The notes under the pieces were generated by a model. That model saw only the letters and a list, made by a program, of their open reading frames with translations. It was not told the DNA's origin and searched no databases. A program made the position numbers and the translations under genes. DNA of 64,000 nucleotides from Marivita sp. S6314 (GTDB lineage Bacteria > Pseudomonadota > Alphaproteobacteria > Rhodobacterales > Rhodobacteraceae). The stretch is from assembly GCF_023015985.1 (NCBI RefSeq), contig NZ_JALKAO010000002.1, positions 372,001 through 436,000 of the forward strand. The letters are read 5' to 3'. The first letter of the stretch is position 1, and every line of letters begins with the position of its first letter. Shown piece after piece: positions 1 to 64,000 of this stretch.

Positions 1-90
1 TACATCAGACCCCTCCTAATTCGCTGATGCCACAATGGTATCGCAAACGGCGGGCCGCCACATTGATCCGCATCAGATGGCGATCCTGTC

Positions 91-936
91 TCAGGACACG
101 TTTGGTTCGCCCTGCAAGCCCAGCAGCTTTCGAAATCCGGTCCAGTATCCTGGCAAGCGTGGGGGCTCCTGCAGCTGCGGCAGCGCCTCGTCCGCCCAGC
201 GCGCCATGCGACGGGTGCTAAAGTCGCGCCCCCAGGTCAGGTAGGCGTCGGCATCATCGGGGCGCAGACGGCAGGCCGACCCGACCAGCCCGACCACCGT
301 CTCTGGCGCGGAGTACCATTCGTCCTGAATGCCGGTGACCTTGGTTTGCAGCAGCGGCCCCACCCAACGCATCAGTGGTTTGTCGGAAAACTGCAGCAGC
401 AGCTTGCCCATTTCATCGCGGCTGTAATGGATGAGCGGCGGGAACGTGTCGAAGAACAGGGCCTTGCCATCGAGATAGGCGAAGTTGCGGATCGACGGGT
501 GAAATCCGATGCGGGTGTCGAATTGATCCGCGTTGTTCCAGAAGGTGGCGATCACATCGCCTGCCGCTTCCATCATCTTGAGCGTGTTGTCCAACGACGC
601 CGCCTGCATCTGCGGGCGCATCATCGCATCCGAGGGAAGCGCTTCCTGGACGATCACCGGAATGCGCCCCCCCGGCATATCGAGCAGATGAAATTCAGTG
701 TCGGGCAGTGCCACGCCAGCGGTGTTGAGCGCGACAACGTAATCGTCGTGGCACTGCGCCAGACGGTCAAGCGCCACGGCATCCGGCAGGCCGCGATAGA
801 TCTTGATCACCTTGTCGGAAAACGGCCCCGACGCGGGCCGGAACGGTGCGCAGAAATAGCCCAGTTTCGAGACGGTCTGGCCCCGCGACGCGCTGTCGGC
901 GCGGATCACCTCTTTGAGGGCGTCAAGATCGGTCAT
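91..936 (-). CDS. hypothetical protein with kinase-like motifs
   Basis: A 281-residue soluble protein with no signal peptide or membrane segment. I do not recognise a characterised family. Several spots resemble the protein-kinase/aminoglycoside-phosphotransferase fold: a lysine in a VIKIYRG strand (K45), a hinge-like VIVQEALP (94-101), and a catalytic-loop-like stretch with H146 and N151 followed by FFDTFPP (D163). The Asp usual in the catalytic loop is absent, because the sequence reads HPSIRN. It follows a ParA-like gene on the same strand after about 30 bases, so the two probably share a transcript. The kinase-like fold is inference; the reading frame and operon arrangement are seen. Confidence 0.75.
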   Translation of the reverse strand: MTDLDALKEVIRADSASRGQTVSKLGYFCAPFRPASGPFSDKVIKIYRGLPDAVALDRLAQCHDDYVVALNTAGVALPDTEFHLLDMPGGRIPVIVQEALPSDAMMRPQMQAASLDNTLKMMEAAGDVIATFWNNADQFDTRIGFHPSIRNFAYLDGKALFFDTFPPLIHYSRDEMGKLLLQFSDKPLMRWVGPLLQTKVTGIQDEWYSAPETVVGLVGSACRLRPDDADAYLTWGRDFSTRRMARWADEALPQLQEPPRLPGYWTGFRKLLGLQGEPNVS

Positions 937-966
937 GGTGCTGGCTCCGGCAGTGTTGGACTGCGT

Positions 967-1608
967 TTACCCGTTTGACAGCACCTCTGCCACCTCTGAC
1001 GTGAGCGCATCCACTTCGGCCTGTGCCGGTGTCTTGCGTCCTTCGGCGGCGCCCCGGCCCTGCCCCAGCGCTTCGGCATAGATCACCCGGTTGGCCAGTT
1101 GGGCCTGCGCGATGCGCGCTTCGAGCGCTTCGGCGGCTTGCGCCACTTCGGCCCCCAGGTTCGTGTTCTTGCGCGCGCGGTTCAGCACCACCAGCGTGTC
1201 CTTGCCTTCGCGCCGCGCCAGATCAAGCACACCTTCGGTGGCCCAAAGGTCGACATGGCTGACGCTGACCGGCACCACCACCAGATCCGCGACGCGCAAG
1301 GCCGGGCGCAAATCGCTGTCGGCTTTGGGTGGGGTGTCGATGATGACGATGTCATGGCTGTCGGACAGTTTGCGCACCTCATAGGTGATGCCCCAGGCCG
1401 ACGAAGTGGCAAATTCGAGGTTTTCGAAAGGTCCGGTTTCATTTTCGATGCGTGTCATGAACCAGCGGCCCAGACTGCCCTGCGGATCAATATCCACCAG
1501 CGCCACGCTTTTGCCCTGACGCAGGAAACCGATGGCAAGATTGGCCGACACCGTGGTCTTGCCAGAGCCACCCTTTTGTTGCGCTACTGTGATGACATGT
1601 CCGGTCAT
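967..1608 (-). CDS. ParA/MinD-like P-loop ATPase
   Basis: 213 residues. The deviant Walker A motif KGGSGKTT (12-19) and the VDIDPQGS strand (about 37-44) identify the ParA/Soj/MinD superfamily. These ATPases dimerise on ATP and position DNA or large protein assemblies inside the cell. An upstream ATG at 1632 would add eight residues, but the family begins right at MTGHVITV, so 1608 is chosen. No ParB or parS-like partner lies next to it. Its operon partner is the kinase-like protein downstream. The small size and missing N-terminal HTH place it with the short, orphan ParA group rather than plasmid-type ParA. The cargo is unknown. Confidence 0.88.
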   Translation of the reverse strand: MTGHVITVAQQKGGSGKTTVSANLAIGFLRQGKSVALVDIDPQGSLGRWFMTRIENETGPFENLEFATSSAWGITYEVRKLSDSHDIVIIDTPPKADSDLRPALRVADLVVVPVSVSHVDLWATEGVLDLARREGKDTLVVLNRARKNTNLGAEVAQAAEALEARIAQAQLANRVIYAEALGQGRGAAEGRKTPAQAEVDALTSEVAEVLSNG

Positions 1609-1704
1609 TGCATCGTCCCCCGATTCGGGCAAAGCGTACGGGGCATATTGTGCAGGTGCAGCATAAAAATTGACACACCCGCGATTGTGGAAAGGTTTGA
1701 TGCC

Positions 1705-2193
1705 ATGAAATCACCCATTCGACCCGTGGATGACGAGGCCCGCGCCATGGTGCGGGATGTGATGCAGTCTGCCCGATTTGCAGCGCTTTCCTTGATCGAC
1801 CCGGACACAGGCGCGCCAATGGTCAGCCGGATTGCGCTGGTGGAGGGACCGGATCGCATCCCCCTGAGCCTGATTTCTGATCTGAGCCAGCACAGCGCTG
1901 CACTGCAGAAAACGCCGGTGTGTTCGCTGCTGATCGGGGAACCGGGCGCAAAGGGGGATCCGCTGACCTATCCGCGATTGAGCCTTCAGGCGGAAGCCGG
2001 TTTTGTGCGACATGGCGATGTGGCACATGCGCGGTTGGCGCAGGCATTTCTGGCCAAACAACCAAAAGCAAAACTGTATATCGGATTCGCCGACTTTGCA
2101 CTGGTGCGCTTCACACCGCTTGGCGCGCATCTGAATGGCGGGTTTGGTAAAGCCTATGTGCTCGACGCGTCAGACCTTACCGACACTCCGTAA
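1705..2193 (+). CDS. pyridoxamine 5'-phosphate oxidase-like (HugZ-type) split-barrel protein
   Basis: 162 residues matching the flavin/heme-binding split-barrel family often annotated as pyridoxamine-phosphate-oxidase-like or HugZ-like heme-utilisation proteins. The typical layout is visible: an N-terminal helix, then AALSLIDPDTGAPMVSRIAL, then a LSDLS-like segment (LISDLSQHSAAL) that in the family contacts FMN or heme. The last third carries the IGFADFALVRF strand. Only the N-terminal barrel is present, so it is shorter than two-domain HugZ proteins. It is transcribed away from the ParA gene and converges with the DUF4864 gene. Ligand and reaction cannot be decided from the sequence. Confidence 0.8.
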   Translation: MKSPIRPVDDEARAMVRDVMQSARFAALSLIDPDTGAPMVSRIALVEGPDRIPLSLISDLSQHSAALQKTPVCSLLIGEPGAKGDPLTYPRLSLQAEAGFVRHGDVAHARLAQAFLAKQPKAKLYIGFADFALVRFTPLGAHLNGGFGKAYVLDASDLTDTP

Positions 2194-2204
2194 CAGCGCA
2201 CAAT

Positions 2205-2621
2205 TTACGCCGAAACATCCGGGGCTTGCAGGATCTGAACGCCAGCAATGCGCCATTCGCCGTCGATCTGCTGCATCCGGTAATCAAGGTAGTGCAACGC
2301 GCCATCCGCGTCTTTGACGATCACCATTTGATACAGACCACCGGCAATCGCGCGCAGGTCGCCGAAGACCACGTCTTCGGGGCGCCAGACCATCGGGTAG
2401 CCTTGTTGCACCATGCGGCCGAAATTGTCGGATGATCCGAACATGTTTCGGATGCTTGGGCTTGCAAATGTAAACGCGGTTTCGAAATCGTCTTTCAGGA
2501 ACGCGTCGATCTGGTTCTGGATGGTTGTCTCGATCGCCGGTTCCGGCGACAGCACGTCCTGCGCCCAGACAGCACCGCTGACAGATGCGGCCAGAGCCAG
2601 TCCAATTATGAGTTTACGCAT
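2205..2621 (-). CDS. DUF4864 family exported protein
   Basis: 138 residues. A clear Sec signal peptide (residues 1-20, cut after VWAQ) is followed by an NTF2-like small domain of the DUF4864 family: IQNQIDAFLKDDFETAFTFA near the start, and the DYRMQQIDGEWRIAGVQIL strands at the end. The predicted location is the periplasm. The family is common in Rhodobacterales and has no assigned function. The gene converges with the split-barrel gene, leaving only 11 bases between the stops. Confidence 0.85.
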   Translation of the reverse strand: MRKLIIGLALAASVSGAVWAQDVLSPEPAIETTIQNQIDAFLKDDFETAFTFASPSIRNMFGSSDNFGRMVQQGYPMVWRPEDVVFGDLRAIAGGLYQMVIVKDADGALHYLDYRMQQIDGEWRIAGVQILQAPDVSA

Positions 2622-2700
2622 TAAGCTCCCTCCCTTTGGCTGTTTCTAAGGTAGGGCGCGCGGCAGGTCGGACAAATCTGTCCGACCTTGGGGCGTGTGA

Positions 2701-4278
2701 TTAGCCAAGCTCTCCGGCCAGACCTTTGCGGATCAGCGCCACGGTTTCCGCAACTCCGTAGAGCGCAATGAAGCCACCAAAACGCGGGCCTTGGGACTGG
2801 CCCAACAGCACTTCGTACAGCGCCTTGAACCAGTCGCGGAGCGGGTCGAACTCGTGTTCCTTGCCCACCGCGAAGACCAGCGTTTGCAGGGTTTCGTCGT
2901 CGGTCGCACCGTCATGCGCCTCAAGCCGGGTGGCCAGATCTTCCATCGCGGCGCGCTCTTTGTCGTTTGGTGCGCGGTAGGTCTTCGTGGGTTTCACGAA
3001 GTCATTGTAGTAGCGCACCGCAAACCCAGCAGCCTGATCCATATCCGGGTTCGTTTCCGGCGACGCATCAGGCGCATAGCGCTGGATAAAGCCCCACATC
3101 GCATCCTTGTCCTCGGCACCGGCAGCCGACGCGAGGTTCAGCAGCATCGAGAACGGGACAACCATCTTGGATTCCGGCACGTCACCGGAATGAATGTGCC
3201 AGACCGGGTTGTTCGCCTGCCCTTTGGCGTCCTGCGTTGGATAGGCGCGCAGTTGCTGGTGATATTCGTCCACCGCCTTGGGGATCACGTCAAAATGCAT
3301 CCGCTTGGCCGTCTTGGGCTTGAGATACATGAAATAGGACAGCGATTCCGTGCTGGCATAGGTCAGCCATTCGTCGATGCTGACACCGTTGCCGGTGGTT
3401 TTGGAAATCTTGTGACCATCCGCATCCAGGAACAGTTCGTAAGTGAAATGTTCCGGCTTGCGCCCACCCAGGATTTCGCAAATGCGGTCATAGATCGGCG
3501 TGTTGGTGCTGTGGTCCTTGCCGTACATTTCAAAGTCCACGTCCAACGCCGCCCAGCGCGCGCCGAAATCGGGCTTCCACTGGAGTTTGACGTTGCCGCC
3601 GGTGACCGGCAGTGTGATCTCGCGCCCGTCTTCATCATCGAACGTGATCTCACCCTTGGCCGCATCGACGTTCTTCATCGGCACGTAGAGCACGCGACCG
3701 GTGTCGGGGTGGATCGGCAGGAAGATCGAATAGGTCTCGCGCCGCTCATCACGCAGCGACTTGAGCATGACGGCCATCACGTCGTCATACTTTTCACACG
3801 CGCGCAAAAGCACCTCGTCAAACTTGCCCGAGCGATAGAACTCGGTGGACGAGATAAACTCGTATTCGAACCCGAACGTGTCCAGAAACCGGTTCAGCAT
3901 CGCATTGTTATGCGCGCCAAAGCTGTCATGTGTGCCGAACGGGTCGGGCACGTCCGTCAGCGGGCGCTGCAAATGCTCGCGCAGCATCTCGGGATTGGGC
4001 ACGTTGCCCGGCACTTTGCGCATGCCGTCCAGATCATCCGAGAAACAGATCAGCTTGGTCGGGATGTCCGAGATCACCTCGAACGCGCGCTGGATCATTG
4101 TTGTCCGCGCGACTTCGCCAAAGGTGCCGATATGCGGCAGGCCGGACGGGCCATACCCGGTCTCAAAAAGCACATATCCCTTTTCGGGCGGCTTCTTCTC
4201 GTACCGTTTGAGCAACCGGCGCGCCTCTTCAAAGGGCCAGGCCTTTGAGGTCATTGCAGCTTCGCGCAGATCAGACAT
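2701..4278 (-). CDS. lysK: lysyl-tRNA synthetase, class I
   Basis: 525 residues. It charges tRNA-Lys with lysine and belongs to the archaeal-type class I enzyme, not the class II LysS of most bacteria. Class I signatures are visible: the HIGH-like [15 protein letters not shown] (residues 41-55) and the KMSKS-like [10 protein letters not shown] (289-298). The C-terminal helical anticodon-binding part fills the remainder, and the total is the usual length. An alternative start nine residues in (MTSKAWPF) cannot be excluded; a GGAG lies upstream of the first one. Rhodobacterales and Rickettsiales commonly use this class as their LysRS, so this is probably the essential cellular enzyme. No class II copy is seen in the window. 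Confidence 0.96.
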
Positions 4279-4405
4279 TGCTCACGTACTCCGATTGAGA
4301 CCAGTGCCGGGGGTGGCACGGTTTAAAGCGCACTCCCTATTGCGGGGGCGCGGGCGGGTCAATAAGTTGGATGGTGCCTGCCCTCCAGTCCAGAAAGACA
4401 ATGCC

Positions 4406-4831
4406 GTGCCAGAAAACGCTCCCCACCCGCTTAGCCCGCAGGATTGCCTTGTTGCATTGATGATCGCGGTCTCTGCCTCAGACGAGAGCATTCGCACTGC
4501 CGAATTGGTCAAGATCAACTCTGCGGTGAACAATCTGCCGGTTTTTGCGGAATATGACGAAACGCATATCCCGATGATGTCCGGACTGGTGTTTGAGTTG
4601 TTTGAACAGGAAGACGGGCTGGATGCCCTGTTCGGCCTGATCCGCGACAGCCTGCCAGAGCGTTTGTTCGAAACCGCCTATGCGCTTGCCTGCGACGTGG
4701 CGGCGGCGGACGGTACGCTGAACGAGACCGAACTGCGCCTGCTGGAAGAGATTCGCTACGAATTGAACCTTGACCGCCTGCACGCCGCCGCCATCGAACG
4801 CGGATCGCGGGCGCGGCACATGCGGCTCTGA
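4406..4831 (+). CDS. TerB-family protein
   Basis: 141 residues, all-helical, matching the TerB/DjlA-N domain: LVALMIAVSASDESIRTAEL near the start, then the acidic ACDVAAADGTLNETELRLLE segment that can bind metal in TerB-like proteins. The start is taken as the GTG at 4406; an ATG five bases earlier is out of frame. It lies alone between lysK (divergent) and the carboxypeptidase gene (convergent), with no other ter genes nearby. Tellurite resistance should therefore not be assumed; stand-alone TerB proteins in alphaproteobacteria have no settled role. Confidence 0.82.
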   Translation: MPENAPHPLSPQDCLVALMIAVSASDESIRTAELVKINSAVNNLPVFAEYDETHIPMMSGLVFELFEQEDGLDALFGLIRDSLPERLFETAYALACDVAAADGTLNETELRLLEEIRYELNLDRLHAAAIERGSRARHMRL

Positions 4832-4851
4832 GCGGTGCGTCGCCCTGATCG

Positions 4852-6360
4852 CTAACTGTTGTAGACGATGCTCCACCGGGCGAGCATACGCTGCTGCAGT
4901 TTTCGCGCCTGCGTGTTGTAGGTCTTGCCGCCCGGAGGCCGTTCGCGTTCCTCGCGGCTGAGCGCATCGCGCCGGGGCAGGTCAGCCGAGAAATACGCAA
5001 AAGCCAGTTCGGTCCCGTCCGGCAAATCCACAAAACCGCCCAGACCGCTGACAAAGTTCAAGGTGCCCGTCTTGGCATGCACCTTGACCGGATGATCCTC
5101 GATCACCTTGCGGTCTTCGGTGCGCAGCGGATGCGCCTTGAGCAAGGGTTTGATCCCCATCACCTTGCGCGCGGCAATCAGGGCCTTGACCATATCACGC
5201 GCGGACAAGCGGCTGTCATCCCCCAGGCCGGAGTGGTCCTCCAGCGCGGGTGATGTCATGCCAAGCGTCTCCTTGGCCCAGGTGTTCATCGCGTCAGCGG
5301 ACATCTTGAGCGATGTCGCAGATCCAAGGCGCGCCGTGGTGGCGGTTAATCCCACGCATTCTGCGGTGACATTGGTTGAATATTTCAGCATATCGCGCAG
5401 CACGATCCGCAACGGCGCGCTTTGATGCGCGACAAGCGGCGTTGTTTCCGCTGGCAATGCGTCGATCTGTTCGGCGGCTTTCAGCACGATCCCGTTCGAC
5501 CGCGCGAGGATCTGAAACACTTCGGCGGCATAAAGCGCGGGCTTGCGCACGGGCAGCCAGCGCGATCCATTCTTGCCAAGGGCCGACCGCGCAACGGTCC
5601 AGGTGTCGTGGCTTCCCCCATCGGCATAGGTGTAGATCGGATATTTCCGGGGCTCGATCCGCATCCGCGCAGTTCGGACCGCCGGGCGCAGGGTTGCGGA
5701 CCGCGCGTCCATTGCAACCGAGTAGCCATCAGACCCGCGCTTCCATTCGAAATGCACGCGGTTGAAGTTCAGGTTAAGCCCGGACAGGCCCGGATTGTAC
5801 CCCACCTGATGCGGTTGTTCGCTGTCGATGTCCTTGAGATACGGCAGCGCGCCGGACCAGACCAGAAAGCGCCCCGTCACCTCGGTCAGGCCGACCTCGT
5901 CGCGCAGGCGCTTGGTGATGTCGGCCAGTGCATCGGTGTCGAGCGTCGGATCGCCACCCCCGGCAAGAATGAGATTTCCGTCCAACCGGCCATTCACAAC
6001 AGGGGCGGTGCCCAGCACACGTGTTTCGAAATGATACCCCGGCCCCAGCACATCCAGCGCGTAACAGGCCGTCAGCGCCTTGGCGACGCTGGCGGGCGGC
6101 AGCGCGCGCAGCGGATTGTGCGATTCGAGCACCAGCCCGGTTTTGACATCCGCCACCTGCACGCTGACCTTGCCGTTCAGCCCGGATTGCGCGACCAGTT
6201 CCGACAGTGGCGCTTGATACGCCTTGAGCAGATCGGTTTCGCGCGCCGTTGGGCGCAGCGACGCCAAAGGGGCCAAAGCGGATTGCGCCATGACCGATTG
6301 GCCCAGACCGGCAAAAGCCAGCCCTCCAAGCAGCGCGCGACGTGAGAGTTCCCGTGTCAT
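4852..6360 (-). CDS. dacB: D-alanyl-D-alanine carboxypeptidase/endopeptidase (PBP4 type, peptidase S13)
   Basis: 502 residues. This periplasmic penicillin-binding protein trims D-Ala from peptidoglycan stems and cuts cross-links. The three catalytic motifs of family S13 are present: SVAK (S91-K94), STN in LKYSTNVTAE, and KTG in HAKTGTLNF. The N-terminus has an SRRALL twin-arginine motif followed by a hydrophobic stretch and AQ cleavage, so Tat export is likely. The large insert between SxxK and SxN is typical of PBP4. It converges with terB. Family assignment is firm; the balance of endo- and carboxypeptidase activity is not visible. Confidence 0.95.
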   Translation of the reverse strand: MTRELSRRALLGGLAFAGLGQSVMAQSALAPLASLRPTARETDLLKAYQAPLSELVAQSGLNGKVSVQVADVKTGLVLESHNPLRALPPASVAKALTACYALDVLGPGYHFETRVLGTAPVVNGRLDGNLILAGGGDPTLDTDALADITKRLRDEVGLTEVTGRFLVWSGALPYLKDIDSEQPHQVGYNPGLSGLNLNFNRVHFEWKRGSDGYSVAMDARSATLRPAVRTARMRIEPRKYPIYTYADGGSHDTWTVARSALGKNGSRWLPVRKPALYAAEVFQILARSNGIVLKAAEQIDALPAETTPLVAHQSAPLRIVLRDMLKYSTNVTAECVGLTATTARLGSATSLKMSADAMNTWAKETLGMTSPALEDHSGLGDDSRLSARDMVKALIAARKVMGIKPLLKAHPLRTEDRKVIEDHPVKVHAKTGTLNFVSGLGGFVDLPDGTELAFAYFSADLPRRDALSREERERPPGGKTYNTQARKLQQRMLARWSIVYNS

Positions 6361-6433
6361 GGCAGCGATCTAACCTTATGCGTGAGGCGCGTACAAGCGG
6401 CTGAGGTGAGTTATCAAGCGACGGTGAACGCGA

Positions 6434-7057
6434 TCAGCTTTGCTGCCGCGCAGCGTCGGCCTGCCACCCCCCCTTTGCCCGGATTTCGGACGAGCTGACC
6501 GGCCGCATCGGCATGTTCACAAAACACCAGCATGGCGGCGGCTGGAGCGCAAGAAGATGCGACGCCCGCCCGGGCAGACGCGCATCGCGGTATTGGCGGG
6601 CAGCGCGCGAATGCAGGGCGGATTGCCGCCAGCCCGGACGTGCCAGCACGCCAACGGGCACGGATTGCAGAATGTCTTCCCATCGGTCCCAGCGGTGGAA
6701 TTGCTGCAAATTGTCAGCGCCCATCAGCCAGACGAACCTGACACCGGCATGCGCGCGTTTCAGCGCTGCAATGGTTTCGGCGGTGTAACGCGTGCCGATC
6801 CGCGCCTCGAAATCGCTGACGTGCACGCGCGGATCACGCATCACTGCGCGCGCATGGGCCATGCGATCTTCCAAGGGCGCTGGCCCGCGCGACTTGAGCG
6901 GGTTGCCCGGCGAAACCAGCCAGATCACACGGTCCAGTGCGAACCGCTTTAGTGCAACGCGGGTCAGATGCGCGTGCCCGTCATGCGCCGGATCAAACGA
7001 TCCGCCCAACAGGCCGACTTTCATCCCGGCACGCAAAGGGAACGATGGGCGGAACAA
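6434..7057 (-). CDS. nadD: nicotinate-nucleotide adenylyltransferase
   Basis: 207 residues. It joins nicotinate mononucleotide and ATP to form deamido-NAD, the penultimate step of NAD synthesis. The nucleotidyltransferase signature [11 protein letters not shown] (18-28) and the late SSSEIR motif (the ISSTxIR equivalent) frame a Rossmann domain of normal length. The start at 7057 gives the short N-terminal extension common in Rhodobacteraceae; MKVGLLGG at 7024 is the alternative. Its start lies three bases after the stop of the upstream enoyl-CoA hydratase gene, so the two are probably cotranscribed. Confidence 0.93.
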
Positions 7058-7060
7058 AGG

Positions 7061-7846
7061 TTATTGCGTCCAGTCCGGCGACCGCTTTTCCAGAAAAGCG
7101 GCGATGCCTTCCTCTGTATCGCGGTACAGCATGTTTTCGACCATGACATCGCCGGTATAGGCATAGGCCTCGTCCAGTGACATTTGCGCCTGTTCGTAGA
7201 ATGCCTGTTTGCCGATCTTGACGGCCGCGCCCAGCTTACTGGCCACAAGGCGCGCAAGATCTGCCGTTTCCGTGGCAAGCTGATCACCCGGCACAACCTT
7301 GTTGATCAGCCCAAGCGCTTCGGCGCGGTCGGCGTCGATGAACTGCCCCGTCACCAGCATCTCGAACGCCTGTTTGCGCGGGATATTGCGCGACAGCGCG
7401 ACCATGGGGGTGGAACAGAACAGGCCGATATTCACGCCATTCACACCAAACCGCGTGCCTTGGGCCGCGACGGCCATGTCGCAGGATGCCACCAACTGAC
7501 ATCCCGCCGCCGTCGCAATGCCGTGCACCTGCGCGATCACCGGCTGGGGGAGCTTCTGTACTCCGGTCATGACCCGTGCGCACCGCTCAAACAGGTCTTT
7601 GAAATACGCCTTGCCACCATCTTCGGCCTGCCGCCCGGCTGTCATCTGTTTCAGATCATGCCCGGCGCAAAAAGCTTTGCCTGCGCCCGACAGGACAACC
7701 ATTCGAATGGATCTGTCATCCTGCAACGCATCAATCTGGTCCTGCAGCGCGGCGAGCATTTCGTCGGACAGTGCATTCAGACGCTCTGGAGCGTTCAGTC
7801 GCAGATGACACACCGCGTCCGTGTCGTGACGTTCCAAGATTTTCAT
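7061..7846 (-). CDS. enoyl-CoA hydratase/isomerase family protein
   Basis: 261 residues with the crotonase fold. Visible landmarks are the oxyanion-hole strand SGAGKAFCAGHDLKQM and the second one, QVHGIATAAGCQLVASCD. The catalytic Glu pair of classical enoyl-CoA hydratase is not obvious (the region reads NIGLFCSTPMVALSR). It resembles the ECHDC3-like subgroup, whose reaction is uncertain. It precedes nadD in the same direction with almost no gap, a pairing with no obvious metabolic logic. Fold and CoA-substrate class are confident; the precise reaction is not. Confidence 0.9.
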   Translation of the reverse strand: MKILERHDTDAVCHLRLNAPERLNALSDEMLAALQDQIDALQDDRSIRMVVLSGAGKAFCAGHDLKQMTAGRQAEDGGKAYFKDLFERCARVMTGVQKLPQPVIAQVHGIATAAGCQLVASCDMAVAAQGTRFGVNGVNIGLFCSTPMVALSRNIPRKQAFEMLVTGQFIDADRAEALGLINKVVPGDQLATETADLARLVASKLGAAVKIGKQAFYEQAQMSLDEAYAYTGDVMVENMLYRDTEEGIAAFLEKRSPDWTQ

Positions 7847-7902
7847 CTTGTCCTCCCAGTGACTTGGCGCAACTCTAGCTGCTGAATGCAGGGGAGGAAA
7901 GC

Positions 7903-8325
7903 ATGGCGATCAAAGTAGCTGCGGACGAGATGGCGTCCTTTCTGGATGAGGTTTTTCCGCAAGTGAAAGGCATGTTCGGGATTGATCGTCTTGATGACGA
8001 CCTGCTGGTGATGCGCTTGCATGCCTCGGATCAGCACCTGCGCCCCGGCGGCACGGTTTCGGGTCCCGCAATGTTCAGCCTGGCCGACGTTGCCGCCTAT
8101 GTCGCCACCATGTCGCGGATCGGAAAAGAGGCGCTGGCGGTGACCACCAATTGTTCGATTGATTTCATGCGCAAACCCGTGGCCGGTGCGGACATTCTTG
8201 CCCACGCCACGGTCCTGAAACTGGGTCGGGCCCTGAGCGTCACCGATGTATTGCTGTATTCCGAAGGACAGGACGATCCCGTCGCGCGCGCGACCCTGAC
8301 CTATTCTCTCCCACCAAAGCGGTGA
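7903..8325 (+). CDS. PaaI-family hotdog thioesterase
   Basis: 140 residues with the hotdog fold of the PaaI/YbgC-type acyl-CoA thioesterases. Family elements seen are the LRPGGTVSGPAMFSLADVAAY segment, covering the central helix and active-site region, and the strand NCSIDFMRKPVAGADI. It starts 56 bases from the start of the enoyl-CoA hydratase gene and is transcribed divergently, so both promoters lie in that gap. A role in hydrolysing a CoA ester linked to the hydratase is plausible but only inferred. Confidence 0.88.
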   Translation: MAIKVAADEMASFLDEVFPQVKGMFGIDRLDDDLLVMRLHASDQHLRPGGTVSGPAMFSLADVAAYVATMSRIGKEALAVTTNCSIDFMRKPVAGADILAHATVLKLGRALSVTDVLLYSEGQDDPVARATLTYSLPPKR

Positions 8326-8349
8326 GGGCGCGTGGGTAACGCCGGAACG

Positions 8350-8382
8350 AAAAAAGGGGCGCAAAGCCGGTCTTTGCACCCC
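8350..8382 (-). terminator. Rho-independent terminator of the DUF1127 gene
   Basis: Read on the minus strand, an 11-base arm GGGGTGCAAAG, a five-base loop and CTTTGCGCCCC form a stem with one wobble pair, followed by six T. It lies 27 bases past the stop of the DUF1127 gene and also separates it from the converging thioesterase gene. Confidence 0.8.
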
Positions 8383-8408
8383 AAGGAACGATCTGACTGA
8401 CGCAGGGA

Positions 8409-8636
8409 TTACGCCCGCCAGAACTTACGGTTGGCCTCTTTGGTCGCGGTCAACCGATCCATGCCGATGTCACGCAACAGGTGATCATCAAGCTGTTTGA
8501 GATGGCCACGCGTCCTGCGACGTTCGGACCAGTGCGTGAGGGTCACCGCGACGCGCAACGCCACGACAGCCAACGGGGAAAGTGTTGTCTGCTGCCCAAG
8601 ATACGAAAGCTGGGGGGCGTAAGATGCGCGTGTCAT
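8409..8636 (-). CDS. DUF1127 family small protein
   Basis: 75 residues. The C-terminal half is a textbook DUF1127 domain: basic helix, then LDDHLLRDIGMDRLTATKEA and a short tail. DUF1127 proteins of alphaproteobacteria include small RNA-binding regulators (CcaF1 of Rhodobacter), so an RNA-related role is possible. The start is set at 8636 because AGGAG lies seven bases before that ATG; an upstream in-frame ATG at 8678 lacks such a site. It is divergent from the MocR-type regulator, and the GATACA boxes between the two suggest control by it. Confidence 0.85.
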   Translation of the reverse strand: MTRASYAPQLSYLGQQTTLSPLAVVALRVAVTLTHWSERRRTRGHLKQLDDHLLRDIGMDRLTATKEANRKFWRA

Positions 8637-8650
8637 GGTGTGCTCCTCAA

Positions 8651-8762
8651 ATGTATTGACACAATTTAACAGAATCATGATAGATAGAGGTCAATCACGA
8701 TACAAAATGCGATACATTGTACCGCAACCCCTATCCAGAGAAAGATTGTGCCCGATACAATT
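8651..8762. promoter_or_regulatory. repeated GATACA-type boxes between DUF1127 and mocR-type genes
   Basis: The divergent intergenic region carries GATACAAA at 8699, GATACATT at 8711 (12 bases later) and GATACAATT at 8754. A GTATTGACACAATTT stretch at 8653 contains the core in mixed orientation, and a further GATACAAT lies inside the regulator gene at 8843. MocR/PdxR regulators are known to bind direct or mixed repeats in their own divergent promoters, so these are candidate operators. Binding is inferred. Confidence 0.5.
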
Positions 8763-10169
8763 TCATCGACAATTGCCCCCGACAGGATCGTCGCCCTGCC
8801 CCAGTCCGGCAACGGCCCCAAGTACAAACGCGTCGCGGATGCGATACAATCTGCCATCCGGTCAGGCGACCTGAAAACCGGGGATAAGCTGCCTCCGGTG
8901 CGGGAACTGGCGTGGTCGCTCGGCATCACCCCCGGTACTGTTGCGCGCGCCTACACGCTGCTGACCGATGCGGGGCATGCCGTGGCAGAAGTTGGTCGCG
9001 GCACCTTTGTGGCAGGCGGCCCCGCCCCGCGTGCGCCACTGCCGCGCGAATATGTGTCGGTGCCGATTGTTGATGGCAAGCTGTCACTGGTCAGCCCGCA
9101 ACTGCCAGATCTCGGGCAGATTGCGCTTCTCAAGGATGCCTTTGCGAATATTGGCAAAAACGAACCGGAGCGGTTGATCCACTACCCCACACGCGACGCC
9201 TACAAGCCCTTGCGCGAAGCCGCGATCCACTGGTTGCGCAACATTCCGCTGGGTCGCATCGACGAAACCGATGTGGTGCTGGTGCATGGCGCACAGAACG
9301 GGTTGGGCGTCATCCTGCAGGCGATATTGCGGGGCAACAACCCGACAATCCTTGTCGAAGATATGGCCTATCCCGGCTTCCGCCGCGCCGCCGATCTGTT
9401 GCGCGCAGATGCGGTCGGGTTGCCCAGTGATGACAAGGGCATTCTGCCCGACGCGCTGGAGGCCGCCATCCGCCGAACCGGCGCGCAGGTGCTTTGTACC
9501 TCTCCGGATGTGCACAATCCGACGTTGCTGTGCACACCGTCCGAGCGCAGGCGGTCGATCGCCGAAGTGTGTCGCACGCTGGATATCCAGATCATCGAGG
9601 ATGATTGCTACCGTCGCACGGACAATACCGCGCCCAGCTATCGCATCCTTGCGCCCGAGCGCACCTGGCATGTGGCCTCGATTTCAAAGGTATTGACCCC
9701 TGCCCTGCGCCTTGGCTTTGCCGTGGCCCCCAGAGGGCGCGGGCCGGATCTGAGGCAGGTGGCAGAACACGGGTTCTTTGGGCTGGCACAGCCGCTTGCA
9801 GAAGTGGCCGAACACATATTGACCAGCCCCGAAACCGAACGGATCGTGACCGAGATCCGTGCGCATATGGCAGCCTATGTCCGCGTCGCCGTGAACGCGC
9901 TTGGCAGCTATGACCTGACCTGGCACGAGGACGTCCCGTTCCTGTGGTTGCACCTGCCACAAGGCTGGCGAGCGGCGTCTTTTTGCCGAGCGGCCGAGGC
10001 GCGCGATATCCAGATCCGGTCTGCAGACGAGTTTGCCCTGCGCGACGGACGCGCGCCGCATGCGGTGCGTATTGCCGTTAATGCCCAGATTCCATTGGAA
10101 CAATTCGAAACGGCGATGCATCAACTCCGCGATTTGCTGCAGCACCCGCCGGAACAGATAAGTGTCTGA
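8748..10169 (+). CDS. MocR-type transcriptional regulator (GntR HTH fused to aminotransferase-like domain)
   Basis: 473 residues. A GntR winged helix (about 25-90; KYKRVADAIQSAIRSGDLKT, then the LPPVRELAWSLGITPGTVAR recognition segment) is joined to a class I aminotransferase-like domain. The PLP-binding lysine is probably the K in HVASISKVL. MocR proteins sense PLP or amino compounds and regulate vitamin B6, GABA, taurine or similar genes. No such catabolic gene is adjacent; the only close neighbour is the divergent DUF1127 gene. Translation starts at a GTG. The target pathway is unknown. Confidence 0.92.
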   Translation: MPDTISSTIAPDRIVALPQSGNGPKYKRVADAIQSAIRSGDLKTGDKLPPVRELAWSLGITPGTVARAYTLLTDAGHAVAEVGRGTFVAGGPAPRAPLPREYVSVPIVDGKLSLVSPQLPDLGQIALLKDAFANIGKNEPERLIHYPTRDAYKPLREAAIHWLRNIPLGRIDETDVVLVHGAQNGLGVILQAILRGNNPTILVEDMAYPGFRRAADLLRADAVGLPSDDKGILPDALEAAIRRTGAQVLCTSPDVHNPTLLCTPSERRRSIAEVCRTLDIQIIEDDCYRRTDNTAPSYRILAPERTWHVASISKVLTPALRLGFAVAPRGRGPDLRQVAEHGFFGLAQPLAEVAEHILTSPETERIVTEIRAHMAAYVRVAVNALGSYDLTWHEDVPFLWLHLPQGWRAASFCRAAEARDIQIRSADEFALRDGRAPHAVRIAVNAQIPLEQFETAMHQLRDLLQHPPEQISV

Positions 10170-10254
10170 TTAATCCGTGAAATGCTCAAAAAATAGTCGC
10201 GGCCATTCAGATCGGGCGATAGGCTGTGCAAGCGACTCACCCTGAAAGCCCTTC

Positions 10255-10779
10255 ATGCCATTGGACATCACCCTTTCTTTTGCACAGGACACGCCTGATC
10301 TCGAAGAGCTTTCCGACGTTCTGACCGAGTATTACGGCCAAATCCAGGAACGCCTGATGAATGTCGGCGGGCCGCGGTTCAGCATCGAACAAGAAGTGCA
10401 GCAAGGCATCGAATCCATCGATACGTTTCTGCCGCCAAACGGAGCCATCGTTTTTGCCCGGGACAGTTCCGGTTTTCTGCTTGGGTGTGGGTTCATGCGG
10501 CTGCTCGACGCCAATCGGGCCGAGCTCAAGCGTCTTTATGTGCGCGATCTGGCCCGCGGGTTGGGTCTTGGGCGCAGTTTGATCGAACAGCGCATCGCCA
10601 AAGCCCGGGAAATGGGTGCAACAACGATCTACGCTGATACCATCCGTGGCAACAGCTCGATGCTGGCGTTGTATGATCGGCTCGGCTTCAGCAGCACAAC
10701 CCGATATGACGGCAATCCGCATGACGCCGCGATGGACCCCTACCTGGTTTTCCGCAAACTGGAGATCGGGACCACGTAA
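10255..10779 (+). CDS. GNAT family N-acetyltransferase
   Basis: 174 residues with the acetyl-CoA-binding pattern of the GNAT fold: ELKRLYVRDLARGLGLGRSL contains the R-G-x-G-x-G/S pyrophosphate loop, and YDRLGFSSTTRY is the last strand-helix. The substrate is not identifiable. It stands alone between the MocR-type regulator and the ribosomal operon, about 85 bases after the former. Only a weak ribosome-binding site is visible. Confidence 0.88.
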   Translation: MPLDITLSFAQDTPDLEELSDVLTEYYGQIQERLMNVGGPRFSIEQEVQQGIESIDTFLPPNGAIVFARDSSGFLLGCGFMRLLDANRAELKRLYVRDLARGLGLGRSLIEQRIAKAREMGATTIYADTIRGNSSMLALYDRLGFSSTTRYDGNPHDAAMDPYLVFRKLEIGTT

Positions 10780-10859
10780 AACACCGTTTTGCGATGGGGT
10801 ACAATAATACCTTATTTTTAAGCTATTGTTTTTCATGAGTTAATTTGAATGTCGCGCGC

Positions 10860-10887
10860 TTGACTGCGATTTTGCAATCCGTATAAC
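10860..10887 (+). promoter_or_regulatory. sigma-70 promoter of rplM-rpsI
   Basis: TTGACT (10860-10865) and TATAAC (10882-10887) are separated by 16 bases, a good match to the housekeeping consensus. It lies about 70 bases before the rplM start in an AT-rich gap, as expected for a strongly expressed ribosomal operon. Confidence 0.7.
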
Positions 10888-10954
10888 CCGCCCATCGAAT
10901 GCTCGGGGCGCGGTATGCCCTGATTCACCAATCAAACGTCAGGGTACTCCCAAG

Positions 10955-11419
10955 ATGAAAACCTATTCTGCAACACCGGCAGATATCGACAAGAAATGGA
11001 TCATCATTGACGCCGAAGGCGTCGTGCTGGGCCGTCTCGCGTCGATCGTTGCCACTCGCCTGCGTGGCAAGCACAAGGCGACCTTCACCCCGCACATGGA
11101 CACAGGTGACAATGTCATTGTGATCAACGCGGACAAGATCCAGTTGACCGGCAACAAGCGTCAGGAAAACTACTACTGGCACACCGGTTACCCGGGCGGC
11201 ATCAAGTCCCGCACCAAGCAGCAGATCCTCGAAGGCGCGCACCCCGAGCGCGTGGTCCAGAAAGCGGTTCAGCGTATGCTTCCGGGCAACCGCCTGTCGC
11301 GCAAGATCATGACAAACCTGCGCGTTTACGCCGGTGCCGAGCATCCGCACGAGGCGCAAAGCCCCGAAGTGCTGGACGTGAAGTCCATGAACTCCAAGAA
11401 CACACGGACGGCGAAATAA
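10955..11419 (+). CDS. rplM: 50S ribosomal protein L13
   Basis: 154 residues, full length. L13 is an early-assembly protein of the large ribosomal subunit. Family landmarks are the [18 protein letters not shown] start, the [18 protein letters not shown] strand and the [10 protein letters not shown] segment near the end. It is translationally coupled to rpsI through a TAATG overlap of one base, the standard bacterial L13-S9 operon. A good promoter is visible upstream. Confidence 0.98.
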
Positions 11420-11907
11420 TGGCTGAGCAACTCAATTCTCTTGAAGATCTGAACGCCGTTGCTGGCGTTGAAGCAGCTCCGGAAGTTGTTGAAACACCGG
11501 CCGAACCCCAGCGTGACGATCTGGGTCGGTCCTATGCCACAGGCAAGCGGAAAGACGCGGTTGCCCGCGTTTGGATCAAGCCGGGCTCCGGCAAGGTCAA
11601 CGTGAACGGCAAGGAAATGAACGTGTATTTTGCACGTCCGGTTCTGCAGATGATCCTGCGCCAGCCGTTCGACGTGGCCGGCGTTGCCGACCAGTTCGAC
11701 GTGATGGCAACCGTCAAGGGCGGCGGTCTTTCGGGTCAGGCCGGCGCGGTCAAGCACGGCATCTCCAAAGCGCTGCAGCTTTACGATCCCTCCCTGCGTG
11801 GCGCATTGAAAGCCGCTGGCTTCCTCACGCGCGACAGCCGCGTTGTGGAACGTAAGAAATACGGTAAGCGCAAGGCGCGTCGGAGCTTCCAGTTCTCCAA
11901 GCGTTAA
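11419..11907 (+). CDS. rpsI: 30S ribosomal protein S9
   Basis: 162 residues. S9 belongs to the small-subunit head, and its C-terminal tail reaches the P-site tRNA; here the tail ends in the expected basic [10 protein letters not shown]-like sequence. About 35 acidic N-terminal residues precede the conserved [20 protein letters not shown] core. Such extensions are usual in alphaproteobacteria. It ends 24 bases before a strong terminator and is the last gene of the rplM operon. Confidence 0.98.
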
Positions 11908-11931
11908 TCGCTTTACTTGTACCGACTTTGG

Positions 11932-11959
11932 AAAGGCCGTCCTTCGGGGCGGCCTTTTT
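11932..11959. terminator. bidirectional terminator between rpsI and trmO
   Basis: An 11-bp stem (AAAGGCCGTCC with GGGGCGGCCTTT) closed by a UUCG tetraloop and followed by five T on the plus strand. It ends rpsI transcription. It lies about 20 bases past the stop of the converging trmO gene, so it may act in both directions. Confidence 0.9.
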
Positions 11960-11979
11960 CGTTTGTGCCGACGGATATT

Positions 11980-12480
11980 CTACATACGGTCCGCGTCTTT
12001 TGGCGGTGCCTTGGGTGTAAATTCACACCGCGATGGCTTGATGTCGACAAGTGGCGTTCCGTCAAGACAATCCAACCCTCGCACCACCAGTACTGGCCCC
12101 TCTTGCCGGACAAGCCGTACGCGGGACAATCCGATCGGGTTTGGGCGCACGGGCGATCGCAGCGCGAAAGTGCCCACGGTTTTGCCTTTGCCCTTGGGCG
12201 ATTGCAGCACGAGATCGCGGCGCGACTGGTGCAGCCAATACAACACGTCAAGGTGGTCATAGGCCTCGATGCCGTCCAATGCCGCCTGCCAGTGCGGCAG
12301 CAGTTCCAACCGGCACTCCGGTCCGTCCAGCCGCCCCTGCCGTGGGCATTGGTCACGCGTGCTGAACGGCGTGCGGATGGTGCCGATGAACTGAACCACG
12401 ACGTCAGGTGACACGGATGAGCCGTTTGACACCTCTCCTTCGCGGAGGTCCGTCGTTGGTGTTTTGTTCGTATCGCTCAT
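11980..12480 (-). CDS. trmO: tRNA (N6-threonylcarbamoyladenosine37-N6)-methyltransferase TrmO
   Basis: 166 residues from the chosen start. TrmO (formerly TsaA/YaeB) methylates t6A37 of tRNA-Thr using S-adenosylmethionine. The single-domain beta-barrel family is recognised by QFIGTIRTPFSTRDQCPRQG near the N-terminus and RSPVRPNPIGLSRVRL in the middle. An in-frame ATG at 12480 (MSDTNKTP) is preferred over the far upstream one at 12594, whose extra 38 residues are basic and unlike the family. It is divergent from the tungstate transport operon. Confidence 0.88.
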   Translation of the reverse strand: MSDTNKTPTTDLREGEVSNGSSVSPDVVVQFIGTIRTPFSTRDQCPRQGRLDGPECRLELLPHWQAALDGIEAYDHLDVLYWLHQSRRDLVLQSPKGKGKTVGTFALRSPVRPNPIGLSRVRLVRQEGPVLVVRGLDCLDGTPLVDIKPSRCEFTPKAPPKDADRM

Positions 12481-12602
12481 GAACCTGCGCCTTGCTTCTT
12501 GGTTTGAGATCGTTTTGTGCCGAGACAACCGCATGACGTGTGAACGGACGCGCATCCAGAATGCGACAAATCCGCAAGAACGCAACGCGACCAAGTATGG
12601 CC

Positions 12603-12646
12603 TTGCATAATTTCCGGAATTTGCGACTATTTCGGAAATTATGCAA
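12603..12646. promoter_or_regulatory. perfect 14-bp inverted repeat before tupB (candidate operator)
   Basis: TTGCATAATTTCCG (12603-12616) is repeated exactly inverted as CGGAAATTATGCAA (12633-12646) with 16 bases between. The right arm ends 13 bases before the tupB start codon. A repeat of this length and perfection is unlikely by chance, and its AT-rich arms resemble oxyanion-regulator operators. The neighbouring HTH/PBP-like protein is the natural candidate to bind it. As RNA it could also form a hairpin over the ribosome-binding region. Confidence 0.7.
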
Positions 12647-12659
12647 CTTGGCGTGAGTC

Positions 12660-13367
12660 ATGCACAGTATTTCAGAGGCCCTCAGCCTCGCCCTCGCACT
12701 GGTGTTCTCGGCAGATCCCGACCTTTTCGAAATTGTCGGCCTGTCCCTCTATGTCAGCCTGAGTGCGACGCTGCTTGCTTGTGTGCTTGGCCTGCCGCTG
12801 GGGGCATTGCTGGCGACAACACGGTTTCGCGGGCGCGGCGCGGCGCTCGTGGTGGTGAATGCGTTGATGGGATTGCCGCCTGTGGTGGTCGGGCTGTTTG
12901 TGTATCTCTACCTGTCGCGGTCCGGGCCCCTGGGGTTTCTTGGCCTCCTGTATACCCCCACAGCGATGATCATTGCGCAGACGCTGTTGATCACGCCGAT
13001 CGTGGCAGCGCTGTCGCGTCAGGTGCTGGAAAGCCTGGATGGCGAATATGCCGAACAATTCCAATCCCTTGCCCTGAGCCGATGGCAACGCGTTCAGGCG
13101 CTGGTCTGGGACGGGCGCTATGCGCTTCTGACGGTGGCGCTGGCCGGTTTCGGCCGCGCAGTGGCCGAGGTTGGCGCGGTGATCATCGTAGGGGGCAATA
13201 TCGACCACCTGACACGTGTCATGACAACAGCCATCGCGCTTGAAACGTCCAAAGGGGAACTGGCGCTGGCGCTGGCCCTTGGGATTGTGCTCATGACCTT
13301 GGCGCTTGCGGTTAACGCGATGGTCTATTCGGTGCGTACCACCGCAACGAAGGCGGCCTATGCGTGA
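12660..13367 (+). CDS. tupB: tungstate ABC transporter, permease
   Basis: 235 residues, an integral membrane subunit with about five or six helices. It matches TupB: VGLSLYVSLSATLLACVLGLPLG early, then the PPVVVGLFVYLYLSRSGPLG loop, and the AEVGAVIIVGGNI segment typical of oxyanion permeases. It pairs with TupC and TupA for high-affinity tungstate uptake. It overlaps tupC by eight bases. No convincing Shine-Dalgarno site is visible; the inverted repeat sits in that place. Confidence 0.92.
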   Translation: MHSISEALSLALALVFSADPDLFEIVGLSLYVSLSATLLACVLGLPLGALLATTRFRGRGAALVVVNALMGLPPVVVGLFVYLYLSRSGPLGFLGLLYTPTAMIIAQTLLITPIVAALSRQVLESLDGEYAEQFQSLALSRWQRVQALVWDGRYALLTVALAGFGRAVAEVGAVIIVGGNIDHLTRVMTTAIALETSKGELALALALGIVLMTLALAVNAMVYSVRTTATKAAYA

Positions 13368-14109
13368 TACCAGCATGCTTGATGTGTCATCTACAGATGT
13401 TGCAACCCCGACCGGGTTGTCGGCCATTGGCCTGCAATTCGATGCGTCGAAGGCGGCGCTGATCCGGGGTCTGACGCTGCATCTGCCGGATAGCGGGATT
13501 CACTGCCTGATTGGCCCGAACGGCGCCGGCAAAAGCCTGACCTTGCGATTGCTGCACGGGTTGTTGCCCCCGAAGGCCGGTCAGGTGTTCTGGCGGGGTG
13601 TCGCGTTATCCGCATCTGACCGCGTGGCGCAGGCGATGGTGTTTCAAAAACCGGTGCTGTTGCGTCGCTCGGTGGAAGCGAATGTGGATTTCGTTCTGAA
13701 ATCCCGCCGCACCAAGGATCCGGATTTCCGGGACAGCTTGCTCAACCGGGTTGGCCTTGCCGGACGCAACAAACAGCCCGCGCGGCTGTTGTCGGGCGGC
13801 GAACAGCAGCGGTTGGCGCTGGCCCGCGCCTTGGCGATCAGACCACGTGTGTTGTTCCTCGATGAACCCACCGCGAGCCTTGATCCCAATTCCGCCCGCG
13901 TGATCGAAGACATCCTGTGCGAAGAGCGCCACCACGGCACGTTATGTGTGCTTGTCACCCATGACGTGGGTCAGGCCCGGCGTCTGGCCGACAGCGTTGC
14001 CTTTGTGGCCGACGGGACCATTGCCGAGCACAGCCCGGCGGACCAGTTCTTCCGCGCGCCAACATCGGCGCAGGCGCGGGATTACCTTTCTGATCATCTT
14101 GTCCTCTAA
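13360..14109 (+). CDS. tupC: tungstate ABC transporter, ATP-binding protein
   Basis: 249 residues from the ATG overlapping the end of tupB. It is the ATPase of the importer: Walker A GPNGAGKS, signature LLSGGEQQRLALARAL, Walker B VLFLDEPTASLD and the switch histidine in VTHDVGQARR. The C-terminal TOBE domain found in ModC is absent, in keeping with TupC. An in-frame ATG at 13306 inside tupB is rejected as start because the family begins close to the chosen one. Confidence 0.92.
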   Translation: MRDTSMLDVSSTDVATPTGLSAIGLQFDASKAALIRGLTLHLPDSGIHCLIGPNGAGKSLTLRLLHGLLPPKAGQVFWRGVALSASDRVAQAMVFQKPVLLRRSVEANVDFVLKSRRTKDPDFRDSLLNRVGLAGRNKQPARLLSGGEQQRLALARALAIRPRVLFLDEPTASLDPNSARVIEDILCEERHHGTLCVLVTHDVGQARRLADSVAFVADGTIAEHSPADQFFRAPTSAQARDYLSDHLVL

Positions 14110-14126
14110 ACTTCGGAGCGTATTGC

Positions 14127-14939
14127 ATGCGTTACACTTCTGCCCTCACCAGCCTGATCCTGTCCGCCTTCATGGCAGCCCCGGCCGCAGCCGATGGCAG
14201 CATTCTGGTACAATCCACCACCTCGACCGCGAATTCCGGATTGTATGACCACATCCTTCCGATCTTTACCCAAGAGACAGGCATCACGGTAAACGTGGTT
14301 GCCGTGGGCACCGGGCAAGCGATCCGCAATGCGCAGAATTGTGACGGTGACGTGCTTCTGGTGCATGCAAAAGCATCGGAGGAAAAGTTCGTGGCCGATG
14401 GGTATGGCGTGGCGCGGTCGGATGTCATGTATAACGATTTCGTCCTTGTTGGCCCCGGTTCAGACCCGGCCAACATATCCGGCGGGTCTGACGCGGGCGT
14501 CGCCCTGTCCACGATTGCGGACACGCAGGCCATGTTCGCATCGCGCGGCGATGACAGCGGCACACACAAGAAAGAACTGTCGCTTTGGGCCGCAGCCGGC
14601 ATTGACCCCAGCACGGGCTCGGGGGCGTGGTATCGTGAAACCGGATCCGGCATGGGCGCGACGCTGAACGCGGGTGTTGGCATGAACGCATATGTGCTGA
14701 CCGACCGCGCGACCTGGATCAGCTTTGGCAACAAGGCTGATTTTGACATCGCGGTTCAGGGCGATGACGCGCTGTTTAACCAATATGGCGTGATCCTTGT
14801 GAACCCGGACCGATGCCCCAACGTGAACGCCGATGATGGACAGGCTTTCATTGACTGGTTGCTGTCGGACACCGGCCAATCGGCAATCGGGGGTTATATG
14901 CGCGACGGGCAACAATTGTTCTTCCCGAATGCCGGATAG
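14127..14939 (+). CDS. tupA: tungstate-binding periplasmic protein
   Basis: 270 residues. A Sec signal peptide (1-22, AAPAAA cut) precedes a periplasmic binding protein that delivers tungstate to TupBC. TupA hallmarks are visible: QSTTSTANSGLYDHILPIF at the mature N-terminus, DVLLVHAKASEEKFVADGYG, and the anion-site segment ASRGDDSGTHKKEL. These separate TupA from the molybdate protein ModA. It starts 17 bases after tupC. Tungstate would serve tungsten- or molybdenum-dependent dehydrogenases encoded elsewhere. Confidence 0.94.
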   Translation: MRYTSALTSLILSAFMAAPAAADGSILVQSTTSTANSGLYDHILPIFTQETGITVNVVAVGTGQAIRNAQNCDGDVLLVHAKASEEKFVADGYGVARSDVMYNDFVLVGPGSDPANISGGSDAGVALSTIADTQAMFASRGDDSGTHKKELSLWAAAGIDPSTGSGAWYRETGSGMGATLNAGVGMNAYVLTDRATWISFGNKADFDIAVQGDDALFNQYGVILVNPDRCPNVNADDGQAFIDWLLSDTGQSAIGGYMRDGQQLFFPNAG

Positions 14940-15007
14940 ACCGGGCGCGCCTGCCCCGTCGACGTGATCTTGCGGTGGCTTTGCGTGTCGGACATAGTCG
15001 CATCGAC

Positions 15008-15901
15008 ATGCCCTACGCCAAGCCCCCCCTGCACGACCGGTATCTCACGGTTCCCGAACTGGCCGAGCTTCTGAGGATCAAGGAGCGCAAGGTCTATGAC
15101 CTTGCGGCCTCGGGGGCGGTGCCCTGTTCCAAGGTCACGGGAAAGCTGCTTTTCCCGGAACAGGCGGTTCACAATTGGCTGGCCCGTGGGCAATCCGGCA
15201 CATCTGCGGCAGAGACGCCGCGTCCGGCGGTGTTTCTAGGCAGTCATGACCCGCTGCTGGACTGGGCCTTGCGGCAATCTGAATGCGGCATTGCTACGTT
15301 TTTTGACGGCTCACAGGACGGGCTGGACCGGTTCAGCGCCCGTGAGGGGCTGGCTGCCGGTATCCACATCTTCGATCCCGCGCAGAACCTCTGGAATCTT
15401 TCTGTCGTCGACGCGCGGTTTTCCGGCACCCCTGCCGTTTTGCTGTCATTCGCCAAACGACAGCGCGGTCTGGTGCTGACGCCGGAGATGTCGTCCAAGA
15501 TCACCTGCGTTGCGGATCTGGCCGGACGGTCCTTTACCCCGCGCCAGATCGGGGCGGGCACCCGTACCCTGTTTGACCATCTGCTGCGCGACGCCCGCGT
15601 GCCGCCCGACTCGCTCAACCTTGGCCCGGTTGCCCGCAGCGAAGCGGATGCCGTGTTGGCCGTGGCCGCCGGGGAAACCGATGCCACGTTCGGCCTGGCC
15701 GCGTTGGCGCATCAGCACAAACTTGGGTTTGTGCCACTGTTGGAAGAACGGTTCGACCTGTTGGTCAGTCGAACGTCCTATTTTGAGCCGGCGTTTCAGC
15801 GTTTCGTTCAGTTTTTACGAACAGACGCCTTTTGCGATCACGCGGCAGGCTTGTCAGGGTATGACGTCAGCGAAGTCGGAACAGTGCGGTGGAACGGCTA
15901 A
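15008..15901 (+). CDS. HTH regulator with molybdate/tungstate-binding-type (PBP_like) domain
   Basis: 297 residues. The N-terminus is an excisionase/MerR-type helix-turn-helix (LTVPELAELLRIKERKVYDL, about 13-32). The rest matches the PBP_like domain of COG1910 (periplasmic molybdate-binding protein/domain): GSHDPLLDWAL, the AGIHIFDP loop, QIGAGTRTLFDHLL and a late FVPLLEERFDLL. There is no signal peptide, so it acts in the cytoplasm as a one-component sensor. Directly downstream of tupA, it probably senses tungstate or molybdate and controls the operon. The start is uncertain: a GTG 33 bases upstream is possible. Confidence 0.88.
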   Translation: MPYAKPPLHDRYLTVPELAELLRIKERKVYDLAASGAVPCSKVTGKLLFPEQAVHNWLARGQSGTSAAETPRPAVFLGSHDPLLDWALRQSECGIATFFDGSQDGLDRFSAREGLAAGIHIFDPAQNLWNLSVVDARFSGTPAVLLSFAKRQRGLVLTPEMSSKITCVADLAGRSFTPRQIGAGTRTLFDHLLRDARVPPDSLNLGPVARSEADAVLAVAAGETDATFGLAALAHQHKLGFVPLLEERFDLLVSRTSYFEPAFQRFVQFLRTDAFCDHAAGLSGYDVSEVGTVRWNG

Positions 15902-15937
15902 GGCAACCCTGACGGGGTTACACAAGTGCGGGGTGGC

Positions 15938-16300
15938 ATGTCGGACAAGAACAACCTTGCCGAAGAGCGGACGAACTGGGCAGAGGACCGGACGGTTCTT
16001 GCCAATGAACGGACGTTTGCCGGGTGGATGCGCACAGGTATGGCATCGGTCGCCCTGGCGCTTGGCCTGCGCGCGCTCTTTGGCCCGTTTGAGCCGACAT
16101 GGGTGCCCAAAGCCGTGGCGTCGATCTTTATCCTTGTGGCGGTGCTGATTTTCTGGGCCGCGTGGCGCAATTCCTGCCGGACCCAGAAAGAGATGAACGA
16201 ACACGCGACGAACAGTCAGACGAACCGATCCATGACCGTGATCACCGGAATTCTGTCAGCGGGGGCCATCGCCACCGGGATATTGCTTTGGTATCTCTGA
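15938..16300 (+). CDS. DUF202 (YidH-type) inner-membrane protein
   Basis: 120 residues. The DUF202 signature is plain: ERTNWAEDRTVLANERTFAGW, followed by three predicted membrane helices (about 36-55, 61-80 and 100-120). The family is widespread, sometimes fused or adjacent to other membrane proteins, and has no assigned activity. The ATG at 15938 is preferred to a GTG twelve bases earlier. It follows the regulator gene by 36 bases and precedes dnaX. Confidence 0.85.
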   Translation: MSDKNNLAEERTNWAEDRTVLANERTFAGWMRTGMASVALALGLRALFGPFEPTWVPKAVASIFILVAVLIFWAAWRNSCRTQKEMNEHATNSQTNRSMTVITGILSAGAIATGILLWYL

Positions 16301-16396
16301 CCCGGCCTTGGTCAGCGCGCGCAAACGGCGAGGACGTGGTGGACGTTGGTCAGATGGTGGCATAGCTTGGCCGCGGACATTTAGGATGCCTGCCCC

Positions 16397-18145
16397 ATGA
16401 CCGACGCCACGCCCTATCAGGTGCTTGCCCGCAAATACCGCCCCGAAACCTTTGCCGATCTGGTCGGCCAGGAAGCGATGGTGCGCACGCTGAAAAACGC
16501 GTTCGAGGCGGACCGGATTGCGCAGGCCTTTGTGATGACCGGCATTCGCGGCATCGGCAAGACCACAACCGCGCGGATCATTGCCAAGGGCCTGAACTGC
16601 ATCGGTGCCGATGGCACCGGCGGGCCGACAACCGACCCTTGCGGGCAATGCGAGCATTGCGTGGCGATCATGGAGGGGCGGCATGTCGACGTCATGGAAA
16701 TGGACGCCGCGTCCCGCACCGGTGTGGGCGACATCCGCGAGATCATCGACTCGGTGCATTACCGGGCGGCGTCGGCGCGCTACAAGATTTACATCATCGA
16801 CGAAGTGCACATGCTGTCGACAAGCGCGTTCAACGCGCTGCTCAAGACACTGGAAGAACCGCCTGCGCATGTAAAGTTCATCTTCGCCACCACCGAGATT
16901 CGCAAGGTGCCGGTGACAGTGTTGTCGCGGTGCCAGCGATTTGATTTGCGGCGGATTGAACCGGAAGAGATGATTGCCCTGCTTCGTCGGATTGCGACGT
17001 CCGAAAGCGCCGAGATCACGGATGACGCGCTTGCGCTGATCACCCGGGCCGCCGAAGGATCGGCGCGGGATGCAACGTCGCTACTGGATCAGGCGATCAG
17101 CCATGGCGCGGGGGAAACCGGAGCTGATCAAGTCCGCGCAATGCTTGGATTGGCCGACCGGGGACGCGTTCTGGACCTGTTCGATCTGGTGATGAAAGGC
17201 GATGCGGCCGGTGCACTGACGGAGTTGTCGGCACAATATGCCGATGGGGCCGATCCGATGGCGGTGCTGCGCGATCTGGCCGAGATCACGCATTGGATTT
17301 CGGTGGTGAAGATCACGCCCGAGGCGGCGGAAGACCCCACCGTCAATCCGGACGAACGTCAGCGCGGTCAGGATTTCGCAGCGGCCCTTGGCATGCGACC
17401 GCTGACGCGGCTGTGGCAGATGTTGCTGAAAGCGCTGGACGAGGTGGCGCAGGCCCCCAATGCCATGATGGCCGCAGAAATGGCGATTATTCGGATGACC
17501 CACGTGTCCGAGTTGCCAAGCCCCGAAGACCTCATCAAGAAACTGCAGGACACCCCGCCCACACCACCCCCCCCGGATGGCGGCATATCAGCGGGAGCCA
17601 GCACCGGCACATCCGCCATGGGCGGCCCCGCGCCAACACATGCGCCGTCCTCGGGACCGCATGCCTCTTACGGAGGCGCGGCGGTCGCGGTTGCGGCTGA
17701 TCAGGCCCTTGCCCGGTATCCGACATTTGACCACGTGGTGGAATTGATCCGTGCCAATCGCGACGTGAAACTGTTGGTCGAGGTCGAAAGCTGCATCCGA
17801 CTGGCGGCGTATCAACCCGGACGGATCGAATTCACGCCCACAGACAATGCCCCGACGGATCTTGCGCAACGGCTGGGCGGCGCGTTGCAGCGCTGGACCG
17901 GAAACCGGTGGGGTGTGTCCATCGTCAACGGTTCGGACGCCGAAACCATCAATGAACGCAAAGATGCGGCAGACTTGGAGATCAAGGCCAAGGCTGCCGA
18001 ACATCCGCTGGTCCAGGCCGTGCTGGAGGCGTTTCCCGGCGCGACCATCGAAGAGGTGCGCACCCCCGATCAGATCGCAGCGGAAGCCGAAGCCGACGCC
18101 TTGCCCGAAGTGGAAGATGAATGGGACCCCTTCGAGGAGGATTGA
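16397..18145 (+). CDS. dnaX: DNA polymerase III subunits gamma/tau
   Basis: 582 residues. It is the clamp-loader ATPase that links polymerase cores. The AAA+ module shows Walker A TGIRGIGKTT (48-57), the zinc-binding cysteines C68, C82, C85 and C88, the DEAH-like IIDEVHML and an SRC motif (VLSRCQRFDLR). The proline-rich linker near residues 390-420 and the acidic C-terminus are typical of tau. No obvious slippery sequence for a frameshifted gamma form was noticed. It is followed by ybaB and recR, the conserved order. Confidence 0.97.
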   Translation: MTDATPYQVLARKYRPETFADLVGQEAMVRTLKNAFEADRIAQAFVMTGIRGIGKTTTARIIAKGLNCIGADGTGGPTTDPCGQCEHCVAIMEGRHVDVMEMDAASRTGVGDIREIIDSVHYRAASARYKIYIIDEVHMLSTSAFNALLKTLEEPPAHVKFIFATTEIRKVPVTVLSRCQRFDLRRIEPEEMIALLRRIATSESAEITDDALALITRAAEGSARDATSLLDQAISHGAGETGADQVRAMLGLADRGRVLDLFDLVMKGDAAGALTELSAQYADGADPMAVLRDLAEITHWISVVKITPEAAEDPTVNPDERQRGQDFAAALGMRPLTRLWQMLLKALDEVAQAPNAMMAAEMAIIRMTHVSELPSPEDLIKKLQDTPPTPPPPDGGISAGASTGTSAMGGPAPTHAPSSGPHASYGGAAVAVAADQALARYPTFDHVVELIRANRDVKLLVEVESCIRLAAYQPGRIEFTPTDNAPTDLAQRLGGALQRWTGNRWGVSIVNGSDAETINERKDAADLEIKAKAAEHPLVQAVLEAFPGATIEEVRTPDQIAAEAEADALPEVEDEWDPFEED

Positions 18146-18504
18146 TCCTTTCCGTCCTGCCGGGTTCCGCGATGGCCGAACTGTGCAGCGTTCAGCGCCC
18201 GGATTGGGACGGCGTACCGGTCACGGCGATTCAGGAAACCCTGTCGTTGGCCTCCACGCCGGTTGTGCTGATCTTGTTGCTGCTCAGCGCGCTGGCCATT
18301 CGGTTCAAAAGCCAGTGGGGGGTGTTGGTCCTTGTCGTTCTCTGGACCATTCTTGTGTCGTTCCTGTCGATCTTTGCACCAAACGCACGAACCGTGGGGA
18401 TGATGGAAGGATGCATTGGGTCTCCTGCCTTGTTCATCGGCATCATCGCTGCGATATGTGTTGGGATGATATTCTACACCGCGCCTCCGTCCAAGGAGCG
18501 CTGA
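18121..18504 (+). CDS. hypothetical small membrane protein
   Basis: 127 residues, overlapping the last 25 bases of dnaX in another frame. It has an early hydrophobic segment that could be a signal (GGLILSVLPGSAMA), a small loop with a cysteine, then three hydrophobic helices (about 45-62, 68-85 and 102-120). A conserved-looking DWDGVPVTAIQETLSLASTP stretch precedes the first helix. I do not recognise the family. It fills most of the gap between dnaX and ybaB in the same direction, which supports it being real and cotranscribed. Confidence 0.65.
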   Translation: MGPLRGGLILSVLPGSAMAELCSVQRPDWDGVPVTAIQETLSLASTPVVLILLLLSALAIRFKSQWGVLVLVVLWTILVSFLSIFAPNARTVGMMEGCIGSPALFIGIIAAICVGMIFYTAPPSKER

Positions 18505-18520
18505 CAATCGGGGAGATACG

Positions 18521-18865
18521 ATGTTCAAAGGTTTGGGCCAGATGGGTGACATGGCCAAAATGATGAAGGCCGCACAGGAAATGCAGGGCAAGATGCAGCA
18601 AATGCAGGAAGACCTTGCGACAATGACGGTCGTGGGGGAATCCGGCGCGGGTCTGGTCAAGGCAACCTCCACAGCCAAAGGCGAGCTGACGGCGCTCGAC
18701 ATCGACCCGTCGATCTTTAACGGCGACGATAAGGAAGTTGTCGAAGACCTGATCCTGGCCGCGATCAAGGATGCGCAGCAGAAGGCGCAGGACAAATCTC
18801 AGAAAGAGATGTCCAAGCTCACTGAAGGTCTGGGCTTGCCGCCGGGCATGAATCTGCCGTTCTGA
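18521..18865 (+). CDS. ybaB: YbaB/EbfC nucleoid-associated protein
   Basis: 114 residues, the full length of the family. It forms a tweezer-shaped dimer that binds DNA. The N-terminal methionine- and lysine-rich helix ([20 protein letters not shown]) and the central [20 protein letters not shown] strands are diagnostic. It has a strong GGGGAG ribosome site and sits between dnaX and recR as in most bacteria, where the trio is linked to replication and repair. Confidence 0.96.
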
Positions 18866-18896
18866 ATGCACCGGCACGCGGTTCCAGCCTGACCTG

Positions 18897-19490
18897 ATGC
18901 GCGATGACAGCGACATAGATGCACTCATCTCGATGATGGCGCGTTTGCCGGGGCTTGGCCCCCGGTCCGCGCGGCGCGCGGTGTTGCACATGATCCGCAA
19001 GCGCGGGTTGCTGTTGGGGCCGCTGGCCGATTTGATGACCCGCGTCGCCCGGGATGCGCGGGAATGCCTGAATTGCGGCAATATCGGCACGCAGGATATC
19101 TGCGAAATCTGCGATGACCCCCGCCGCGCCACCGGCCTGCTTTGCGTGGTCGAGGACGTGGCGGACCTGTGGGCGATGGAGCGCGCAAGCGTGTTCAAAG
19201 GGCGCTATCACGTTCTGGGCGGCACGCTTTCGGCGCTCGACGCTGTGGGGCCGGAAGAGCTACGGATCCCGAAGCTGCAAGCCCGGGTGGAAAGCGAAGA
19301 GATCACCGAAGTGATCCTTGCCCTGAACGCCACCATCGACGGTCAGACCACCGCGCATTACATCGCCGATCAACTGGAAGGCCGCGTCACCCTGTCCTCA
19401 CTTGCGCAAGGCGTGCCCATTGGCGGAGAACTCGATTACCTTGACGAAGGCACGATCAGCGCCGCCCTGACTGCGCGCAAGCCGGTCTGA
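18897..19490 (+). CDS. recR: recombination mediator RecR
   Basis: 197 residues. RecR works with RecO/RecF to load RecA at gaps. The helix-hairpin-helix [17 protein letters not shown] (17-33), the four-cysteine zinc finger (C57, C60, C69, C72) and the Toprim domain beginning at [15 protein letters not shown] are all present. The length is standard. It is the third gene of the dnaX-ybaB-recR group. Confidence 0.97.
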
Positions 19491-19528
19491 TCCAAACACG
19501 TGCAAAAAATGGAACCTGTTCCGCGGCT

Positions 19529-19555
19529 CCTCCGTTTTGTGACAAAGAACGGAGG
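19529..19555 (+). promoter_or_regulatory. hairpin that buries the ribosome-binding site of the persulfide dioxygenase gene
   Basis: CCTCCGTT (19529-19536) pairs perfectly with AACGGAGG (19548-19555). Inside it TTG and CAA can pair too. The right arm contains GGAGG, which is the Shine-Dalgarno site eight bases before the start codon at 19564, so the folded RNA would block translation. Whether it acts as a switch is inference. Confidence 0.55.
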
Positions 19556-19563
19556 ACACAGTC

Positions 19564-20463
19564 ATGACGCTCTCACGCACCAGTGCATCGCAAGGCGCGA
19601 ATTCCCCGGAGGTCACGGGGTTCTACGACGAAGACACCGGCAGTATTCAATACCTGGTTGCTGACCCCGAAACGCGCAAGGCGGCGCTTATCGACATCGT
19701 GATGACGTTCGATCCCGAAAGCGCGTCCACCAATTCTGAAAGTGCCGACAAGATCCTGCACTTTGCCGATCACGAAGAGCTGGAGATCGAGTGGATTCTT
19801 GATACGCACCCCCATGCGGATCACCTGATGGCGTCATCCTATCTGAAGGAAAAACTGGGAAAGCCCAATGCAATCGGGGCCAAGGTTGAAGAGATCGCCG
19901 CGCTGTGGCGCGATTATTACCACATGCCCGACGCGTTCGACCCGGCACGCGATTTCGACCACCTTTTCGAAGACGGAGACAGTTTCAAGATCGGATCGCT
20001 GCCGGTGCGCGTGATGCTCTCGCCCGGGCATACTCTCGGATCAATCACCTACGTGGTCGGAAGCGACGCGGCTTTCGTACATGATACCTTCATGCATCCC
20101 GATGCTGGCACCTCCCGCGCGGATTTCCCGGGAGGTATCGCATCCGACCTCTACGAATCCCTGCAGACCATTCTCAAGTTGCCAGATCACACGCGCCTGT
20201 TTGTCGGTCATGACTACGGCACCAAACACCGGGGCATCCCCGAGTGGGAGGCCACCGTAGCCGAACATCGGCGGCACAACACACATATCGGGGGCGGCGT
20301 TTCGAAGAAGGCGTTTGTCGAACGCCGCGAAGCACGCGACAAGACACTCGCCCTGCCGGATCGCATGTTGTCGGTGCTGCAGATGAACCTGCGCGCCGGA
20401 CGTTTGCCCGCGCCCGAACGCGACGGGAACGCTTACCTGAAAATCCCACTCAACCGCTTCTAG
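19564..20463 (+). CDS. persulfide dioxygenase-like MBL-fold hydrolase
   Basis: 299 residues of the ETHE1/Blh branch of the metallo-beta-lactamase fold, which oxidises glutathione persulfide to sulfite and glutathione. Seen are the THPHADHLM motif (H82, H84, D86, H87), H156 in SPGHTLG, D174 and the SRADFPGG loop, and H216 in FVGHDYG. The 2-His-1-Asp iron site of ETHE1 is therefore intact. A rhodanese-like gene follows 11 bases later, the usual sulfide-detoxifying partner. A SqrR/BigR-like sensor is encoded 13 kb downstream in this window. Confidence 0.85.
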   Translation: MTLSRTSASQGANSPEVTGFYDEDTGSIQYLVADPETRKAALIDIVMTFDPESASTNSESADKILHFADHEELEIEWILDTHPHADHLMASSYLKEKLGKPNAIGAKVEEIAALWRDYYHMPDAFDPARDFDHLFEDGDSFKIGSLPVRVMLSPGHTLGSITYVVGSDAAFVHDTFMHPDAGTSRADFPGGIASDLYESLQTILKLPDHTRLFVGHDYGTKHRGIPEWEATVAEHRRHNTHIGGGVSKKAFVERREARDKTLALPDRMLSVLQMNLRAGRLPAPERDGNAYLKIPLNRF

Positions 20464-20474
20464 GAGAAACCATC

Positions 20475-20858
20475 ATGAAATCCGAAACCACCGAAAACGG
20501 CACGCTCGAACACTGGACACCGGAAGAGGTCGCAGCGGCATTCTCCGAAAATGATATTGTTCTGATCGACGTGCGCACGCCGCAAGAATTTGGTCTTGAG
20601 CGCATCGAAGGCGCGCTGCTGGCCCCGATGCAGGCGTTTCAGCCGGAACATATGCCGGACCAGTCTAAAAAGCAGATCGTGTTCCATTGCGGTTCGGGCG
20701 TGCGGTCCGAAAAGGTCGCGCGGCAGTGCCTGGCCGCCGGTTTTGACCGGATCGCGCATATGGAAAGCGGCTTTGGCGGATGGAAAGAGGCGGGCCTCAA
20801 GTACATCGGCACCGATGTTTCGACCGGTGCGCCCAAGGAAATGCAGAAATCCAATTAA
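20475..20858 (+). CDS. rhodanese-like sulfurtransferase
   Basis: 127 residues, a single rhodanese domain. The active-site loop is HCGSGVRS with catalytic C72, and the CH2A-type strand VLIDVRTPQEF is clear. It carries sulfane sulfur between persulfides and acceptors such as thiosulfate, sulfite or glutathione. It is 11 bases after the persulfide dioxygenase gene with TAGGAG as ribosome site, and is the last gene before a terminator. Confidence 0.92.
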   Translation: MKSETTENGTLEHWTPEEVAAAFSENDIVLIDVRTPQEFGLERIEGALLAPMQAFQPEHMPDQSKKQIVFHCGSGVRSEKVARQCLAAGFDRIAHMESGFGGWKEAGLKYIGTDVSTGAPKEMQKSN

Positions 20859-20864
20859 AGAAGA

Positions 20865-20896
20865 AGCCCCGTCGAATGATCGGCGGGGCTGTTTTT
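20865..20896. terminator. terminator between the rhodanese gene and trcR
   Basis: AGCCCCG and CGGGGCT form a seven-bp GC-rich stem with a 12-base loop, followed by TGTTTTT on the plus strand. The minus strand also has a pyrimidine-rich tail, so it may serve the converging trcR gene as well. Confidence 0.75.
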
Positions 20897-20900
20897 GATC

Positions 20901-21647
20901 TTACTTGTCGTCGTCTTCGTCGTCATGGGTCCCGTCAGGCAGATTGAAGAAGCTGTCCGCGTCGGCGTAATCATCGTCTTTCTTCTTGTCCTCGTCATCG
21001 GTGCTCGACAGGCTGAAGGTTTCCAGACCTTCAATCGCACTTGGCAGACGCGGTTCGGTGTCCATGTCGAGGCTTTGTTCCGTCGACACCAGCTTGCGGC
21101 GTTCGTCATCCGTCATCACCGCTTCCTGTTTTTTCGCGGCTTTGGCAACGGCGGCATCCAGTTCGGATTGCTTGCACAGGCCCAGCGCCACCGGATCAAT
21201 CGGCTGGATGTTGTTGATGTTCCAATGCGTGCGCTCACGGATCGCCTGAATGGTCGGCTTGGTGGTGCCCACAAGTTTAGAGATCTGGCCGTCGCTCAGT
21301 TCAGGGTGGAACTTGACCAGCCAAAGAATCGACGCAGGCCGATCCTGGCGCTTGGACAGCGGCGTGTAGCGTGGACCGCGGCGCTTTTCTTCGCCTTGCG
21401 CGGCGGCATACACCTTGAGTTTGAGCGCATAGAGCGGATTCGCCTCGCCCTTCTTGATCTCTTCCGCGTCAAGCTGGTTGTTGGCAATCGGGTCAAACCC
21501 TTTGACCCCTGCCGCCACGTCGCCATCCGCGATGCCCTGCACTTCAAGTTCGTGCATGCCGGTGAAATCGGCGATCTGCTTGAAGGTCAGTGTTGTGTTG
21601 TCCACCAGCCAGACGGCGGTGGCTTTGGCCATAATCGGTTTACCCAT
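20901..21647 (-). CDS. trcR: cell cycle transcriptional regulator TrcR (DUF1013)
   Basis: 248 residues. The DUF1013 family is restricted to alphaproteobacteria, and its member TrcR is a cell-cycle transcription factor. The HTH-like repeat units are visible: TTLTFKQIADFTGMHELEVQ (about 18-37) and HPELSDGQISKLVGTTKPTI. The C-terminus is a long acidic tail rich in D and E. A second start at MAKATAVWL, five residues in, is possible. It is a single gene, convergent with the rhodanese gene. Confidence 0.92.
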   Translation of the reverse strand: MGKPIMAKATAVWLVDNTTLTFKQIADFTGMHELEVQGIADGDVAAGVKGFDPIANNQLDAEEIKKGEANPLYALKLKVYAAAQGEEKRRGPRYTPLSKRQDRPASILWLVKFHPELSDGQISKLVGTTKPTIQAIRERTHWNINNIQPIDPVALGLCKQSELDAAVAKAAKKQEAVMTDDERRKLVSTEQSLDMDTEPRLPSAIEGLETFSLSSTDDEDKKKDDDYADADSFFNLPDGTHDDEDDDK

Positions 21648-21782
21648 CTCGCGTCTCCTTACGCATAGCTTGTTTGCTCTCTCGGAGCGGGTCCAAGAGG
21701 TCCCGGATCAGGCCGGGACGGTTTCCATTGTCAGGGAACTTGGCGCGCTTATAGTCGCGCAAAGGCAAAGAGGAAAGAGAAA

Positions 21783-22421
21783 ATGCGGCCATTGCTTCTG
21801 GGTCTTTTGACGGTGATTTGCGCGTCCGGTGCAACCGCCAAGGGGGAAAAATCTGGGGATTTTGATTACTATGTGCTGTCGCTCAGCTGGTCACCGACCT
21901 GGTGCGCGCTGGAAGGTGACGGGCGCAAATCTCCGCAATGTGATGCAAGTGCGGATTTTGGCTGGGTCCTGCACGGGCTATGGCCGCAATACCATCGCGG
22001 CTGGCCGTCTTACTGCCCCACAACCGAGCGCAACCCGTCACGGGCAATGACGCGGGACATGGCCGACATCATGGGCACATCCGGTCTGGCCTGGCATCAA
22101 TGGAACAAGCACGGGGCCTGTTCCGGGCTGTCCGCGACCGACTACTATGCCACGTCGCGCGATGCGTTCAGCCGGATCACCCGGCCCGAGGTGTTCCGCA
22201 AGCTGGCTCGCGCGGTGACATTGCCCGCGTCGGTCGTCGAGGATGCCTTTCTCAAGGCCAATCCGCAGCTTGAGCCTGACATGATCACCATCACCTGCAA
22301 ATCCGGCCGCATTCAGGAGGCCCGGATTTGCCTGTCCAAAACGCTGGACCCGGTGCCCTGCGGCGTGGATGTGGTGCGAGATTGCCAAATGGATGACGCC
22401 TTGTTCGCGCCCATTCGATAG
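21783..22421 (+). CDS. ribonuclease T2 family protein
   Basis: 212 residues with a signal peptide (1-19, SGATA cut), so periplasmic or secreted. T2 enzymes cut RNA through 2',3'-cyclic phosphates. The first active-site block is FGWVLHGLWPQY (H64) and the second WHQWNKHGAC (H105, H110). The residue after H105 is Gln where the family usually has the catalytic Glu. Paired cysteines for disulfides are present. It converges with the COQ9 gene. The family is certain; full activity is less so because of the Gln. Confidence 0.92.
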   Translation: MRPLLLGLLTVICASGATAKGEKSGDFDYYVLSLSWSPTWCALEGDGRKSPQCDASADFGWVLHGLWPQYHRGWPSYCPTTERNPSRAMTRDMADIMGTSGLAWHQWNKHGACSGLSATDYYATSRDAFSRITRPEVFRKLARAVTLPASVVEDAFLKANPQLEPDMITITCKSGRIQEARICLSKTLDPVPCGVDVVRDCQMDDALFAPIR

Positions 22422-22439
22422 GTGTGCGCCAGCGATGGT

Positions 22440-23132
22440 TTAGCGTGGCACGGTCCACCCACCGGGCAGATCGTCCCGCTTTGGCTGCGGTGGCTGCACC
22501 CGGGACAGCAGCTTTTCGGCCCCTTTCATCAATGGGCCAAGCCCGGGTGCCTTGCGCACCTGCGCCTTGACCTTTTCGATCTGCATGACGTCGCCGATCC
22601 GCCGGTCCAGAAACGCCCAGGTTGCCTGATGGTCCAGCGAATCGTCCCCCAGCCAATACAGAACCGTCGATGAATAGACGCCCGCCAGCGTGGCGCGTTT
22701 GGTGTACCAGTTGATATCGCGTGAACTGTCGCCAAGCTCGGTCCAGATCCGGTCGGACGTGCCCCAGATCAAACGCGCGCCCTCGGCTGCATGCATCGGC
22801 AACGCGAAAAGCGTGGCGCCACGGCGCACCGCCTCTTTGTCGTCAACCGCTTCGAGGCGCAGACGGACCGCAAGAGTCACTTTGTCCCGAAACCGCATGT
22901 CCGACAGATCTTGCGCTTTGAAGGCCTCTGCCATCGCGTCATCCCCGCGACGGTGAAACGCAGCAGCCAAATCGACCGCGCCACGCGGGTAGAGCCCGCG
23001 CGCCAGGGCGGGTGCCACGCCGACATCCTCGATTGCCGCGCGGAACGCCGTTTCCGACCATCCGTCAAACGGCACATGCAGCAATGCCGCATCCAGCAGT
23101 TGCGTTGCGATATCTGTTTCGGTCTCGGTCAT
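22440..23132 (-). CDS. COQ9-family ubiquinone biosynthesis protein
   Basis: 230 residues. COQ9 is a TetR-like lipid-binding protein that presents ubiquinone precursors to COQ7 in mitochondria; alphaproteobacteria share it. Recognised from LLDAALLHVPFDGWSETAFR at the start and the DINWYTKRATLAGVYSSTVLYW segment before the last helices. The gene stands alone on the minus strand, with a palindrome in the divergent gap upstream. A UbiB/COQ8-type gene lies further along the window at 60.9 kb. Confidence 0.92.
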   Translation of the reverse strand: MTETETDIATQLLDAALLHVPFDGWSETAFRAAIEDVGVAPALARGLYPRGAVDLAAAFHRRGDDAMAEAFKAQDLSDMRFRDKVTLAVRLRLEAVDDKEAVRRGATLFALPMHAAEGARLIWGTSDRIWTELGDSSRDINWYTKRATLAGVYSSTVLYWLGDDSLDHQATWAFLDRRIGDVMQIEKVKAQVRKAPGLGPLMKGAEKLLSRVQPPQPKRDDLPGGWTVPR

Positions 23133-23198
23133 GTCATGCCTCCGGCAGGGCGCGGGCCCATTTCGACAGGTAACCTAGGCCGATCCCAGCGCGAAGAC

Positions 23199-23220
23199 CA
23201 CCAATTGCATGACATTGGTG
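23199..23220. promoter_or_regulatory. short inverted repeat in the COQ9/membrane-protein gap
   Basis: CACCAAT and ATTGGTG are exact inverted copies separated by eight bases, and the spacer TGCATGAC is repeated directly after the right arm. It sits centrally between two divergent genes, as an operator would. No regulator is suggested by the neighbours. Confidence 0.35.
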
Positions 23221-23362
23221 CATGACGCGCCGTCTGGTCAGATCGCGGGCAGAACCGCTGCATTCGTACAAAATTAGCCGGGTCACCGCGCATCTGATCT
23301 GGAAGCCCGCATCAGGTGTTGGTAGACCGGTCCCCCGCACTGATCAAAAAGCGAGAGGCGTC

Positions 23363-24037
23363 GTGCAGCACCATCACATGAACACCGTTTTGCTGTCCCT
23401 TGGCGCAGCTGTGCTGGCCGCAGCGTTTATTGCGTCGGCGATGTCAAAGCAGCTGTTTTTCACCTATTTCGGGGCCGAAGATTCGTTGATTGAAAACATC
23501 ACGGCCGTGGCGCTTGTCATTTCAGGGCTTATCCTGCTGCGCCGCGCAATCAACGCGCGACATGCCGTGACACGCGGCGCGCTGGCGCTTGGGGTGGTGT
23601 ACGGTCTGCTTTACATCTGGGCGGGCGGCGAGGAGATCTCGTGGGGGCAGCGGATTATCGGGTTCGAGAGCCCTGCCTATTTTCAGGAAAACAATGACCA
23701 GCAGGAATTCACCTTCCACAATCTGGTGATTGGTGGCGTGAAGCTGGACGAACTCATCTTCGGGCCGGTGCTGTCATACATTATTCTCAGCTACCTGATT
23801 GTCCTGCCGGTGCTGTGGCCGCGTGTGACGTGGGTTCAAACCCTGACACAAAGAATGATGATCCCGGTTCCCCGCCTTCAGCATGCCGGTTTTGCACTGG
23901 TCGTGACCTTGATCATCCCGCTTCTGAACGAATCCCGGCGATGGGAGGTGTACGAGTGCATTTTTGCGCTTCTGTCGATGGCGATCTTCCTCTACCCGGC
24001 CAATCCGGTGGAGAACCGCGACGCGCTGGCGGAGTAG
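23363..24037 (+). CDS. hypothetical polytopic membrane protein
   Basis: 224 residues with about six predicted membrane helices: roughly residues 10-28, 42-58, 70-90, 120-142, 160-178 and 190-205. A conserved-looking GGEEISWGQRIIGF loop and a following QEFTFHN motif sit between helices three and four, suggesting a functional site at the membrane surface. I do not recognise the family. A GTG at 23363, with GAGAGG four bases before it, is chosen; the ATG at 23378 (MNTVLLSL) has no such site but is possible. It is alone between COQ9 and rpsU. Confidence 0.75.
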   Translation: MQHHHMNTVLLSLGAAVLAAAFIASAMSKQLFFTYFGAEDSLIENITAVALVISGLILLRRAINARHAVTRGALALGVVYGLLYIWAGGEEISWGQRIIGFESPAYFQENNDQQEFTFHNLVIGGVKLDELIFGPVLSYIILSYLIVLPVLWPRVTWVQTLTQRMMIPVPRLQHAGFALVVTLIIPLLNESRRWEVYECIFALLSMAIFLYPANPVENRDALAE

Positions 24038-24155
24038 TCGGAACAGGCCGCGGCTTGGTGTCGGATATCCCACTGGACAAATCGCACAAGGCTTGCTATC
24101 CGAGCGGCTCCTGCAAATCCTTGCAAATCCAACTTAGAAAGGTGGTGAAAACCAC

Positions 24156-24362
24156 ATGCAGGTTAGTGTTCGTGACAACAACGTCGATCAGGCGCTCCGC
24201 GCTCTGAAGAAAAAGCTGCAACGTGAAGGCGTTTTCCGTGAAATGAAGCTGCGTCAGCACTTCGAAAAACCATCGGAGAAAAAAGCCCGCGAGAAAGCCG
24301 AAGCGATCCGCCGTGCGCGCAAACTGGCGCGTAAAAAGGCACAGCGCGAAGGTATGCTCTAA
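24156..24362 (+). CDS. rpsU: 30S ribosomal protein S21
   Basis: 68 residues, the whole S21 sequence: [20 protein letters not shown] followed by a highly basic helical tail. S21 sits near the anti-Shine-Dalgarno end of 16S rRNA and helps initiation. It is monocistronic with an AAAGGTGG ribosome site and its own strong terminator. Confidence 0.98.
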
Positions 24363-24393
24363 GCAGATTTTCCAGCACTGTTAGTGTTTTGAG

Positions 24394-24426
24394 CCCCCGG
24401 ATGCCTTTGGCGTCCGGGGGTTTTTT
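24394..24426 (+). terminator. terminator of rpsU
   Basis: CCCCCGGA pairs with TCCGGGGG around an inner stem and loop (TGCC TTTGG CG region), followed by six T. It lies 32 bases past the rpsU stop. Confidence 0.92.
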
Positions 24427-24593
24427 CTTTTCGCAGTCCGGTGGCGTCGAGTTTTTCTTGCGCGAACCGCATCAAGACAGGATACTCACCCGTACACGAC
24501 TTTTATTGTCTTAGGTTCAGTTTTTTACATCCTTGTTTTTCGCAATGCGCTCGTTTTCGGGAAATCTTGGAATTCATTTTGAGGATACTGCAG

Positions 24594-25172
24594 ATGTCTG
24601 GCGACAACTCCACAGTTAACATTTTGGTCACCTGCGCTGCCTTTCAGGTTGAATATGCCTTGGAGGGCAAGATCAGTATGGCAGGGGGCGCGCTTTCCAA
24701 AGGTGGTGCTGCGGGTCTCTTGGTACAGCCCGTTGTCTGGGCTGTGACTGGCTCTGGCCCGGATGCGGCAGACGCGTTTATCTATGGAACAGGCGTTGCA
24801 GGTGCGTTTGCCGGGGCCATCCTCGCCATTCCCGCAATGGCAACCGGCGTGGTCAAGGCCGGGATGGACGACTATATCGGCGGTCTAGTTGAAGAAGCGC
24901 GACAAGACGAACTGGCGGAGGTGCGCGGGGGCATTTACGGCACCGACGACTATGGCTTCTGGGCCGCGAACAACAGTATCACGGCAATGACCATCGCAAG
25001 TAAAGGTGGTGTCGCGTGGAAACACCCAAACGGCGCTTATTGCTTCATCAAGGACGCGTCGGACACGCTGATTTGTGACTTCCGCCCGAAAAAATATACC
25101 GAGATTTTCCGCCCTATCCTACCTCTCAAACTGAACGGCGACAAAGTGCTTTGGACCGGGTCGGACTACTGA
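24594..25172 (+). CDS. hypothetical protein, unrecognised
   Basis: 192 residues. I do not recognise a family. The first 50 residues hold a hydrophobic stretch without a standard signal peptide. The middle (about 30-88) is rich in Gly and Ala with two amphipathic or membrane-like segments (GGALSKGGAAGLLVQPVVWAV and AGAFAGAILAIPAMATG). The C-terminal half is soluble and aromatic, with YGTDDYGFWAANNSI and CFIKDASDTLICDF. The ATG at 24594 follows a GAGGAT site. The upstream 170 bases are unusually AT-rich for this window. It is flanked by the rpsU terminator and a dehalogenase gene; it may be a recent acquisition. Confidence 0.65.
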   Translation: MSGDNSTVNILVTCAAFQVEYALEGKISMAGGALSKGGAAGLLVQPVVWAVTGSGPDAADAFIYGTGVAGAFAGAILAIPAMATGVVKAGMDDYIGGLVEEARQDELAEVRGGIYGTDDYGFWAANNSITAMTIASKGGVAWKHPNGAYCFIKDASDTLICDFRPKKYTEIFRPILPLKLNGDKVLWTGSDY

Positions 25173-25254
25173 TCCATCTTTTCCTGAACGCCCCCTTTCC
25201 TGCCATCCCGTGATCTGACAGGTTGCTGAAGATGTATAGGGAGGCGCGCCATAC

Positions 25255-25929
25255 ATGGCACAGGTTTACGTTTTTGATGCCTACGGCACCTTGTTTGATG
25301 TCGCGGCGGCTGCGCGGGTGGCGGCAGAGGAACCGGGGCGCGATGCGTTGAAAGCCGTTTGGCCGCAATTGGCCGAACACTGGCGACTCAAGCAACTTCA
25401 ATACACGTGGTTGCGGGTGATCACGAATGACTACACCCCGTTCTGGGAGATCACAAAAGACGGTCTGGACTGGGCGATGGAGAAGGTTGGTCTGGACGAT
25501 CTTGAACTGCGCGAACGGTTACTGGCGCTGTATTGGGAACTTGCCGCGTATAAAGAAGTGCCGATGATGCTGGCCCACCTCAAGGCCGCTGGAAAGACAT
25601 GTGCGATCCTGTCGAACGGCAGCAAGGACATGCTGGAGGGGGCCGTCGACAGTGCCAGGATCGGTGAATTCCTGGACGCTGTCCTGTCGGTTGAGGACAT
25701 CGGCACCTTCAAACCCTCTTCCGCTGTGTACGACATGGTCGAAGCACGCTTGGGATGCGCCAAAGACGAGGTGCTGTTCGTGTCCTCCAACGGTTGGGAC
25801 GCGGCAGGTGCCGCGGGCTACGGGTTCGAGACGGCCTGGGTCAATCGGGCCGGAGATCCGGTTGATCGCCTTCCGCATCAGCCACACCACATCCTGACGG
25901 ACCTTTCGACCATTCCGGAGCTTGCCTGA
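25255..25929 (+). CDS. haloacid dehalogenase, type II
   Basis: 224 residues. The HAD fold of L-2-haloacid dehalogenases, which replace halogen by hydroxyl with inversion: nucleophile D8 in VYVFDAYGTLFD, then SNGSKDML (motif II), the FKPSSAVYD lysine (motif III) and SSNGWDAAGAAGYGF (motif IV). The aromatic-rich LQYTWLRVITNDY segment belongs to the cap. It is the first gene of a five-gene run and overlaps the next start by one base (TGATG). The real substrate could be a non-halogenated phosphate or acid. Confidence 0.92.
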   Translation: MAQVYVFDAYGTLFDVAAAARVAAEEPGRDALKAVWPQLAEHWRLKQLQYTWLRVITNDYTPFWEITKDGLDWAMEKVGLDDLELRERLLALYWELAAYKEVPMMLAHLKAAGKTCAILSNGSKDMLEGAVDSARIGEFLDAVLSVEDIGTFKPSSAVYDMVEARLGCAKDEVLFVSSNGWDAAGAAGYGFETAWVNRAGDPVDRLPHQPHHILTDLSTIPELA

Positions 25930-26753
25930 TGCCACGGTTCACCACGTCAGACGGCATATCGCTGTCCTACACCGATGAAGGCCAGGGGCTTCCCGTGCTT
26001 TGCCTTGCAGGCCTCACACGGGATGGGCGCGATTTTGATTTCGTGGCCCCGCACCTGAGCGACGTGCGGTTGATCCGCCTCGATTACCGTGGTCGGGGCA
26101 AATCCGATTGGGCGGATGCCGAAACGTACCAAATCCCGGTCGAGGCCCGTGACGCGTTGGAATTGATGGATCATCTCGATCTGGACAAGGTTGCCATCTT
26201 GGGCACGTCTCGCGGGGGGCTGGTTGCGATGGTTCTGGCGGCAACGGCCAAGACCCGATTGCACGGTGTCGCGCTCAATGACATCGGCCCGGAAATTGAT
26301 CCGCAAGGCATTGAGGTGATCAAGAATTACCTTGGACGCACGCCCGCGCTGTCCAGTCACGCCGAGGTGGCCGCTGCACGAGAGGCCACAATGACGGGCT
26401 TTGCAAACGTCCCGAAATCGCGATGGCTGGAAGAGGCGCAGCGGCTGTTCCACGAAACCGAGGATGGCTTGACCCTGACCTATGATGCGAAACTGCGCGA
26501 TGCGGTTCTGGAGGCCGGGGCGCAACCCGCGCCTGACCTCTGGCCGCTGTTTGACGCCTTTGCGGGGTTGCCTCTGGCCTGCCTTCGGGGTGCAAATTCC
26601 GACCTGCTGGCGGCCTCGACCTTTGCCGAGATGAAAGCCCGCCGACCTGACATGATCGCTGTCGAAATCCCTGACCGGGGGCATATCCCGTTCCTCGATG
26701 AACCCCAAAGCCTTGACGCCTTGCGGCGCTGGCTCGACATGTTGAAACCCTGA
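25929..26753 (+). CDS. alpha/beta hydrolase
   Basis: 274 residues of the alpha/beta hydrolase fold. The nucleophile elbow is GTSRGG, the oxyanion strand is VLCLAGLTRDGRDF, and the late GHIPFLDEP holds the catalytic histidine. The early LIRLDYRGRGKSDW motif is typical of the family. It overlaps its neighbours by one base at each end, so it is translationally coupled to the dehalogenase and the dehydratase genes. The ester or other substrate is unknown. Confidence 0.9.
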   Translation: MPRFTTSDGISLSYTDEGQGLPVLCLAGLTRDGRDFDFVAPHLSDVRLIRLDYRGRGKSDWADAETYQIPVEARDALELMDHLDLDKVAILGTSRGGLVAMVLAATAKTRLHGVALNDIGPEIDPQGIEVIKNYLGRTPALSSHAEVAAAREATMTGFANVPKSRWLEEAQRLFHETEDGLTLTYDAKLRDAVLEAGAQPAPDLWPLFDAFAGLPLACLRGANSDLLAASTFAEMKARRPDMIAVEIPDRGHIPFLDEPQSLDALRRWLDMLKP

Positions 26754-27730
26754 TGGATATTGCGCGGATCGAAGCCGCTGCACGGCGCCTGCAGGGCCAT
26801 GCCCGGGTCACCCCTCTTTTGTCCTCCCCGTTTCTGGACGACATCGCCGGGCGACGCGTGCTGGTCAAAGCGGAATGCCTGCAACACACCGGCAGCTTCA
26901 AGTATCGCGGCGCGCGGTCGGCTGTGTCCGCCTTGCCCGAGGACCAGCGCGCGGGCGGCGTGATCGCGTTTTCGTCCGGCAATCATGCCCAGGGTGTCGC
27001 TTTGGCGGCCAGACAGTTCGGCATCACCGCTGTGATCATCATGCCAGCGGATGCGCCGCGTCTGAAGATCGACAACACCCGCGCCCTGGGGGCAGAGGTC
27101 GTGCTTTATGACCGGGCCACCGAAGATCGCGACGCCATCGGTGCGCGGCTGTCCGAAGACCGGAACCTGACCCTGATCAAACCCTTTGACGACCCAGAGG
27201 TCATCGCGGGTCAAGGGACGTGCGGGCTCGAAATCGCGACCCAGGCGGCAGAGCGCGGCATCACCCATGCCGACGTCATCGTTTGCTGCGGCGGCGGTGG
27301 TTTGACCTCGGGCATTGCCTTGGCATTGGAAGCCAAGGCACCGGGACTGCGCGTGCATACGGCAGAACCGGAAGGGTTCGATGATGTGGCGCGGTCGCTG
27401 GCGTCTGGCCGGATCGAACGCAATGCGCGGTCGGCGGGGGGATTGTGCGATGCGATTGTCACGCCGCAGCCCGGAAACCTGACCTTTCCCATCATGGCCC
27501 GCTTGTGCGGCCCCGGATTTGTGGTCACGGATGACGAAGCACAGATGGCGATGGCACAGGCGTTTTCGCGCCTGAAACTCGTGGTTGAACCCGGTGGTGC
27601 TGTGGCACTTGCCGCAGCGCTTTATCATGGCGATGCGCTGAACAATGATACGGTGATCGTGACGCTATCCGGTGGAAATGTGGATCAGTCGGTCTTTACC
27701 GCAGCGCTGGACCGTTTTGGAGAAAACTGA
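26753..27730 (+). CDS. PLP-dependent threonine/serine dehydratase family protein
   Basis: 325 residues, fold type II. The PLP lysine is K50 in HTGSFKYRGA, the phosphate-binding loop is CCGGGGLTSG, and SSGNHAQGVA binds the substrate carboxylate. There is no ACT domain, so this is the short, catabolic type and not the feedback-regulated IlvA. Relatives include threonine dehydratase, serine racemase and beta-hydroxyaspartate dehydratase, which cannot be told apart here. It starts on the last base of the hydrolase gene and ends directly before the next gene. Confidence 0.9.
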   Translation: MDIARIEAAARRLQGHARVTPLLSSPFLDDIAGRRVLVKAECLQHTGSFKYRGARSAVSALPEDQRAGGVIAFSSGNHAQGVALAARQFGITAVIIMPADAPRLKIDNTRALGAEVVLYDRATEDRDAIGARLSEDRNLTLIKPFDDPEVIAGQGTCGLEIATQAAERGITHADVIVCCGGGGLTSGIALALEAKAPGLRVHTAEPEGFDDVARSLASGRIERNARSAGGLCDAIVTPQPGNLTFPIMARLCGPGFVVTDDEAQMAMAQAFSRLKLVVEPGGAVALAAALYHGDALNNDTVIVTLSGGNVDQSVFTAALDRFGEN

Positions 27731-28930
27731 ATGCAAGACGTCACTGTCGCGAGCTTCAACGTCAAGAACCTGATCGGCGCGGATCAGGAATACTACAAAT
27801 TCCAGACATACACGCCCGAAGAATACGCATGGAAAGAAGACTGGCTTGCGGATCAGCTTCTGGCGCTGGATGCCGATGTCGTCGGGTTTCAGGAGATTTT
27901 CGACGAAGCCAGTTTGCAAGCGGTGATTGACGAAACCACCGCCCGTTCGGACGAATTGAACGATGTCGCGCAACCCGATCGCAGCAAGAAGTACCGCAAG
28001 AAAGCGATCTTTCGTCGGCTGGAAAGCGGTGGCTACAAGGGCGCGTCCTTGGCGTTTGCCCCCAATACCGCCGACGAAGGCATTCCCGGCGAACGACGCC
28101 CGGGTGTGGCGATCCTGTCGCGGCTTGGATTCGTGGGGCAGCCCGAGATCATTCAGGATCTGGAGACGCCGCTTGTCATTCCATTTGCCCCGCTCAGGGG
28201 TATCGACAGTGGCGATGCAGGACACTTCACGCTCAGACGGCTGTCGCGCCCGATTCTCAAGGTCCGGGTCCGCATGGGCGCGCAAACTGTGACGGTGTTT
28301 AACTGCCACCTGAAATCGAAACTGGGCGAATATATCAAACCACCGGGCGCAGACTATGCGCCCGAGGCGGACCTGACCGAATACGATCCGCTGGGCCGCG
28401 CGATGGGGGCGTTACGCGCCGCCACCCGGCGCATGGCCGAAGCATGGATCTTGCGCCAGCACATCGTTGCGGAATTGCGGGCCGGTCATCCGGTGATGGC
28501 CATGGGCGATTACAATGATGGCGAACATGCCGTCAGCTCTGAGATCATCGCGGGTGAACGGCCCTTCAAGAACTACGCGTGGATGTTGCGGCATGACGCA
28601 CAGCACCGGTCGGACCGGTACACCAAGGAAGAAAGCGAACAGATCACCGAAGCCGTTGAGGCTGTTCGCCTGCTGTCCGCCGAAAAGCTGTTTGTGCGGA
28701 AATCCCTGCGAGACATGGTCTACACGTCCGCCTTCGGTGGTGTGTTTGAAAGCATCGACCAAATCTGGCTGTCGCGCCATTTCGATCCTGATTTCGAAGG
28801 CCGGGTCGGTGAAATGACGTATTTCAGCGTGCTGAATGATCATCTGACAGATGGCAGCCATCCGGAAGCGCCGTATAACAAGCTGGCAAGCGACCACGGA
28901 CAAATCATGGCGCATGTCCGGGTGCGCTAG
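27731..28930 (+). CDS. endonuclease/exonuclease/phosphatase (EEP) family protein
   Basis: 399 residues of the metal-dependent EEP fold. Catalytic landmarks are ASFNVKNL (Asn), VGFQEIFDE (metal Glu), FNCHLKSKLGEY (His), MGDYNDGEHAV (Asp-Asn) and the terminal SDHGQIMAHV (Asp-His). It lacks a signal peptide. Known relatives cut nucleic acids or phospho-diesters of lipids and sugars; which is unclear. It starts immediately after the dehydratase stop within the five-gene run. Confidence 0.88.
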   Translation: MQDVTVASFNVKNLIGADQEYYKFQTYTPEEYAWKEDWLADQLLALDADVVGFQEIFDEASLQAVIDETTARSDELNDVAQPDRSKKYRKKAIFRRLESGGYKGASLAFAPNTADEGIPGERRPGVAILSRLGFVGQPEIIQDLETPLVIPFAPLRGIDSGDAGHFTLRRLSRPILKVRVRMGAQTVTVFNCHLKSKLGEYIKPPGADYAPEADLTEYDPLGRAMGALRAATRRMAEAWILRQHIVAELRAGHPVMAMGDYNDGEHAVSSEIIAGERPFKNYAWMLRHDAQHRSDRYTKEESEQITEAVEAVRLLSAEKLFVRKSLRDMVYTSAFGGVFESIDQIWLSRHFDPDFEGRVGEMTYFSVLNDHLTDGSHPEAPYNKLASDHGQIMAHVRVR

Positions 28931-28961
28931 GCAACGGATCAAGAACAAGGGAGAGTTTGCA

Positions 28962-29750
28962 ATGTGGGTGGCTGATCTGGGGGATATCCGGCTGAACTAC
29001 CGGATCGACGGGGATCCGGATGGGGCACCTGTTGTGTTTTCCAACTCGCTTGGAACCGATCTGCGGCTTTGGGACAAGGTGATTGCCCGGATGCCGAAGA
29101 CCGGGCTCAAATATATCCGCTATGACAAGCGCGGGCACGGCCTGTCAGATTGCCCCAAACCACCCTACGCGATGGGCGCGCTGGTGCGCGACGTGGAGCA
29201 ATTGATGGATCACCTGTCCGTCCGCGACGCGGTGTTTGTCGGCCTGTCCATCGGCGGCATGATTGCGCAGGGGCTTGCGGCCAAGCGGCTTGATCTGGTG
29301 CGGGCGATGGTGCTGTCGAACACCGGCGCACGGATTGGCACGCGCGAGATCTGGGCAGACCGGATCGCAACGGTCGAGCGCGATGGCATCGCGTCCATTG
29401 CGGATGCCACCATGCAGCGCTGGTTCTCGGACGCGTTCCGCGAGACGGACGAATTCCACGCTTGGCGCAATATGCTGACGCGCACTCCGGCGGATGGGTA
29501 CACCGGGTGTTCGCACGCCATTTCGGGTACGGATTTCTTCACCACAACCGCCGCGCTGCGACTGCCGACACTTGGGATTGCCGGGTCCGAGGATGGGTCG
29601 ACGCCCCCCGACCTTGTGCGCGAAACCGTGGACCTTGTTCCCGGATCGCACTTTGAGCTGATCCGCAAAACCGGGCATCTGCCCTGCGTGGAAGACCCGG
29701 ACACCTATACGGATATCTTGACCACGTTCATTGCCGCACAGGCGCATTGA
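28962..29750 (+). CDS. pcaD: 3-oxoadipate enol-lactonase-like hydrolase
   Basis: 262 residues of the PcaD branch of alpha/beta hydrolases: VVFSNSLGTDLRLWDKVI at the start, YDKRGHGLSDCPKPPY, the nucleophile in FVGLSIGGMIAQGLAA, GSEDGSTPPDLV for the acid and KTGHLPCVEDP for the histidine. PcaD opens 3-oxoadipate enol-lactone in the protocatechuate branch of the beta-ketoadipate pathway. No other pca gene lies in the window, so a different lactone or ester is possible. The start has an AAGGGAGAG ribosome site. Confidence 0.85.
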   Translation: MWVADLGDIRLNYRIDGDPDGAPVVFSNSLGTDLRLWDKVIARMPKTGLKYIRYDKRGHGLSDCPKPPYAMGALVRDVEQLMDHLSVRDAVFVGLSIGGMIAQGLAAKRLDLVRAMVLSNTGARIGTREIWADRIATVERDGIASIADATMQRWFSDAFRETDEFHAWRNMLTRTPADGYTGCSHAISGTDFFTTTAALRLPTLGIAGSEDGSTPPDLVRETVDLVPGSHFELIRKTGHLPCVEDPDTYTDILTTFIAAQAH

Positions 29751-29815
29751 CGCGAAAACTGTCAGGTGTAGTTTACACTTAACGGCGCACCTGCCTGTTT
29801 TCCGAAAGCCCGCAC

Positions 29816-31021
29816 ATGCGTCTGCCCGTCGTTTTTATCCTTGTCAGCGTCATGATCGACGCGATGGGTGTCGGGTTGATCATCCCGGTGATGCCGGACC
29901 TGATCCGCGAGATCACCGGCGAAGATCTTGCCAATGCCGCTGTGTGGGGCGGCATACTCACCACCGTATTTGCGGTGATGCAATTCCTGTTTGGCCCGGT
30001 CATGGGCAATCTGTCCGACAGGTACGGGCGTCGTCCGATCCTGCTGATCACATTGGCTGTGATGGCCGCAGACTACGTGGTGATGGCGCTGGCGGGCAGT
30101 ATCTGGCTTTTGTTCCTGGGCCGCTTGGTTGGCGGGATCACCGCCGCAACTCAGGCCACCGCCACAGCCTATATGGCGGACATTTCCGAACCCGATAAAA
30201 AAGCGCAGAATTTCGGCCTTGTCGGGGCGGCGTTCGGTCTTGGTTTTGTGATCGGCCCGCTGTTGGGCGGTGTGCTGGGGGAATGGGGCACCCGGGCGCC
30301 GTTCTGGGCCGCGGCAGTTCTGGCCGGAGCAAACGCCATCCTTGGGTATTTCGTGCTGACCGAAACCGTTACCGATGCGATCCGTCGCCCGTTTGACTGG
30401 CGGCGCGCAAATCCGTTTGGCGCGTTCAAATCCCTGAAACAGCTTCCCGGCTTGGGGCGTCTTTTCGCGGTGTTCTTCCTCTACCAGGTGGCATTTTTTG
30501 TCTATCCGTCGGTCTGGGCCTATTTCGGCCAGGCACGGTTTGGTTGGAATGCGGGCATGATCGGGCTGTCGCTGGGGCTGTTCGGGATCATGATGGCCAT
30601 CGTTCAGGGCGGGCTGATCCGGATCATTCTGTCCCGGCTCGGCGAACGCGGGACTGTGATTTACGGGTTGGCGTTCGACGTTGTTGCCTTTGGGGCGCTT
30701 GCCTTTGTCACATCCGGCACGCTGGCCCTGATCATGACGCCGCTGGCCGCACTTGGCGCCGTGATCACGCCTGCGCTGCAAGGCATCATGTCGAAGAAAG
30801 TGGGCGACAAGCGGCAAGGCGAACTGCAGGGCGCGCTGACATCGGTCGGCGCGATTGCGATGATCGTGTCGCCGCTGATCATGACGTTCGTTTTTGCCGA
30901 ATTCACACGCTCCGACGCGCCCGTGTTTTTTCCCGGTGCGCCGTTCCTGCTGTCGCTTGGTCTGATCGCCATTGCGCTGATTGTGTTTTTGCTTCCCTCA
31001 CGTCGCTCTGTCGCTGCCTGA
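29816..31021 (+). CDS. MFS transporter, TCR/Tet family
   Basis: 401 residues with 12 predicted membrane helices. The loop 2-3 motif GNLSDRYGRRPIL and LVGGITAATQATATAYMAD in helix 5 place it in the drug:proton antiporter group near TetA. Chromosomal members of this kind in Rhodobacteraceae are common, and the substrate is unknown; tetracycline resistance cannot be claimed. It follows the pcaD-like gene by 65 bases, and its end is close to a zinc alcohol dehydrogenase gene. Confidence 0.9.
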   Translation: MRLPVVFILVSVMIDAMGVGLIIPVMPDLIREITGEDLANAAVWGGILTTVFAVMQFLFGPVMGNLSDRYGRRPILLITLAVMAADYVVMALAGSIWLLFLGRLVGGITAATQATATAYMADISEPDKKAQNFGLVGAAFGLGFVIGPLLGGVLGEWGTRAPFWAAAVLAGANAILGYFVLTETVTDAIRRPFDWRRANPFGAFKSLKQLPGLGRLFAVFFLYQVAFFVYPSVWAYFGQARFGWNAGMIGLSLGLFGIMMAIVQGGLIRIILSRLGERGTVIYGLAFDVVAFGALAFVTSGTLALIMTPLAALGAVITPALQGIMSKKVGDKRQGELQGALTSVGAIAMIVSPLIMTFVFAEFTRSDAPVFFPGAPFLLSLGLIAIALIVFLLPSRRSVAA

Positions 31022-31094
31022 CCTGCTGCTGTCGACTTCGCACTTGCGCTCTGTTCCGGGCCGCACCACCCTGCCTGAAAATCAGGGAGGGGTC

Positions 31095-32174
31095 ATGACC
31101 CGCATCAAAGCCGCCGTATGTACAGAATTCGGCAAACCGCTGGCCATCGAAGAGCTTGAACTGCGCGCGCCGCACGATGGTGAGATCGAAGTGACGCTGG
31201 ACGCAGTGGCGATCTGCCATTCCGACATCCATTTCGCGGAAGGCGCATGGGGCGGAGACCTTCCCGCAGTTTATGGGCATGAAGCCTCCGGGCGGGTGTC
31301 GGCCATTGGTGCGGGCGTCACAGGATTACGCACCGGACAACGGGTTGTCGTCACTCTGATCAAGGCCTGCGGGACGTGTGCAAACTGCGCCAGCGGAAAG
31401 CCTACGATTTGCGACAGCCCGGGGGATACCGCGTCACCAATATCCCGCCCGGATGGCACTGAAGTCACGCAGGCGATGAATTGCGGCGCATTTGCCGAAC
31501 GGGTGGTTGTCGACCAAAGCCAGGTGGTGCCCCTGCCCGAAGACATGCCGCCCGAAGCCGTGGCCCTTATGGCGTGCGGCGTGATCACCGGCGTTGGTGC
31601 CGTGGTGAATGCCGGAAAGCTGCGGGCCGGCGAAGACGTGGTGGTGATCGGCGCGGGCGGTGTCGGCCTGAACGCCATCCAGGGTGCGCGCATTGCCGGC
31701 GCGCGGCGGATCGTGGCCGTGGACATGACCGCGGACAAACTGGAAACCGCCAAGGCCTTTGGCGCGACCGATGGCGTTTTGGCCACGGCAGACGCGCCGT
31801 GGAAAGACGTCATGGCACTCCTTGGACGCGGCGCAGACCTTGTTGCGGTCACGGTTGGGGCGGTTCCGGCCTATAATGATGCGTTGCGATATCTTGGCTG
31901 GGGTGGGCGCATGGTCATGATCGGCATGCCCCATTCCGGCGCGATGGCCGAATACGAACCGGTTGTTCAGGCCTATATGGGCCAAGCCATGATCGGATCA
32001 AAAATGGGGGACGTGGTGATCCAGCGCGACATCCCGTGGCTTGCCGATCTGTACCGGCAAGGCCGCCTGCAGCTTGATGAACTGGTGTCCGGCCGCTTCA
32101 CGCTGGATCAGATCAATGACGCGATTGCAGACACCAAGTCCGGTGGCTCGAAGCGCAATGTCATCTTGTTCTGA
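31095..32174 (+). CDS. zinc-dependent alcohol dehydrogenase
   Basis: 359 residues of the class III-type medium-chain dehydrogenase family, oxidising an alcohol with NAD(P). Catalytic zinc ligands are C41 in AICHSD and H62-E63 in YGHEASG. Structural zinc ligands are C92, C95, C98 and C106. The nucleotide fold is VVIGAGGVGLNAIQGA. The start is the ATG after AGGGAGGGG. It precedes an enolase-superfamily gene in the same direction, 57 bases apart, so the two may act on one sugar or polyol; this is inference. Confidence 0.92.
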   Translation: MTRIKAAVCTEFGKPLAIEELELRAPHDGEIEVTLDAVAICHSDIHFAEGAWGGDLPAVYGHEASGRVSAIGAGVTGLRTGQRVVVTLIKACGTCANCASGKPTICDSPGDTASPISRPDGTEVTQAMNCGAFAERVVVDQSQVVPLPEDMPPEAVALMACGVITGVGAVVNAGKLRAGEDVVVIGAGGVGLNAIQGARIAGARRIVAVDMTADKLETAKAFGATDGVLATADAPWKDVMALLGRGADLVAVTVGAVPAYNDALRYLGWGGRMVMIGMPHSGAMAEYEPVVQAYMGQAMIGSKMGDVVIQRDIPWLADLYRQGRLQLDELVSGRFTLDQINDAIADTKSGGSKRNVILF

Positions 32175-32231
32175 GACAGACCGGACCGTCCCGCGCAGGG
32201 TTTCGCACATATTGGCAGAAAGAGACGCCCC

Positions 32232-33464
32232 ATGAAACTTGACGGTCTCGACATCCTGATCACCGCACCGCCCTCCCCCGGTTGGGGTGGACGATACTGG
32301 ATCCTTGTCAAAGTCACGACCGACACTGGCCTGACCGGATGGGGCGAATGCTATGCGTCGTCGGTTGGACCGGACGCGATGCGGCATGTGATCGAAGACG
32401 TGTTCGACCGGCATATGAGGGGGGAATCGCCGGAAAACATCGAGCTGATGTTCCGGCGCGTGTATTCCTCAGGCTTCACCCAGCGCCCGGATCTGACCGT
32501 GATGGGCGCGTTTTCCGGGCTGGAAATCGCCTGCTGGGATATTCTGGGCAAGGCGCGGGACCGTCCGGTCTATGCCTTACTGGGCGGGCAAATGACGCCC
32601 AAGGTGCGCGCCTACACATATCTTTATCCCCTGCCCCATCATGACGTCACCCGTTTCTGGACCGACCCGGATGCACAGGCCGAAGCTGCCAGGGAATACG
32701 TGAAACAGGGCTACACAGCGGTCAAATTTGATCCGGCGGGCCCCTATACGATCCACGGCGGCCACCAGCCTGCACTGACGGACATCGCGCTGTCGGTCGA
32801 GATGTGCAAAGCCATCCGCGACGCCGTCGGCAACCGCGCGGATCTGCTGTTCGGCACCCACGGACAATTCACAACCTCCGGGGCCATTCGCCTTGGTCAG
32901 GCGTTGGAGCCCTACCTGCCCCTTTGGTACGAAGAGCCGATCCCACCGGACAACCTGCTGGAATTTGCCGAGGTTGCCCGCGCTGTCCGCATCCCGATCG
33001 CGACGGGTGAACGCCTGACCACCAAGGCGGAGTTCGCGACGGTCCTGCGCACCGGCGGCGCAAAGATCCTGCAACCGGCCCTGGGCCGCGCGGGCGGCAT
33101 CTGGGAGATGAAGAAACTCGCGGGACTGGCCGAGGCGTTCAATGCCGAAATGGCCCCGCACCTCTATGCAGGCCCTGTTGAGTGGGCCGCGAACCTGCAT
33201 CTTGCCACCTCGATCCCCAATCTTCTCATTGCGGAAACCATCGACACGCCGTTCCACCGCGACCTCATCGGCGCATCCATTCGCGTGGAGAACGGCTTTG
33301 TCACGCTGTCGGATGCGCCCGGCCTAGGCATTGACGTGAACGAAGATCTTGCCCGCGCGCATCCCTACACCGGGACCGGACTTCATCTCGAGATGCAGGC
33401 CAGCCCCTGCAATTATCAGGACGGCAACACCTTCACCGGCGGCGCCCCACCCGAAGACGCTTGA
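32232..33464 (+). CDS. enolase-superfamily (mandelate racemase/ManD-like) sugar-acid dehydratase
   Basis: 410 residues: the N-terminal capping domain then the TIM barrel. E234 (WYEEPIP), E260 (ATGERLTT) and H310 (EMAPHLY) occupy the positions expected for the D-mannonate dehydratase group, and H210 matches the His after the first barrel ligand. The first metal ligand itself, normally Asp, is G208 (LLFGTHGQF). Members dehydrate sugar acids such as mannonate, gluconate or galactarate. The Gly may be a subgroup trait. It is downstream of the alcohol dehydrogenase and upstream of a persulfide-sensor gene. Confidence 0.85.
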   Translation: MKLDGLDILITAPPSPGWGGRYWILVKVTTDTGLTGWGECYASSVGPDAMRHVIEDVFDRHMRGESPENIELMFRRVYSSGFTQRPDLTVMGAFSGLEIACWDILGKARDRPVYALLGGQMTPKVRAYTYLYPLPHHDVTRFWTDPDAQAEAAREYVKQGYTAVKFDPAGPYTIHGGHQPALTDIALSVEMCKAIRDAVGNRADLLFGTHGQFTTSGAIRLGQALEPYLPLWYEEPIPPDNLLEFAEVARAVRIPIATGERLTTKAEFATVLRTGGAKILQPALGRAGGIWEMKKLAGLAEAFNAEMAPHLYAGPVEWAANLHLATSIPNLLIAETIDTPFHRDLIGASIRVENGFVTLSDAPGLGIDVNEDLARAHPYTGTGLHLEMQASPCNYQDGNTFTGGAPPEDA

Positions 33465-33483
33465 TCACGATTGCGCTAAACCT

Positions 33484-33513
33484 TTGAAAAGCAGAGTGGA
33501 TCAATGCTATAGG
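33484..33513 (+). promoter_or_regulatory. probable promoter of the SqrR-like gene
   Basis: TTGAAA (33484-33489) and a TATAGG-like -10 (33508-33513) with about 18 bases between, 27 bases before the start codon. This indicates the small regulator is transcribed on its own and not only from the upstream dehydratase gene. Confidence 0.45.
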
Positions 33514-33539
33514 ACCCGCTGTGTAACGAGGGTACCTTG

Positions 33540-33860
33540 ATGTCTGAAACCGCGCTTGCGCCTGCGACCACTTACGCGATGGTCAAAAACGCCGAAAACG
33601 CGGCGGCATATCTCAAGACTTTGGCGCATGAAGGGCGCTTGATGATCCTGTGCCATCTGTGTTCCGGCGAACGCTCCGTTGGAGAGCTTGAAGCACTTCT
33701 TGGCATCCGTCAGGCGGCGGTCAGTCAGATGTTGTCGCGCCTGCGGGACGAAAAGCTTGTCAAAACACGGCGCGAAGGCAAAACGATCTATTACAGCCTG
33801 AGCGACCGCGATACCGAACGGATGATCACCCTTCTGCATGACATGTTCTGCCAAACCTGA
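33540..33860 (+). CDS. ArsR-family regulator resembling persulfide sensor SqrR/BigR
   Basis: 106 residues. A winged-helix ArsR repressor: LKTLAHEGRLMILCHL, the SVGELEALLGIRQAAVSQMLS recognition part and an EGKTIYYSLS wing. C38 and C104 are 66 residues apart, the same distance as the C41-C107 pair of Rhodobacter capsulatus SqrR that forms a tetrasulfide bridge with persulfides. An extra C41 follows in CHLC. Classic ArsR metal-box cysteines are absent. It should repress genes for sulfide and persulfide oxidation; a dioxygenase-rhodanese pair is in the same window. The ATG at 33540, with GAGGG before it, is preferred to the TTG at 33537. Confidence 0.85.
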   Translation: MSETALAPATTYAMVKNAENAAAYLKTLAHEGRLMILCHLCSGERSVGELEALLGIRQAAVSQMLSRLRDEKLVKTRREGKTIYYSLSDRDTERMITLLHDMFCQT

Positions 33861-33930
33861 CCGTCACATTGCATTTGCACTTGGCCCTGCCTTTGGCCAT
33901 GGTCGCAGCCTCAAATAGACGAGGTGAGAC

Positions 33931-35349
33931 ATGCGCCCAGACACAGTGTTTTCCGGCCCCGAGCTTTGCCAAAAATCCGCGCGTGAGGTGATCGCGCTTT
34001 TGCGCAAAGGGGACGTTTCAACCGCAGAGTTGATCGACGCGAGCCTTGCGCGCATGGATCAGGTGGAACCTGACGTGAACGCGGTGGTCACGCGGTGCCC
34101 GGACCGGGCAAGCGCTGCCAAACCATCACCTGACACGCAATTGGCCGGTCTTCCCATCGGCATCAAGGATCTTAACCCGGTCGAAGGCGTGCGCACGACC
34201 TTTGGCACCAAGGGGCATGCCAACCACATCCCGGATGCCTCTGACCCGTTGGTGACCCGGCTGGAAGACCGGGGCGGCGTGGTGCTGGGCAAGACCAACA
34301 CGCCGGAACTGGGCGCGGGGGCCAACACGTTTAATGCGGTTTTCGGCGCAACGCGGAACCCGTGGAACACCGCGCTGAACGCCGCCGGATCGTCCGGGGG
34401 CGCAGCCGTCTCGCTGGCGACCGGAGAGCTGTGGCTCAGCCACGGGTCGGACTTTGGCGGCAGCCTGCGCAGCCCCGCGAATTACTGCGGTATCGTGGGA
34501 TTGCGCCCGTCGCCCGGCATCGCGGGGGGCAGTTCGGCGCATCTTGGCTTTCTCACGGGCGGTGTCGATGGCCCGATGGCACGCGACGTTCTGGATTGCG
34601 CGCTGTTTCTGGATGCGATGGCGGGGTACGACCGCAGATGGCCGATTTCCTTCCCCGCGCCCGATGTGCCGTATTTCGAGACGGCACAACGCGATGCAGG
34701 AGAGGTCCGGATCGGGTTTTCGACCGACCTCAACGGCTTTGGCGCAATCACACCCGAGATCGAAGGTGTCCTGCGGGACGCGATGGACAGCCTGCGCCTG
34801 CCCAATGTCACGGTCGAGGAAACCTGCCCCGACCTGCCGCGCCTGAACGAAGCGTTCCGCGCAATCCGGTGCATGTCCTTCCTTGGCAGCTACCAGATCA
34901 CCCCACCCGAAATCGCACAGCATTACAAACCCACGATCATGGGCAATGTCGCGGATGCCGAAGCGATGACCTTTGCAGATTACGTGCAATCAGAACGGGA
35001 TCGCTCGGCGCTTTATAATTCCATGCTCGGGTTCTTTGATACGTTCGATGTCTTGGCCTGCCCGGTCAACGGCCTTGCCCCCCTGCCCGTTGAAATCGAG
35101 TACCCAACCGAAGTTGCAGGCCGCAAGATGACCGACTATATCGAGTGGCTGCATTTTGCGTTCCTGGCCTCGGTGACCGGCCTGCCCGCGCTGTCCTTGC
35201 CGGTTGGGTTCACGCCAAGCGGCATGCCCGTTGGCATCCAGTTGATCGGCCCACCACGGGGAGAAGGCCGTTTGTTGCAAGTCGCGCATCATCTGGAACA
35301 AGCGCTCAATCTGCCGGTGACCGTTATCGACCCGCGCCCGCCGGTTTGA
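33931..35349 (+). CDS. amidase (amidase-signature family)
   Basis: 472 residues with the Ser-cisSer-Lys triad of the amidase-signature enzymes: K79 in GIKDLNPV, S154 in AAGSSGGAAV and nucleophile S178 in GSDFGGSLRSPA. It hydrolyses a carboxamide to acid and ammonia in the cytoplasm; the substrate is unknown. There is no GatB or GatC nearby, so a role in tRNA amidation is unlikely. The end overlaps the converging DUF1801 gene by about 26 bases. Confidence 0.92.
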   Translation: MRPDTVFSGPELCQKSAREVIALLRKGDVSTAELIDASLARMDQVEPDVNAVVTRCPDRASAAKPSPDTQLAGLPIGIKDLNPVEGVRTTFGTKGHANHIPDASDPLVTRLEDRGGVVLGKTNTPELGAGANTFNAVFGATRNPWNTALNAAGSSGGAAVSLATGELWLSHGSDFGGSLRSPANYCGIVGLRPSPGIAGGSSAHLGFLTGGVDGPMARDVLDCALFLDAMAGYDRRWPISFPAPDVPYFETAQRDAGEVRIGFSTDLNGFGAITPEIEGVLRDAMDSLRLPNVTVEETCPDLPRLNEAFRAIRCMSFLGSYQITPPEIAQHYKPTIMGNVADAEAMTFADYVQSERDRSALYNSMLGFFDTFDVLACPVNGLAPLPVEIEYPTEVAGRKMTDYIEWLHFAFLASVTGLPALSLPVGFTPSGMPVGIQLIGPPRGEGRLLQVAHHLEQALNLPVTVIDPRPPV

Positions 35350-35746
35350 TCCGGTAGGTCAAGGCGGATCGCATGATCTGGCGCAGCGCCGCGTCGGGCC
35401 ATGCGCCATCCGTCGGCAACAACACGGCGCGGTTGCCGTCGAAATCGAAACTGTCCGAAAAGACATCGCGGGCCTGCGACATGACAGTGGTCTGGCAATG
35501 CGTGTAAAGTGCTACGCCGCCGGTCTTGGGCACGCCGATGCGCAAGGGTGTTCCGGTTTTCGGCGACATCGCCTCGAACGATGGCTGGCCCCATTTCAAC
35601 GTCTCGGTGATCGGCCCGACACCGTCTGTGTTCGCCGCTACATCAAGGATCATTTCGCGCAGCGCCCTGAGCGCGCCTTGCACATCCTCCGGATGGGCCG
35701 CCAAAGCGGCCTCGACATCTGGCGGTGGGGTCGAAACCTGGGACAT
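35324..35746 (-). CDS. DUF1801 domain protein
   Basis: 140 residues. The DUF1801/YdhG-like fold is recognised by ALRALREMILDVAANTDGVG, ETLKWGQPSFEAMSPKTGTP and a strand-rich end (FDFDGNRAVLLP). The function of the family is not established. The start is taken at MSQVSTPPP; an upstream ATG at 35767 adds seven residues. It converges on, and overlaps, the amidase gene by 26 bases and probably has its own promoter. Confidence 0.82.
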   Translation of the reverse strand: MSQVSTPPPDVEAALAAHPEDVQGALRALREMILDVAANTDGVGPITETLKWGQPSFEAMSPKTGTPLRIGVPKTGGVALYTHCQTTVMSQARDVFSDSFDFDGNRAVLLPTDGAWPDAALRQIMRSALTYRIKPAGAGR

Positions 35747-35835
35747 ACAGATCAGCGTCACAGACATGACCGTAACAGGTCAAGCCCTAACGCCCGCCAA
35801 CTCGTCTCAGGTTCTCAACAATCCCCTCGGTTGGA

Positions 35836-37716
35836 TCAGGCCGCCTCTTCCCACCGGTTTGCGAAGTTGCCAAGTACTTTGGCCACGTCGTCGGTTTGCG
35901 CCCCCTGCAAATCCACCTGCGCCACCAGTCCGCGTGTCTTGTCGTCGATGACGCTCACAACGCGGGCCGGCAGGCCATCTTTCTCAAGCGCGTCATTGAA
36001 GACCCGCGTGATGGCATGTTTGCGCAGGTCCGGCTTGAACACTTTACCAACGGCGGTCTTTGGCAGCTCATCCAGAATGGTCATATGCTTGGGCAGCGCA
36101 GCGCGTTCATGGACATGCACCTTGCAATGGTCCAGCAGTTCCTGCTCGGTCACCGATGCGCCCTCGACCAGTTCCACGAATGCGCAGGGCAGTTCGCCCG
36201 CATGCGCGTCCGGCTGGCCAATCGCCCCCGCGAAAGCCACGGCAGGGTGTCCCTGCAACGCCTCCTCGATCTCGGCGGGGTCAATGTTGTGCCCACCGCG
36301 AATGATCAGGTCTTTCGCCCGGCCGGTGATCCAAAGATACCCATCCGCATCCACGCGCCCCAGATCGCCGGTCCGCAAATGGGTGCCGTAGTGGAATAAA
36401 TCCACGTTCTTGGCAGCCTCGGTATAGGTGTGGCCGGCATAAACCCCGGGGTTGGACACGCAAATCTCGCCGATTTCATCCACCGCGCATTCGGTGACTG
36501 TGCCGTCCTTGGAGGACAGAATTTTCACATCCGTATACGGAAACGGAATGCCCACTGACCCGACTTTCTTCAACCCGTCGGGCGGGTTGCAAGATACAAG
36601 GCAGGTGGCTTCGGTCAGGCCATACCCTTCGACAACGCGCACACCACAGGCGGTTTCAAACCGGTTGAACAATTCCAGCGGCAAAGGCGAGGATCCGGAA
36701 AACGCGGTTTTGATCGAGGAAATATCCGCATCCACCGGACGTTGCATCAGCGCAGACATGGCTGTTGGCACGGTGATGACAAAGGTGGTTTTCCAGCGCT
36801 CGCAGAGCTTCCAGAAATTGTCGAAAACCCCATCGCCCCGGTACCCCTGCGGCGTCGGGAACACCGTATGCGCGCCGGACACCACCGACGCCATAAGTAT
36901 GACGTGGCAGGCAAAAACATGGAACAATGGCAAGGGGCACATGATGCTGTCTTGTTCGTTGAACAGCAAACGATGGCCAAGCCAGCCATTGTAAATCAGC
37001 CCGGAATAGCGGTGCTGCGCAACCTTTGGCATGCCAGTCGTGCCACCGGTGTGGAAATAAGCCGCCACGCGGTCGCCGGTGCTGTCGGGGAAATCAAGCG
37101 TCGTGTTCTGCTTTTTCAGTTCCGCGGCAAAGCTAAGAACATCTGCATGATGGCCACCGGGGTTCTTCGGGCGGACCAGCGGAACAATCCAGGATTTCGG
37201 CGGTGTCAGATACCGGTTGAGGTCAACCTCCAGCACGGTTTGCACCTTGGGCGCATGACGACAGGCTTCGGCAACCTTCTGCGGCACGTCTGTCTTGGGA
37301 AAGGCTTTCAGCGTCACCACCACCTTGGCCTCGGTCTCGCGCAGGATGGCGGCGATCTGTTCGGGCTCCAGCAATGGATTGATCGGGTTCACGATGCCCG
37401 CAATGGCCCCGCCCAATAATGTCAGCGTGGTTTCGTTCGTGTTCGGCAGAACATAGGCGACAACGTCATTTTCGCCGATTCCCAGACTGCGAAAGAGATT
37501 CGCCGCCTGCACGGTTTTGGACAGCAACTCGGACCACGACAGCGTTTCAGCCTTGTCGGTGGGTCCCGACAGCAATTGATAACTGACCGCTGGACGATCC
37601 GGGAACGCCGTGGCTGTTTTGTTCAGTTGACCGTACAACGTGGCTGGCACATCGCGGTCTTCCCACGGCATTTCGTTTTCGATGGCGTCGCGATCTTCAA
37701 AGCTCGCAAAGGTCAT
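35836..37716 (-). CDS. acyl-CoA synthetase (AMP-binding)
   Basis: 626 residues. It activates a carboxylic acid through an acyl-adenylate to its CoA ester. AMP-binding motif: HTGGTTGMPKVAQH; later VVEGYGLTEATCLVS and LRTGDLGRVDADGYLWITGR, and the catalytic lysine in LPKTAVGKVFKPDL. The start is set at MTFASFED; a further 22 residues upstream are possible. The substrate (fatty or aromatic acid) is unclear. It is alone on the minus strand, divergent from the sugar-type ABC operon. Confidence 0.9.
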   Translation of the reverse strand: MTFASFEDRDAIENEMPWEDRDVPATLYGQLNKTATAFPDRPAVSYQLLSGPTDKAETLSWSELLSKTVQAANLFRSLGIGENDVVAYVLPNTNETTLTLLGGAIAGIVNPINPLLEPEQIAAILRETEAKVVVTLKAFPKTDVPQKVAEACRHAPKVQTVLEVDLNRYLTPPKSWIVPLVRPKNPGGHHADVLSFAAELKKQNTTLDFPDSTGDRVAAYFHTGGTTGMPKVAQHRYSGLIYNGWLGHRLLFNEQDSIMCPLPLFHVFACHVILMASVVSGAHTVFPTPQGYRGDGVFDNFWKLCERWKTTFVITVPTAMSALMQRPVDADISSIKTAFSGSSPLPLELFNRFETACGVRVVEGYGLTEATCLVSCNPPDGLKKVGSVGIPFPYTDVKILSSKDGTVTECAVDEIGEICVSNPGVYAGHTYTEAAKNVDLFHYGTHLRTGDLGRVDADGYLWITGRAKDLIIRGGHNIDPAEIEEALQGHPAVAFAGAIGQPDAHAGELPCAFVELVEGASVTEQELLDHCKVHVHERAALPKHMTILDELPKTAVGKVFKPDLRKHAITRVFNDALEKDGLPARVVSVIDDKTRGLVAQVDLQGAQTDDVAKVLGNFANRWEEAA

Positions 37717-37920
37717 GGCTGTCCTCCCAATGTCACGCATTCCCTGCGTTTTCCGTCCCTGGCTGCAGTGTTTAGCCGACAATTCAGCTTAACAGACCAG
37801 TACGACGCTACGACACTCCTCAATGACGCAGCGTCGATCGACCGTTTTTTGACGCACCGGTCCGCCGCGCCGCCCCGGCCCAATCCGCAAAATCCGCTTT
37901 GCAAAGCCTCGAAAATTATT

Positions 37921-37938
37921 TTTGCACACGTTTGCAAA
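37921..37938. promoter_or_regulatory. LacI-type operator candidate before the ABC operon
   Basis: TTTGCACACGTTTGCAAA is an 18-base palindrome with 16 matching positions and an ACGT centre, the form of many LacI/GalR-family operators. It lies 80 bases before the ATPase gene at 38018, in the 301-base divergent gap that starts at 37717. The rest of that gap holds no gene. No LacI-type gene is in the window. Confidence 0.6.
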
Positions 37939-38017
37939 GAATTCTTGCCAAACGGAAACCGCTGTGGCTTGCTGACCAAGTCTAACGCAAAAGACGCGCG
38001 CTGCGCAGGGGGACAGG

Positions 38018-39070
38018 ATGGCCGAGATCCAGCTCAGGAACGTCAACAAACGCTGGGGTTCGTTTGTTGGGGTGGACAATTTTAACCTGACCATCGCCGA
38101 CAAAGAGTTCCTTGTCCTGCTGGGACCATCTGGCTGTGGCAAGACCACGACGATGCGGATGATCGCGGGTCTGGAAGATATCACGGATGGCGAGATTGCG
38201 ATTGACGGCAAAGTCGTCAACAACCTTGATCCCAAGGATCGCGACGTTGCGATGGTGTTCCAATCCTACGCCCTTTACCCGAACATGAACGTCTACGAGA
38301 ACATCCGTTTCCCGCTGCGGGTGCGCGGGATCGACAGCGCGACCCATGATGAACGCGTGCGCCGGGCCAGCCGCATGGTGGAACTGGACGAATTCCTGCA
38401 CCGCAAACCTGCGGAACTCTCTGGTGGACAACGCCAGCGCGTGGCCCTTGCCCGTGCCATCGTGCGCGAACCCAACGTGTTCCTGATGGACGAACCGCTG
38501 TCGAACCTCGACGCCAAACTGCGCGTGTCGACCCGGGCACAGATCAAGAACCTGAGCCACGAACTGGCCGTCACCACGATCTACGTGACGCATGACCAGA
38601 TCGAGGCGATGACCCTCGCGGACCGCGTTGTGGTGATGCAGAAGGGTGTGGTGCAACAGGTCGGCAGCCCGACCGAAATCTACGACCGCCCGGCCAATGC
38701 CTTTGTCGCCAGCTTCATCGGCAACCCGGCGATGAACCTGATCGACGGGCAGATCCGCGGCGGCACTTTCGAAACCGACAAAACGTCAGTCCCGGGCCTG
38801 TCGGCCCCGGATGGAGCGGTGACGCTTGGCTTCCGGGCCGAGGACGCATCGCTTGCCGAAGACGGACAGGGCCAGATCACCGCCCCTATCTACACGCTTG
38901 AACTTCTGGGGGACGCCACAATGATTTCCGTGCGGATCGGTCAAGCCTTGGTGGCCGTCAAGGCCGACAAAACCTTCCGCGCCGAAATCGGAGACATGGT
39001 GTCCATCCACGTCCCCGCTGACATCTGCCACGTGTTCGACACGAAAACAGGCGCGCGGATCGACGACTGA
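38018..39070 (+). CDS. ABC transporter ATP-binding protein, MalK/UgpC type
   Basis: 350 residues. Sugar-importer ATPase with Walker A GPSGCGKTTT, signature ELSGGQRQRVALARAI, Walker B VFLMDEPLSNLDAKLR, H-loop YVTHDQIEAMT and a C-terminal OB/TOBE regulatory region of about 110 residues. It is the first gene of an operon that continues with binding protein, two permeases and two SnoaL-like genes. A LacI-type palindrome lies upstream. The substrate is probably a carbohydrate or polyol but is not fixed by the sequence. Confidence 0.95.
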   Translation: MAEIQLRNVNKRWGSFVGVDNFNLTIADKEFLVLLGPSGCGKTTTMRMIAGLEDITDGEIAIDGKVVNNLDPKDRDVAMVFQSYALYPNMNVYENIRFPLRVRGIDSATHDERVRRASRMVELDEFLHRKPAELSGGQRQRVALARAIVREPNVFLMDEPLSNLDAKLRVSTRAQIKNLSHELAVTTIYVTHDQIEAMTLADRVVVMQKGVVQQVGSPTEIYDRPANAFVASFIGNPAMNLIDGQIRGGTFETDKTSVPGLSAPDGAVTLGFRAEDASLAEDGQGQITAPIYTLELLGDATMISVRIGQALVAVKADKTFRAEIGDMVSIHVPADICHVFDTKTGARIDD

Positions 39071-39151
39071 CCACACAGAAATTCCCGGACAACCGGGATA
39101 CAGCGGTGCGGGCTTGCAAGACGCACCCGAACACACAGGGAGACCAAAATA

Positions 39152-40393
39152 ATGAACCTCAAAAAAATTTTGATGGCGGGCTCGTTCCTCGTCACGGCGA
39201 GTGCAACGACCGCGATGGCAGCCGATTGCGGCATCTCGGAAGGCCGTCTCAGCATTGTCGGCAACGAATTCCCGGCGATCCAGACCGTGGGGGCCGCGGC
39301 GCAGTCTTGCGATGGTCTGACGGAGGCCAAAGCAAACCTGACTGCGGACCACCAGAAGATCAATCTGGCGGGGATGCAGGGCGATCCGGCGGAATACACA
39401 ACGGCGATCGTGGCGAACTCGTCCATCGTGGCGCTGATCAACGAAGACGTCATCCGCCCGCTGGATGATCTTATTGCGGCGCACGGTCAGAACATTCCGA
39501 AAAACCAGCTGATCACCATCAACGGCAACGTGATGGCGGTGGCGTTTATGGCGAACGCGCAGCATCTGCTCTATCGCAAGGACATTCTGGACCAGATCGG
39601 CATAGAGCCACCCAAGTCCTACGAGGACATGCTGGCAGCGGCCAAGATGATCCGCGAGCAGGGGATCCTCGCAAACCCGCTGGGCGGGCCCTACGCGGCG
39701 GGATGGAACCTCGCGCAGGAATTCACCAACATGTATCTTGGGCATGGCGGGTCGTTCTACGAGCCCGGAACAGCCAATGTTTCGATCAACAACGAACAGG
39801 GTGTCGCAACGCTTGAGATGCTCAAGGCGCTGTCGGAATACATGAACCCTGACTACCTCACCCACGATTCCAACGCGACAAGCGCGGAATGGGAAGCGGG
39901 CAATGTTGCGCTGATGCACATGTGGGGGTCCCGCTCGGGTCGTCTCATGGACGCCGAAGGCTCCACGCCGCAAGTCTACGAAAACACGATGGTTGGCGCG
40001 CCACTGACCGTCGGCGGTGGCGACAAACCGGCATCGACACTGTGGTGGGATGGCTGGACCATCGCCAAGAACATCAGTGACGAAGACGCGGAAGCCACGT
40101 TCAAGGCCATGTCTCATGCCATCAGCCCTGCGATCCTGAATGACGAGACGATGGGCCAGGCGGTCTGGATGATCGAAGGCTACACACCCGCTGCCGTAAA
40201 TGACGGCGTGTTTGCAGCGATCTCGATGGGCACCACGCCCTACCCGATGCTGCCCCAGCACGGCCTTCTGCACACAGCGCTTGGCGACAACATCGCGGAT
40301 TTCCTGCAGGGCAAGGAAAGCGCGGAACAGACATTGGCAGACATCGAAGCGGCCTACATCGCTGCTGCCAAGGAAAAAGGCTTCGTGAACTAA
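39152..40393 (+). CDS. extracellular solute-binding protein (family 1)
   Basis: 413 residues. A Sec signal peptide (about 1-24, TTAMA cut) and the cluster 1 sugar-binding fold: AAQSCDGLTEAKANLT, GDPAEYTTAIVANSSIVALI for the hinge, QHLLYRKDILDQIGIEPP and GGDKPASTLWWDGWTIAKN. Two early cysteines could form a disulfide. It captures the substrate in the periplasm for the two permeases that follow. A strong hairpin after the stop probably raises its yield over the permeases. Confidence 0.93.
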   Translation: MNLKKILMAGSFLVTASATTAMAADCGISEGRLSIVGNEFPAIQTVGAAAQSCDGLTEAKANLTADHQKINLAGMQGDPAEYTTAIVANSSIVALINEDVIRPLDDLIAAHGQNIPKNQLITINGNVMAVAFMANAQHLLYRKDILDQIGIEPPKSYEDMLAAAKMIREQGILANPLGGPYAAGWNLAQEFTNMYLGHGGSFYEPGTANVSINNEQGVATLEMLKALSEYMNPDYLTHDSNATSAEWEAGNVALMHMWGSRSGRLMDAEGSTPQVYENTMVGAPLTVGGGDKPASTLWWDGWTIAKNISDEDAEATFKAMSHAISPAILNDETMGQAVWMIEGYTPAAVNDGVFAAISMGTTPYPMLPQHGLLHTALGDNIADFLQGKESAEQTLADIEAAYIAAAKEKGFVN

Positions 40394-40402
40394 GCCGACA
40401 GG

Positions 40403-40436
40403 AACAGGGGCGGCACGGGCCGCCCCTGTTTGTTTT
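40403..40436 (+). terminator. intra-operon hairpin after the binding-protein gene
   Basis: A perfect 12-bp stem (AACAGGGGCGGC with GCCGCCCCTGTT) closed by a four-base loop and followed by TGTTTTG. It lies between the binding-protein and first permease genes, where partial terminators or mRNA-stabilising hairpins are common. Confidence 0.8.
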
Positions 40437-40468
40437 GATCCGTTTTTTGCAAGCTCGCAGGTGATCCC

Positions 40469-41491
40469 ATGAAACACACCGCTTTCTTCTGGTTTACGCT
40501 TCCGTCCGCCGCCGCGATGCTTTTGTTCATTTTCTTTCCAACCGTGTCCATCATCGTTCAATCGTTCCACGTTGCGCATGAACAGGTGATCATCGAGGTC
40601 GAAAACTGCGGCCCGTTCGGCTGTACAACCGCCACCGCCATTGACCAGGAAGCGACCGCCGAACTGCGCGAAGCGGAACCTTTGGGGCAGTTTGCCGGGC
40701 TCGACGTTTACAAAGACCGCAACCACTTGGCGGTGAACGAATTTGCCCAACTCTGGGCGGACCGGGAAAGCCTGGGCGGCTTTGTCAGCGATCTGATGAA
40801 CCTGCCGTTCTACAAGGCGCTTGGATTTACGCTCACCTACACGTTTATCGTCACGCCCCTTACGATTGTGTTCGGTTTTATCATCGCCGTCGCGGTGAAC
40901 AGCGCCGCGCGGACGCTGCGCGGACCTCTGATCTTTTTCACGCTGCTGCCGAACATCGTGACACCCCTCATCGGTGGCCTGATCCTGTTCTGGATGGTCG
41001 ACGCGCGCGGCGTGATTGGCACGGCGCTCAGATGGCTGGCGGATGATCCCGGCCTGTCGGTCAAGGCCGACACCGGCCTGATGTGGAGCATGCTGATGGT
41101 GTACGGTGTGTGGTCCTCCGCCCCGTTTGCCTTCATCGTCTACTACGCAGGCCTGCAAACGGTCAGCCAGGACACGCTGGAAGCCGCCCGCATCGACGGG
41201 GCGACCCGCTGGCAACAGATCCGGCACGTGGTGATCCCGCATCTGCTGCCTTTGACCACGTTCATTGCGCTGATCCAGTTGATGGACAACTTCCGGGTCT
41301 TCGAACCGATCATCAGTTTCAACGCGCAAGCGCACGCAACCTCGCTCAGTTGGGCCATCTTCAACGACTTGGGAGGGGAGACACAGCAATTGTCATCGGC
41401 AGCGGCCACCTCGGTGCTGACGGTGATTGGCGTGGCCATTCTTTTGTCACCGGTCCTTGTGCGGACCTATCGCAGCTACGGCAAAGCTTAA
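40469..41491 (+). CDS. sugar-type ABC transporter permease (MalF type)
   Basis: 340 residues. About six membrane helices with the EAA loop at EAARIDGATRWQQIRHVVIP. Between helix 1 and helix 2 is a periplasmic insert of about 85 residues (38-120) that is highly charged and contains a CGPFGC pair (C47, C52) likely to form a disulfide. Such a large insert is unusual for this permease class outside MalF. It pairs with the next permease, 13 bases downstream. Confidence 0.92.
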   Translation: MKHTAFFWFTLPSAAAMLLFIFFPTVSIIVQSFHVAHEQVIIEVENCGPFGCTTATAIDQEATAELREAEPLGQFAGLDVYKDRNHLAVNEFAQLWADRESLGGFVSDLMNLPFYKALGFTLTYTFIVTPLTIVFGFIIAVAVNSAARTLRGPLIFFTLLPNIVTPLIGGLILFWMVDARGVIGTALRWLADDPGLSVKADTGLMWSMLMVYGVWSSAPFAFIVYYAGLQTVSQDTLEAARIDGATRWQQIRHVVIPHLLPLTTFIALIQLMDNFRVFEPIISFNAQAHATSLSWAIFNDLGGETQQLSSAAATSVLTVIGVAILLSPVLVRTYRSYGKA

Positions 41492-41504
41492 GGGGACGAG
41501 ATAC

Positions 41505-42386
41505 ATGGCAAGCAAAGCACAAAAACGTCCCCTCGCCCTTCAGATCGTTCTGATCGCGACGCTGGTCATTTGGATGATCGCCGCCGCCTTCCCGTTCTTC
41601 TGGACGCTCTGGGGCTCGTTCAAAGTTGAGGCGGATTTCTTCTCGCTCACGAACTGGACCAACTCTCTGACCGGCGAACGCACGATTGCCGAAACCGGGG
41701 ATGCGTTCACCGGTCAGGGCTATTACGGTGCCTGGGTACAGGAAGAGTTCTGGCGCGCGGCGTGGAATTCCACGCTGGTCTGCCTCTTTGTGGTGTCGGT
41801 CTCTTTGACACTGGGCACGCTGGGGGGCTACGCCCTCGCCCGCTCCACCTATCGCTACGCGTTCTGGTTCCTGCTCATCGCGCTGATCTTCCGGGCGCTG
41901 CCGCCAATCACGCTGGTGTCAGGCTACCTACCGGTGTTTTTCGATCTGAACATCTGGGGGTATCTGCCAACCGCGATCATCGTGCTCGTGGCGATCAATC
42001 AGCCCTTCACGCTGTGGATGTTGCATTCGTTCTTCAAGAACATCCCGTCCGAGTTGGACGAATCCGCGATGGTGGACGGCTGCACGCGCTTTCAGGCATT
42101 CCGTCACGTGATCATCCCGGTCATGTGGCCCGGTGTGATCACCACAGGTCTCTTCAGCTTCCTGCTGGCCTATAACGATTTTGCCGTGACGGCGATGATC
42201 CTCGACAAACAGAACCAGACCATGGTGCCCAAGATCGCATCCTTCCTTGGCACAACGCAGACCAAGGGCAACGTGATGTTCGCGGTCGCGGCCGTTGTCT
42301 CGACAACCGCGCCACTGTTCTTGCTGATCATGTTCTTCCAGCGCCAGATCGTGTCCGGCCTGACCGCAGGCGCGGTGAAAGGCTAG
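41505..42386 (+). CDS. sugar-type ABC transporter permease (MalG type)
   Basis: 293 residues with about six membrane helices and the EAA loop at ESAMVDGCTRFQAFRHVIIP. A periplasmic loop of about 50 residues (GEAD... to EEFWRAAWN) follows helix 1. It forms the heterodimeric channel with the preceding permease. The ATG at 41505 follows AGGGGACGAG. The next gene begins 171 bases downstream; that gap holds no gene. Confidence 0.93.
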   Translation: MASKAQKRPLALQIVLIATLVIWMIAAAFPFFWTLWGSFKVEADFFSLTNWTNSLTGERTIAETGDAFTGQGYYGAWVQEEFWRAAWNSTLVCLFVVSVSLTLGTLGGYALARSTYRYAFWFLLIALIFRALPPITLVSGYLPVFFDLNIWGYLPTAIIVLVAINQPFTLWMLHSFFKNIPSELDESAMVDGCTRFQAFRHVIIPVMWPGVITTGLFSFLLAYNDFAVTAMILDKQNQTMVPKIASFLGTTQTKGNVMFAVAAVVSTTAPLFLLIMFFQRQIVSGLTAGAVKG

Positions 42387-42557
42387 ACGCATGGGGCGGA
42401 TATGTGCGGCGGCTCTCAAGGCAAAGGCGTTGACCAATCGCCTGCGCCTCAGCGCCAGCCGCGCACGTCGTCCGGGGCGCATTCCGTTTGCTGTCACGCG
42501 GGCCGGTCCAAGCAAGGGCTGATCTCCCTGTCCCTTGCACTTTGACCGGAGGCCATG

Positions 42558-43574
42558 ATGTCTCAGACCCAACACCCGACCCTGCGCGCCAACAAAGCCG
42601 CGCTCAAACGCTATTGCGATGCGTATCGGCATCCCGAGGCCACGCGCTTTGCCGATGCAGTGCACGGCTATTACGCCGAAGACGCCAAGATCAACATCGT
42701 GCATCCGTTTAACGAAATCACCGGCACACAGGCTTATGTGGATCGCTTTCTCGACTCGCTCCATGACGCGTTCGAGCACCTATATCGCACCGACTACATC
42801 GCGTTTGGCGGTGCCTACGAGGGGACCGACTGGGTCACCTGCACCGGTTACTATACCGGCCATTTTGCCCGTCCGTGGCTTGGCATTCAGCCAACAAACG
42901 CGCTGGCCTATCTACGTTTCGGAGAGTTTCACCGGATGGAAAACGGCAAGGCCGTTGAAAGCTACATCTTCCTCGACATTCCCGAACTGATGATTGCGGC
43001 CAACCAGTGGCCGATCACCGACACCCCCGGACGCGACCGGGGATACACGGGTTACCTGCCCGGCCCCGCCCGACCAGACGGTTTGATCTGGCACGAAACA
43101 GACCCGGCACGGTCGCAAAGCTCGTACCAGTTGGTCACGGAGATGCTTGGCAAGCTGGCCACCGAAGACGAGGCCTGGCGACCGTATTGGCACCAACACA
43201 TGATGTGGTACGGCCCGGCGGCGTTTGGCAGCTTTGTCGGCATTGAAAACTTCGCGGGTTTTCAGGTCACCTTCGAGGGGGCATTCTCGGAATGGATCGG
43301 CGGATCGAAACCGGGCAGCATGACAAAGCACTTCACCCGTTTCGGAGATGGCGACTACGTCTGCTCCGGCGGTTGGCCGTCCTTGAACTGTGTGCAGGTC
43401 AAACCGTTTCTGGGCCAACCTCCCGAGTGGCAACGCCTGTTCATGCGTGTCTGTGACTGGTGGCGTCGGGAAGACGATCTGCTGACCGAGAACTGGGTCT
43501 TTGTCGACATCCCGCATGTGCTTTTGCAGATGGGGCGGGATCTTTTTGCGGAGCTTGGCCATGAAGGGATTTGA
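42558..43574 (+). CDS. double SnoaL/NTF2-like domain protein A
   Basis: 338 residues that read as two SnoaL-like halves. The first (about 10-150) has RFADAVHGYYAEDAKINIVH, the GTQAYVDRFLDSLHDAF helix and the TGYYTGHFARPWLG strand. The second (about 195-330) has WYGPAAFGSFVGIENFAGFQ and CVQVKPFLGQ. NTF2-like folds make a cone-shaped pocket and include polyketide cyclases and ketosteroid isomerase. It is soluble with no signal. A GGAGG is five bases before the chosen ATG at 42558. It overlaps its neighbour by 14 bases, so it is coupled. The reaction is unknown. Confidence 0.8.
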   Translation: MSQTQHPTLRANKAALKRYCDAYRHPEATRFADAVHGYYAEDAKINIVHPFNEITGTQAYVDRFLDSLHDAFEHLYRTDYIAFGGAYEGTDWVTCTGYYTGHFARPWLGIQPTNALAYLRFGEFHRMENGKAVESYIFLDIPELMIAANQWPITDTPGRDRGYTGYLPGPARPDGLIWHETDPARSQSSYQLVTEMLGKLATEDEAWRPYWHQHMMWYGPAAFGSFVGIENFAGFQVTFEGAFSEWIGGSKPGSMTKHFTRFGDGDYVCSGGWPSLNCVQVKPFLGQPPEWQRLFMRVCDWWRREDDLLTENWVFVDIPHVLLQMGRDLFAELGHEGI

Positions 43575-44544
43575 TCCACGGTTTCGTGATTTCCCGGATT
43601 TCATTCTTGGATGCACCAAGGACATCTGGGAAGATCGCGGGCTGCACACGCTGCACCAATATTACGCCGACGACATCGTGCTGCGCATGCCGCTTGGGAT
43701 CTATCGCGGCAATGCGGGTGTGATTGCCAAAACCATGGGCACATTGGTCGAATTTCCAGATCGCGAACTTCTGGGCGAAGACGTGATCTGGAGCGGGACA
43801 CCCGAAGACGGGATGCTGTCGTCGCACCGGGTTTATACCACGGGCACCCATCTGGGCCCCGGCCCCTTCGGTGATCCCACCGGCAAACGCATCACGTTTC
43901 GCGCCATTGCGGATTGCTACGCCAAGGACAACACGATCTCGGATGAATGGCTGGTGCGCGACTATGGCGGCGTGGTGCGCCAGATGGGATGGTCGCCCCG
44001 CGATGCCGCGGCCCGCCTGATCGCACAGGAGGGCGGACAGGAGCGCGCGTCCCGCCCGTTCACCCCGGCACAAAACATCGACGGCCCCTATAACGGGCGC
44101 GGCAATACATCAGACTGGGGCGAACACTATGCCGAAACCCTGTCGCGGATCATGGCGGCCGATTTCACCGTGATCCCAGAGACCTATGACCGCGCCATCG
44201 CCGCCGAATACCCCGGCCTGACATCCGTGCGTGGCTGGGCCGAGGTGGACGCGTTCTGGCTGGGCCTGCGCGCGGCGTTCCCGAACGCGACCTTCCGGAT
44301 CGACCATATGATCGGCCGCGAGGATCCCTCCATGCCGCCCCGCGCCGCGCTCCGCTGGAGCCTGCACGGACGGCACGACGGATGGGGCGCGTTTGGCGCG
44401 CCAACCGGGGCGGATGTCTATGTTATGGGGATGGCCCACGCCGAATACGGCGCGCTGGTTGCCTCGGACCCACGGATCCGGCGGGAATTCGTGCTCTATG
44501 ACGAGGTCGCGGTCTGGAAGCAGATATTGCTGCACACCGGCTGA
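43561..44544 (+). CDS. double SnoaL/NTF2-like domain protein B
   Basis: 327 residues, again apparently two SnoaL-like halves. The first (about 12-145) has LHTLHQYYADDIVLRMPLG, the GNAGVIAKTMGTLVEFPDRE helix and DEWLVRDYGGVVRQMG. The second (about 190-325) repeats the pattern with GWAEVDAFWLGLRAAFPNAT, a SLHGRHDGWGAFG strand and VLYDEVAVWKQIL. It starts inside the end of protein A, so the two are probably made in equal amounts and may form a complex. It is the last gene of the transport operon. Its role is unknown; metabolism of the imported compound is the natural guess. Confidence 0.8.
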   Translation: MKGFDPRFRDFPDFILGCTKDIWEDRGLHTLHQYYADDIVLRMPLGIYRGNAGVIAKTMGTLVEFPDRELLGEDVIWSGTPEDGMLSSHRVYTTGTHLGPGPFGDPTGKRITFRAIADCYAKDNTISDEWLVRDYGGVVRQMGWSPRDAAARLIAQEGGQERASRPFTPAQNIDGPYNGRGNTSDWGEHYAETLSRIMAADFTVIPETYDRAIAAEYPGLTSVRGWAEVDAFWLGLRAAFPNATFRIDHMIGREDPSMPPRAALRWSLHGRHDGWGAFGAPTGADVYVMGMAHAEYGALVASDPRIRREFVLYDEVAVWKQILLHTG

Positions 44545-44558
44545 TGCCGGACTGCGAC

Positions 44559-44601
44559 CGTTTCCGTTGACGGAAACGACCCGATGCGTCATCGCATCGG
44601 G
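44559..44601. terminator. two tandem hairpins between convergent genes
   Basis: CGTTTCCGT and ACGGAAACG pair around two bases (44559-44578). Directly after, CCCGATGCG and CGCATCGGG pair around TCAT (44580-44601). Both stems are perfect over nine bp. They lie between the ends of the SnoaL-B and glcD-like genes and probably stop transcription from both sides, though no T-run follows. Confidence 0.6.
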
Positions 44602-44612
44602 CCACCGCCCAA

Positions 44613-45998
44613 TCAGTTCAACGTCACCAATTTGCCCGGGTTCATGATGTTGTCCGGGTCCACCGCGCGTTTCAGCGTGCTCATCAGCCCGTACGCCGCG
44701 CCATGCTCCTGCGACAGGTATTTGCGCTTGCCCAACCCGATGCCGTGCTCGCCGCTCACCGTGCCGCCAAATTCAAGCGCCAGCATGTTCACCTGCTCAG
44801 ACACCTGCTTTGCCCGGGTCATATCGTCGTCGCTCTTGGGATCGACCAGCAACAAAAGATGGAAATTCCCGTCTCCAACATGCCCGACCAGCGGGGCCAG
44901 CAGGCCAGATGCGGCCACGATCTCCTTGGTTTTGGAAATGCACTCTGCCAGCGCAGAAATCGGCACGCAGCAATCGGTCACAACCCCTTCGGCTCCTTTG
45001 CGCAACGCCTTGCCAGCGTAATACGCCTCGTGCCGTGCTTTCCACAGGCGGTTGCGATCCTCGGTCTTGCTGGCCCAGGCGAAATCCGATCCCCCGTTTT
45101 CCGACACCAGCGCCGAGAAACTCTCGACCTGTTCCGCAACACCGGCTTCCGTGCCGTGAAATTCAAGAAACAGATGTGGTGTTTCCGGCATCACCATATC
45201 GGGGTTGTAGATGTTCATCCCTTTCATCTGCATTTCGTCCAGCAACTCAATCCGCGCCATCGGAAGACCCATCTGGATCGCCAGGATCACCGTGTCGACA
45301 GCAGACGCGATATCGGGAAAGGCACAGGTCGCCGCCGCGATATGTTCAGGCTGGCCATGCAGTTTCACCGTCAGTTTGGTGATGATCCCCAACGTACCTT
45401 CAGAGCCGACGAACAGATGGGTCAGATCATATCCCGACGCCGATTTCCGCGCGCGATTGCCGGTTTGAATGATCTGCCCATCGGGCAACACGACCTCCAG
45501 CGCCAGAACATTGTCCGCCATTGTCCCATAGCGCACGGTGTTCGTCCCCGACGCCCGGGTCGCCGCCATGCCGCCCAGCGTGGCGTCCGCACCGGGATCG
45601 ACCGTGAACATCAACCCGGTTGATCGCAATGCCGTATTCAACTGCGTGCGGGTCACACCCGGCTCCACAACCGCATCCAGATCGCTTTCATGTATGTCCA
45701 GAACCTTGTTCATGCGGCTGGTATCAATCGTAATACCGCCGTGCACCGGAACGATATGGCCCTCCAAGGACGACCCGATCCCATAGGGCACAACCGGGCA
45801 TTTGTGCTGCGAGCACAAGCGCAGAATGGCCGAAACCTCTTCGGTTGTTTCGGGAAAGGCCACCGCATCCGGGCGTGCGGGCGTTGTGTAGGCCTCGTCC
45901 TGGCTGTGCTGATCGCGGATCGGAAGGCTTGTGGACAGGCGCTCTCCCAAAAGGTCGCGCAGCGCGATCACTGTGGCTTCGATATTGGCAGATGGCAT
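44613..45998 (-). CDS. FAD-linked 2-hydroxy-acid dehydrogenase (GlcD/D-lactate dehydrogenase type)
   Basis: 461 residues. The FAD-binding type 4 domain carries PYGIGSSLEGHIVPVHGGIT and the FVGSEGTLGIITKLTVKLHG loop. The C-terminal oxidase domain ends with the SGEHGIGLGKRKYL motif of glycolate/D-lactate dehydrogenases. It oxidises a D-2-hydroxy acid, giving electrons to cytochrome or quinone. There is no glcE or glcF next to it, so it is the single-subunit (Dld) type. It converges with the ABC-SnoaL operon. Confidence 0.92.
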   Translation of the reverse strand: MPSANIEATVIALRDLLGERLSTSLPIRDQHSQDEAYTTPARPDAVAFPETTEEVSAILRLCSQHKCPVVPYGIGSSLEGHIVPVHGGITIDTSRMNKVLDIHESDLDAVVEPGVTRTQLNTALRSTGLMFTVDPGADATLGGMAATRASGTNTVRYGTMADNVLALEVVLPDGQIIQTGNRARKSASGYDLTHLFVGSEGTLGIITKLTVKLHGQPEHIAAATCAFPDIASAVDTVILAIQMGLPMARIELLDEMQMKGMNIYNPDMVMPETPHLFLEFHGTEAGVAEQVESFSALVSENGGSDFAWASKTEDRNRLWKARHEAYYAGKALRKGAEGVVTDCCVPISALAECISKTKEIVAASGLLAPLVGHVGDGNFHLLLLVDPKSDDDMTRAKQVSEQVNMLALEFGGTVSGEHGIGLGKRKYLSQEHGAAYGLMSTLKRAVDPDNIMNPGKLVTLN

Positions 45999-46058
45999 GT
46001 CGATCCTCCCGGTTGTTGCACAGGGTTTAGACCGAAGTTTCGCACCGCGAAACCCATG

Positions 46059-46724
46059 TCATGGCTCCAGCGGTTCAATCAGGTCCGGTCCCGCCGCGCG
46101 GTTCGAATTGACCTTTGGATTCACACGGTAAAAGGCCATTGCATCTTCGTCTGCCGCCGTCATCAGCGTCGCTGCGCCATGTCCGGCCTCCCCCAGCCAA
46201 AGCGCCCACTGGTCTTCATTTAATGTCACGGGCTGGCGGTGATGGATCGCTGACATCTTAGGATTGGCTTGCGTCGTCACGATGGCGCAGGTCCGGTGGG
46301 TCACGCCATCGCGCTCCCAATCCTGCCAAACCCCGGCGAACGCCAACAAAGAACCGCGCGTTGGATGGATATACCACGGCAAGCGCTTGCCTTCGGGATC
46401 CTTTGTCCATTCGTAAAATCCCGTTGCCGGGATCAGACACCGCCGCGCGCGGCACGCCGCTTTGAAGGCAGGCTTTTCGGCAATCGTCTCGGCCCGCGCA
46501 TTGATCAAAAGCGGCCCGCCGTTTTCGGCCTTGTACCAATGCGGCAGGAACCCCCAGCGCATCGCCACCAAGCGGCGTTGCCCGTCGATCACATGCACCG
46601 CATGCACCTGATTGGTCGGGCAGATGTTGTAATTGGGGATGTCCGGCAAAGCGTTTGACGGCGCGGCGGCGAACAGCTGCGCCATGGCGTCATGCGGCAA
46701 TGTCAGGGCAAAACGTCCACACAT
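46059..46724 (-). CDS. yedK: SOS response-associated peptidase YedK (HMCES family)
   Basis: 221 residues. It protects abasic sites in single-stranded DNA by a thiazolidine link through its second residue. All four key residues are where E. coli YedK has them, within one position: C2 (MCGRFA), N75 (LLINARAET), E105 (GFYEWTK) and H161 (IHHRQPV). The initiator Met must be removed to free C2. It is a single gene on the minus strand, with a hairpin between it and ushA. Confidence 0.95.
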   Translation of the reverse strand: MCGRFALTLPHDAMAQLFAAAPSNALPDIPNYNICPTNQVHAVHVIDGQRRLVAMRWGFLPHWYKAENGGPLLINARAETIAEKPAFKAACRARRCLIPATGFYEWTKDPEGKRLPWYIHPTRGSLLAFAGVWQDWERDGVTHRTCAIVTTQANPKMSAIHHRQPVTLNEDQWALWLGEAGHGAATLMTAADEDAMAFYRVNPKVNSNRAAGPDLIEPLEP

Positions 46725-46733
46725 AGACAGTAT

Positions 46734-46761
46734 GCAGGTCGGACCAAAAGGCCCGACCTGC
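46734..46761. terminator. hairpin between ushA-type gene and yedK
   Basis: GCAGGTCGG (46734-46742) and CCGACCTGC (46753-46761) pair exactly, and the inner CC/GG can extend the stem around AAAA. It lies just past the end of the nucleotidase gene. No T-run follows, so terminator activity is uncertain. Confidence 0.5.
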
Positions 46762-46768
46762 CGGTTGT

Positions 46769-48328
46769 TTACTTCTTCAACGTGATCCGGCCATCGGTAT
46801 ATGGCTGGTAGGGCGCATTCTCGGCCAGGTATTCGGCCGTGACATCCGCCAGGTCCGGGCCAAAGTCATAGGCGTTCATCGCGTCGCGGAACATCTTGTA
46901 GCCGTCGCCACCATTGCGCACGTAGTTGTTCGAGACCGCGCCATAGACCCGGTCCATTTCGACAGCTGCGCCACCGATCATGACATCCGAAATCCGGCTT
47001 CCCGGCTCTTGCGTCAGATCAGCGGTAAAGGTCATGCCCGCAACCTGCGGGAAACGCCCGGCACCATCCTCGACCTGGCTGACCCCGTTTTCCAACGCTT
47101 CGACAAGCTGCGCCCCGGTCACCTGAAAGGTCGACAAGGTGTTCTGGAACGGCAAAACGGTCAGGACTTCGCCCATGGTCACATCACCGGCGTCAATCGA
47201 GGCGCGCAAACCACCGCTATTGGCAATCGCCACCTCGACCCCTTGATCAGCGACACGCGCCAGCATGGCATCAGCCACAAGATTGCCCATCGCGCATTCC
47301 ATCGCGCGACAGACCGACCGGTCCCCCTCGATCGCTTCTGCGGCGGAGGCGACAACGCGATTGCGGATCTCCTCAAGCGGGGCAGCCGCTTCGGTGATCC
47401 GCGCCTTGACACCCGCATCCTCGGCCACCGCCGCATCCATGATGATCGGTGCGCCTACCGCTTCGGTCAGGTTGCCCTCATCGTCAAATGTGACGTTCAA
47501 TTCACCAAGGAACTTGCCATAGGCATAGGCCTGCACGATCGCCGTGTTGCCCACCATCGTCGGGTACGGACCCACCGCGCGCTCCATGTCGCCCAGCAAC
47601 GTGTTCGAATGCCCGCCGACAATGACGTCTACACCGGTCGTGTTCTCGGCAACCCGGATATCCGTGTTGTAGCCAGAGTGGCTCAGCACCACGATCTTGT
47701 TCACGCCTTCCGCGGTCAGGCGGTCCACCTCGCCCTGCACCGCCTCAACAGGATCGGTAAAGATCACGTTCGGACCAGGCGACGCCAATTCATCGGTGTC
47801 CTGAGGCGTCAGGCCAATCAGACCGATCTTCTCACCCCCCTGTTCGATCACGACCGATTTCTGGATCGCGTCACTCAGCAGCGGCTCGCCGGAAATATCG
47901 GCGTTCGACATCAGAACCGGAAACTCGACGGAATCGACAAACCCGCGCAGAACTTCGGGGCCATCGTCGAATTCGTGGTTGCCCACGGTCATCGCCGTAT
48001 AGCCCATCTGGTTCATCATCTCGGCAGCCAGCTTGCCCTTGTAGTAGGTGTAAAACAGCGTGCCCTGGAACTGGTCGCCCCCATCCACGAGGATGTGGTT
48101 GTTGGTCCGCGCCTTGGCATCGCTGATCGCCGTCATCAAACGCGCAGAGCCGCCAAAGCACTCGCCTGCGGTGTTGTCTTCGGCGGAACAGCCGGAATCA
48201 TACTTGCTGATCGGCTCGAACCGCGCGTGGAAATCGTTGGTGTGCAGGATCGTGAGCGAATAATCAGCCTGCGCCACGCCCGCGCTCAACGCCAATGCAG
48301 CAGCACTTGTGAGTAGTTTATATGTCAT
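46769..48328 (-). CDS. bifunctional UDP-sugar hydrolase/5'-nucleotidase (UshA family)
   Basis: 519 residues with a signal peptide (1-21, GVAQA cut), so periplasmic. It releases phosphate and nucleosides from nucleotides for uptake. The metallophosphatase core shows LHTNDFHARFEP, VDGGDQFQGTL, VGNHEFDDGPE and LSHSGYNTD. The C-terminal substrate domain has IANSGGLRASIDAGDVT. The enzyme is of usual length. It has its own divergent promoter region shared with the DUF952 gene. Confidence 0.94.
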   Translation of the reverse strand: MTYKLLTSAAALALSAGVAQADYSLTILHTNDFHARFEPISKYDSGCSAEDNTAGECFGGSARLMTAISDAKARTNNHILVDGGDQFQGTLFYTYYKGKLAAEMMNQMGYTAMTVGNHEFDDGPEVLRGFVDSVEFPVLMSNADISGEPLLSDAIQKSVVIEQGGEKIGLIGLTPQDTDELASPGPNVIFTDPVEAVQGEVDRLTAEGVNKIVVLSHSGYNTDIRVAENTTGVDVIVGGHSNTLLGDMERAVGPYPTMVGNTAIVQAYAYGKFLGELNVTFDDEGNLTEAVGAPIIMDAAVAEDAGVKARITEAAAPLEEIRNRVVASAAEAIEGDRSVCRAMECAMGNLVADAMLARVADQGVEVAIANSGGLRASIDAGDVTMGEVLTVLPFQNTLSTFQVTGAQLVEALENGVSQVEDGAGRFPQVAGMTFTADLTQEPGSRISDVMIGGAAVEMDRVYGAVSNNYVRNGGDGYKMFRDAMNAYDFGPDLADVTAEYLAENAPYQPYTDGRITLKK

Positions 48329-48505
48329 GGAACCCTCTCTGTCGGTCGGTTTTTATGGGATGATCGTGGTCCCTCTGTTGCAGAGAGTCAAAGGCACAGT
48401 TGCGTCACCTGCACCACGCATCGCACAAAGGCGCTCTGCAAAGCCGGGTTGATGCAGCATGTTGGCGACTTGACCCCATCCCTTCAACGCGGCAACAGGA
48501 CAGGC

Positions 48506-48844
48506 ATGATCATATACAAACTCCTTCGTGCCGATGAATGGGCTGCGCTGCAAACCCAGGGCGAAACCACGGGCGCGCCGATTGATGTGGCTGACGGCTA
48601 TATCCATTTCTCCACCGCAGAGCAGGTGCGCGAAACCGCGACCAAGCACTTTGCAGGCGAAGAGGATCTGATGCTGCTGGCCTATGACGATGCGACGATC
48701 ACCGGTGACCTGCGCTGGGAGCCATCACGCGGCGGCGCGCTGTTTCCGCACCTCTACGCACCGCTGCGCTTCGCGGATATGATCTGGGCGAAACCGCTGC
48801 CGCTGGGCGCATCCGGCCACGTTTTCCCGGACGACATGGCATGA
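48506..48844 (+). CDS. DUF952 domain protein
   Basis: 112 residues matching the DUF952 family: [13 protein letters not shown] at the start, [20 protein letters not shown], and [11 protein letters not shown] near the end. The fold resembles ADP-ribosyltransferase-like proteins, and activity is unproven. It overlaps the start of pyrD by four bases (ATGA), a conserved pairing in this group, so it is translationally coupled to a pyrimidine gene. Confidence 0.9.
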
Positions 48845-49887
48845 GCGCGCTGGAACGCGCCGGGCTGGGCCTGCTGCACCGGCTTGATCCCGAAACGGCA
48901 CATGGCCTGGCCTTGCGGGCCTTGCAGCTTGGCCTGGCACCAACCGCTGGCACCGTGACCGGCGCGCGGCTGCGCACCGACATCGCGGGGCTGACGCTGG
49001 CCAATCCGGTGGGTTTGGCCGCCGGGTTCGACAAGAACGCCATCGCCCTGCGCCCCCTGTCGCGGGCGGGGTTCGGGTTTCTCGAAGTCGGTGCCGCCAC
49101 CCCCCGCCCCCAACCGGGCAACCCCAAACCGCGCCTGTTTCGCCTGACCGAAGACCGGGCCGTGATCAACCGGTTTGGCTTCAACAATGATGGCATGGAC
49201 AGCATTGCCGCCCGACTTCAGGACCGGCCACGCGACGCCGTAATCGGGTTGAACCTTGGCGCAAACAAAGACAGCGACAACCGCGCTGCCGATTTCGCAA
49301 CGGTTCTGACAACCTGCGGTCCGCATATCGACTTTGCCACCGTCAATGTTAGCTCTCCGAACACCGAAAAACTGCGCGACCTTCAGGGCAAAGAGGCCCT
49401 GTCGGCGCTGCTGGCCGGCGTGATGGACGCGCGCGCAGCGCTAGGAACACCCCTCCCGGTGTTCCTCAAGATCGCGCCCGACCTATCCGATGCTGAAATC
49501 GCAGATGTGGCCGATGTTGCAATCGCCTCGGGAATTGACGGTCTCATTGCCACCAACACGACGCTGGATCGGCATGGATTGACGTCCGCACACGCCCACG
49601 AAAAAGGCGGGTTGTCAGGCGTGCCCCTGTTCGAAAAATCTAACCGCGTTCTGGCCCTGCTTTACAGACAAACCGGCGGGCAGCTTCCCATCATCGGCGT
49701 TGGCGGGATCGCATCTGCCGAGGACGCCTATGCCAAGATCCGCGCCGGTGCATCTGCCGTGCAGCTATACTCGGCCCTGACCTATCACGGCCTGAGCCTC
49801 GTGCCAGAGATCGCGCGCGGCCTCGATACGCTGCTTGAACGGGACGGGTATGCGTCCGTCGCCGACGCGGTCGGCATTGACACCTGA
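48841..49887 (+). CDS. pyrD: dihydroorotate dehydrogenase (quinone), class 2
   Basis: 348 residues. It oxidises dihydroorotate to orotate in pyrimidine synthesis, giving electrons to ubiquinone. The N-terminal helix region for membrane contact is followed by [17 protein letters not shown], the [14 protein letters not shown] motif with the class 2 catalytic Ser, [12 protein letters not shown], and [20 protein letters not shown] for FMN phosphate. It is coupled to the DUF952 gene and ends before a terminator-like hairpin. Confidence 0.96.
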
Positions 49888-49923
49888 CGACATCTTCCTC
49901 TTGCCGGAAATACCTCGGGTGTC

Positions 49924-49946
49924 CGGGGGCAGCGCCCCCGCATTTT
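49924..49946 (+). terminator. terminator-like hairpin after pyrD
   Basis: CGGGGGC and GCCCCCG form a perfect seven-bp stem with an AGC loop, followed by CATTTT. It is 36 bases past the pyrD stop. A second palindrome, TTCCG and CGGAA, follows at 49945-49958. Confidence 0.65.
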
Positions 49947-49964
49947 CCGCCAACGGAATATGCC

Positions 49965-49982
49965 GGACGCGGTGACGCGTCC
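49965..49982. terminator. hairpin at the trpF end
   Basis: GGACGCG and CGCGTCC pair perfectly around GTGA just past the trpF stop codon. With the adjacent palindromes it separates two convergent genes. Confidence 0.5.
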
Positions 49983-49983
49983 G

Positions 49984-50640
49984 CTAGCGCAGGGATGGCA
50001 CCTGTAGTGCCTGTACGAAATCCCGGATCAGCTCGGCATCCTTGACCCCCGGCGCAGATTCCACGCCGGACGACACATCCACTTGCCGTGCGCCCGTCAA
50101 CGCGACCGCGTCGGCTACGTTGTCAGGCGTCAATCCACCCGCCAGCATCCACGGCACGGACCAACGCCGCGCTGAAATCAGCCGCCAGTCAAACGATACG
50201 CCATTGCCCCCCGGCAAAGTGGCATTCTTGGGCGGTTTGGCATCTACCAGAAGTTGGTCGGCCACATCCGCGTAAACGTCCAGCGCCGACACATCCTCTG
50301 CATCCGCGACGCCCACCGCTTTCATCACCGGCAGCCCGTAGCGCCCGCGCACCTGCGACACGCGTTCGGGGCTTTCGGAACCGTGCAATTGCAACATGTC
50401 CAAAGGCACCGCAGCGGTGATGGCATCCAAAAGCGCATCATCCGCGTTCACAACCAAGGCGACCTTGGCAATCCCGACCGGCACGTCAATCGCCAGATCC
50501 CGCGCGGTTTCAATCGACACATTGCGCGGGCTTTTGGGAAAGAACACGAACCCGCAATACGCGGCCCCGGCCTCGGCCACAGCAGAGACGTCTTCGGGCC
50601 GGGTCAGCCCGCAAATCTTGGTGCGTACTCCAGATGTCAT
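49984..50640 (-). CDS. trpF: phosphoribosylanthranilate isomerase
   Basis: 218 residues. Amadori isomerisation in tryptophan synthesis, a single TIM barrel. It begins with [19 protein letters not shown] (catalytic Cys), then [30 protein letters not shown] and [30 protein letters not shown] at the end holds the phosphate loop. It follows lapA by nine bases, in the ihfB-lapA-trpF order typical of this family. trpB is not present downstream. Confidence 0.96.
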
Positions 50641-50649
50641 CAGACCGGC

Positions 50650-51003
50650 TCAGCTGGCCTCGTCCAAAAGCGCAAGAACCTCGTCCTTGTCCTTGTCTCG
50701 CTCTGCTTTCGTGCGGCGCAGTTCCCGCTCAAGCTTCTTGACCTCAGCGCGCTTCTGCGCGGCCTCGGCCCGGTGCTTGTGCTCGCGCAGCCATTCCCAG
50801 ACAAAACCGATCAGCAAACCGGCAATGATGCCGCCAAAGATCACGATGAACATGGGAAGTTCAATCGACCGGTTCATCCCGACCATGTCCGACAGCCCCG
50901 AGGGCAACAGTTTGAGTGTCACCATACCCCGATTGGCCAGGGCCACCGACACCAATGCGATGGCCAGCACCGCAAGAAACGCATAGCGAATGTATCGCAT
51001 CAA
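50650..51003 (-). CDS. LapA-domain (DUF1049) membrane protein
   Basis: 117 residues. Two membrane helices (about 6-24 and 50-69) and a long charged coiled-coil tail (72-108, AQKRAEVKKLERELRRTKAE). It matches the lipopolysaccharide assembly protein A domain, whose E. coli member works with LapB in controlling LPS synthesis. A second ATG three bases in is possible. It lies between ihfB and trpF in the same direction. Confidence 0.88.
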   Translation of the reverse strand: MMRYIRYAFLAVLAIALVSVALANRGMVTLKLLPSGLSDMVGMNRSIELPMFIVIFGGIIAGLLIGFVWEWLREHKHRAEAAQKRAEVKKLERELRRTKAERDKDKDEVLALLDEAS

Positions 51004-51007
51004 TCTT

Positions 51008-51289
51008 TTACTTTCCGTTCAATCTGTCTCGAAGCAGCTTACCGGTCTTAAAGAACGGCACGTGTTTTTCTTCAACCTCAACCGCTTCACCTGTGCGTGG
51101 GTTGCGCCCCACGCGCGCATCCCGTTTCTTTACCGAAAACGCGCCGAAGCCGCGCAACTCCACCCGATCTCCGCGCGCCATCGCATTGATGATTTCTTCG
51201 AAGATTGTATTCACGATGCGCTCTACATCGCGTTGATACAAATGCGGATTGTCATCGGCAATCTTCTGGATCAATTCCGAGCGTATCAT
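51008..51289 (-). CDS. ihfB: integration host factor beta subunit
   Basis: 93 residues. IHF bends DNA as a heterodimer with Ihf[45 protein letters not shown] and the arm with the [12 protein letters not shown] motif (the Pro at the tip intercalates in DNA) are all present. It is the first gene of the ihfB-lapA-trpF group. The 275-base gap upstream (51290-51564) holds no gene I can support and should contain its promoter. The rpsA gene often found before it is absent. Confidence 0.96.
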
Positions 51290-51564
51290 AGTCTCGCATC
51301 CCCTTGGTCGAACACGACGGTCTGATGTGTTCTGCGATCAAGTATACGCAGGACCGATGCACACGGAAACCGTCGCGTGAGCGTGATTGGCAGAAAGTTC
51401 AGGCAAATGAAGCAGTTCTCGGCGAATTCGCGCCAGCATTTCCGGCGCTTGGCTGCGTTAAGCCGCGTGCACGGCATGTCAGTTGCTGTCCGATTCGGCC
51501 TGCCGACGGGCATCTGCGCCTTAGCCTGAGTTCCAGGGTTGCACCTGCTCGCATCCGGTGTCCG

Positions 51565-52296
51565 CTAGCGCGTCAGCAGGTATTCGTTGCTGTCTGTGTC
51601 AAATCCTGTCACGCGATAGCCATCTGCAAAGCCGGTGCCAAGCTCATCGCGCACCCGCAATCGTTCGGAAATTGCGCAGGCCAGATCGTTGCTCAGCATG
51701 GCTTCGAAATCATCCGGAATCCGCACGCGCAAAACCTGACCGCCGTCCATGGCAGGCGCGCGCGGCGTCGCCCCTTCAGCGCGCGCAACGACGCCGGGCG
51801 CGGTCAGGTGCCAGTCTGCCATCAGCCTGTCGGACGGAACACCCGCGTTGATGCCCTCCATCTGACCGTAGTAATCTTCCAGATAAGTGCTGCACTCCGC
51901 CCCTAGGCGCGCAATGTTCAGGCCCGCATTGATGCGGCGCAGCGGGTCATAGGTCCACCGCACGCGGGTGATCCCGCGCGCAAGACACCAATCGCGCTGA
52001 AACCACTTGAGCTTGATGCCAAGGCCCATGCCGCGACTATCGGGATGGACGGCCAGACGATGCGAGTGCTGCGCCGCTGGATCGCTTGTCGGAAATCCGA
52101 AAATGAACCCCAGCATCCGGTCGCCGACAAAGGCCCCGGCCACAAGTCCGCCTTCGTGCTGGATGGCCAGCAGGATATCGGAATTGTCGGGCGGATCATC
52201 CTCGCCCCAGACCTGCCGCTGGAAGGCTTCGGCATATTTCAATTCGCTGACACCCGCCAGTTCACGCAGGACCGGAGGTTCTTGCGGATCCCTCAT
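51565..52296 (-). CDS. GNAT acyltransferase of the COG3375 type (candidate amino-acid N-succinyltransferase)
   Basis: 243 residues. Acyl-CoA site: SHRLAVHPDSRGMGLGIKLK with the R-G-x-G-L-G loop (about 91-103). The following WCLARGITRVRWTYDPLRRIN is characteristic of COG3375, a family found beside menC/N-succinylamino-acid racemase genes. In Geobacillus such a GNAT protein succinylates D-amino acids. It overlaps the racemase-family gene by four bases (ATGA) and is the last gene of the amino-acid transport operon. The role here is inferred from context. Confidence 0.85.
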   Translation of the reverse strand: MRDPQEPPVLRELAGVSELKYAEAFQRQVWGEDDPPDNSDILLAIQHEGGLVAGAFVGDRMLGFIFGFPTSDPAAQHSHRLAVHPDSRGMGLGIKLKWFQRDWCLARGITRVRWTYDPLRRINAGLNIARLGAECSTYLEDYYGQMEGINAGVPSDRLMADWHLTAPGVVARAEGATPRAPAMDGGQVLRVRIPDDFEAMLSNDLACAISERLRVRDELGTGFADGYRVTGFDTDSNEYLLTR

Positions 52297-53429
52297 GCGC
52301 GCACCTCTTCGGTCTGGAGCGTCACGGTTTCAAGGTAATCACGGTCAAGGGTGACCCCGATCCCCGGCCCATGCGTCGGGACCCGCATCTCACCGTTTGT
52401 CGCCTCCAGCGGTTCGTTGACGATATCGCGCTGAAAATACCGGCTGGAGCTGGAGGTATCCCCCGGCTTGGTGAAATTCGCGAGCGTCGCCAGATGGATA
52501 TTATGGGCACGTCCAATCCCCGATTCCAGCATCCCGCCGCACCAGACCGGCGCGCCAAAGGCCGCGCTGATATCATGGATCGACCGCGCCGCCGCAAAGC
52601 CACCGACGCGGCCAACCTTGATGTTGATCACACGGGTCGCGCGGGCCTCCAATGCCTTGCGCGCATCCACAGGCGTCCGAATGCTTTCATCAAGACAGAC
52701 GGCTGTTTTCAAAGCGGCCTGCACTTGTGCGTGATCGTGAATGTCATCAAAGGCCAGCGGTTGTTCGATGTAATCCAGCCCGAACGCATCCAGATCGCGC
52801 AGCGTTGGCAGGTCAACAAGACCATAATCCGTGTTGGCGTCCACGGTCAGCTTGATGTCGGGAAACGTCTCGCGCACGGCGCGCACAAGCGCCACATCAT
52901 GCCCTTGCGCGATCTTCAGCTTGGTGCGTTTGTAGCCCTGCTCCACCGCCTCTGCGACACGCTCCAGCGTTTTCTCGATGGGGGCGATGCCAAGGCTGAC
53001 GCCCACATCCACGGCATCGCGCACTCCTCCGAAGGCGGATTTGAGAGGGATGTTCAGGCTTTTCGCCCAAAGATCCCAGAACGCCATTTCGACCACGGCC
53101 TTGGCCATGCGATTGCCGCGCCAAGGATCAAGAATCGCGGCCAGTTCGTACGGCGACGCAAATCGTTTGCCCACGATCTGAGGCAACAGCACATCGCGCA
53201 AGAACGCGATCGCCCCCGGCACGGTTTCTTCCAGGTAATCCGGTGCCGGATCCATGACGCCTTCGGCAATCCCTTCCAGACCGTCGCCTTTCAACACCAG
53301 CAACGGAAAGGTCTTTCCCGTCATCGTGCCGGTCGAAATGACAAAGGGCGTCAGCAACGGAAGGCTGACGATGCGAAGCTCTGCGGCGTCGATCAGGATG
53401 CCGGATCGGGGGTCGGAAGGGGGCGTCAT
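52293..53429 (-). CDS. N-succinylamino-acid racemase/o-succinylbenzoate synthase family enzyme
   Basis: 378 residues from the chosen start. Enolase superfamily, OSBS/NSAR branch: the KxK base pair TKLKI (K170, K172), metal ligands D197 (VDANTDY), E222 (YIEQPL) and D247 (CLDESI), the opposing base K271 (INIKVGRVGG) and CGGMLESGIGRAHN near the end. The spacing fits known NSARs. The context has no menaquinone gene, so racemisation of N-succinyl-amino acids is favoured over OSBS. An upstream start at 53447 is possible. It lies 24 bases after the transporter ATPase gene. Confidence 0.9.
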   Translation of the reverse strand: MTPPSDPRSGILIDAAELRIVSLPLLTPFVISTGTMTGKTFPLLVLKGDGLEGIAEGVMDPAPDYLEETVPGAIAFLRDVLLPQIVGKRFASPYELAAILDPWRGNRMAKAVVEMAFWDLWAKSLNIPLKSAFGGVRDAVDVGVSLGIAPIEKTLERVAEAVEQGYKRTKLKIAQGHDVALVRAVRETFPDIKLTVDANTDYGLVDLPTLRDLDAFGLDYIEQPLAFDDIHDHAQVQAALKTAVCLDESIRTPVDARKALEARATRVINIKVGRVGGFAAARSIHDISAAFGAPVWCGGMLESGIGRAHNIHLATLANFTKPGDTSSSSRYFQRDIVNEPLEATNGEMRVPTHGPGIGVTLDRDYLETVTLQTEEVRA

Positions 53430-53453
53430 GGGCGGTCTTTCATACACGGGACA

Positions 53454-54212
53454 TCATTTCACCGTGGCAATAAACTTTTTGAATACATCCGTCTGGGGCG
53501 AGTTGAACATCTGATCTGGCGGCCCTTGCTCGGCGATGCGGCCTTCATGCAGGAACACAACCTCTGACGACACTTCGCGGGCAAACCCCATTTCATGTGT
53601 GACCACGATCATTGTCCGCCCTTCGGCCGCCAAATCCTGCATCACCTTCAGCACATCACCCACAAGTTCGGGATCCAGCGCCGATGTCGGCTCATCAAAC
53701 AGGATCACGTCGGGATCCATCGCCAAAGCGCGCGCAATCGCGACGCGCTGTTGCTGGCCTCCGGACAATTGCGACGGATACATCTCCATTCGATCCTGCA
53801 ACCCGACGCGCCGCAGCAACGCGTCCGCCTTGTCGCGCGCTTCGGCCTTGCTCACACCTTTGACCTGAACCGGCCCTTCCATCACGTTTTCCAGTACCGT
53901 GCGATGGGTCCACAGGTTGAACTGCTGAAACACCATCCCAAGCCGGGCGCGGATCTTTTCGATCTGGCGCGGGTTCTGCGGCTTGCCATCGCGCACCAAC
54001 ACCTCTTCCCCCTGTATGGTGACGGTGCCCGATGTCGGGGTTTCCAGAAAGTTCAGGCAGCGCAAAAAGGTCGATTTGCCCGACCCGGACGATCCAAGGA
54101 TCGAAATCACATCATGGTTGCGCGCATCCAGCGAAATGCCTTTGAGCACCTCTACCGTGCCAAAGGATTTGCAGATGTTCTCGGCCTTGAGAATGATATC
54201 CGACTGGGTCAT
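53454..54212 (-). CDS. polar amino-acid ABC transporter ATP-binding protein
   Basis: 252 residues. HisP/GlnQ-type ATPase: Walker A GSSGSGKSTFLRC, signature QLSGGQQQRVAIARAL, Walker B VILFDEPTSALDPELVG and H-loop VTHEMGFARE. The EEVLVRDGKPQNPRQIEKIR insert resembles histidine/lysine-arginine-ornithine systems. It overlaps the permease gene upstream by four bases. It drives the import feeding the racemase and acyltransferase encoded next. Confidence 0.95.
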   Translation of the reverse strand: MTQSDIILKAENICKSFGTVEVLKGISLDARNHDVISILGSSGSGKSTFLRCLNFLETPTSGTVTIQGEEVLVRDGKPQNPRQIEKIRARLGMVFQQFNLWTHRTVLENVMEGPVQVKGVSKAEARDKADALLRRVGLQDRMEMYPSQLSGGQQQRVAIARALAMDPDVILFDEPTSALDPELVGDVLKVMQDLAAEGRTMIVVTHEMGFAREVSSEVVFLHEGRIAEQGPPDQMFNSPQTDVFKKFIATVK

Positions 54213-54943
54213 GCCCGTGGCTCCTTGGCTGGCTGCATCGCGGTTCGGGGGCGCGGGCGCGGTTCGATATGCGGGCTAAGCCGAAGTTCCGCCTGCCGCC
54301 AGAGGATGACGAACATCGCCGTGATACACAGGTAGATGATCGCCGCCCACAGGTAGATCGAAAAATCGAACGTGCGGGAAAACACCTGTCGGGTGCGACC
54401 CATGATGTCAAAGACAGTAACAACACTGGCCAAGGCGCTGGCCTTCATCAACAGGATGATTTCATTGCCCAACGCGGGCCAGGCGATCCTGTAGGCATGG
54501 GGAAACACAACCCGTCTCAGGGTCTTGATCCGCGACATGCCAATGGCGCGCGCCGCTTCGACCTCCCCCTGTGCCACGCCCATGATACCACCGCGTAGGA
54601 TCTCGGTCTGGTAAGCGGTTGAATTCAACGCAAACGCCAGCAGCGCGCAGTTGAACGGATCCCGAAAGAACGTCCAAAGACCCCATTCCTGCAGGATGGG
54701 GCGAAACTGGCCTGACCCATAGTAGATCAGAAACAGCTGCGCGAGGATCGGCGTGCCGCGCATGAACGAAATGTAAAGCCGCAGCGGCGCCTGCGCAAAG
54801 CTGTTCGAATAGGCCCGCACCAGCGCCAGACCCGGTGACACCAGCGCGGCAATAAACGCCCCCAGAAAGGTCAGCTTGATCGTCATGATCGTGCCGTCCA
54901 AAAGGCGCGGCCAGTATTCGGTGATAACCTCGATCGGGTTCAT
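54209..54943 (-). CDS. polar amino-acid ABC transporter permease (HisM-like)
   Basis: 244 residues with about five membrane helices and the EAA loop at EVEAARAIGMSRIKTLRRVV. The segment SFMRGTPILAQLFLIYYG is the standard HisM motif. The ATG at 54943 overlaps the stop of the other permease (ATGA); a further 31 codons upstream are out of family and rejected. It pairs with the HisQ-like subunit. Confidence 0.94.
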   Translation of the reverse strand: MNPIEVITEYWPRLLDGTIMTIKLTFLGAFIAALVSPGLALVRAYSNSFAQAPLRLYISFMRGTPILAQLFLIYYGSGQFRPILQEWGLWTFFRDPFNCALLAFALNSTAYQTEILRGGIMGVAQGEVEAARAIGMSRIKTLRRVVFPHAYRIAWPALGNEIILLMKASALASVVTVFDIMGRTRQVFSRTFDFSIYLWAAIIYLCITAMFVILWRQAELRLSPHIEPRPRPRTAMQPAKEPRA

Positions 54944-55653
54944 CAGGCCGCCCTCCGCACGCCGCGGTTGGCCCGACGCTCCATCCGGGCCAGCACCACC
55001 TCGGACAGCACACACATCGCCCAGTACAAAAGGCACGCCACCAGATAAAACGTAAACGGTTGCTTGGTGACCCCCACCGCAACCTTGGTCATGCGCATCA
55101 GGTCATCCAGCGCGATCACCGAAACAAGCGCCGTGTCCTTAAGCATGTTGATCCACAAATTGCCAAGCCCCGGCAGCGCAAACCGCCACACCTGTGGCAG
55201 TTGGATGCGCCGGAAAATCTGCGATTTTGACATCCCGATCGCGCGACCAGCCTCGACCTGCCCGTTGTCCAGCGATTGGAACGCCCCGCGCAGCACCTCT
55301 CCCGCATAGGCCCCGAACACCAGACCAAGCGCGATAACACCGGCTGCAAACGGGCTGAAATCCGTGCCGGAGGCCTCTGGATTCCACCACTTCACCGCCA
55401 TGTTCAACAACAGCCCTGCCCCGTTATACACAACAAACAAGGTCAGGATTTCGGGCAGGCCCCGCATCACGGTCGTATAGCCAAACCCCAGCGCCCGCAG
55501 CGGCCAGAGTCGCGATAGCGACGCGAAGGCGGCCATGAACCCAAGCACAAGCCCCACAGGAAGCGTCGCGATCGCAAGCTGGATCGTGATCGCGAGCCCC
55601 TGAAGGATTTCATCCCCCCAGCCCGCATCTCCGTATGCGAAAAGGTCAAGCAT
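54943..55653 (-). CDS. polar amino-acid ABC transporter permease (HisQ-like)
   Basis: 236 residues. Five or six membrane helices and the EAA loop at QVEAGRAIGMSKSQIFRRIQ. VMRGLPEILTLFVVYNGAG is the conserved early motif of HisQ proteins. It starts about 30 bases after the binding-protein gene and overlaps the next permease start by one base. Confidence 0.94.
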   Translation of the reverse strand: MLDLFAYGDAGWGDEILQGLAITIQLAIATLPVGLVLGFMAAFASLSRLWPLRALGFGYTTVMRGLPEILTLFVVYNGAGLLLNMAVKWWNPEASGTDFSPFAAGVIALGLVFGAYAGEVLRGAFQSLDNGQVEAGRAIGMSKSQIFRRIQLPQVWRFALPGLGNLWINMLKDTALVSVIALDDLMRMTKVAVGVTKQPFTFYLVACLLYWAMCVLSEVVLARMERRANRGVRRAA

Positions 55654-55686
55654 CGGCTTGCAGTCTGGCTGGAGGCATGACCGTCA

Positions 55687-56469
55687 TCATTTCATCGTGT
55701 AGACGTCAACGTCGAAATACTTGTCGTTGATGGTCTTGTAGGTCCCATCGGCGCGGATTTCCTTGAGAGCCGCGTTCAGACGCTCGCGCAGGTCATCATC
55801 TTCCTGACGCAACGCGATGCCGACACCTTCGCCCACAAAGGCCGGATCGGTGATCGGCTCACCCGACAGTTCACAGCACGCGCCATCGTCGGATTTCTTG
55901 GTCCAGTCCAGCATCGGAAGGAAGTCGCCAACCTGCATGTCGATCCGGCCGCTGGCCATATCAAGGTTCACTTCGTCCTGCGTCGGATACAGACGGATAT
56001 CCGCATCCGGGTACATCGCTTCGATGAAATCCGCCTGCGTGGTGCCCGCCTGCGCCCCGATCACCTTGTCGGCCAGCGCGTCATTCGAAAACTCGGTGAT
56101 GTCCGATCCTTTGGGCACCACATGGGTCATCGCGGCAAGGTAATAGGGTTCCGAGAAATCCACCTGCTTCTTGCGTTCTTCGGTGATGAACATCGACGCG
56201 ATGATAAAGTCGTACTTGTTGGCCAGCAGACCGGGGATGATTCCGTCCCAATCCTGCGCCACAACTTCGCATTCCGCGCCGATGCGCGCGCAAAGCTCAA
56301 GGCCGATCTCCACGTCGAACCCGGTGATGGTGCCATCAGATTCGATGAAGTTGAACGGAGGGTACGCGCCTTCCGTGCCCAGACGCAGGCTTTCAGCCGA
56401 TGCGCCGATGGCAAAGGATCCGACGACAAGCGCCGTCGCCGTTGCGGTTACTGTGTTCCGAAGTGTCAT
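55687..56469 (-). CDS. amino-acid-binding periplasmic protein (HisJ/ArgT type)
   Basis: 260 residues. Signal peptide 1-25 (GASAE cut) and the cluster 3 binding fold. GTEGAYPPFNFIESDGTITGFDVEIG is typical, as are the CARIGAEC cysteine pair, shared with ArgT/HisJ, and the ALKEIRADGTYKTINDKYFD end. These favour basic amino acids (Lys, Arg, Orn, His), though a D-amino acid would be consistent with the downstream enzymes. An additional CC pair occurs in DDGACCELSG. It is the first gene of the operon; its promoter lies in the gap upstream. Confidence 0.94.
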   Translation of the reverse strand: MTLRNTVTATATALVVGSFAIGASAESLRLGTEGAYPPFNFIESDGTITGFDVEIGLELCARIGAECEVVAQDWDGIIPGLLANKYDFIIASMFITEERKKQVDFSEPYYLAAMTHVVPKGSDITEFSNDALADKVIGAQAGTTQADFIEAMYPDADIRLYPTQDEVNLDMASGRIDMQVGDFLPMLDWTKKSDDGACCELSGEPITDPAFVGEGVGIALRQEDDDLRERLNAALKEIRADGTYKTINDKYFDVDVYTMK

Positions 56470-56843
56470 GTTTTGCTCCCAATTGGTAAAAGTCGATGGT
56501 CAGGTTGCGGTCACCGTCAGCGGATCGCCAACGTGGCCTGTGAAACGCCCATACAACTCCGCGATAGGTCTAGCCCGAGATCAACCTCGGGGCCAAGCGT
56601 CTTGAACACGGAATGAATGAGCCGATGAGAAAGATATGTCATCAGGGCTGTGCAATTCCTGATCGGATTGGTGATCAGGATCACGGCCCCCCTCGCATGC
56701 GCCTCCTGCCGCAACATCATAGCCCCGCGGAAATACCGGTGCGCTTCAGGAATGACAATGCACCTGCCCCGATCCGACGCACGCGCATCTGCACGTTGCC
56801 CGCCCTGCGATCCTCTTTCATACCGATTGTCAGGTGTCGTGGA
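56470..56843. other. 374-base intergenic region with no supported gene
   Basis: It separates the amino-acid binding-protein gene from the end of nrdJ, both on the minus strand. A 67-codon open frame lies inside on the minus strand (56517-56720) but has no recognisable features or ribosome site. The part near 56470 must contain the operon promoter, though no strong consensus is visible. No clear terminator hairpin for nrdJ was found. Confidence 0.6.
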
Positions 56844-59135
56844 TCAGCCGCACTTGCTGTGCCCGCAGGAGGCGCAGGTCATACAGCCTTCCTGCATGTG
56901 CATGTCATACTGGCCACAAGACGGACAGGCCGGGCCACGCGGTGTATCAAGATTGATCACCTGCGCCTTGGGGTCGGATTTGAGCCCCATCCCCTCGCCC
57001 TCAAGGAACCCGATGGCAATCAGGTGCTGCTCGATCACCCCACCAATGGCCGCCAGGATCGACGGGATATATTTCCCGTTCACCCAAGCGCCGCCGCGCG
57101 GATCAAACACCGCCTTGAGTTCTTCAACCACGAACGACACGTCCCCACCGCGCCGGAACACCGCCGAAATCATCCGCGTCAGAGCCACGGTCCAGGCAAA
57201 ATGCTCCATGTTCTTGGAGTTGATGAACACCTCGAACGGACGCCGGTGCCCGCCAACGATGATGTCGTTGATGGTCAGGTAAATCGCATGCTCACTGTCG
57301 GGCCATTTCAGCTTGTAGGTCTGCCCTTCCAGCGCCTGAGGCCGGTCGAGCGGTTCGGACATGTAGATCACATCGCCATGCGGCTGCTGCGGTTCTTCTT
57401 CAGAAGTGGTAACAACCTCGGGCGCTTCCTCCTTCTTCTCCTCCGCCACGCTCAAAACCGACCCTGTCACATCGTTCGGTCGGTAGGTCGTGCAGCCCTT
57501 ACAACCCGTCTCGAAGGCCTCCATGTAGACGTCCTTGAACGCCTCAAAGGAAATGTCCTCCGGGCAGTTGATCGTCTTTGATATCGACGAATCCACCCAT
57601 TTCTGCGCCGCCGCCTGCATCTTCACATGCTCCAGCGGGGCCAGTGTCTGGGCGTTGACGAAATAGTCGGGCAACTCCCGGTCGCCGAATTTCTCGCGCC
57701 ACATCTGAACCGCGTAATCGACCACCTCTTCCTCGGTCCGCGTCCCGTCCTTCTGCAACACCTTGCGGGTGTAGGCATAGGCAAACACAGGCTCGATCCC
57801 CGACGAAACGTTGCCCGCGTACAAGGAAATCGTCCCGGTCGGCGCAATCGAGGTGAGCAACGCGTTGCGAATGCCGTGCTCCCGAATGGCAGCGCGCACA
57901 TCATCATCCATCGCTTGCATCGCGCCACTGGCCAAGAACGCGTCCGCGTCAAACAGCGGAAAGGCGCCTTTCTCCTTTGCCAGATCGACCGACGCCAGAT
58001 ACGCGGCGCGGGCGATGCTGTGCAACCAGCGCTCGGTCTGTCGCGCCGCCTCGTCCGACCCATAGCGCAAGCCCAGCATGAGCAAAGCATCCGCCAGCCC
58101 GGTCACGCCCAAACCGATCCGACGCTTGGCCTGCGCCTCTGCGCGCTGCGCCTCCAACGGAAAGTTCGATGCATCGACCACGTTGTCCATCATCCGCACG
58201 GCGGTGGCGACCAGTTCCCGCAGCGCGTCTTCATCCAGCGCTGCCGCGTCTTCGAACGGGTCAGACACCAACCGCGCAAGGTTGATCGACCCCAGCAAAC
58301 ACGCGCCATAGGGCGGCAGGGGTTGTTCACCACACGGGTTGGTCGCGGCAATCGTTTCGCAGTAGTTCAGATTGTTGGACTGGTTGATCCGGTCGATAAA
58401 GATCACCCCAGGCTCGGCGTAATCATACGTCGCCTTCATGATCCGGTTCCACAGATCCCGCGCCTGCACGGTGCGGTAGACCTTGTCGTCAAACACAAGA
58501 TCCCACGACCCATCCGCCTTGACCGCGTCCATGAAATCATCCGTCACCAGCACCGACAGGTTGAACATCCGCAATCGCGCGGCGTCCGATTTGGCCCCGA
58601 TGAAATCCTCGATATCCGGATGATCGCAACGCATCGTCGCCATCATCGCGCCCCGACGCGACCCGGCAGACATGATCGTGCGACACATCGCGTCCCACAC
58701 ATCCATGAACGACAACGGACCAGAGGCATCCGCCGCCACCCCTTTCACATCCGCGCCCTTGGGGCGGATGGTGCTGAAATCATACCCGATCCCGCCGCCC
58801 TGCTGCATGGTCAGCGCGGCCTCTTTCAGCATCTCGAAAATGCCGCCCATGCTGTCCGGGATCGTGCCCATGACGAAGCAATTGAACAGTGTCACAGACC
58901 GCGCCGTGCCTGCCCCGGCGGTGATCCGGCCCGCGGGCAGGTATTTGAAATCGTCCAGCGCCGTGTAGAACCGGTCTTCCCACACCTGCGGCTCCGCCTC
59001 GACCGACGCCAGCGCCCGCGCGATCCTCCGCCAGGTGTCCTCGACCGTGCCATCAACGACGGTCCCGTTCGCCTCTTTCAGACGGTATTTCATATCCCAG
59101 ATCTGTTCAGCGATCGGCGCGGTGAAACGGGTCAT
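56844..59135 (-). CDS. nrdJ: coenzyme-B12-dependent ribonucleotide reductase, class II
   Basis: 763 residues. It converts ribonucleotides to deoxyribonucleotides using adenosylcobalamin, without oxygen and without a separate radical subunit. The active-site pattern is visible: VTLFNCFVMG (first Cys), ATNPCGEQPLPPYGACLLGS (radical Cys and Asn), APTGTISLYAGNVSSGIEP. The cysteine-rich C-terminal tail (CPSCGQYDMHMQEGCMTC) reduces the active site. The ATG at 59135 with AAAGGAG is chosen; the open frame runs 92 codons further upstream. A DnaA box lies 114 bases upstream. Confidence 0.96.
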   Translation of the reverse strand: MTRFTAPIAEQIWDMKYRLKEANGTVVDGTVEDTWRRIARALASVEAEPQVWEDRFYTALDDFKYLPAGRITAGAGTARSVTLFNCFVMGTIPDSMGGIFEMLKEAALTMQQGGGIGYDFSTIRPKGADVKGVAADASGPLSFMDVWDAMCRTIMSAGSRRGAMMATMRCDHPDIEDFIGAKSDAARLRMFNLSVLVTDDFMDAVKADGSWDLVFDDKVYRTVQARDLWNRIMKATYDYAEPGVIFIDRINQSNNLNYCETIAATNPCGEQPLPPYGACLLGSINLARLVSDPFEDAAALDEDALRELVATAVRMMDNVVDASNFPLEAQRAEAQAKRRIGLGVTGLADALLMLGLRYGSDEAARQTERWLHSIARAAYLASVDLAKEKGAFPLFDADAFLASGAMQAMDDDVRAAIREHGIRNALLTSIAPTGTISLYAGNVSSGIEPVFAYAYTRKVLQKDGTRTEEEVVDYAVQMWREKFGDRELPDYFVNAQTLAPLEHVKMQAAAQKWVDSSISKTINCPEDISFEAFKDVYMEAFETGCKGCTTYRPNDVTGSVLSVAEEKKEEAPEVVTTSEEEPQQPHGDVIYMSEPLDRPQALEGQTYKLKWPDSEHAIYLTINDIIVGGHRRPFEVFINSKNMEHFAWTVALTRMISAVFRRGGDVSFVVEELKAVFDPRGGAWVNGKYIPSILAAIGGVIEQHLIAIGFLEGEGMGLKSDPKAQVINLDTPRGPACPSCGQYDMHMQEGCMTCASCGHSKCG

Positions 59136-59248
59136 GACAGCGACTCCTTTGGCGGGGCAGACAGCAAGAATAGCGTGAACTGGAAAAACAACAATTAGGT
59201 TTTGCGGGCATCCACCGTACCACATTCGGTGCCATCTGGGGAAGACTC

Positions 59249-59257
59249 TGTGGATAA
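59249..59257 (-). promoter_or_regulatory. DnaA box upstream of nrdJ
   Basis: TTATCCACA on the minus strand, an exact consensus DnaA box, in the nrdJ/DUF1489 divergent gap. DnaA controls nrdAB in E. coli, so direct control of nucleotide-precursor supply is possible. A single nine-base match can also be chance. Confidence 0.5.
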
Positions 59258-59339
59258 CCCGCGGAATAAGGCCCATGTGCCGACGATGCCTTGAACCCCG
59301 TCGCGTCACAGCTAAGCTTTGCACAAAAGGGGGCATCCC

Positions 59340-59771
59340 ATGGCAGGCACAATCCATCTCATCAAGCTTTCGGTTGGGTCGGAAAGCGTGGAACAGATCG
59401 AAGACTGGCAAAAGAACCGCTCAAAGCAGCGGTTGAACGGCCAGTACTATCACCTGACCCGCATGTGGCCCAAACGGGAAAAAGAGCTGATCAACGGCGG
59501 CTCGATCTACTGGGTGGTCAAAGGCTTTCTGCAGGCCCGTCAACGCATCATCGGACTTGAGGAAATGATCGGAGACGATGGTATCCGGCGCTGTGCGATC
59601 CTGCTCGACCCCGCGCTGATCCGCACCGCCACCGCGCCCAAACGCCCGTTCCAGGGCTGGCGCTACCTCAAACCCGAAGACGCCCCGCCCGATCTTGGGC
59701 AGGCCCGCGAAAACGACGACACACTGCCGCCCGAACTGGCCGGGGCGCTGGCCGAAATCGGCGTGCTGTGA
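59340..59771 (+). CDS. DUF1489 family protein
   Basis: 143 residues. The alphaproteobacterial DUF1489 family is recognised by IHLIKLSVGSESVEQIEDWQ, YHLTRMWPKREKELINGGSI and the RPFQGWRYLKPEDAPPDL end. It is usually found as a single conserved gene near nrd or replication genes; its function is unknown. The ATG at 59340 is preceded by AAAAGGGGG. Confidence 0.9.
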   Translation: MAGTIHLIKLSVGSESVEQIEDWQKNRSKQRLNGQYYHLTRMWPKREKELINGGSIYWVVKGFLQARQRIIGLEEMIGDDGIRRCAILLDPALIRTATAPKRPFQGWRYLKPEDAPPDLGQARENDDTLPPELAGALAEIGVL

Positions 59772-59874
59772 TCCCGGCTTAACCGGTCCGCACAGCCGAT
59801 CTGCATCCCCGCACTGGTAGTTTGGCACGCAGTCCCTAGGTTAGGTCCAAGCAATCACCGATCAGGATCACCAA

Positions 59875-60741
59875 ATGACCGACAGCTACACGCCGCCCAA
59901 AATCTGGACATGGGATCAGGAAAACGGCGGCAAGTTCGCCAGCACCAACCGTCCCATCGCCGGACCCACCCATGACAAAGAGCTTCCGGTCGGCAAACAC
60001 CCGTTCCAGCTTTATAGCCTTGCCACACCGAACGGTGTGAAGGTCAACATCATGTTCGAAGAACTGCTGGCCGCCGGGCACACAGGTGCAGAATATGACG
60101 CGTGGCTGATCAATATCGGGGATGGCGATCAATTCGGATCAGGGTTTGTCGACATCAATCCGAACTCCAAGATCCCTGCCCTGATGGACCGTTCAGGCCC
60201 AAAACCGGTCCGCGTGTTCGAATCCGCTGCGATCCTGATGCATCTGGCTGAAAAGTTCGACGCCTTCCTTGGCCCCAAGGAAAACCGCCCCGAAATGCTC
60301 AGCTGGCTGTTCTGGCAAATGGGCAGCGCGCCGTATCTGGGTGGCGGGTTCGGCCATTTCTACGCCTATGCGCCCGAGCCGATGGAATACCCGATCAACC
60401 GCTTCGCGATGGAAACCAAGCGCCAGCTGGACGTGCTCGACCGGCAATTGGCCAACACCACCTATATCAGCGGAGACGACTACACGATCGCCGATATGGC
60501 CATCTGGCCGTGGTATGGCGGGCTGGTCCTGGGTCGCCTCTATGACGCTGCGGAATTCCTGGATGTGGAGAGCTACACCCATGTGATGCGCTGGGCGAAA
60601 CTGATCGACGCCCGCGACCCGGTGCGCCGGGGTCGGATGGTGAACAGAGCGTTTGGGGATCCAAGCGAGCAATTGCGCGAACGCCATGATGCCTCCGATT
60701 TCGACACCAGGACGCAGGACAAGATCGACGCTGCCAGCTAA
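59875..60741 (+). CDS. yghU: glutathione-dependent disulfide-bond oxidoreductase (YghU-type GST)
   Basis: 288 residues. A Nu-class glutathione transferase. Long N-terminal arm (PPKIWTWDQENGGKFASTNR), the thioredoxin-like GKHPFQLYSLATPNGVKVNIM domain, then NSKIPALMDRSGPKPVRVFESAAI for glutathione, and a helical C-terminal half. In E. coli YghU binds two glutathiones and reduces disulfides and peroxides. A single gene with its own start region. Confidence 0.93.
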   Translation: MTDSYTPPKIWTWDQENGGKFASTNRPIAGPTHDKELPVGKHPFQLYSLATPNGVKVNIMFEELLAAGHTGAEYDAWLINIGDGDQFGSGFVDINPNSKIPALMDRSGPKPVRVFESAAILMHLAEKFDAFLGPKENRPEMLSWLFWQMGSAPYLGGGFGHFYAYAPEPMEYPINRFAMETKRQLDVLDRQLANTTYISGDDYTIADMAIWPWYGGLVLGRLYDAAEFLDVESYTHVMRWAKLIDARDPVRRGRMVNRAFGDPSEQLRERHDASDFDTRTQDKIDAAS

Positions 60742-60849
60742 ACACCGCATCCCGCGCGACCCTTTTACCGCGCGGGAGGCCCACCTGCCCTACCGGATTA
60801 TGACACCGGGACGGTTGCTCTGCCCGCACAACGCCTTACCTCAGCGGTC

Positions 60850-62169
60850 ATGAGCGACATGCCCGACCCCAAGGCCAAAGCCGTCCCAACCGGACGCACC
60901 GCCCGCGCGGTGCGCATGGGAGGTCTGGCCAGCGGCCTTCTCGGATCCGCCGCGATGACCGGAGCCAAACATCTGCTGCGCGGTCAGCGCCCGTCGCCAC
61001 GCGATTTGTTGCTGACCCCGTCCAACGCCCAGCGCCTGACCCATCAGCTGTCCCAGATGCGCGGTGCGGCGATGAAGATGGGCCAATTGTTGTCGCTCGA
61101 AGCGGGTGATCTGCTCACACCCGAATTGGCCGCCGTTCTACGCCCCCTGCAATCCCAGGCGCATGTCATGCCACCGTCGCAACTGAAAACGGTGCTCACC
61201 GCCGCGTGGGGCCGCAATTTCATGAAGCAATTCAAGCGCTTCGATGTGCGCCCCATCGCAGCCGCGTCGATCGGGCAAGTGCATCGCGCGCAAACCCGCG
61301 ATGGCCGAGACCTCGCGATCAAGGTTCAATACCCGGGCATCCGCGACAGCATCGACAGCGACCTGCGCAATCTTGCAAGCCTGATGAAACTGTCCGGCAT
61401 GATGCCAAAAGACATGGATCTTGCGCTGTTCCTCGAAGACGCGCGTCAGCAATTGCACGACGAAGCCGATTACGCGCAGGAAGCCCGCAACCTGCAACGG
61501 TTTGGCGTTTTACTCAGGGACGATCCGGATTTCATCGTGCCGGACTGGCATGCCGATCTCAGCACCAAAGACATCCTTGCGATGGAGTTTGTCCCGTCCG
61601 AACCGCTCGACACGCTGGAAGATGCTCCGCAGGATCGCCGCGATCACGTCGCCGATGCGCTGATCCGTCTGTTCATGCGCGAAGTCTTCGCGTTCCAACT
61701 GGTGCAAACCGATCCGAATTTCGCCAATTTCCGCTGGCAGCCCGGCAGCGGCAAGATTGTCCTGCTCGATTTCGGCGCCACGCGCGCCATTCCGGCACCC
61801 TTGGTGGCCCGGTCACGGGCGATCGTGTCCCCCGCGCTCGACAACGATCTGGACGGAATCGCACAGGCGCTGACCGATCTTGGCCTCTTGTCCGACGCCC
61901 TCCCCAAAGAGGTCCGGCGCGAGATCATGGATATGGTCGCCCTCGCCAACGGCCCGATGCTACAGGCCTCTGGTTTCGATTTCGGCAACACCGATCTTGT
62001 CGCATCCCTGCGCGACCGGGGCATGGCTTTGGGGCGCAATCGCGCGATCCAGCATATTCCCCCGACCGAGGTTCTGTTCCTGCAACGCAAAGCGGCCGGT
62101 CTGTTTCTTCTGGCGACACGCCTGCGCGCGCGGGTCAACCTGCGCCAGCTGTTCGAACACGCCGCCTGA
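60850..62169 (+). CDS. ABC1/UbiB-family kinase-like protein
   Basis: 439 residues of the atypical kinase family that includes UbiB and COQ8/ADCK. The family hallmarks are present: the KxGQ motif MKMGQLLS (K76-Q79), IAAASIGQVHRA (Ala-rich nucleotide loop), the AIKVQYPG lysine, DEADYAQEARN, the catalytic QTDPNFANFRW and LLDFGATR for metal. There is no clear C-terminal membrane helix, which makes it more like ADCK/COQ8 than UbiB. A role in coenzyme Q synthesis or lipid handling fits; a COQ9 gene is in the window. Confidence 0.92.
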   Translation: MSDMPDPKAKAVPTGRTARAVRMGGLASGLLGSAAMTGAKHLLRGQRPSPRDLLLTPSNAQRLTHQLSQMRGAAMKMGQLLSLEAGDLLTPELAAVLRPLQSQAHVMPPSQLKTVLTAAWGRNFMKQFKRFDVRPIAAASIGQVHRAQTRDGRDLAIKVQYPGIRDSIDSDLRNLASLMKLSGMMPKDMDLALFLEDARQQLHDEADYAQEARNLQRFGVLLRDDPDFIVPDWHADLSTKDILAMEFVPSEPLDTLEDAPQDRRDHVADALIRLFMREVFAFQLVQTDPNFANFRWQPGSGKIVLLDFGATRAIPAPLVARSRAIVSPALDNDLDGIAQALTDLGLLSDALPKEVRREIMDMVALANGPMLQASGFDFGNTDLVASLRDRGMALGRNRAIQHIPPTEVLFLQRKAAGLFLLATRLRARVNLRQLFEHAA

Positions 62170-62191
62170 ACCGCTTCTGCGCGCGCCGGGC

Positions 62192-62884
62192 CTAGACGCC
62201 GAGCAATCGCTCCAGATTGCGCAGCGTTTCCCGCTCCGCTTCGGTTTTTTGCGCAACCCGGCTGCGGAACAAGGTCGCCTGACTTTCCAGAACCGGCGGC
62301 TCTTCAAGGATCTTGAGGTGGTTGGCGCGCAGCGTCTCGCCCGTCGAAGTGATATCCGCAATCGCTTCTGCGGTGAGGTTCTTCACCGTGCCTTCCGTGG
62401 CGCCCTGGCTGTCGACCAGTTGGTAATCCGCCACCCCGCCGCGCCGCAGGTAATCCCGCACCAAGCGGTGATACTTGGTTGCAATCCGCATGCGGAACCC
62501 GTGCCGCGCGCGGAATGCCGCCGCAGCACCGTCCAGATCGTCCAGCGTGTCCACATCCACCCAGCATTGCGGCACAGCAACGATCAACGTGGCGTGCCCG
62601 AACCCCAACCCGGCCAGCGGAGCGACCTTCTGGTCCCATTGCACCAGCTTTTCCTCGATCAGGTCATTGCCGGTCACACCCAGATGAATCCGGCCTGCCG
62701 CCAGTTCGCGCGGGATTTCTCCGGCAGACAGCAGCACCAGTTCCACACCGTCAATCCCGTCGACGGCCCCGGCGTATTCACGGTCGGACCCGGTCCGGCT
62801 GAGCGTCACGCCGTGCGATCCGAACCAGTTAAAGGTTTTTTCCATCAGCCGTCCCTTGGACGGCACCCCCAGTTTGATGCTCAT
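62192..62884 (-). CDS. hisG: ATP phosphoribosyltransferase catalytic subunit (short form)
   Basis: 230 residues, the short HisG that lacks the regulatory C-terminal domain and needs HisZ. It joins ATP and PRPP in the first step of histidine synthesis. KLGVPSKGRLMEKTFNWF at the start, DLIEEKLVQWDQKVA, and the PRPP loop in QGATEGTVKNLTAEAIAD are diagnostic. It overlaps hisZ by four bases (ATGA) and is the last gene of the hisS-hisZ-hisG group. Confidence 0.95.
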   Translation of the reverse strand: MSIKLGVPSKGRLMEKTFNWFGSHGVTLSRTGSDREYAGAVDGIDGVELVLLSAGEIPRELAAGRIHLGVTGNDLIEEKLVQWDQKVAPLAGLGFGHATLIVAVPQCWVDVDTLDDLDGAAAAFRARHGFRMRIATKYHRLVRDYLRRGGVADYQLVDSQGATEGTVKNLTAEAIADITSTGETLRANHLKILEEPPVLESQATLFRSRVAQKTEAERETLRNLERLLGV

Positions 62885-63975
62885 GCCGCACCCCCAAGGA
62901 TCAGGGTCAGATCAGGGCGCACAACGCCACCCACCGCCGGGATTTCGTGACCGTTGCCCAGCCGGTGCGTCAGCGCATCATAGCGCCCGCCCGTCACGAC
63001 CGGGGGCAAATCCGGCCGGGCCTCGGCGTAAAAGCCAAACACAAACCCGTCGTAATACTCCATCGAGGTCCGTCCATAGGAGGCCTCGAACCGCAAGCGA
63101 TCCACATCGACACCCCGGCGCGCCAGCGCTGCGCACCGCGCTTCGAACCGCTCCAGCGCAGGCAGAATGCCCGGCATATCCACGCCGATATCATGCAACC
63201 GCGCCAACGCATTCGGGCATGTCTCGGACACCGACAGTACCGCCGCGATCAGCGCGACCTCTTCAGACGACATCTTCGGCTCATCCGCATCCGCCCGCAA
63301 CGCAGCGATCCGCGTCGCGATCTCGTGCTCGCCACGCAACCCGATCATCGGACCGGCCTGCGCCATCGGATCGGCCTGTTCCAGCAAGGACACGCGCGAC
63401 GCGGGCACCGGCGTGATCCCGGCAAACCGTTTGACCAACGCATTAAAGCGCGCCGGACGCCAGATATGCCGCATCAGAGCGGCGCGCCGCTCTGCCGATA
63501 CCTGCAAATGCGACACCATCGCGATCAGGATGCCGATATCCCCGGTCGCCGCGCGCAGGTTCAACGGCTCAAGCTCTTCAACAAAGACCGCGAATACGTC
63601 CGCATCCGCAGCTGCCGCATCTGCACCGCCAAATAGCTCGTACCCCACCTGCATGTATTCACTGGGGCGGTCCGGGTGGTCCTCCTGTTTCCGGAACACC
63701 TCTCCGGCATAGGTGTAACAGGCCGGGCTGCCATCCCCGGCCATGTGATACTGCACCACCGGCACCGTGAAATCCGGGCGCATCATCATTTCGCCCTGTG
63801 CCGGGTCCGACGTGACATAGGCGCGGGCGCGGATATCCTCGCCATAGAGGTCAAGCAGAACCTCCGCCGGAAACAGAATGTCGGCCTCGAACCGGTCGGC
63901 ACCCCGGGCGGCGAAAGCAGCACTCAGGCGTTCGGCTTCGGACCGAACCTGGCGTTTGTCAGGCGTGTTCGACAT
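62881..63975 (-). CDS. hisZ: ATP phosphoribosyltransferase regulatory subunit
   Basis: 364 residues, a catalytically inactive relative of histidyl-tRNA synthetase that forms the hetero-octamer with short HisG and mediates feedback by histidine. The class II synthetase-like core is visible: MMRPDFTVPVVQYHM, CYTYAGEVFRKQ, and RTSMEYYDGFVFGFYAEAR in the last motif. It overlaps the stop of the preceding gene by one base and hisG by four. Confidence 0.93.
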   Translation of the reverse strand: MSNTPDKRQVRSEAERLSAAFAARGADRFEADILFPAEVLLDLYGEDIRARAYVTSDPAQGEMMMRPDFTVPVVQYHMAGDGSPACYTYAGEVFRKQEDHPDRPSEYMQVGYELFGGADAAAADADVFAVFVEELEPLNLRAATGDIGILIAMVSHLQVSAERRAALMRHIWRPARFNALVKRFAGITPVPASRVSLLEQADPMAQAGPMIGLRGEHEIATRIAALRADADEPKMSSEEVALIAAVLSVSETCPNALARLHDIGVDMPGILPALERFEARCAALARRGVDVDRLRFEASYGRTSMEYYDGFVFGFYAEARPDLPPVVTGGRYDALTHRLGNGHEIPAVGGVVRPDLTLILGGAA

Positions 63976-64000
63976 CAGCGATAGCTTTCGAGGATCTCGC
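63975..64000 (-). CDS. hisS: 3' end of histidyl-tRNA synthetase (partial, runs off window)
   Basis: Only the last codons lie in the window. Read on the minus strand they give EILESYR and a stop that overlaps the hisZ start. HisS usually precedes HisZ in Rhodobacteraceae, and the fragment fits the HisS C-terminus. Too short to be certain. Confidence 0.45.

Follow-up and report, generated by a model that had tools for sequence, protein, structure and literature searches.

Gene content and setting of the operon

The window, by which we mean the whole 64,000 nucleotide stretch of Marivita sp. S6314 DNA that was analysed, carries six open reading frames (ORFs) at positions 51565-56469, all on the minus strand (Table 1). 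From upstream to downstream they encode a periplasmic binding protein (SBP), permease Q, permease M, an ATPase, an enzyme of the N-succinylamino acid racemase/o-succinylbenzoate synthase (NSAR/OSBS) family and a GNAT acyltransferase. The corresponding Pfam families are SBP_bac_3, BPD_transp_1 (twice), ABC_tran, MR_MLE_N with MR_MLE_C, and Acetyltransf_1; both permeases also pass the HEQRo permease-domain model. NSAR and GNAT as well as permease M and the ATPase overlap by 4 nt, while gaps of 33 nt and 6 nt separate SBP from permease Q and the ATPase from NSAR. These coordinates and families confirm the earlier note on this DNA, which had described a six-gene minus-strand set with overlaps or short gaps.

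Table 1. Features of the operon and its surroundings, in window positions
Feature	Coordinates	Strand	Evidence
Periplasmic binding protein, SBP_bac_3, HisJ/ArgT/ArtJ-like	55687..56469	-	PF00497 2.5e-43; best solved relatives 2m8c, AncQR, 3tql, HisJ
Inner-membrane permease Q, HisQ/ArtQ-like	54943..55653	-	PF00528; ArtQ model 5e-62, below its cut-off
Inner-membrane permease M, ArtM/HisM-like	54209..54943	-	PF00528; ArtM model 5.5e-55, below its cut-off
ABC ATPase, HisP-like	53454..54212	-	PF00005; HisP model 3.3e-104, below its cut-off
N-succinylamino acid racemase (NSAR/OSBS family, enolase superfamily)	52293..53447	-	2ggg/1r0m match, 57.5% identity, catalytic residues
GNAT acyltransferase, probable succinyl-CoA:D-amino acid N-succinyltransferase	51565..52296	-	PF00583; NSAR-linked GNAT HMM
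Intergenic region 5' of the operon, 374 bp, probable promoter region	56470..56843	.	position
Operon-bearing stretch, 5,425 bp, between conserved ihfB and nrdJ flanks	51419..56843	.	synteny

In the ORF list, permease M spans 54209-55036 and begins with GTG. Because of its start context and because it abuts the end of permease Q, the ATG at 54943 is a likelier start than the GTG at 55036. A promoter and terminator scan of the locus gave nothing above chance, and the sigma-70 consensus had no match in the intergenic region 5' of the operon.

The operon is flanked by ihfB and nrdJ, which in a genome of the same genus (G012) are 206 bp apart. In the racemase tree the window copy clusters with those of other genera and separately from those of its own genus. 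Tree and synteny both point to a probable horizontal gain of the operon. Base composition does not mark the insert as foreign, since it shows no clear difference (59.9% for the insert, 60.6% and 61.8% for the flanks).

The racemase and its acyltransferase partner

The racemase matches the D. radiodurans structures 2ggg/1r0m with an E-value of about 1e-132, and D. radiodurans NSAR, at 57.5% identity, is its closest characterised relative. Alignment bears out the full catalytic set that the earlier note had assigned to this NSAR/OSBS-family enzyme: the lysines of the MLE subgroup and the metal ligands (K176/K178, D203, E228, D253, K277) are all present, and none of the 125 aligned loci, with 103 distinct sequences among them, departs from this set. 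R280 of the window protein occupies the position of R266, a second-shell arginine reportedly linked to NSAR specificity by Truong et al. in 2021. Arginine is found at this position in 125/125 loci, in an alignment that holds no OSBS-only control.

RefSeq and PLSDB label relatives of the racemase o-succinylbenzoate synthase, those on plasmids are annotated menC, and in a profile search the protein itself scores 318 bits with TIGR01928, above the cut-off. That it really is such a synthase is nevertheless very improbable. The earlier note had seen no menaquinone gene nearby and had taken this as an argument against the OSBS role; the observation holds genome-wide for menD, which alone among the men genes was sought and whose best match, at 68.9 bits, falls short of the cut-off of 244.2 in a genome that is 99.99% complete. 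The operon neighbours are not menaquinone genes either, and the arginine at the R266 position is shared by the window protein and all the aligned loci. A role in menaquinone synthesis was rejected for a genome with no menD above cut-off. We also considered that N-succinyl-L-arginine might be fed straight into the arginine succinyltransferase pathway, which would make a desuccinylase unneeded; this route is unlikely, because neither AstB nor AstE had a match in the whole genome. Taken with the identity to D. radiodurans NSAR, sequence comparison supports NSAR rather than OSBS.

The kinetic rows of a review table (PMC8142540) give D. radiodurans NSAR a kcat/Km of 371,429 M-1 s-1 on N-succinyl-S-phenylglycine, the highest among the NSAR/OSBS rows there. 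The NSAR substrates in these rows are N-succinyl-phenylglycine, N-succinyl-phenylalanine and N-acetyl-methionine, and not basic amino acids.

The GNAT protein matches a hidden Markov model built from 32 NSAR-linked GNATs from outside Alphaproteobacteria with an E-value of 8e-61, and no other ORF of the window matches it at E up to 1. By this measure it belongs with the NSAR-linked GNATs of other phyla, which supports the NSAR-linked type assumed in the earlier note. An alignment of 26 chosen members of the family shows 18 invariant columns. Of 80 relatives, 54 have such a GNAT no more than 8 kb from NSAR, and in 51 it is on the same strand at a distance of at most 1.5 kb; the remaining 26 have no GNAT match within 8 kb. 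The protein is probably a succinyl-CoA:D-amino acid N-succinyltransferase.

Related loci and candidate hydrolases

The full six-gene order occurs in five further loci (L021, L024, L100, L102, L148), two of them on Sulfitobacter plasmids. As the identical order recurs in other genera, the linkage of the six genes exceeds chance. The earlier note had tied the importer to the NSAR-GNAT pair and had pointed to related genomes as the place to look for the same order, and this linkage proves to be conserved. In all five further loci an RpiR-family regulator stands upstream of the operon; here, no such gene was found at positions 43001-63000 of the window.

In Fluviibacterium, NSAR and GNAT are whole, there is no SBP match, permease Q is partial, and permease M and the ATPase are in pieces. 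Judging from these gene remains, the two enzymes do not need the importer there, since it is broken while they are whole. A Sulfitobacter strain (W027) has a whole NSAR beside a broken SBP and a broken GNAT.

Elsewhere, NSAR-GNAT pairs adjoin peptide importers, M81 or M20 hydrolases, permeases or, in Deinococcus, a binding protein of the same family as here. In ten alphaproteobacterial loci the pair is divergent from a peptide importer and an M81 metallopeptidase, and four loci combine a peptide importer, a gamma-glutamyltransferase, an M20 hydrolase and NSAR, with no GNAT match. Such arrangements would suit a pair that handles peptides or N-acylated amino acids taken up in that form, with GNAT re-acylating them or acting on another amine. 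For the present operon we regard this as improbable, as its importer belongs to the class for single amino acids and retains the residues for a free head group. On three Deinococcus plasmids NSAR-GNAT is accompanied by serine hydrolases, for which membership of the beta-lactamase family was confirmed on two; one of the three also has a gene annotated as D-aminoacylase beside the pair. Two Deinococcus plasmids pair NSAR-GNAT with SBP_bac_3. Among 80 NSAR loci, 20 have an M20 cluster (c2) and 18 an RpiR cluster (c4), and a frequent row is RpiR, M20, GNAT, NSAR.

The operon itself holds no hydrolase gene, in agreement with the earlier note, which had called the desuccinylase missing from the locus. 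Baits for M20, M81, gamma-glutamyltransferase and serine hydrolases had no match in the importer-type loci as fetched. The rest of the genome yields 17 M20 matches; compared with the M20s linked to NSAR in Firmicutes, the best reach about 26-31% identity. On contig C34, a peptide importer is followed by two adjacent M20 genes: M20a is 72% identical to NSAR-adjoining M20s of three loci (L038, L157, L160) and M20b 64-68% identical to those of four (L072, L104, L107, L156). The earlier note had expected a distant M20-type hydrolase, and neither of these candidates is enriched in NSAR-bearing genomes (M20a: 3/11 vs 59/379, p=0.25, and 2/10 without the own genome; M20b: 4/11 vs 86/379, p=0.23, and 3/10 without it). 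M20b is present in 3/3 importer-type genomes of the sample (the own genome, G252, and G481 with a broken importer; p=0.012), a grouping picked after the data were seen and with the gene taken from one of the three, so that its co-occurrence with importer-type NSAR is only a hint. The single M81 of the genome, on the same C34 stretch, was rejected as a close relative of the NSAR-linked M81, with 28% identity only.

Ligand, proposed pathway and known systems

The best model for the binding protein is the lysine/arginine/ornithine one (TIGR01096), with 229.3 bits and thus below its cut-off of 256.35. The basic ligands suggested by the earlier note agree with the model that ranks first and are weakly indicated at this score. 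The binding protein keeps the HisJ-equivalent residues S70, R77, T121 and D161, which we take to bind the amino-acid head group, and its ligand is therefore expected to be a free amino acid, not an N-blocked one. Nearly all aligned pocket residues are common to two importers with no adjoining NSAR, one of which (L164) adjoins an agmatinase-family enzyme, an EutB-like dehydratase and a DHDPS-family protein. Thus the pocket residues cannot tell D from L, and the pocket was rejected as a discriminator of the two.

This sharing of the pocket, together with the whole enzymes and broken importer of Fluviibacterium, would fit an ordinary L-selective or non-stereoselective polar-amino-acid importer, beside which NSAR-GNAT clears a small D-fraction that is co-imported or arises in the cell. 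We consider this unlikely but worth keeping in view: the tight coupling and the history that importer and enzymes share across genera, plasmids included, suggest a common substrate.

The reading we favour, and hold to be reasonably probable, is a horizontally moved cassette for scavenging D-amino acids, which joins import and inversion. The ABC importer would carry the free alpha-amino acid into the cell, where GNAT would move a succinyl group from succinyl-CoA onto the alpha-amino group of the D-enantiomer, a step that would moreover trap what has been imported. The racemase would interconvert the N-succinyl-D- and N-succinyl-L-amino acid, and an L-specific hydrolase encoded elsewhere, for which the M20-type genes are candidates, would free the L-amino acid and make the inversion irreversible. 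We infer from sequence the activities, the D-preference, the order of steps, the ligand class (basic or Arg/Gln-like) and the hydrolase; the parts, their catalytic residues and the conserved gene order can be read from it directly. Several results weigh against this reading: the operon lacks a hydrolase gene, the two M20 candidates are not enriched with NSAR, the pocket is shared with importers that have no NSAR, genes are broken in Fluviibacterium and W027, 26 of 80 relatives have no nearby GNAT match, and the NSAR kinetics cited above concern non-basic substrates. A bolder version, which we put forward tentatively as a rather doubtful possibility, is a dedicated D-amino-acid importer whose binding protein prefers the D-enantiomer and whose cargo is trapped at once by succinylation. 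Import and stereo-inversion would then form one mobile catabolic cassette, exchanged by Rhodobacterales on plasmids among other carriers and overlooked by D-amino-acid gene surveys since annotation assigns the racemase to menaquinone synthesis.

Marine dissolved organic matter contains D-amino acids as an important component. Deep-sea isolates that degrade them, including Alphaproteobacteria, are described in one report as having no significant racemase activity except for alanine, which also weighs against the favoured reading to the extent that such isolates carry the operon, and known D-amino-acid genes did not explain strain differences in D-valine growth there (PMC4836201). A 2025 gene survey counts racemases, dehydrogenases and oxidases, and a word beginning with 'succinyl' appears once in its main text, in a methionine gene (PMC12363236). 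Work of this kind would easily overlook a mobile unit of importer and inverter that carries the label menC. No paper on an importer tied to NSAR was found by title or abstract start in the open-licence literature. Enzyme pairs of this kind are known, and what was not found described is the combination with a dedicated importer, the whole being transferred between bacteria as a unit. The operon offers a clean test case for whether bacteria have D-selective ABC importers of the polar-amino-acid class.

Among known systems, Geobacillus kaustophilus reportedly converts D- to L-amino acids irreversibly with a GNAT, NSAR and an M20 hydrolase (Sakai et al. in 2006). Likened by description, it has the same coupled NSAR and GNAT pair, with the GNAT family that stands beside NSAR in Firmicutes. 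Here, in contrast, the locus has a dedicated ABC importer instead of an M20 gene, NSAR precedes GNAT and no regulator adjoins. In Deinococcus (D. radiodurans MP1 and Deinococcus sp. QL22), NSAR, SBP_bac_3 and GNAT stand in a row, so the link of NSAR to a polar-amino-acid binding protein is, on this gene content, wider than first assumed. The QL22 locus has an RpiR regulator like the five further importer loci, and an amino-acid permease about 3 kb off on the opposite strand; in D. radiodurans the binding-protein gene is annotated as two ORFs. The Deinococcus clusters hold the binding protein only, whereas the whole importer is present here. With the HisJQMP/ArgT/ArtJ polar amino acid importers the operon shares all four subunit families (SBP_bac_3, two HEQRo permeases and an ATPase), but its subunits do not reach the cut-offs of the subunit-specific NCBIfam models shown (in the case of the ATPase, these were the best 25 of 188). 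Compared with HisJ, the binding protein has E for D11, a conservative change, W for L52, F for S72, which is not conservative, and Q for L117.

Gene families and the two enzymes

The six genes are closely spaced on the minus strand: gaps measure 33 and 6 nt, and overlapping neighbours share 4 nt. Pfam and NCBIfam both return the families that the earlier note had named: a binding protein, two permeases (Q and M), an ATPase, an enolase-superfamily racemase (NSAR/OSBS family) and a GNAT acyltransferase, whose putative COG3375 label is that of the earlier note. The ATG at 54943 is the better start for permease M. Upstream, at a distance of 374 bp, lies nrdJ, and downstream, at 275 bp, a HU/IHF-type gene of 93 residues named ihfB; both names are our assignments from the translations. 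No RpiR-family regulator was found in the window between 43001 and 63000. The window also holds a second enolase-superfamily gene, whose PF13378 match (1.4e-63) is the strongest of the genome.

The solved structures closest to the racemase are N-acylamino acid racemase entries (E about 1e-132), which we take to come from D. radiodurans, and the racemase shares 57.5% identity with the D. radiodurans gene. The catalytic positions are conserved; together with the Arg at the R266 position they are invariant across 125 aligned loci (103 distinct sequences). Among the NSAR/OSBS rows consulted in a review (PMC8142540), DrNSAR acting on N-succinyl-phenylglycine has the highest kcat/Km. NCBIfam and plasmid annotations name proteins like the window racemase menC, a label that is very likely wrong here because nothing in the window's own genome, which is 99.99% complete, scores above the menD cut-off. 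The menC (o-succinylbenzoate synthase) label is carried by 34 of the 38 listed plasmid NSAR relatives, Rhodobacterales ones among them, and probably reflects systematic misannotation in organisms that do not make menaquinone, a point for which menD was examined in the window's genome only.

A profile HMM made with 32 GNATs from NSAR-holding loci outside Alphaproteobacteria matches the window GNAT at E=8e-61 and has no second match among the window ORFs. When 26 chosen members are aligned, 18 columns are invariant. The Geobacillus counterpart, likened by description and not by sequence, is reportedly a succinyl-CoA:D-amino acid N-succinyltransferase.

Binding-protein ligand and hydrolase candidates

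The binding protein is HisJ/ArgT/ArtJ-like. Equivalents of HisJ residues S70, R77, T121 and D161 are retained, whereas D11 is replaced by E, L52 by W, S72 by F and L117 by Q; we assume the functional roles of these pocket residues from HisJ. The kept and changed positions are common to the aligned importer-type loci, in which NSAR accompanies an ABC amino-acid importer (L101 lacks the first columns). The tabulated pocket positions are equal in two importers without NSAR, save F at position 14 (L164) and A at 120 (L163). The residues point to a free amino acid as ligand and, because they are nearly identical in importers without NSAR, give no sign of the D-form. L164 adjoins genes for an agmatinase-family enzyme, a EutB-like dehydratase and a DHDPS-family protein; L163 has an ornithine cyclodeaminase about 2 kb off, then an M20 gene. 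These neighbours lend weak support to an Orn/Arg-like ligand. The T121 and D161 equivalents differ in the NSAR-adjacent binding proteins of Brucellaceae and D. radiodurans, which probably bind another ligand.

The desuccinylase had been expected elsewhere, possibly as a distant M20-type hydrolase. Of the 17 M20 matches in the genome, two are adjacent on contig C34, behind peptide-importer genes in a row that also holds an M81 metallopeptidase. These two M20s show 72% and 64-68% identity to NSAR-adjacent M20s (same-genus genomes; four gamma-glutamyltransferase-type loci); the genome's sole M81, on the same stretch, shows 28% identity to the NSAR-linked M81. Neither M20 is enriched with NSAR across 390 genomes, and both are hydrolase candidates only.

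Distribution and origin of the operon

Baits were mapped on 50 loci, of which two lack NSAR and at least four, in two pairs, share a contig with their partner. The same six-gene order, which the earlier note had proposed to look for in relatives, was found in L021, L024, L100, L102 and L148. There the matches span nearly whole proteins, and the sole internal stop falls within the match to permease M in L024, where the site carries an open frame of 245 residues. Another S. mediterraneus plasmid (H2) carries NSAR and GNAT. The SapR model matches the regulators of L100 and of L103, a peptide-importer locus, far under its cut-off. The cassette decays in some carriers: in Sulfitobacter W027 the binding-protein match is split over two frames and the GNAT match has stops, with NSAR whole; the Fluviibacterium locus (L020, on the contig of L147) keeps NSAR and GNAT whole, has permease M and the ATPase in pieces, retains only the C-terminal third of permease Q and shows no binding-protein match.

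Coordinates of the operon and of related loci
Locus	Source	Position	Feature
Window	Marivita sp. S6314	51565-56469 (-)	six-gene operon
Window	Marivita sp. S6314	32232-33464 (+)	second enolase-superfamily gene
L021	Defluviimonas salinarum		full six-gene order, RpiR-family match ahead
L024	Rhodobacter viridis		full six-gene order, RpiR-family match ahead
L024	Rhodobacter viridis	8505-9242	open frame at permease M site
L100	Sulfitobacter mediterraneus plasmid		full six-gene order, RpiR-family match ahead
L102	S. indolifex plasmid		full six-gene order, RpiR-family match ahead
L148	genome G252		full six-gene order, RpiR-family match ahead
L101	Sulfitobacter W027	389-5284	decayed cassette
L020	Fluviibacterium	8539-9940	decayed cassette
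L132 (C34:45001-65000)	Marivita sp. S6314	3057-14028	M81, peptide importer, two M20s
L163		9100-19500	importer without NSAR
L164		9500-15900	importer without NSAR

With the window's own genome counted, the racemase is patchy: a threshold of E up to 1e-60 finds it in 13 of 121 genomes, and one of 1e-90 in 11 of the 390 genomes of the order; the window-type binding protein occurs in 4 of those 390. In a tree of 48 sequences (midpoint root for drawing only), the window racemase clusters with six importer-type racemases from other genera (support 100/98), and the ten copies of its own genus stand apart in a clade of their own (100/100). Because the importer-type copy of R. viridis lies outside the window racemase's group, the importer type does not make up a single clade (2-3 changes). 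The ihfB-nrdJ interval is 5,425 bp between matches in the window, 206 bp with no ORF >33 residues in a genome of the same genus (G012), and about 1 kb, holding an ORF of 282 residues, in two others (G006 and G005; L203, L204), making the site a possible insertion hotspot. For the remaining 13 of the 16 same-genus loci, the 1.5-kb flank fetched showed no nrdJ. On synteny alone, loss from the relatives is a possible alternative; tree and synteny together argue that the operon was probably gained as one unit. The plasmid location in Sulfitobacter agrees with such a gain, and base composition does not set the operon apart.

Company of NSAR in other lineages

Within 8 kb of NSAR in 80 relatives, a GNAT match was found in 54, an RpiR match in 28, M20 (two types sought) in 25 and the window-type binding protein in 4. 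In ten loci NSAR-GNAT is oriented divergently from genes for RpiR, a peptide importer and M81. Four (L072, L104, L107 and L156; three nearly identical) have a peptide importer, gamma-glutamyltransferase and M20 followed by NSAR; no GNAT match lies near NSAR in these, and their racemase may act on an acyl-amino acid of other origin. An amino-acid permease follows GNAT in three Paracoccus loci (two from one genome), and the order SBP_bac_3-M81-NSAR-GNAT occurs in two Brucellaceae loci. In two Deinococcus plasmids SBP_bac_3 is flanked by NSAR and GNAT. On the Deinococcus plasmids L105, L233 and L234, NSAR-GNAT comes ahead of genes for peptide permeases, a binding protein and serine hydrolases, the last confirmed as beta-lactamase family on two of the three. 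A gene annotated D-aminoacylase in D. psychrotolerans (L105) starts at the stretch edge, and the 109 residues of it that fall inside match amidohydrolase models only. These three are likely clusters for the use of D-peptides or N-acyl-D-amino acids.

Such neighbours are compatible with a role in taking up and using D-amino acids or peptides with D-residues. Import and inversion of D-amino acids, as the earlier note proposed, is the best reading of the operon, with activity, D-selectivity, a basic ligand and the hydrolase all putative. As far as the open-licence literature searched can tell, two things are new: the linkage of NSAR-GNAT with a complete amino-acid importer in one probably horizontally moved unit, and the repeated presence of RpiR regulators and uptake genes near NSAR in phyla far apart.
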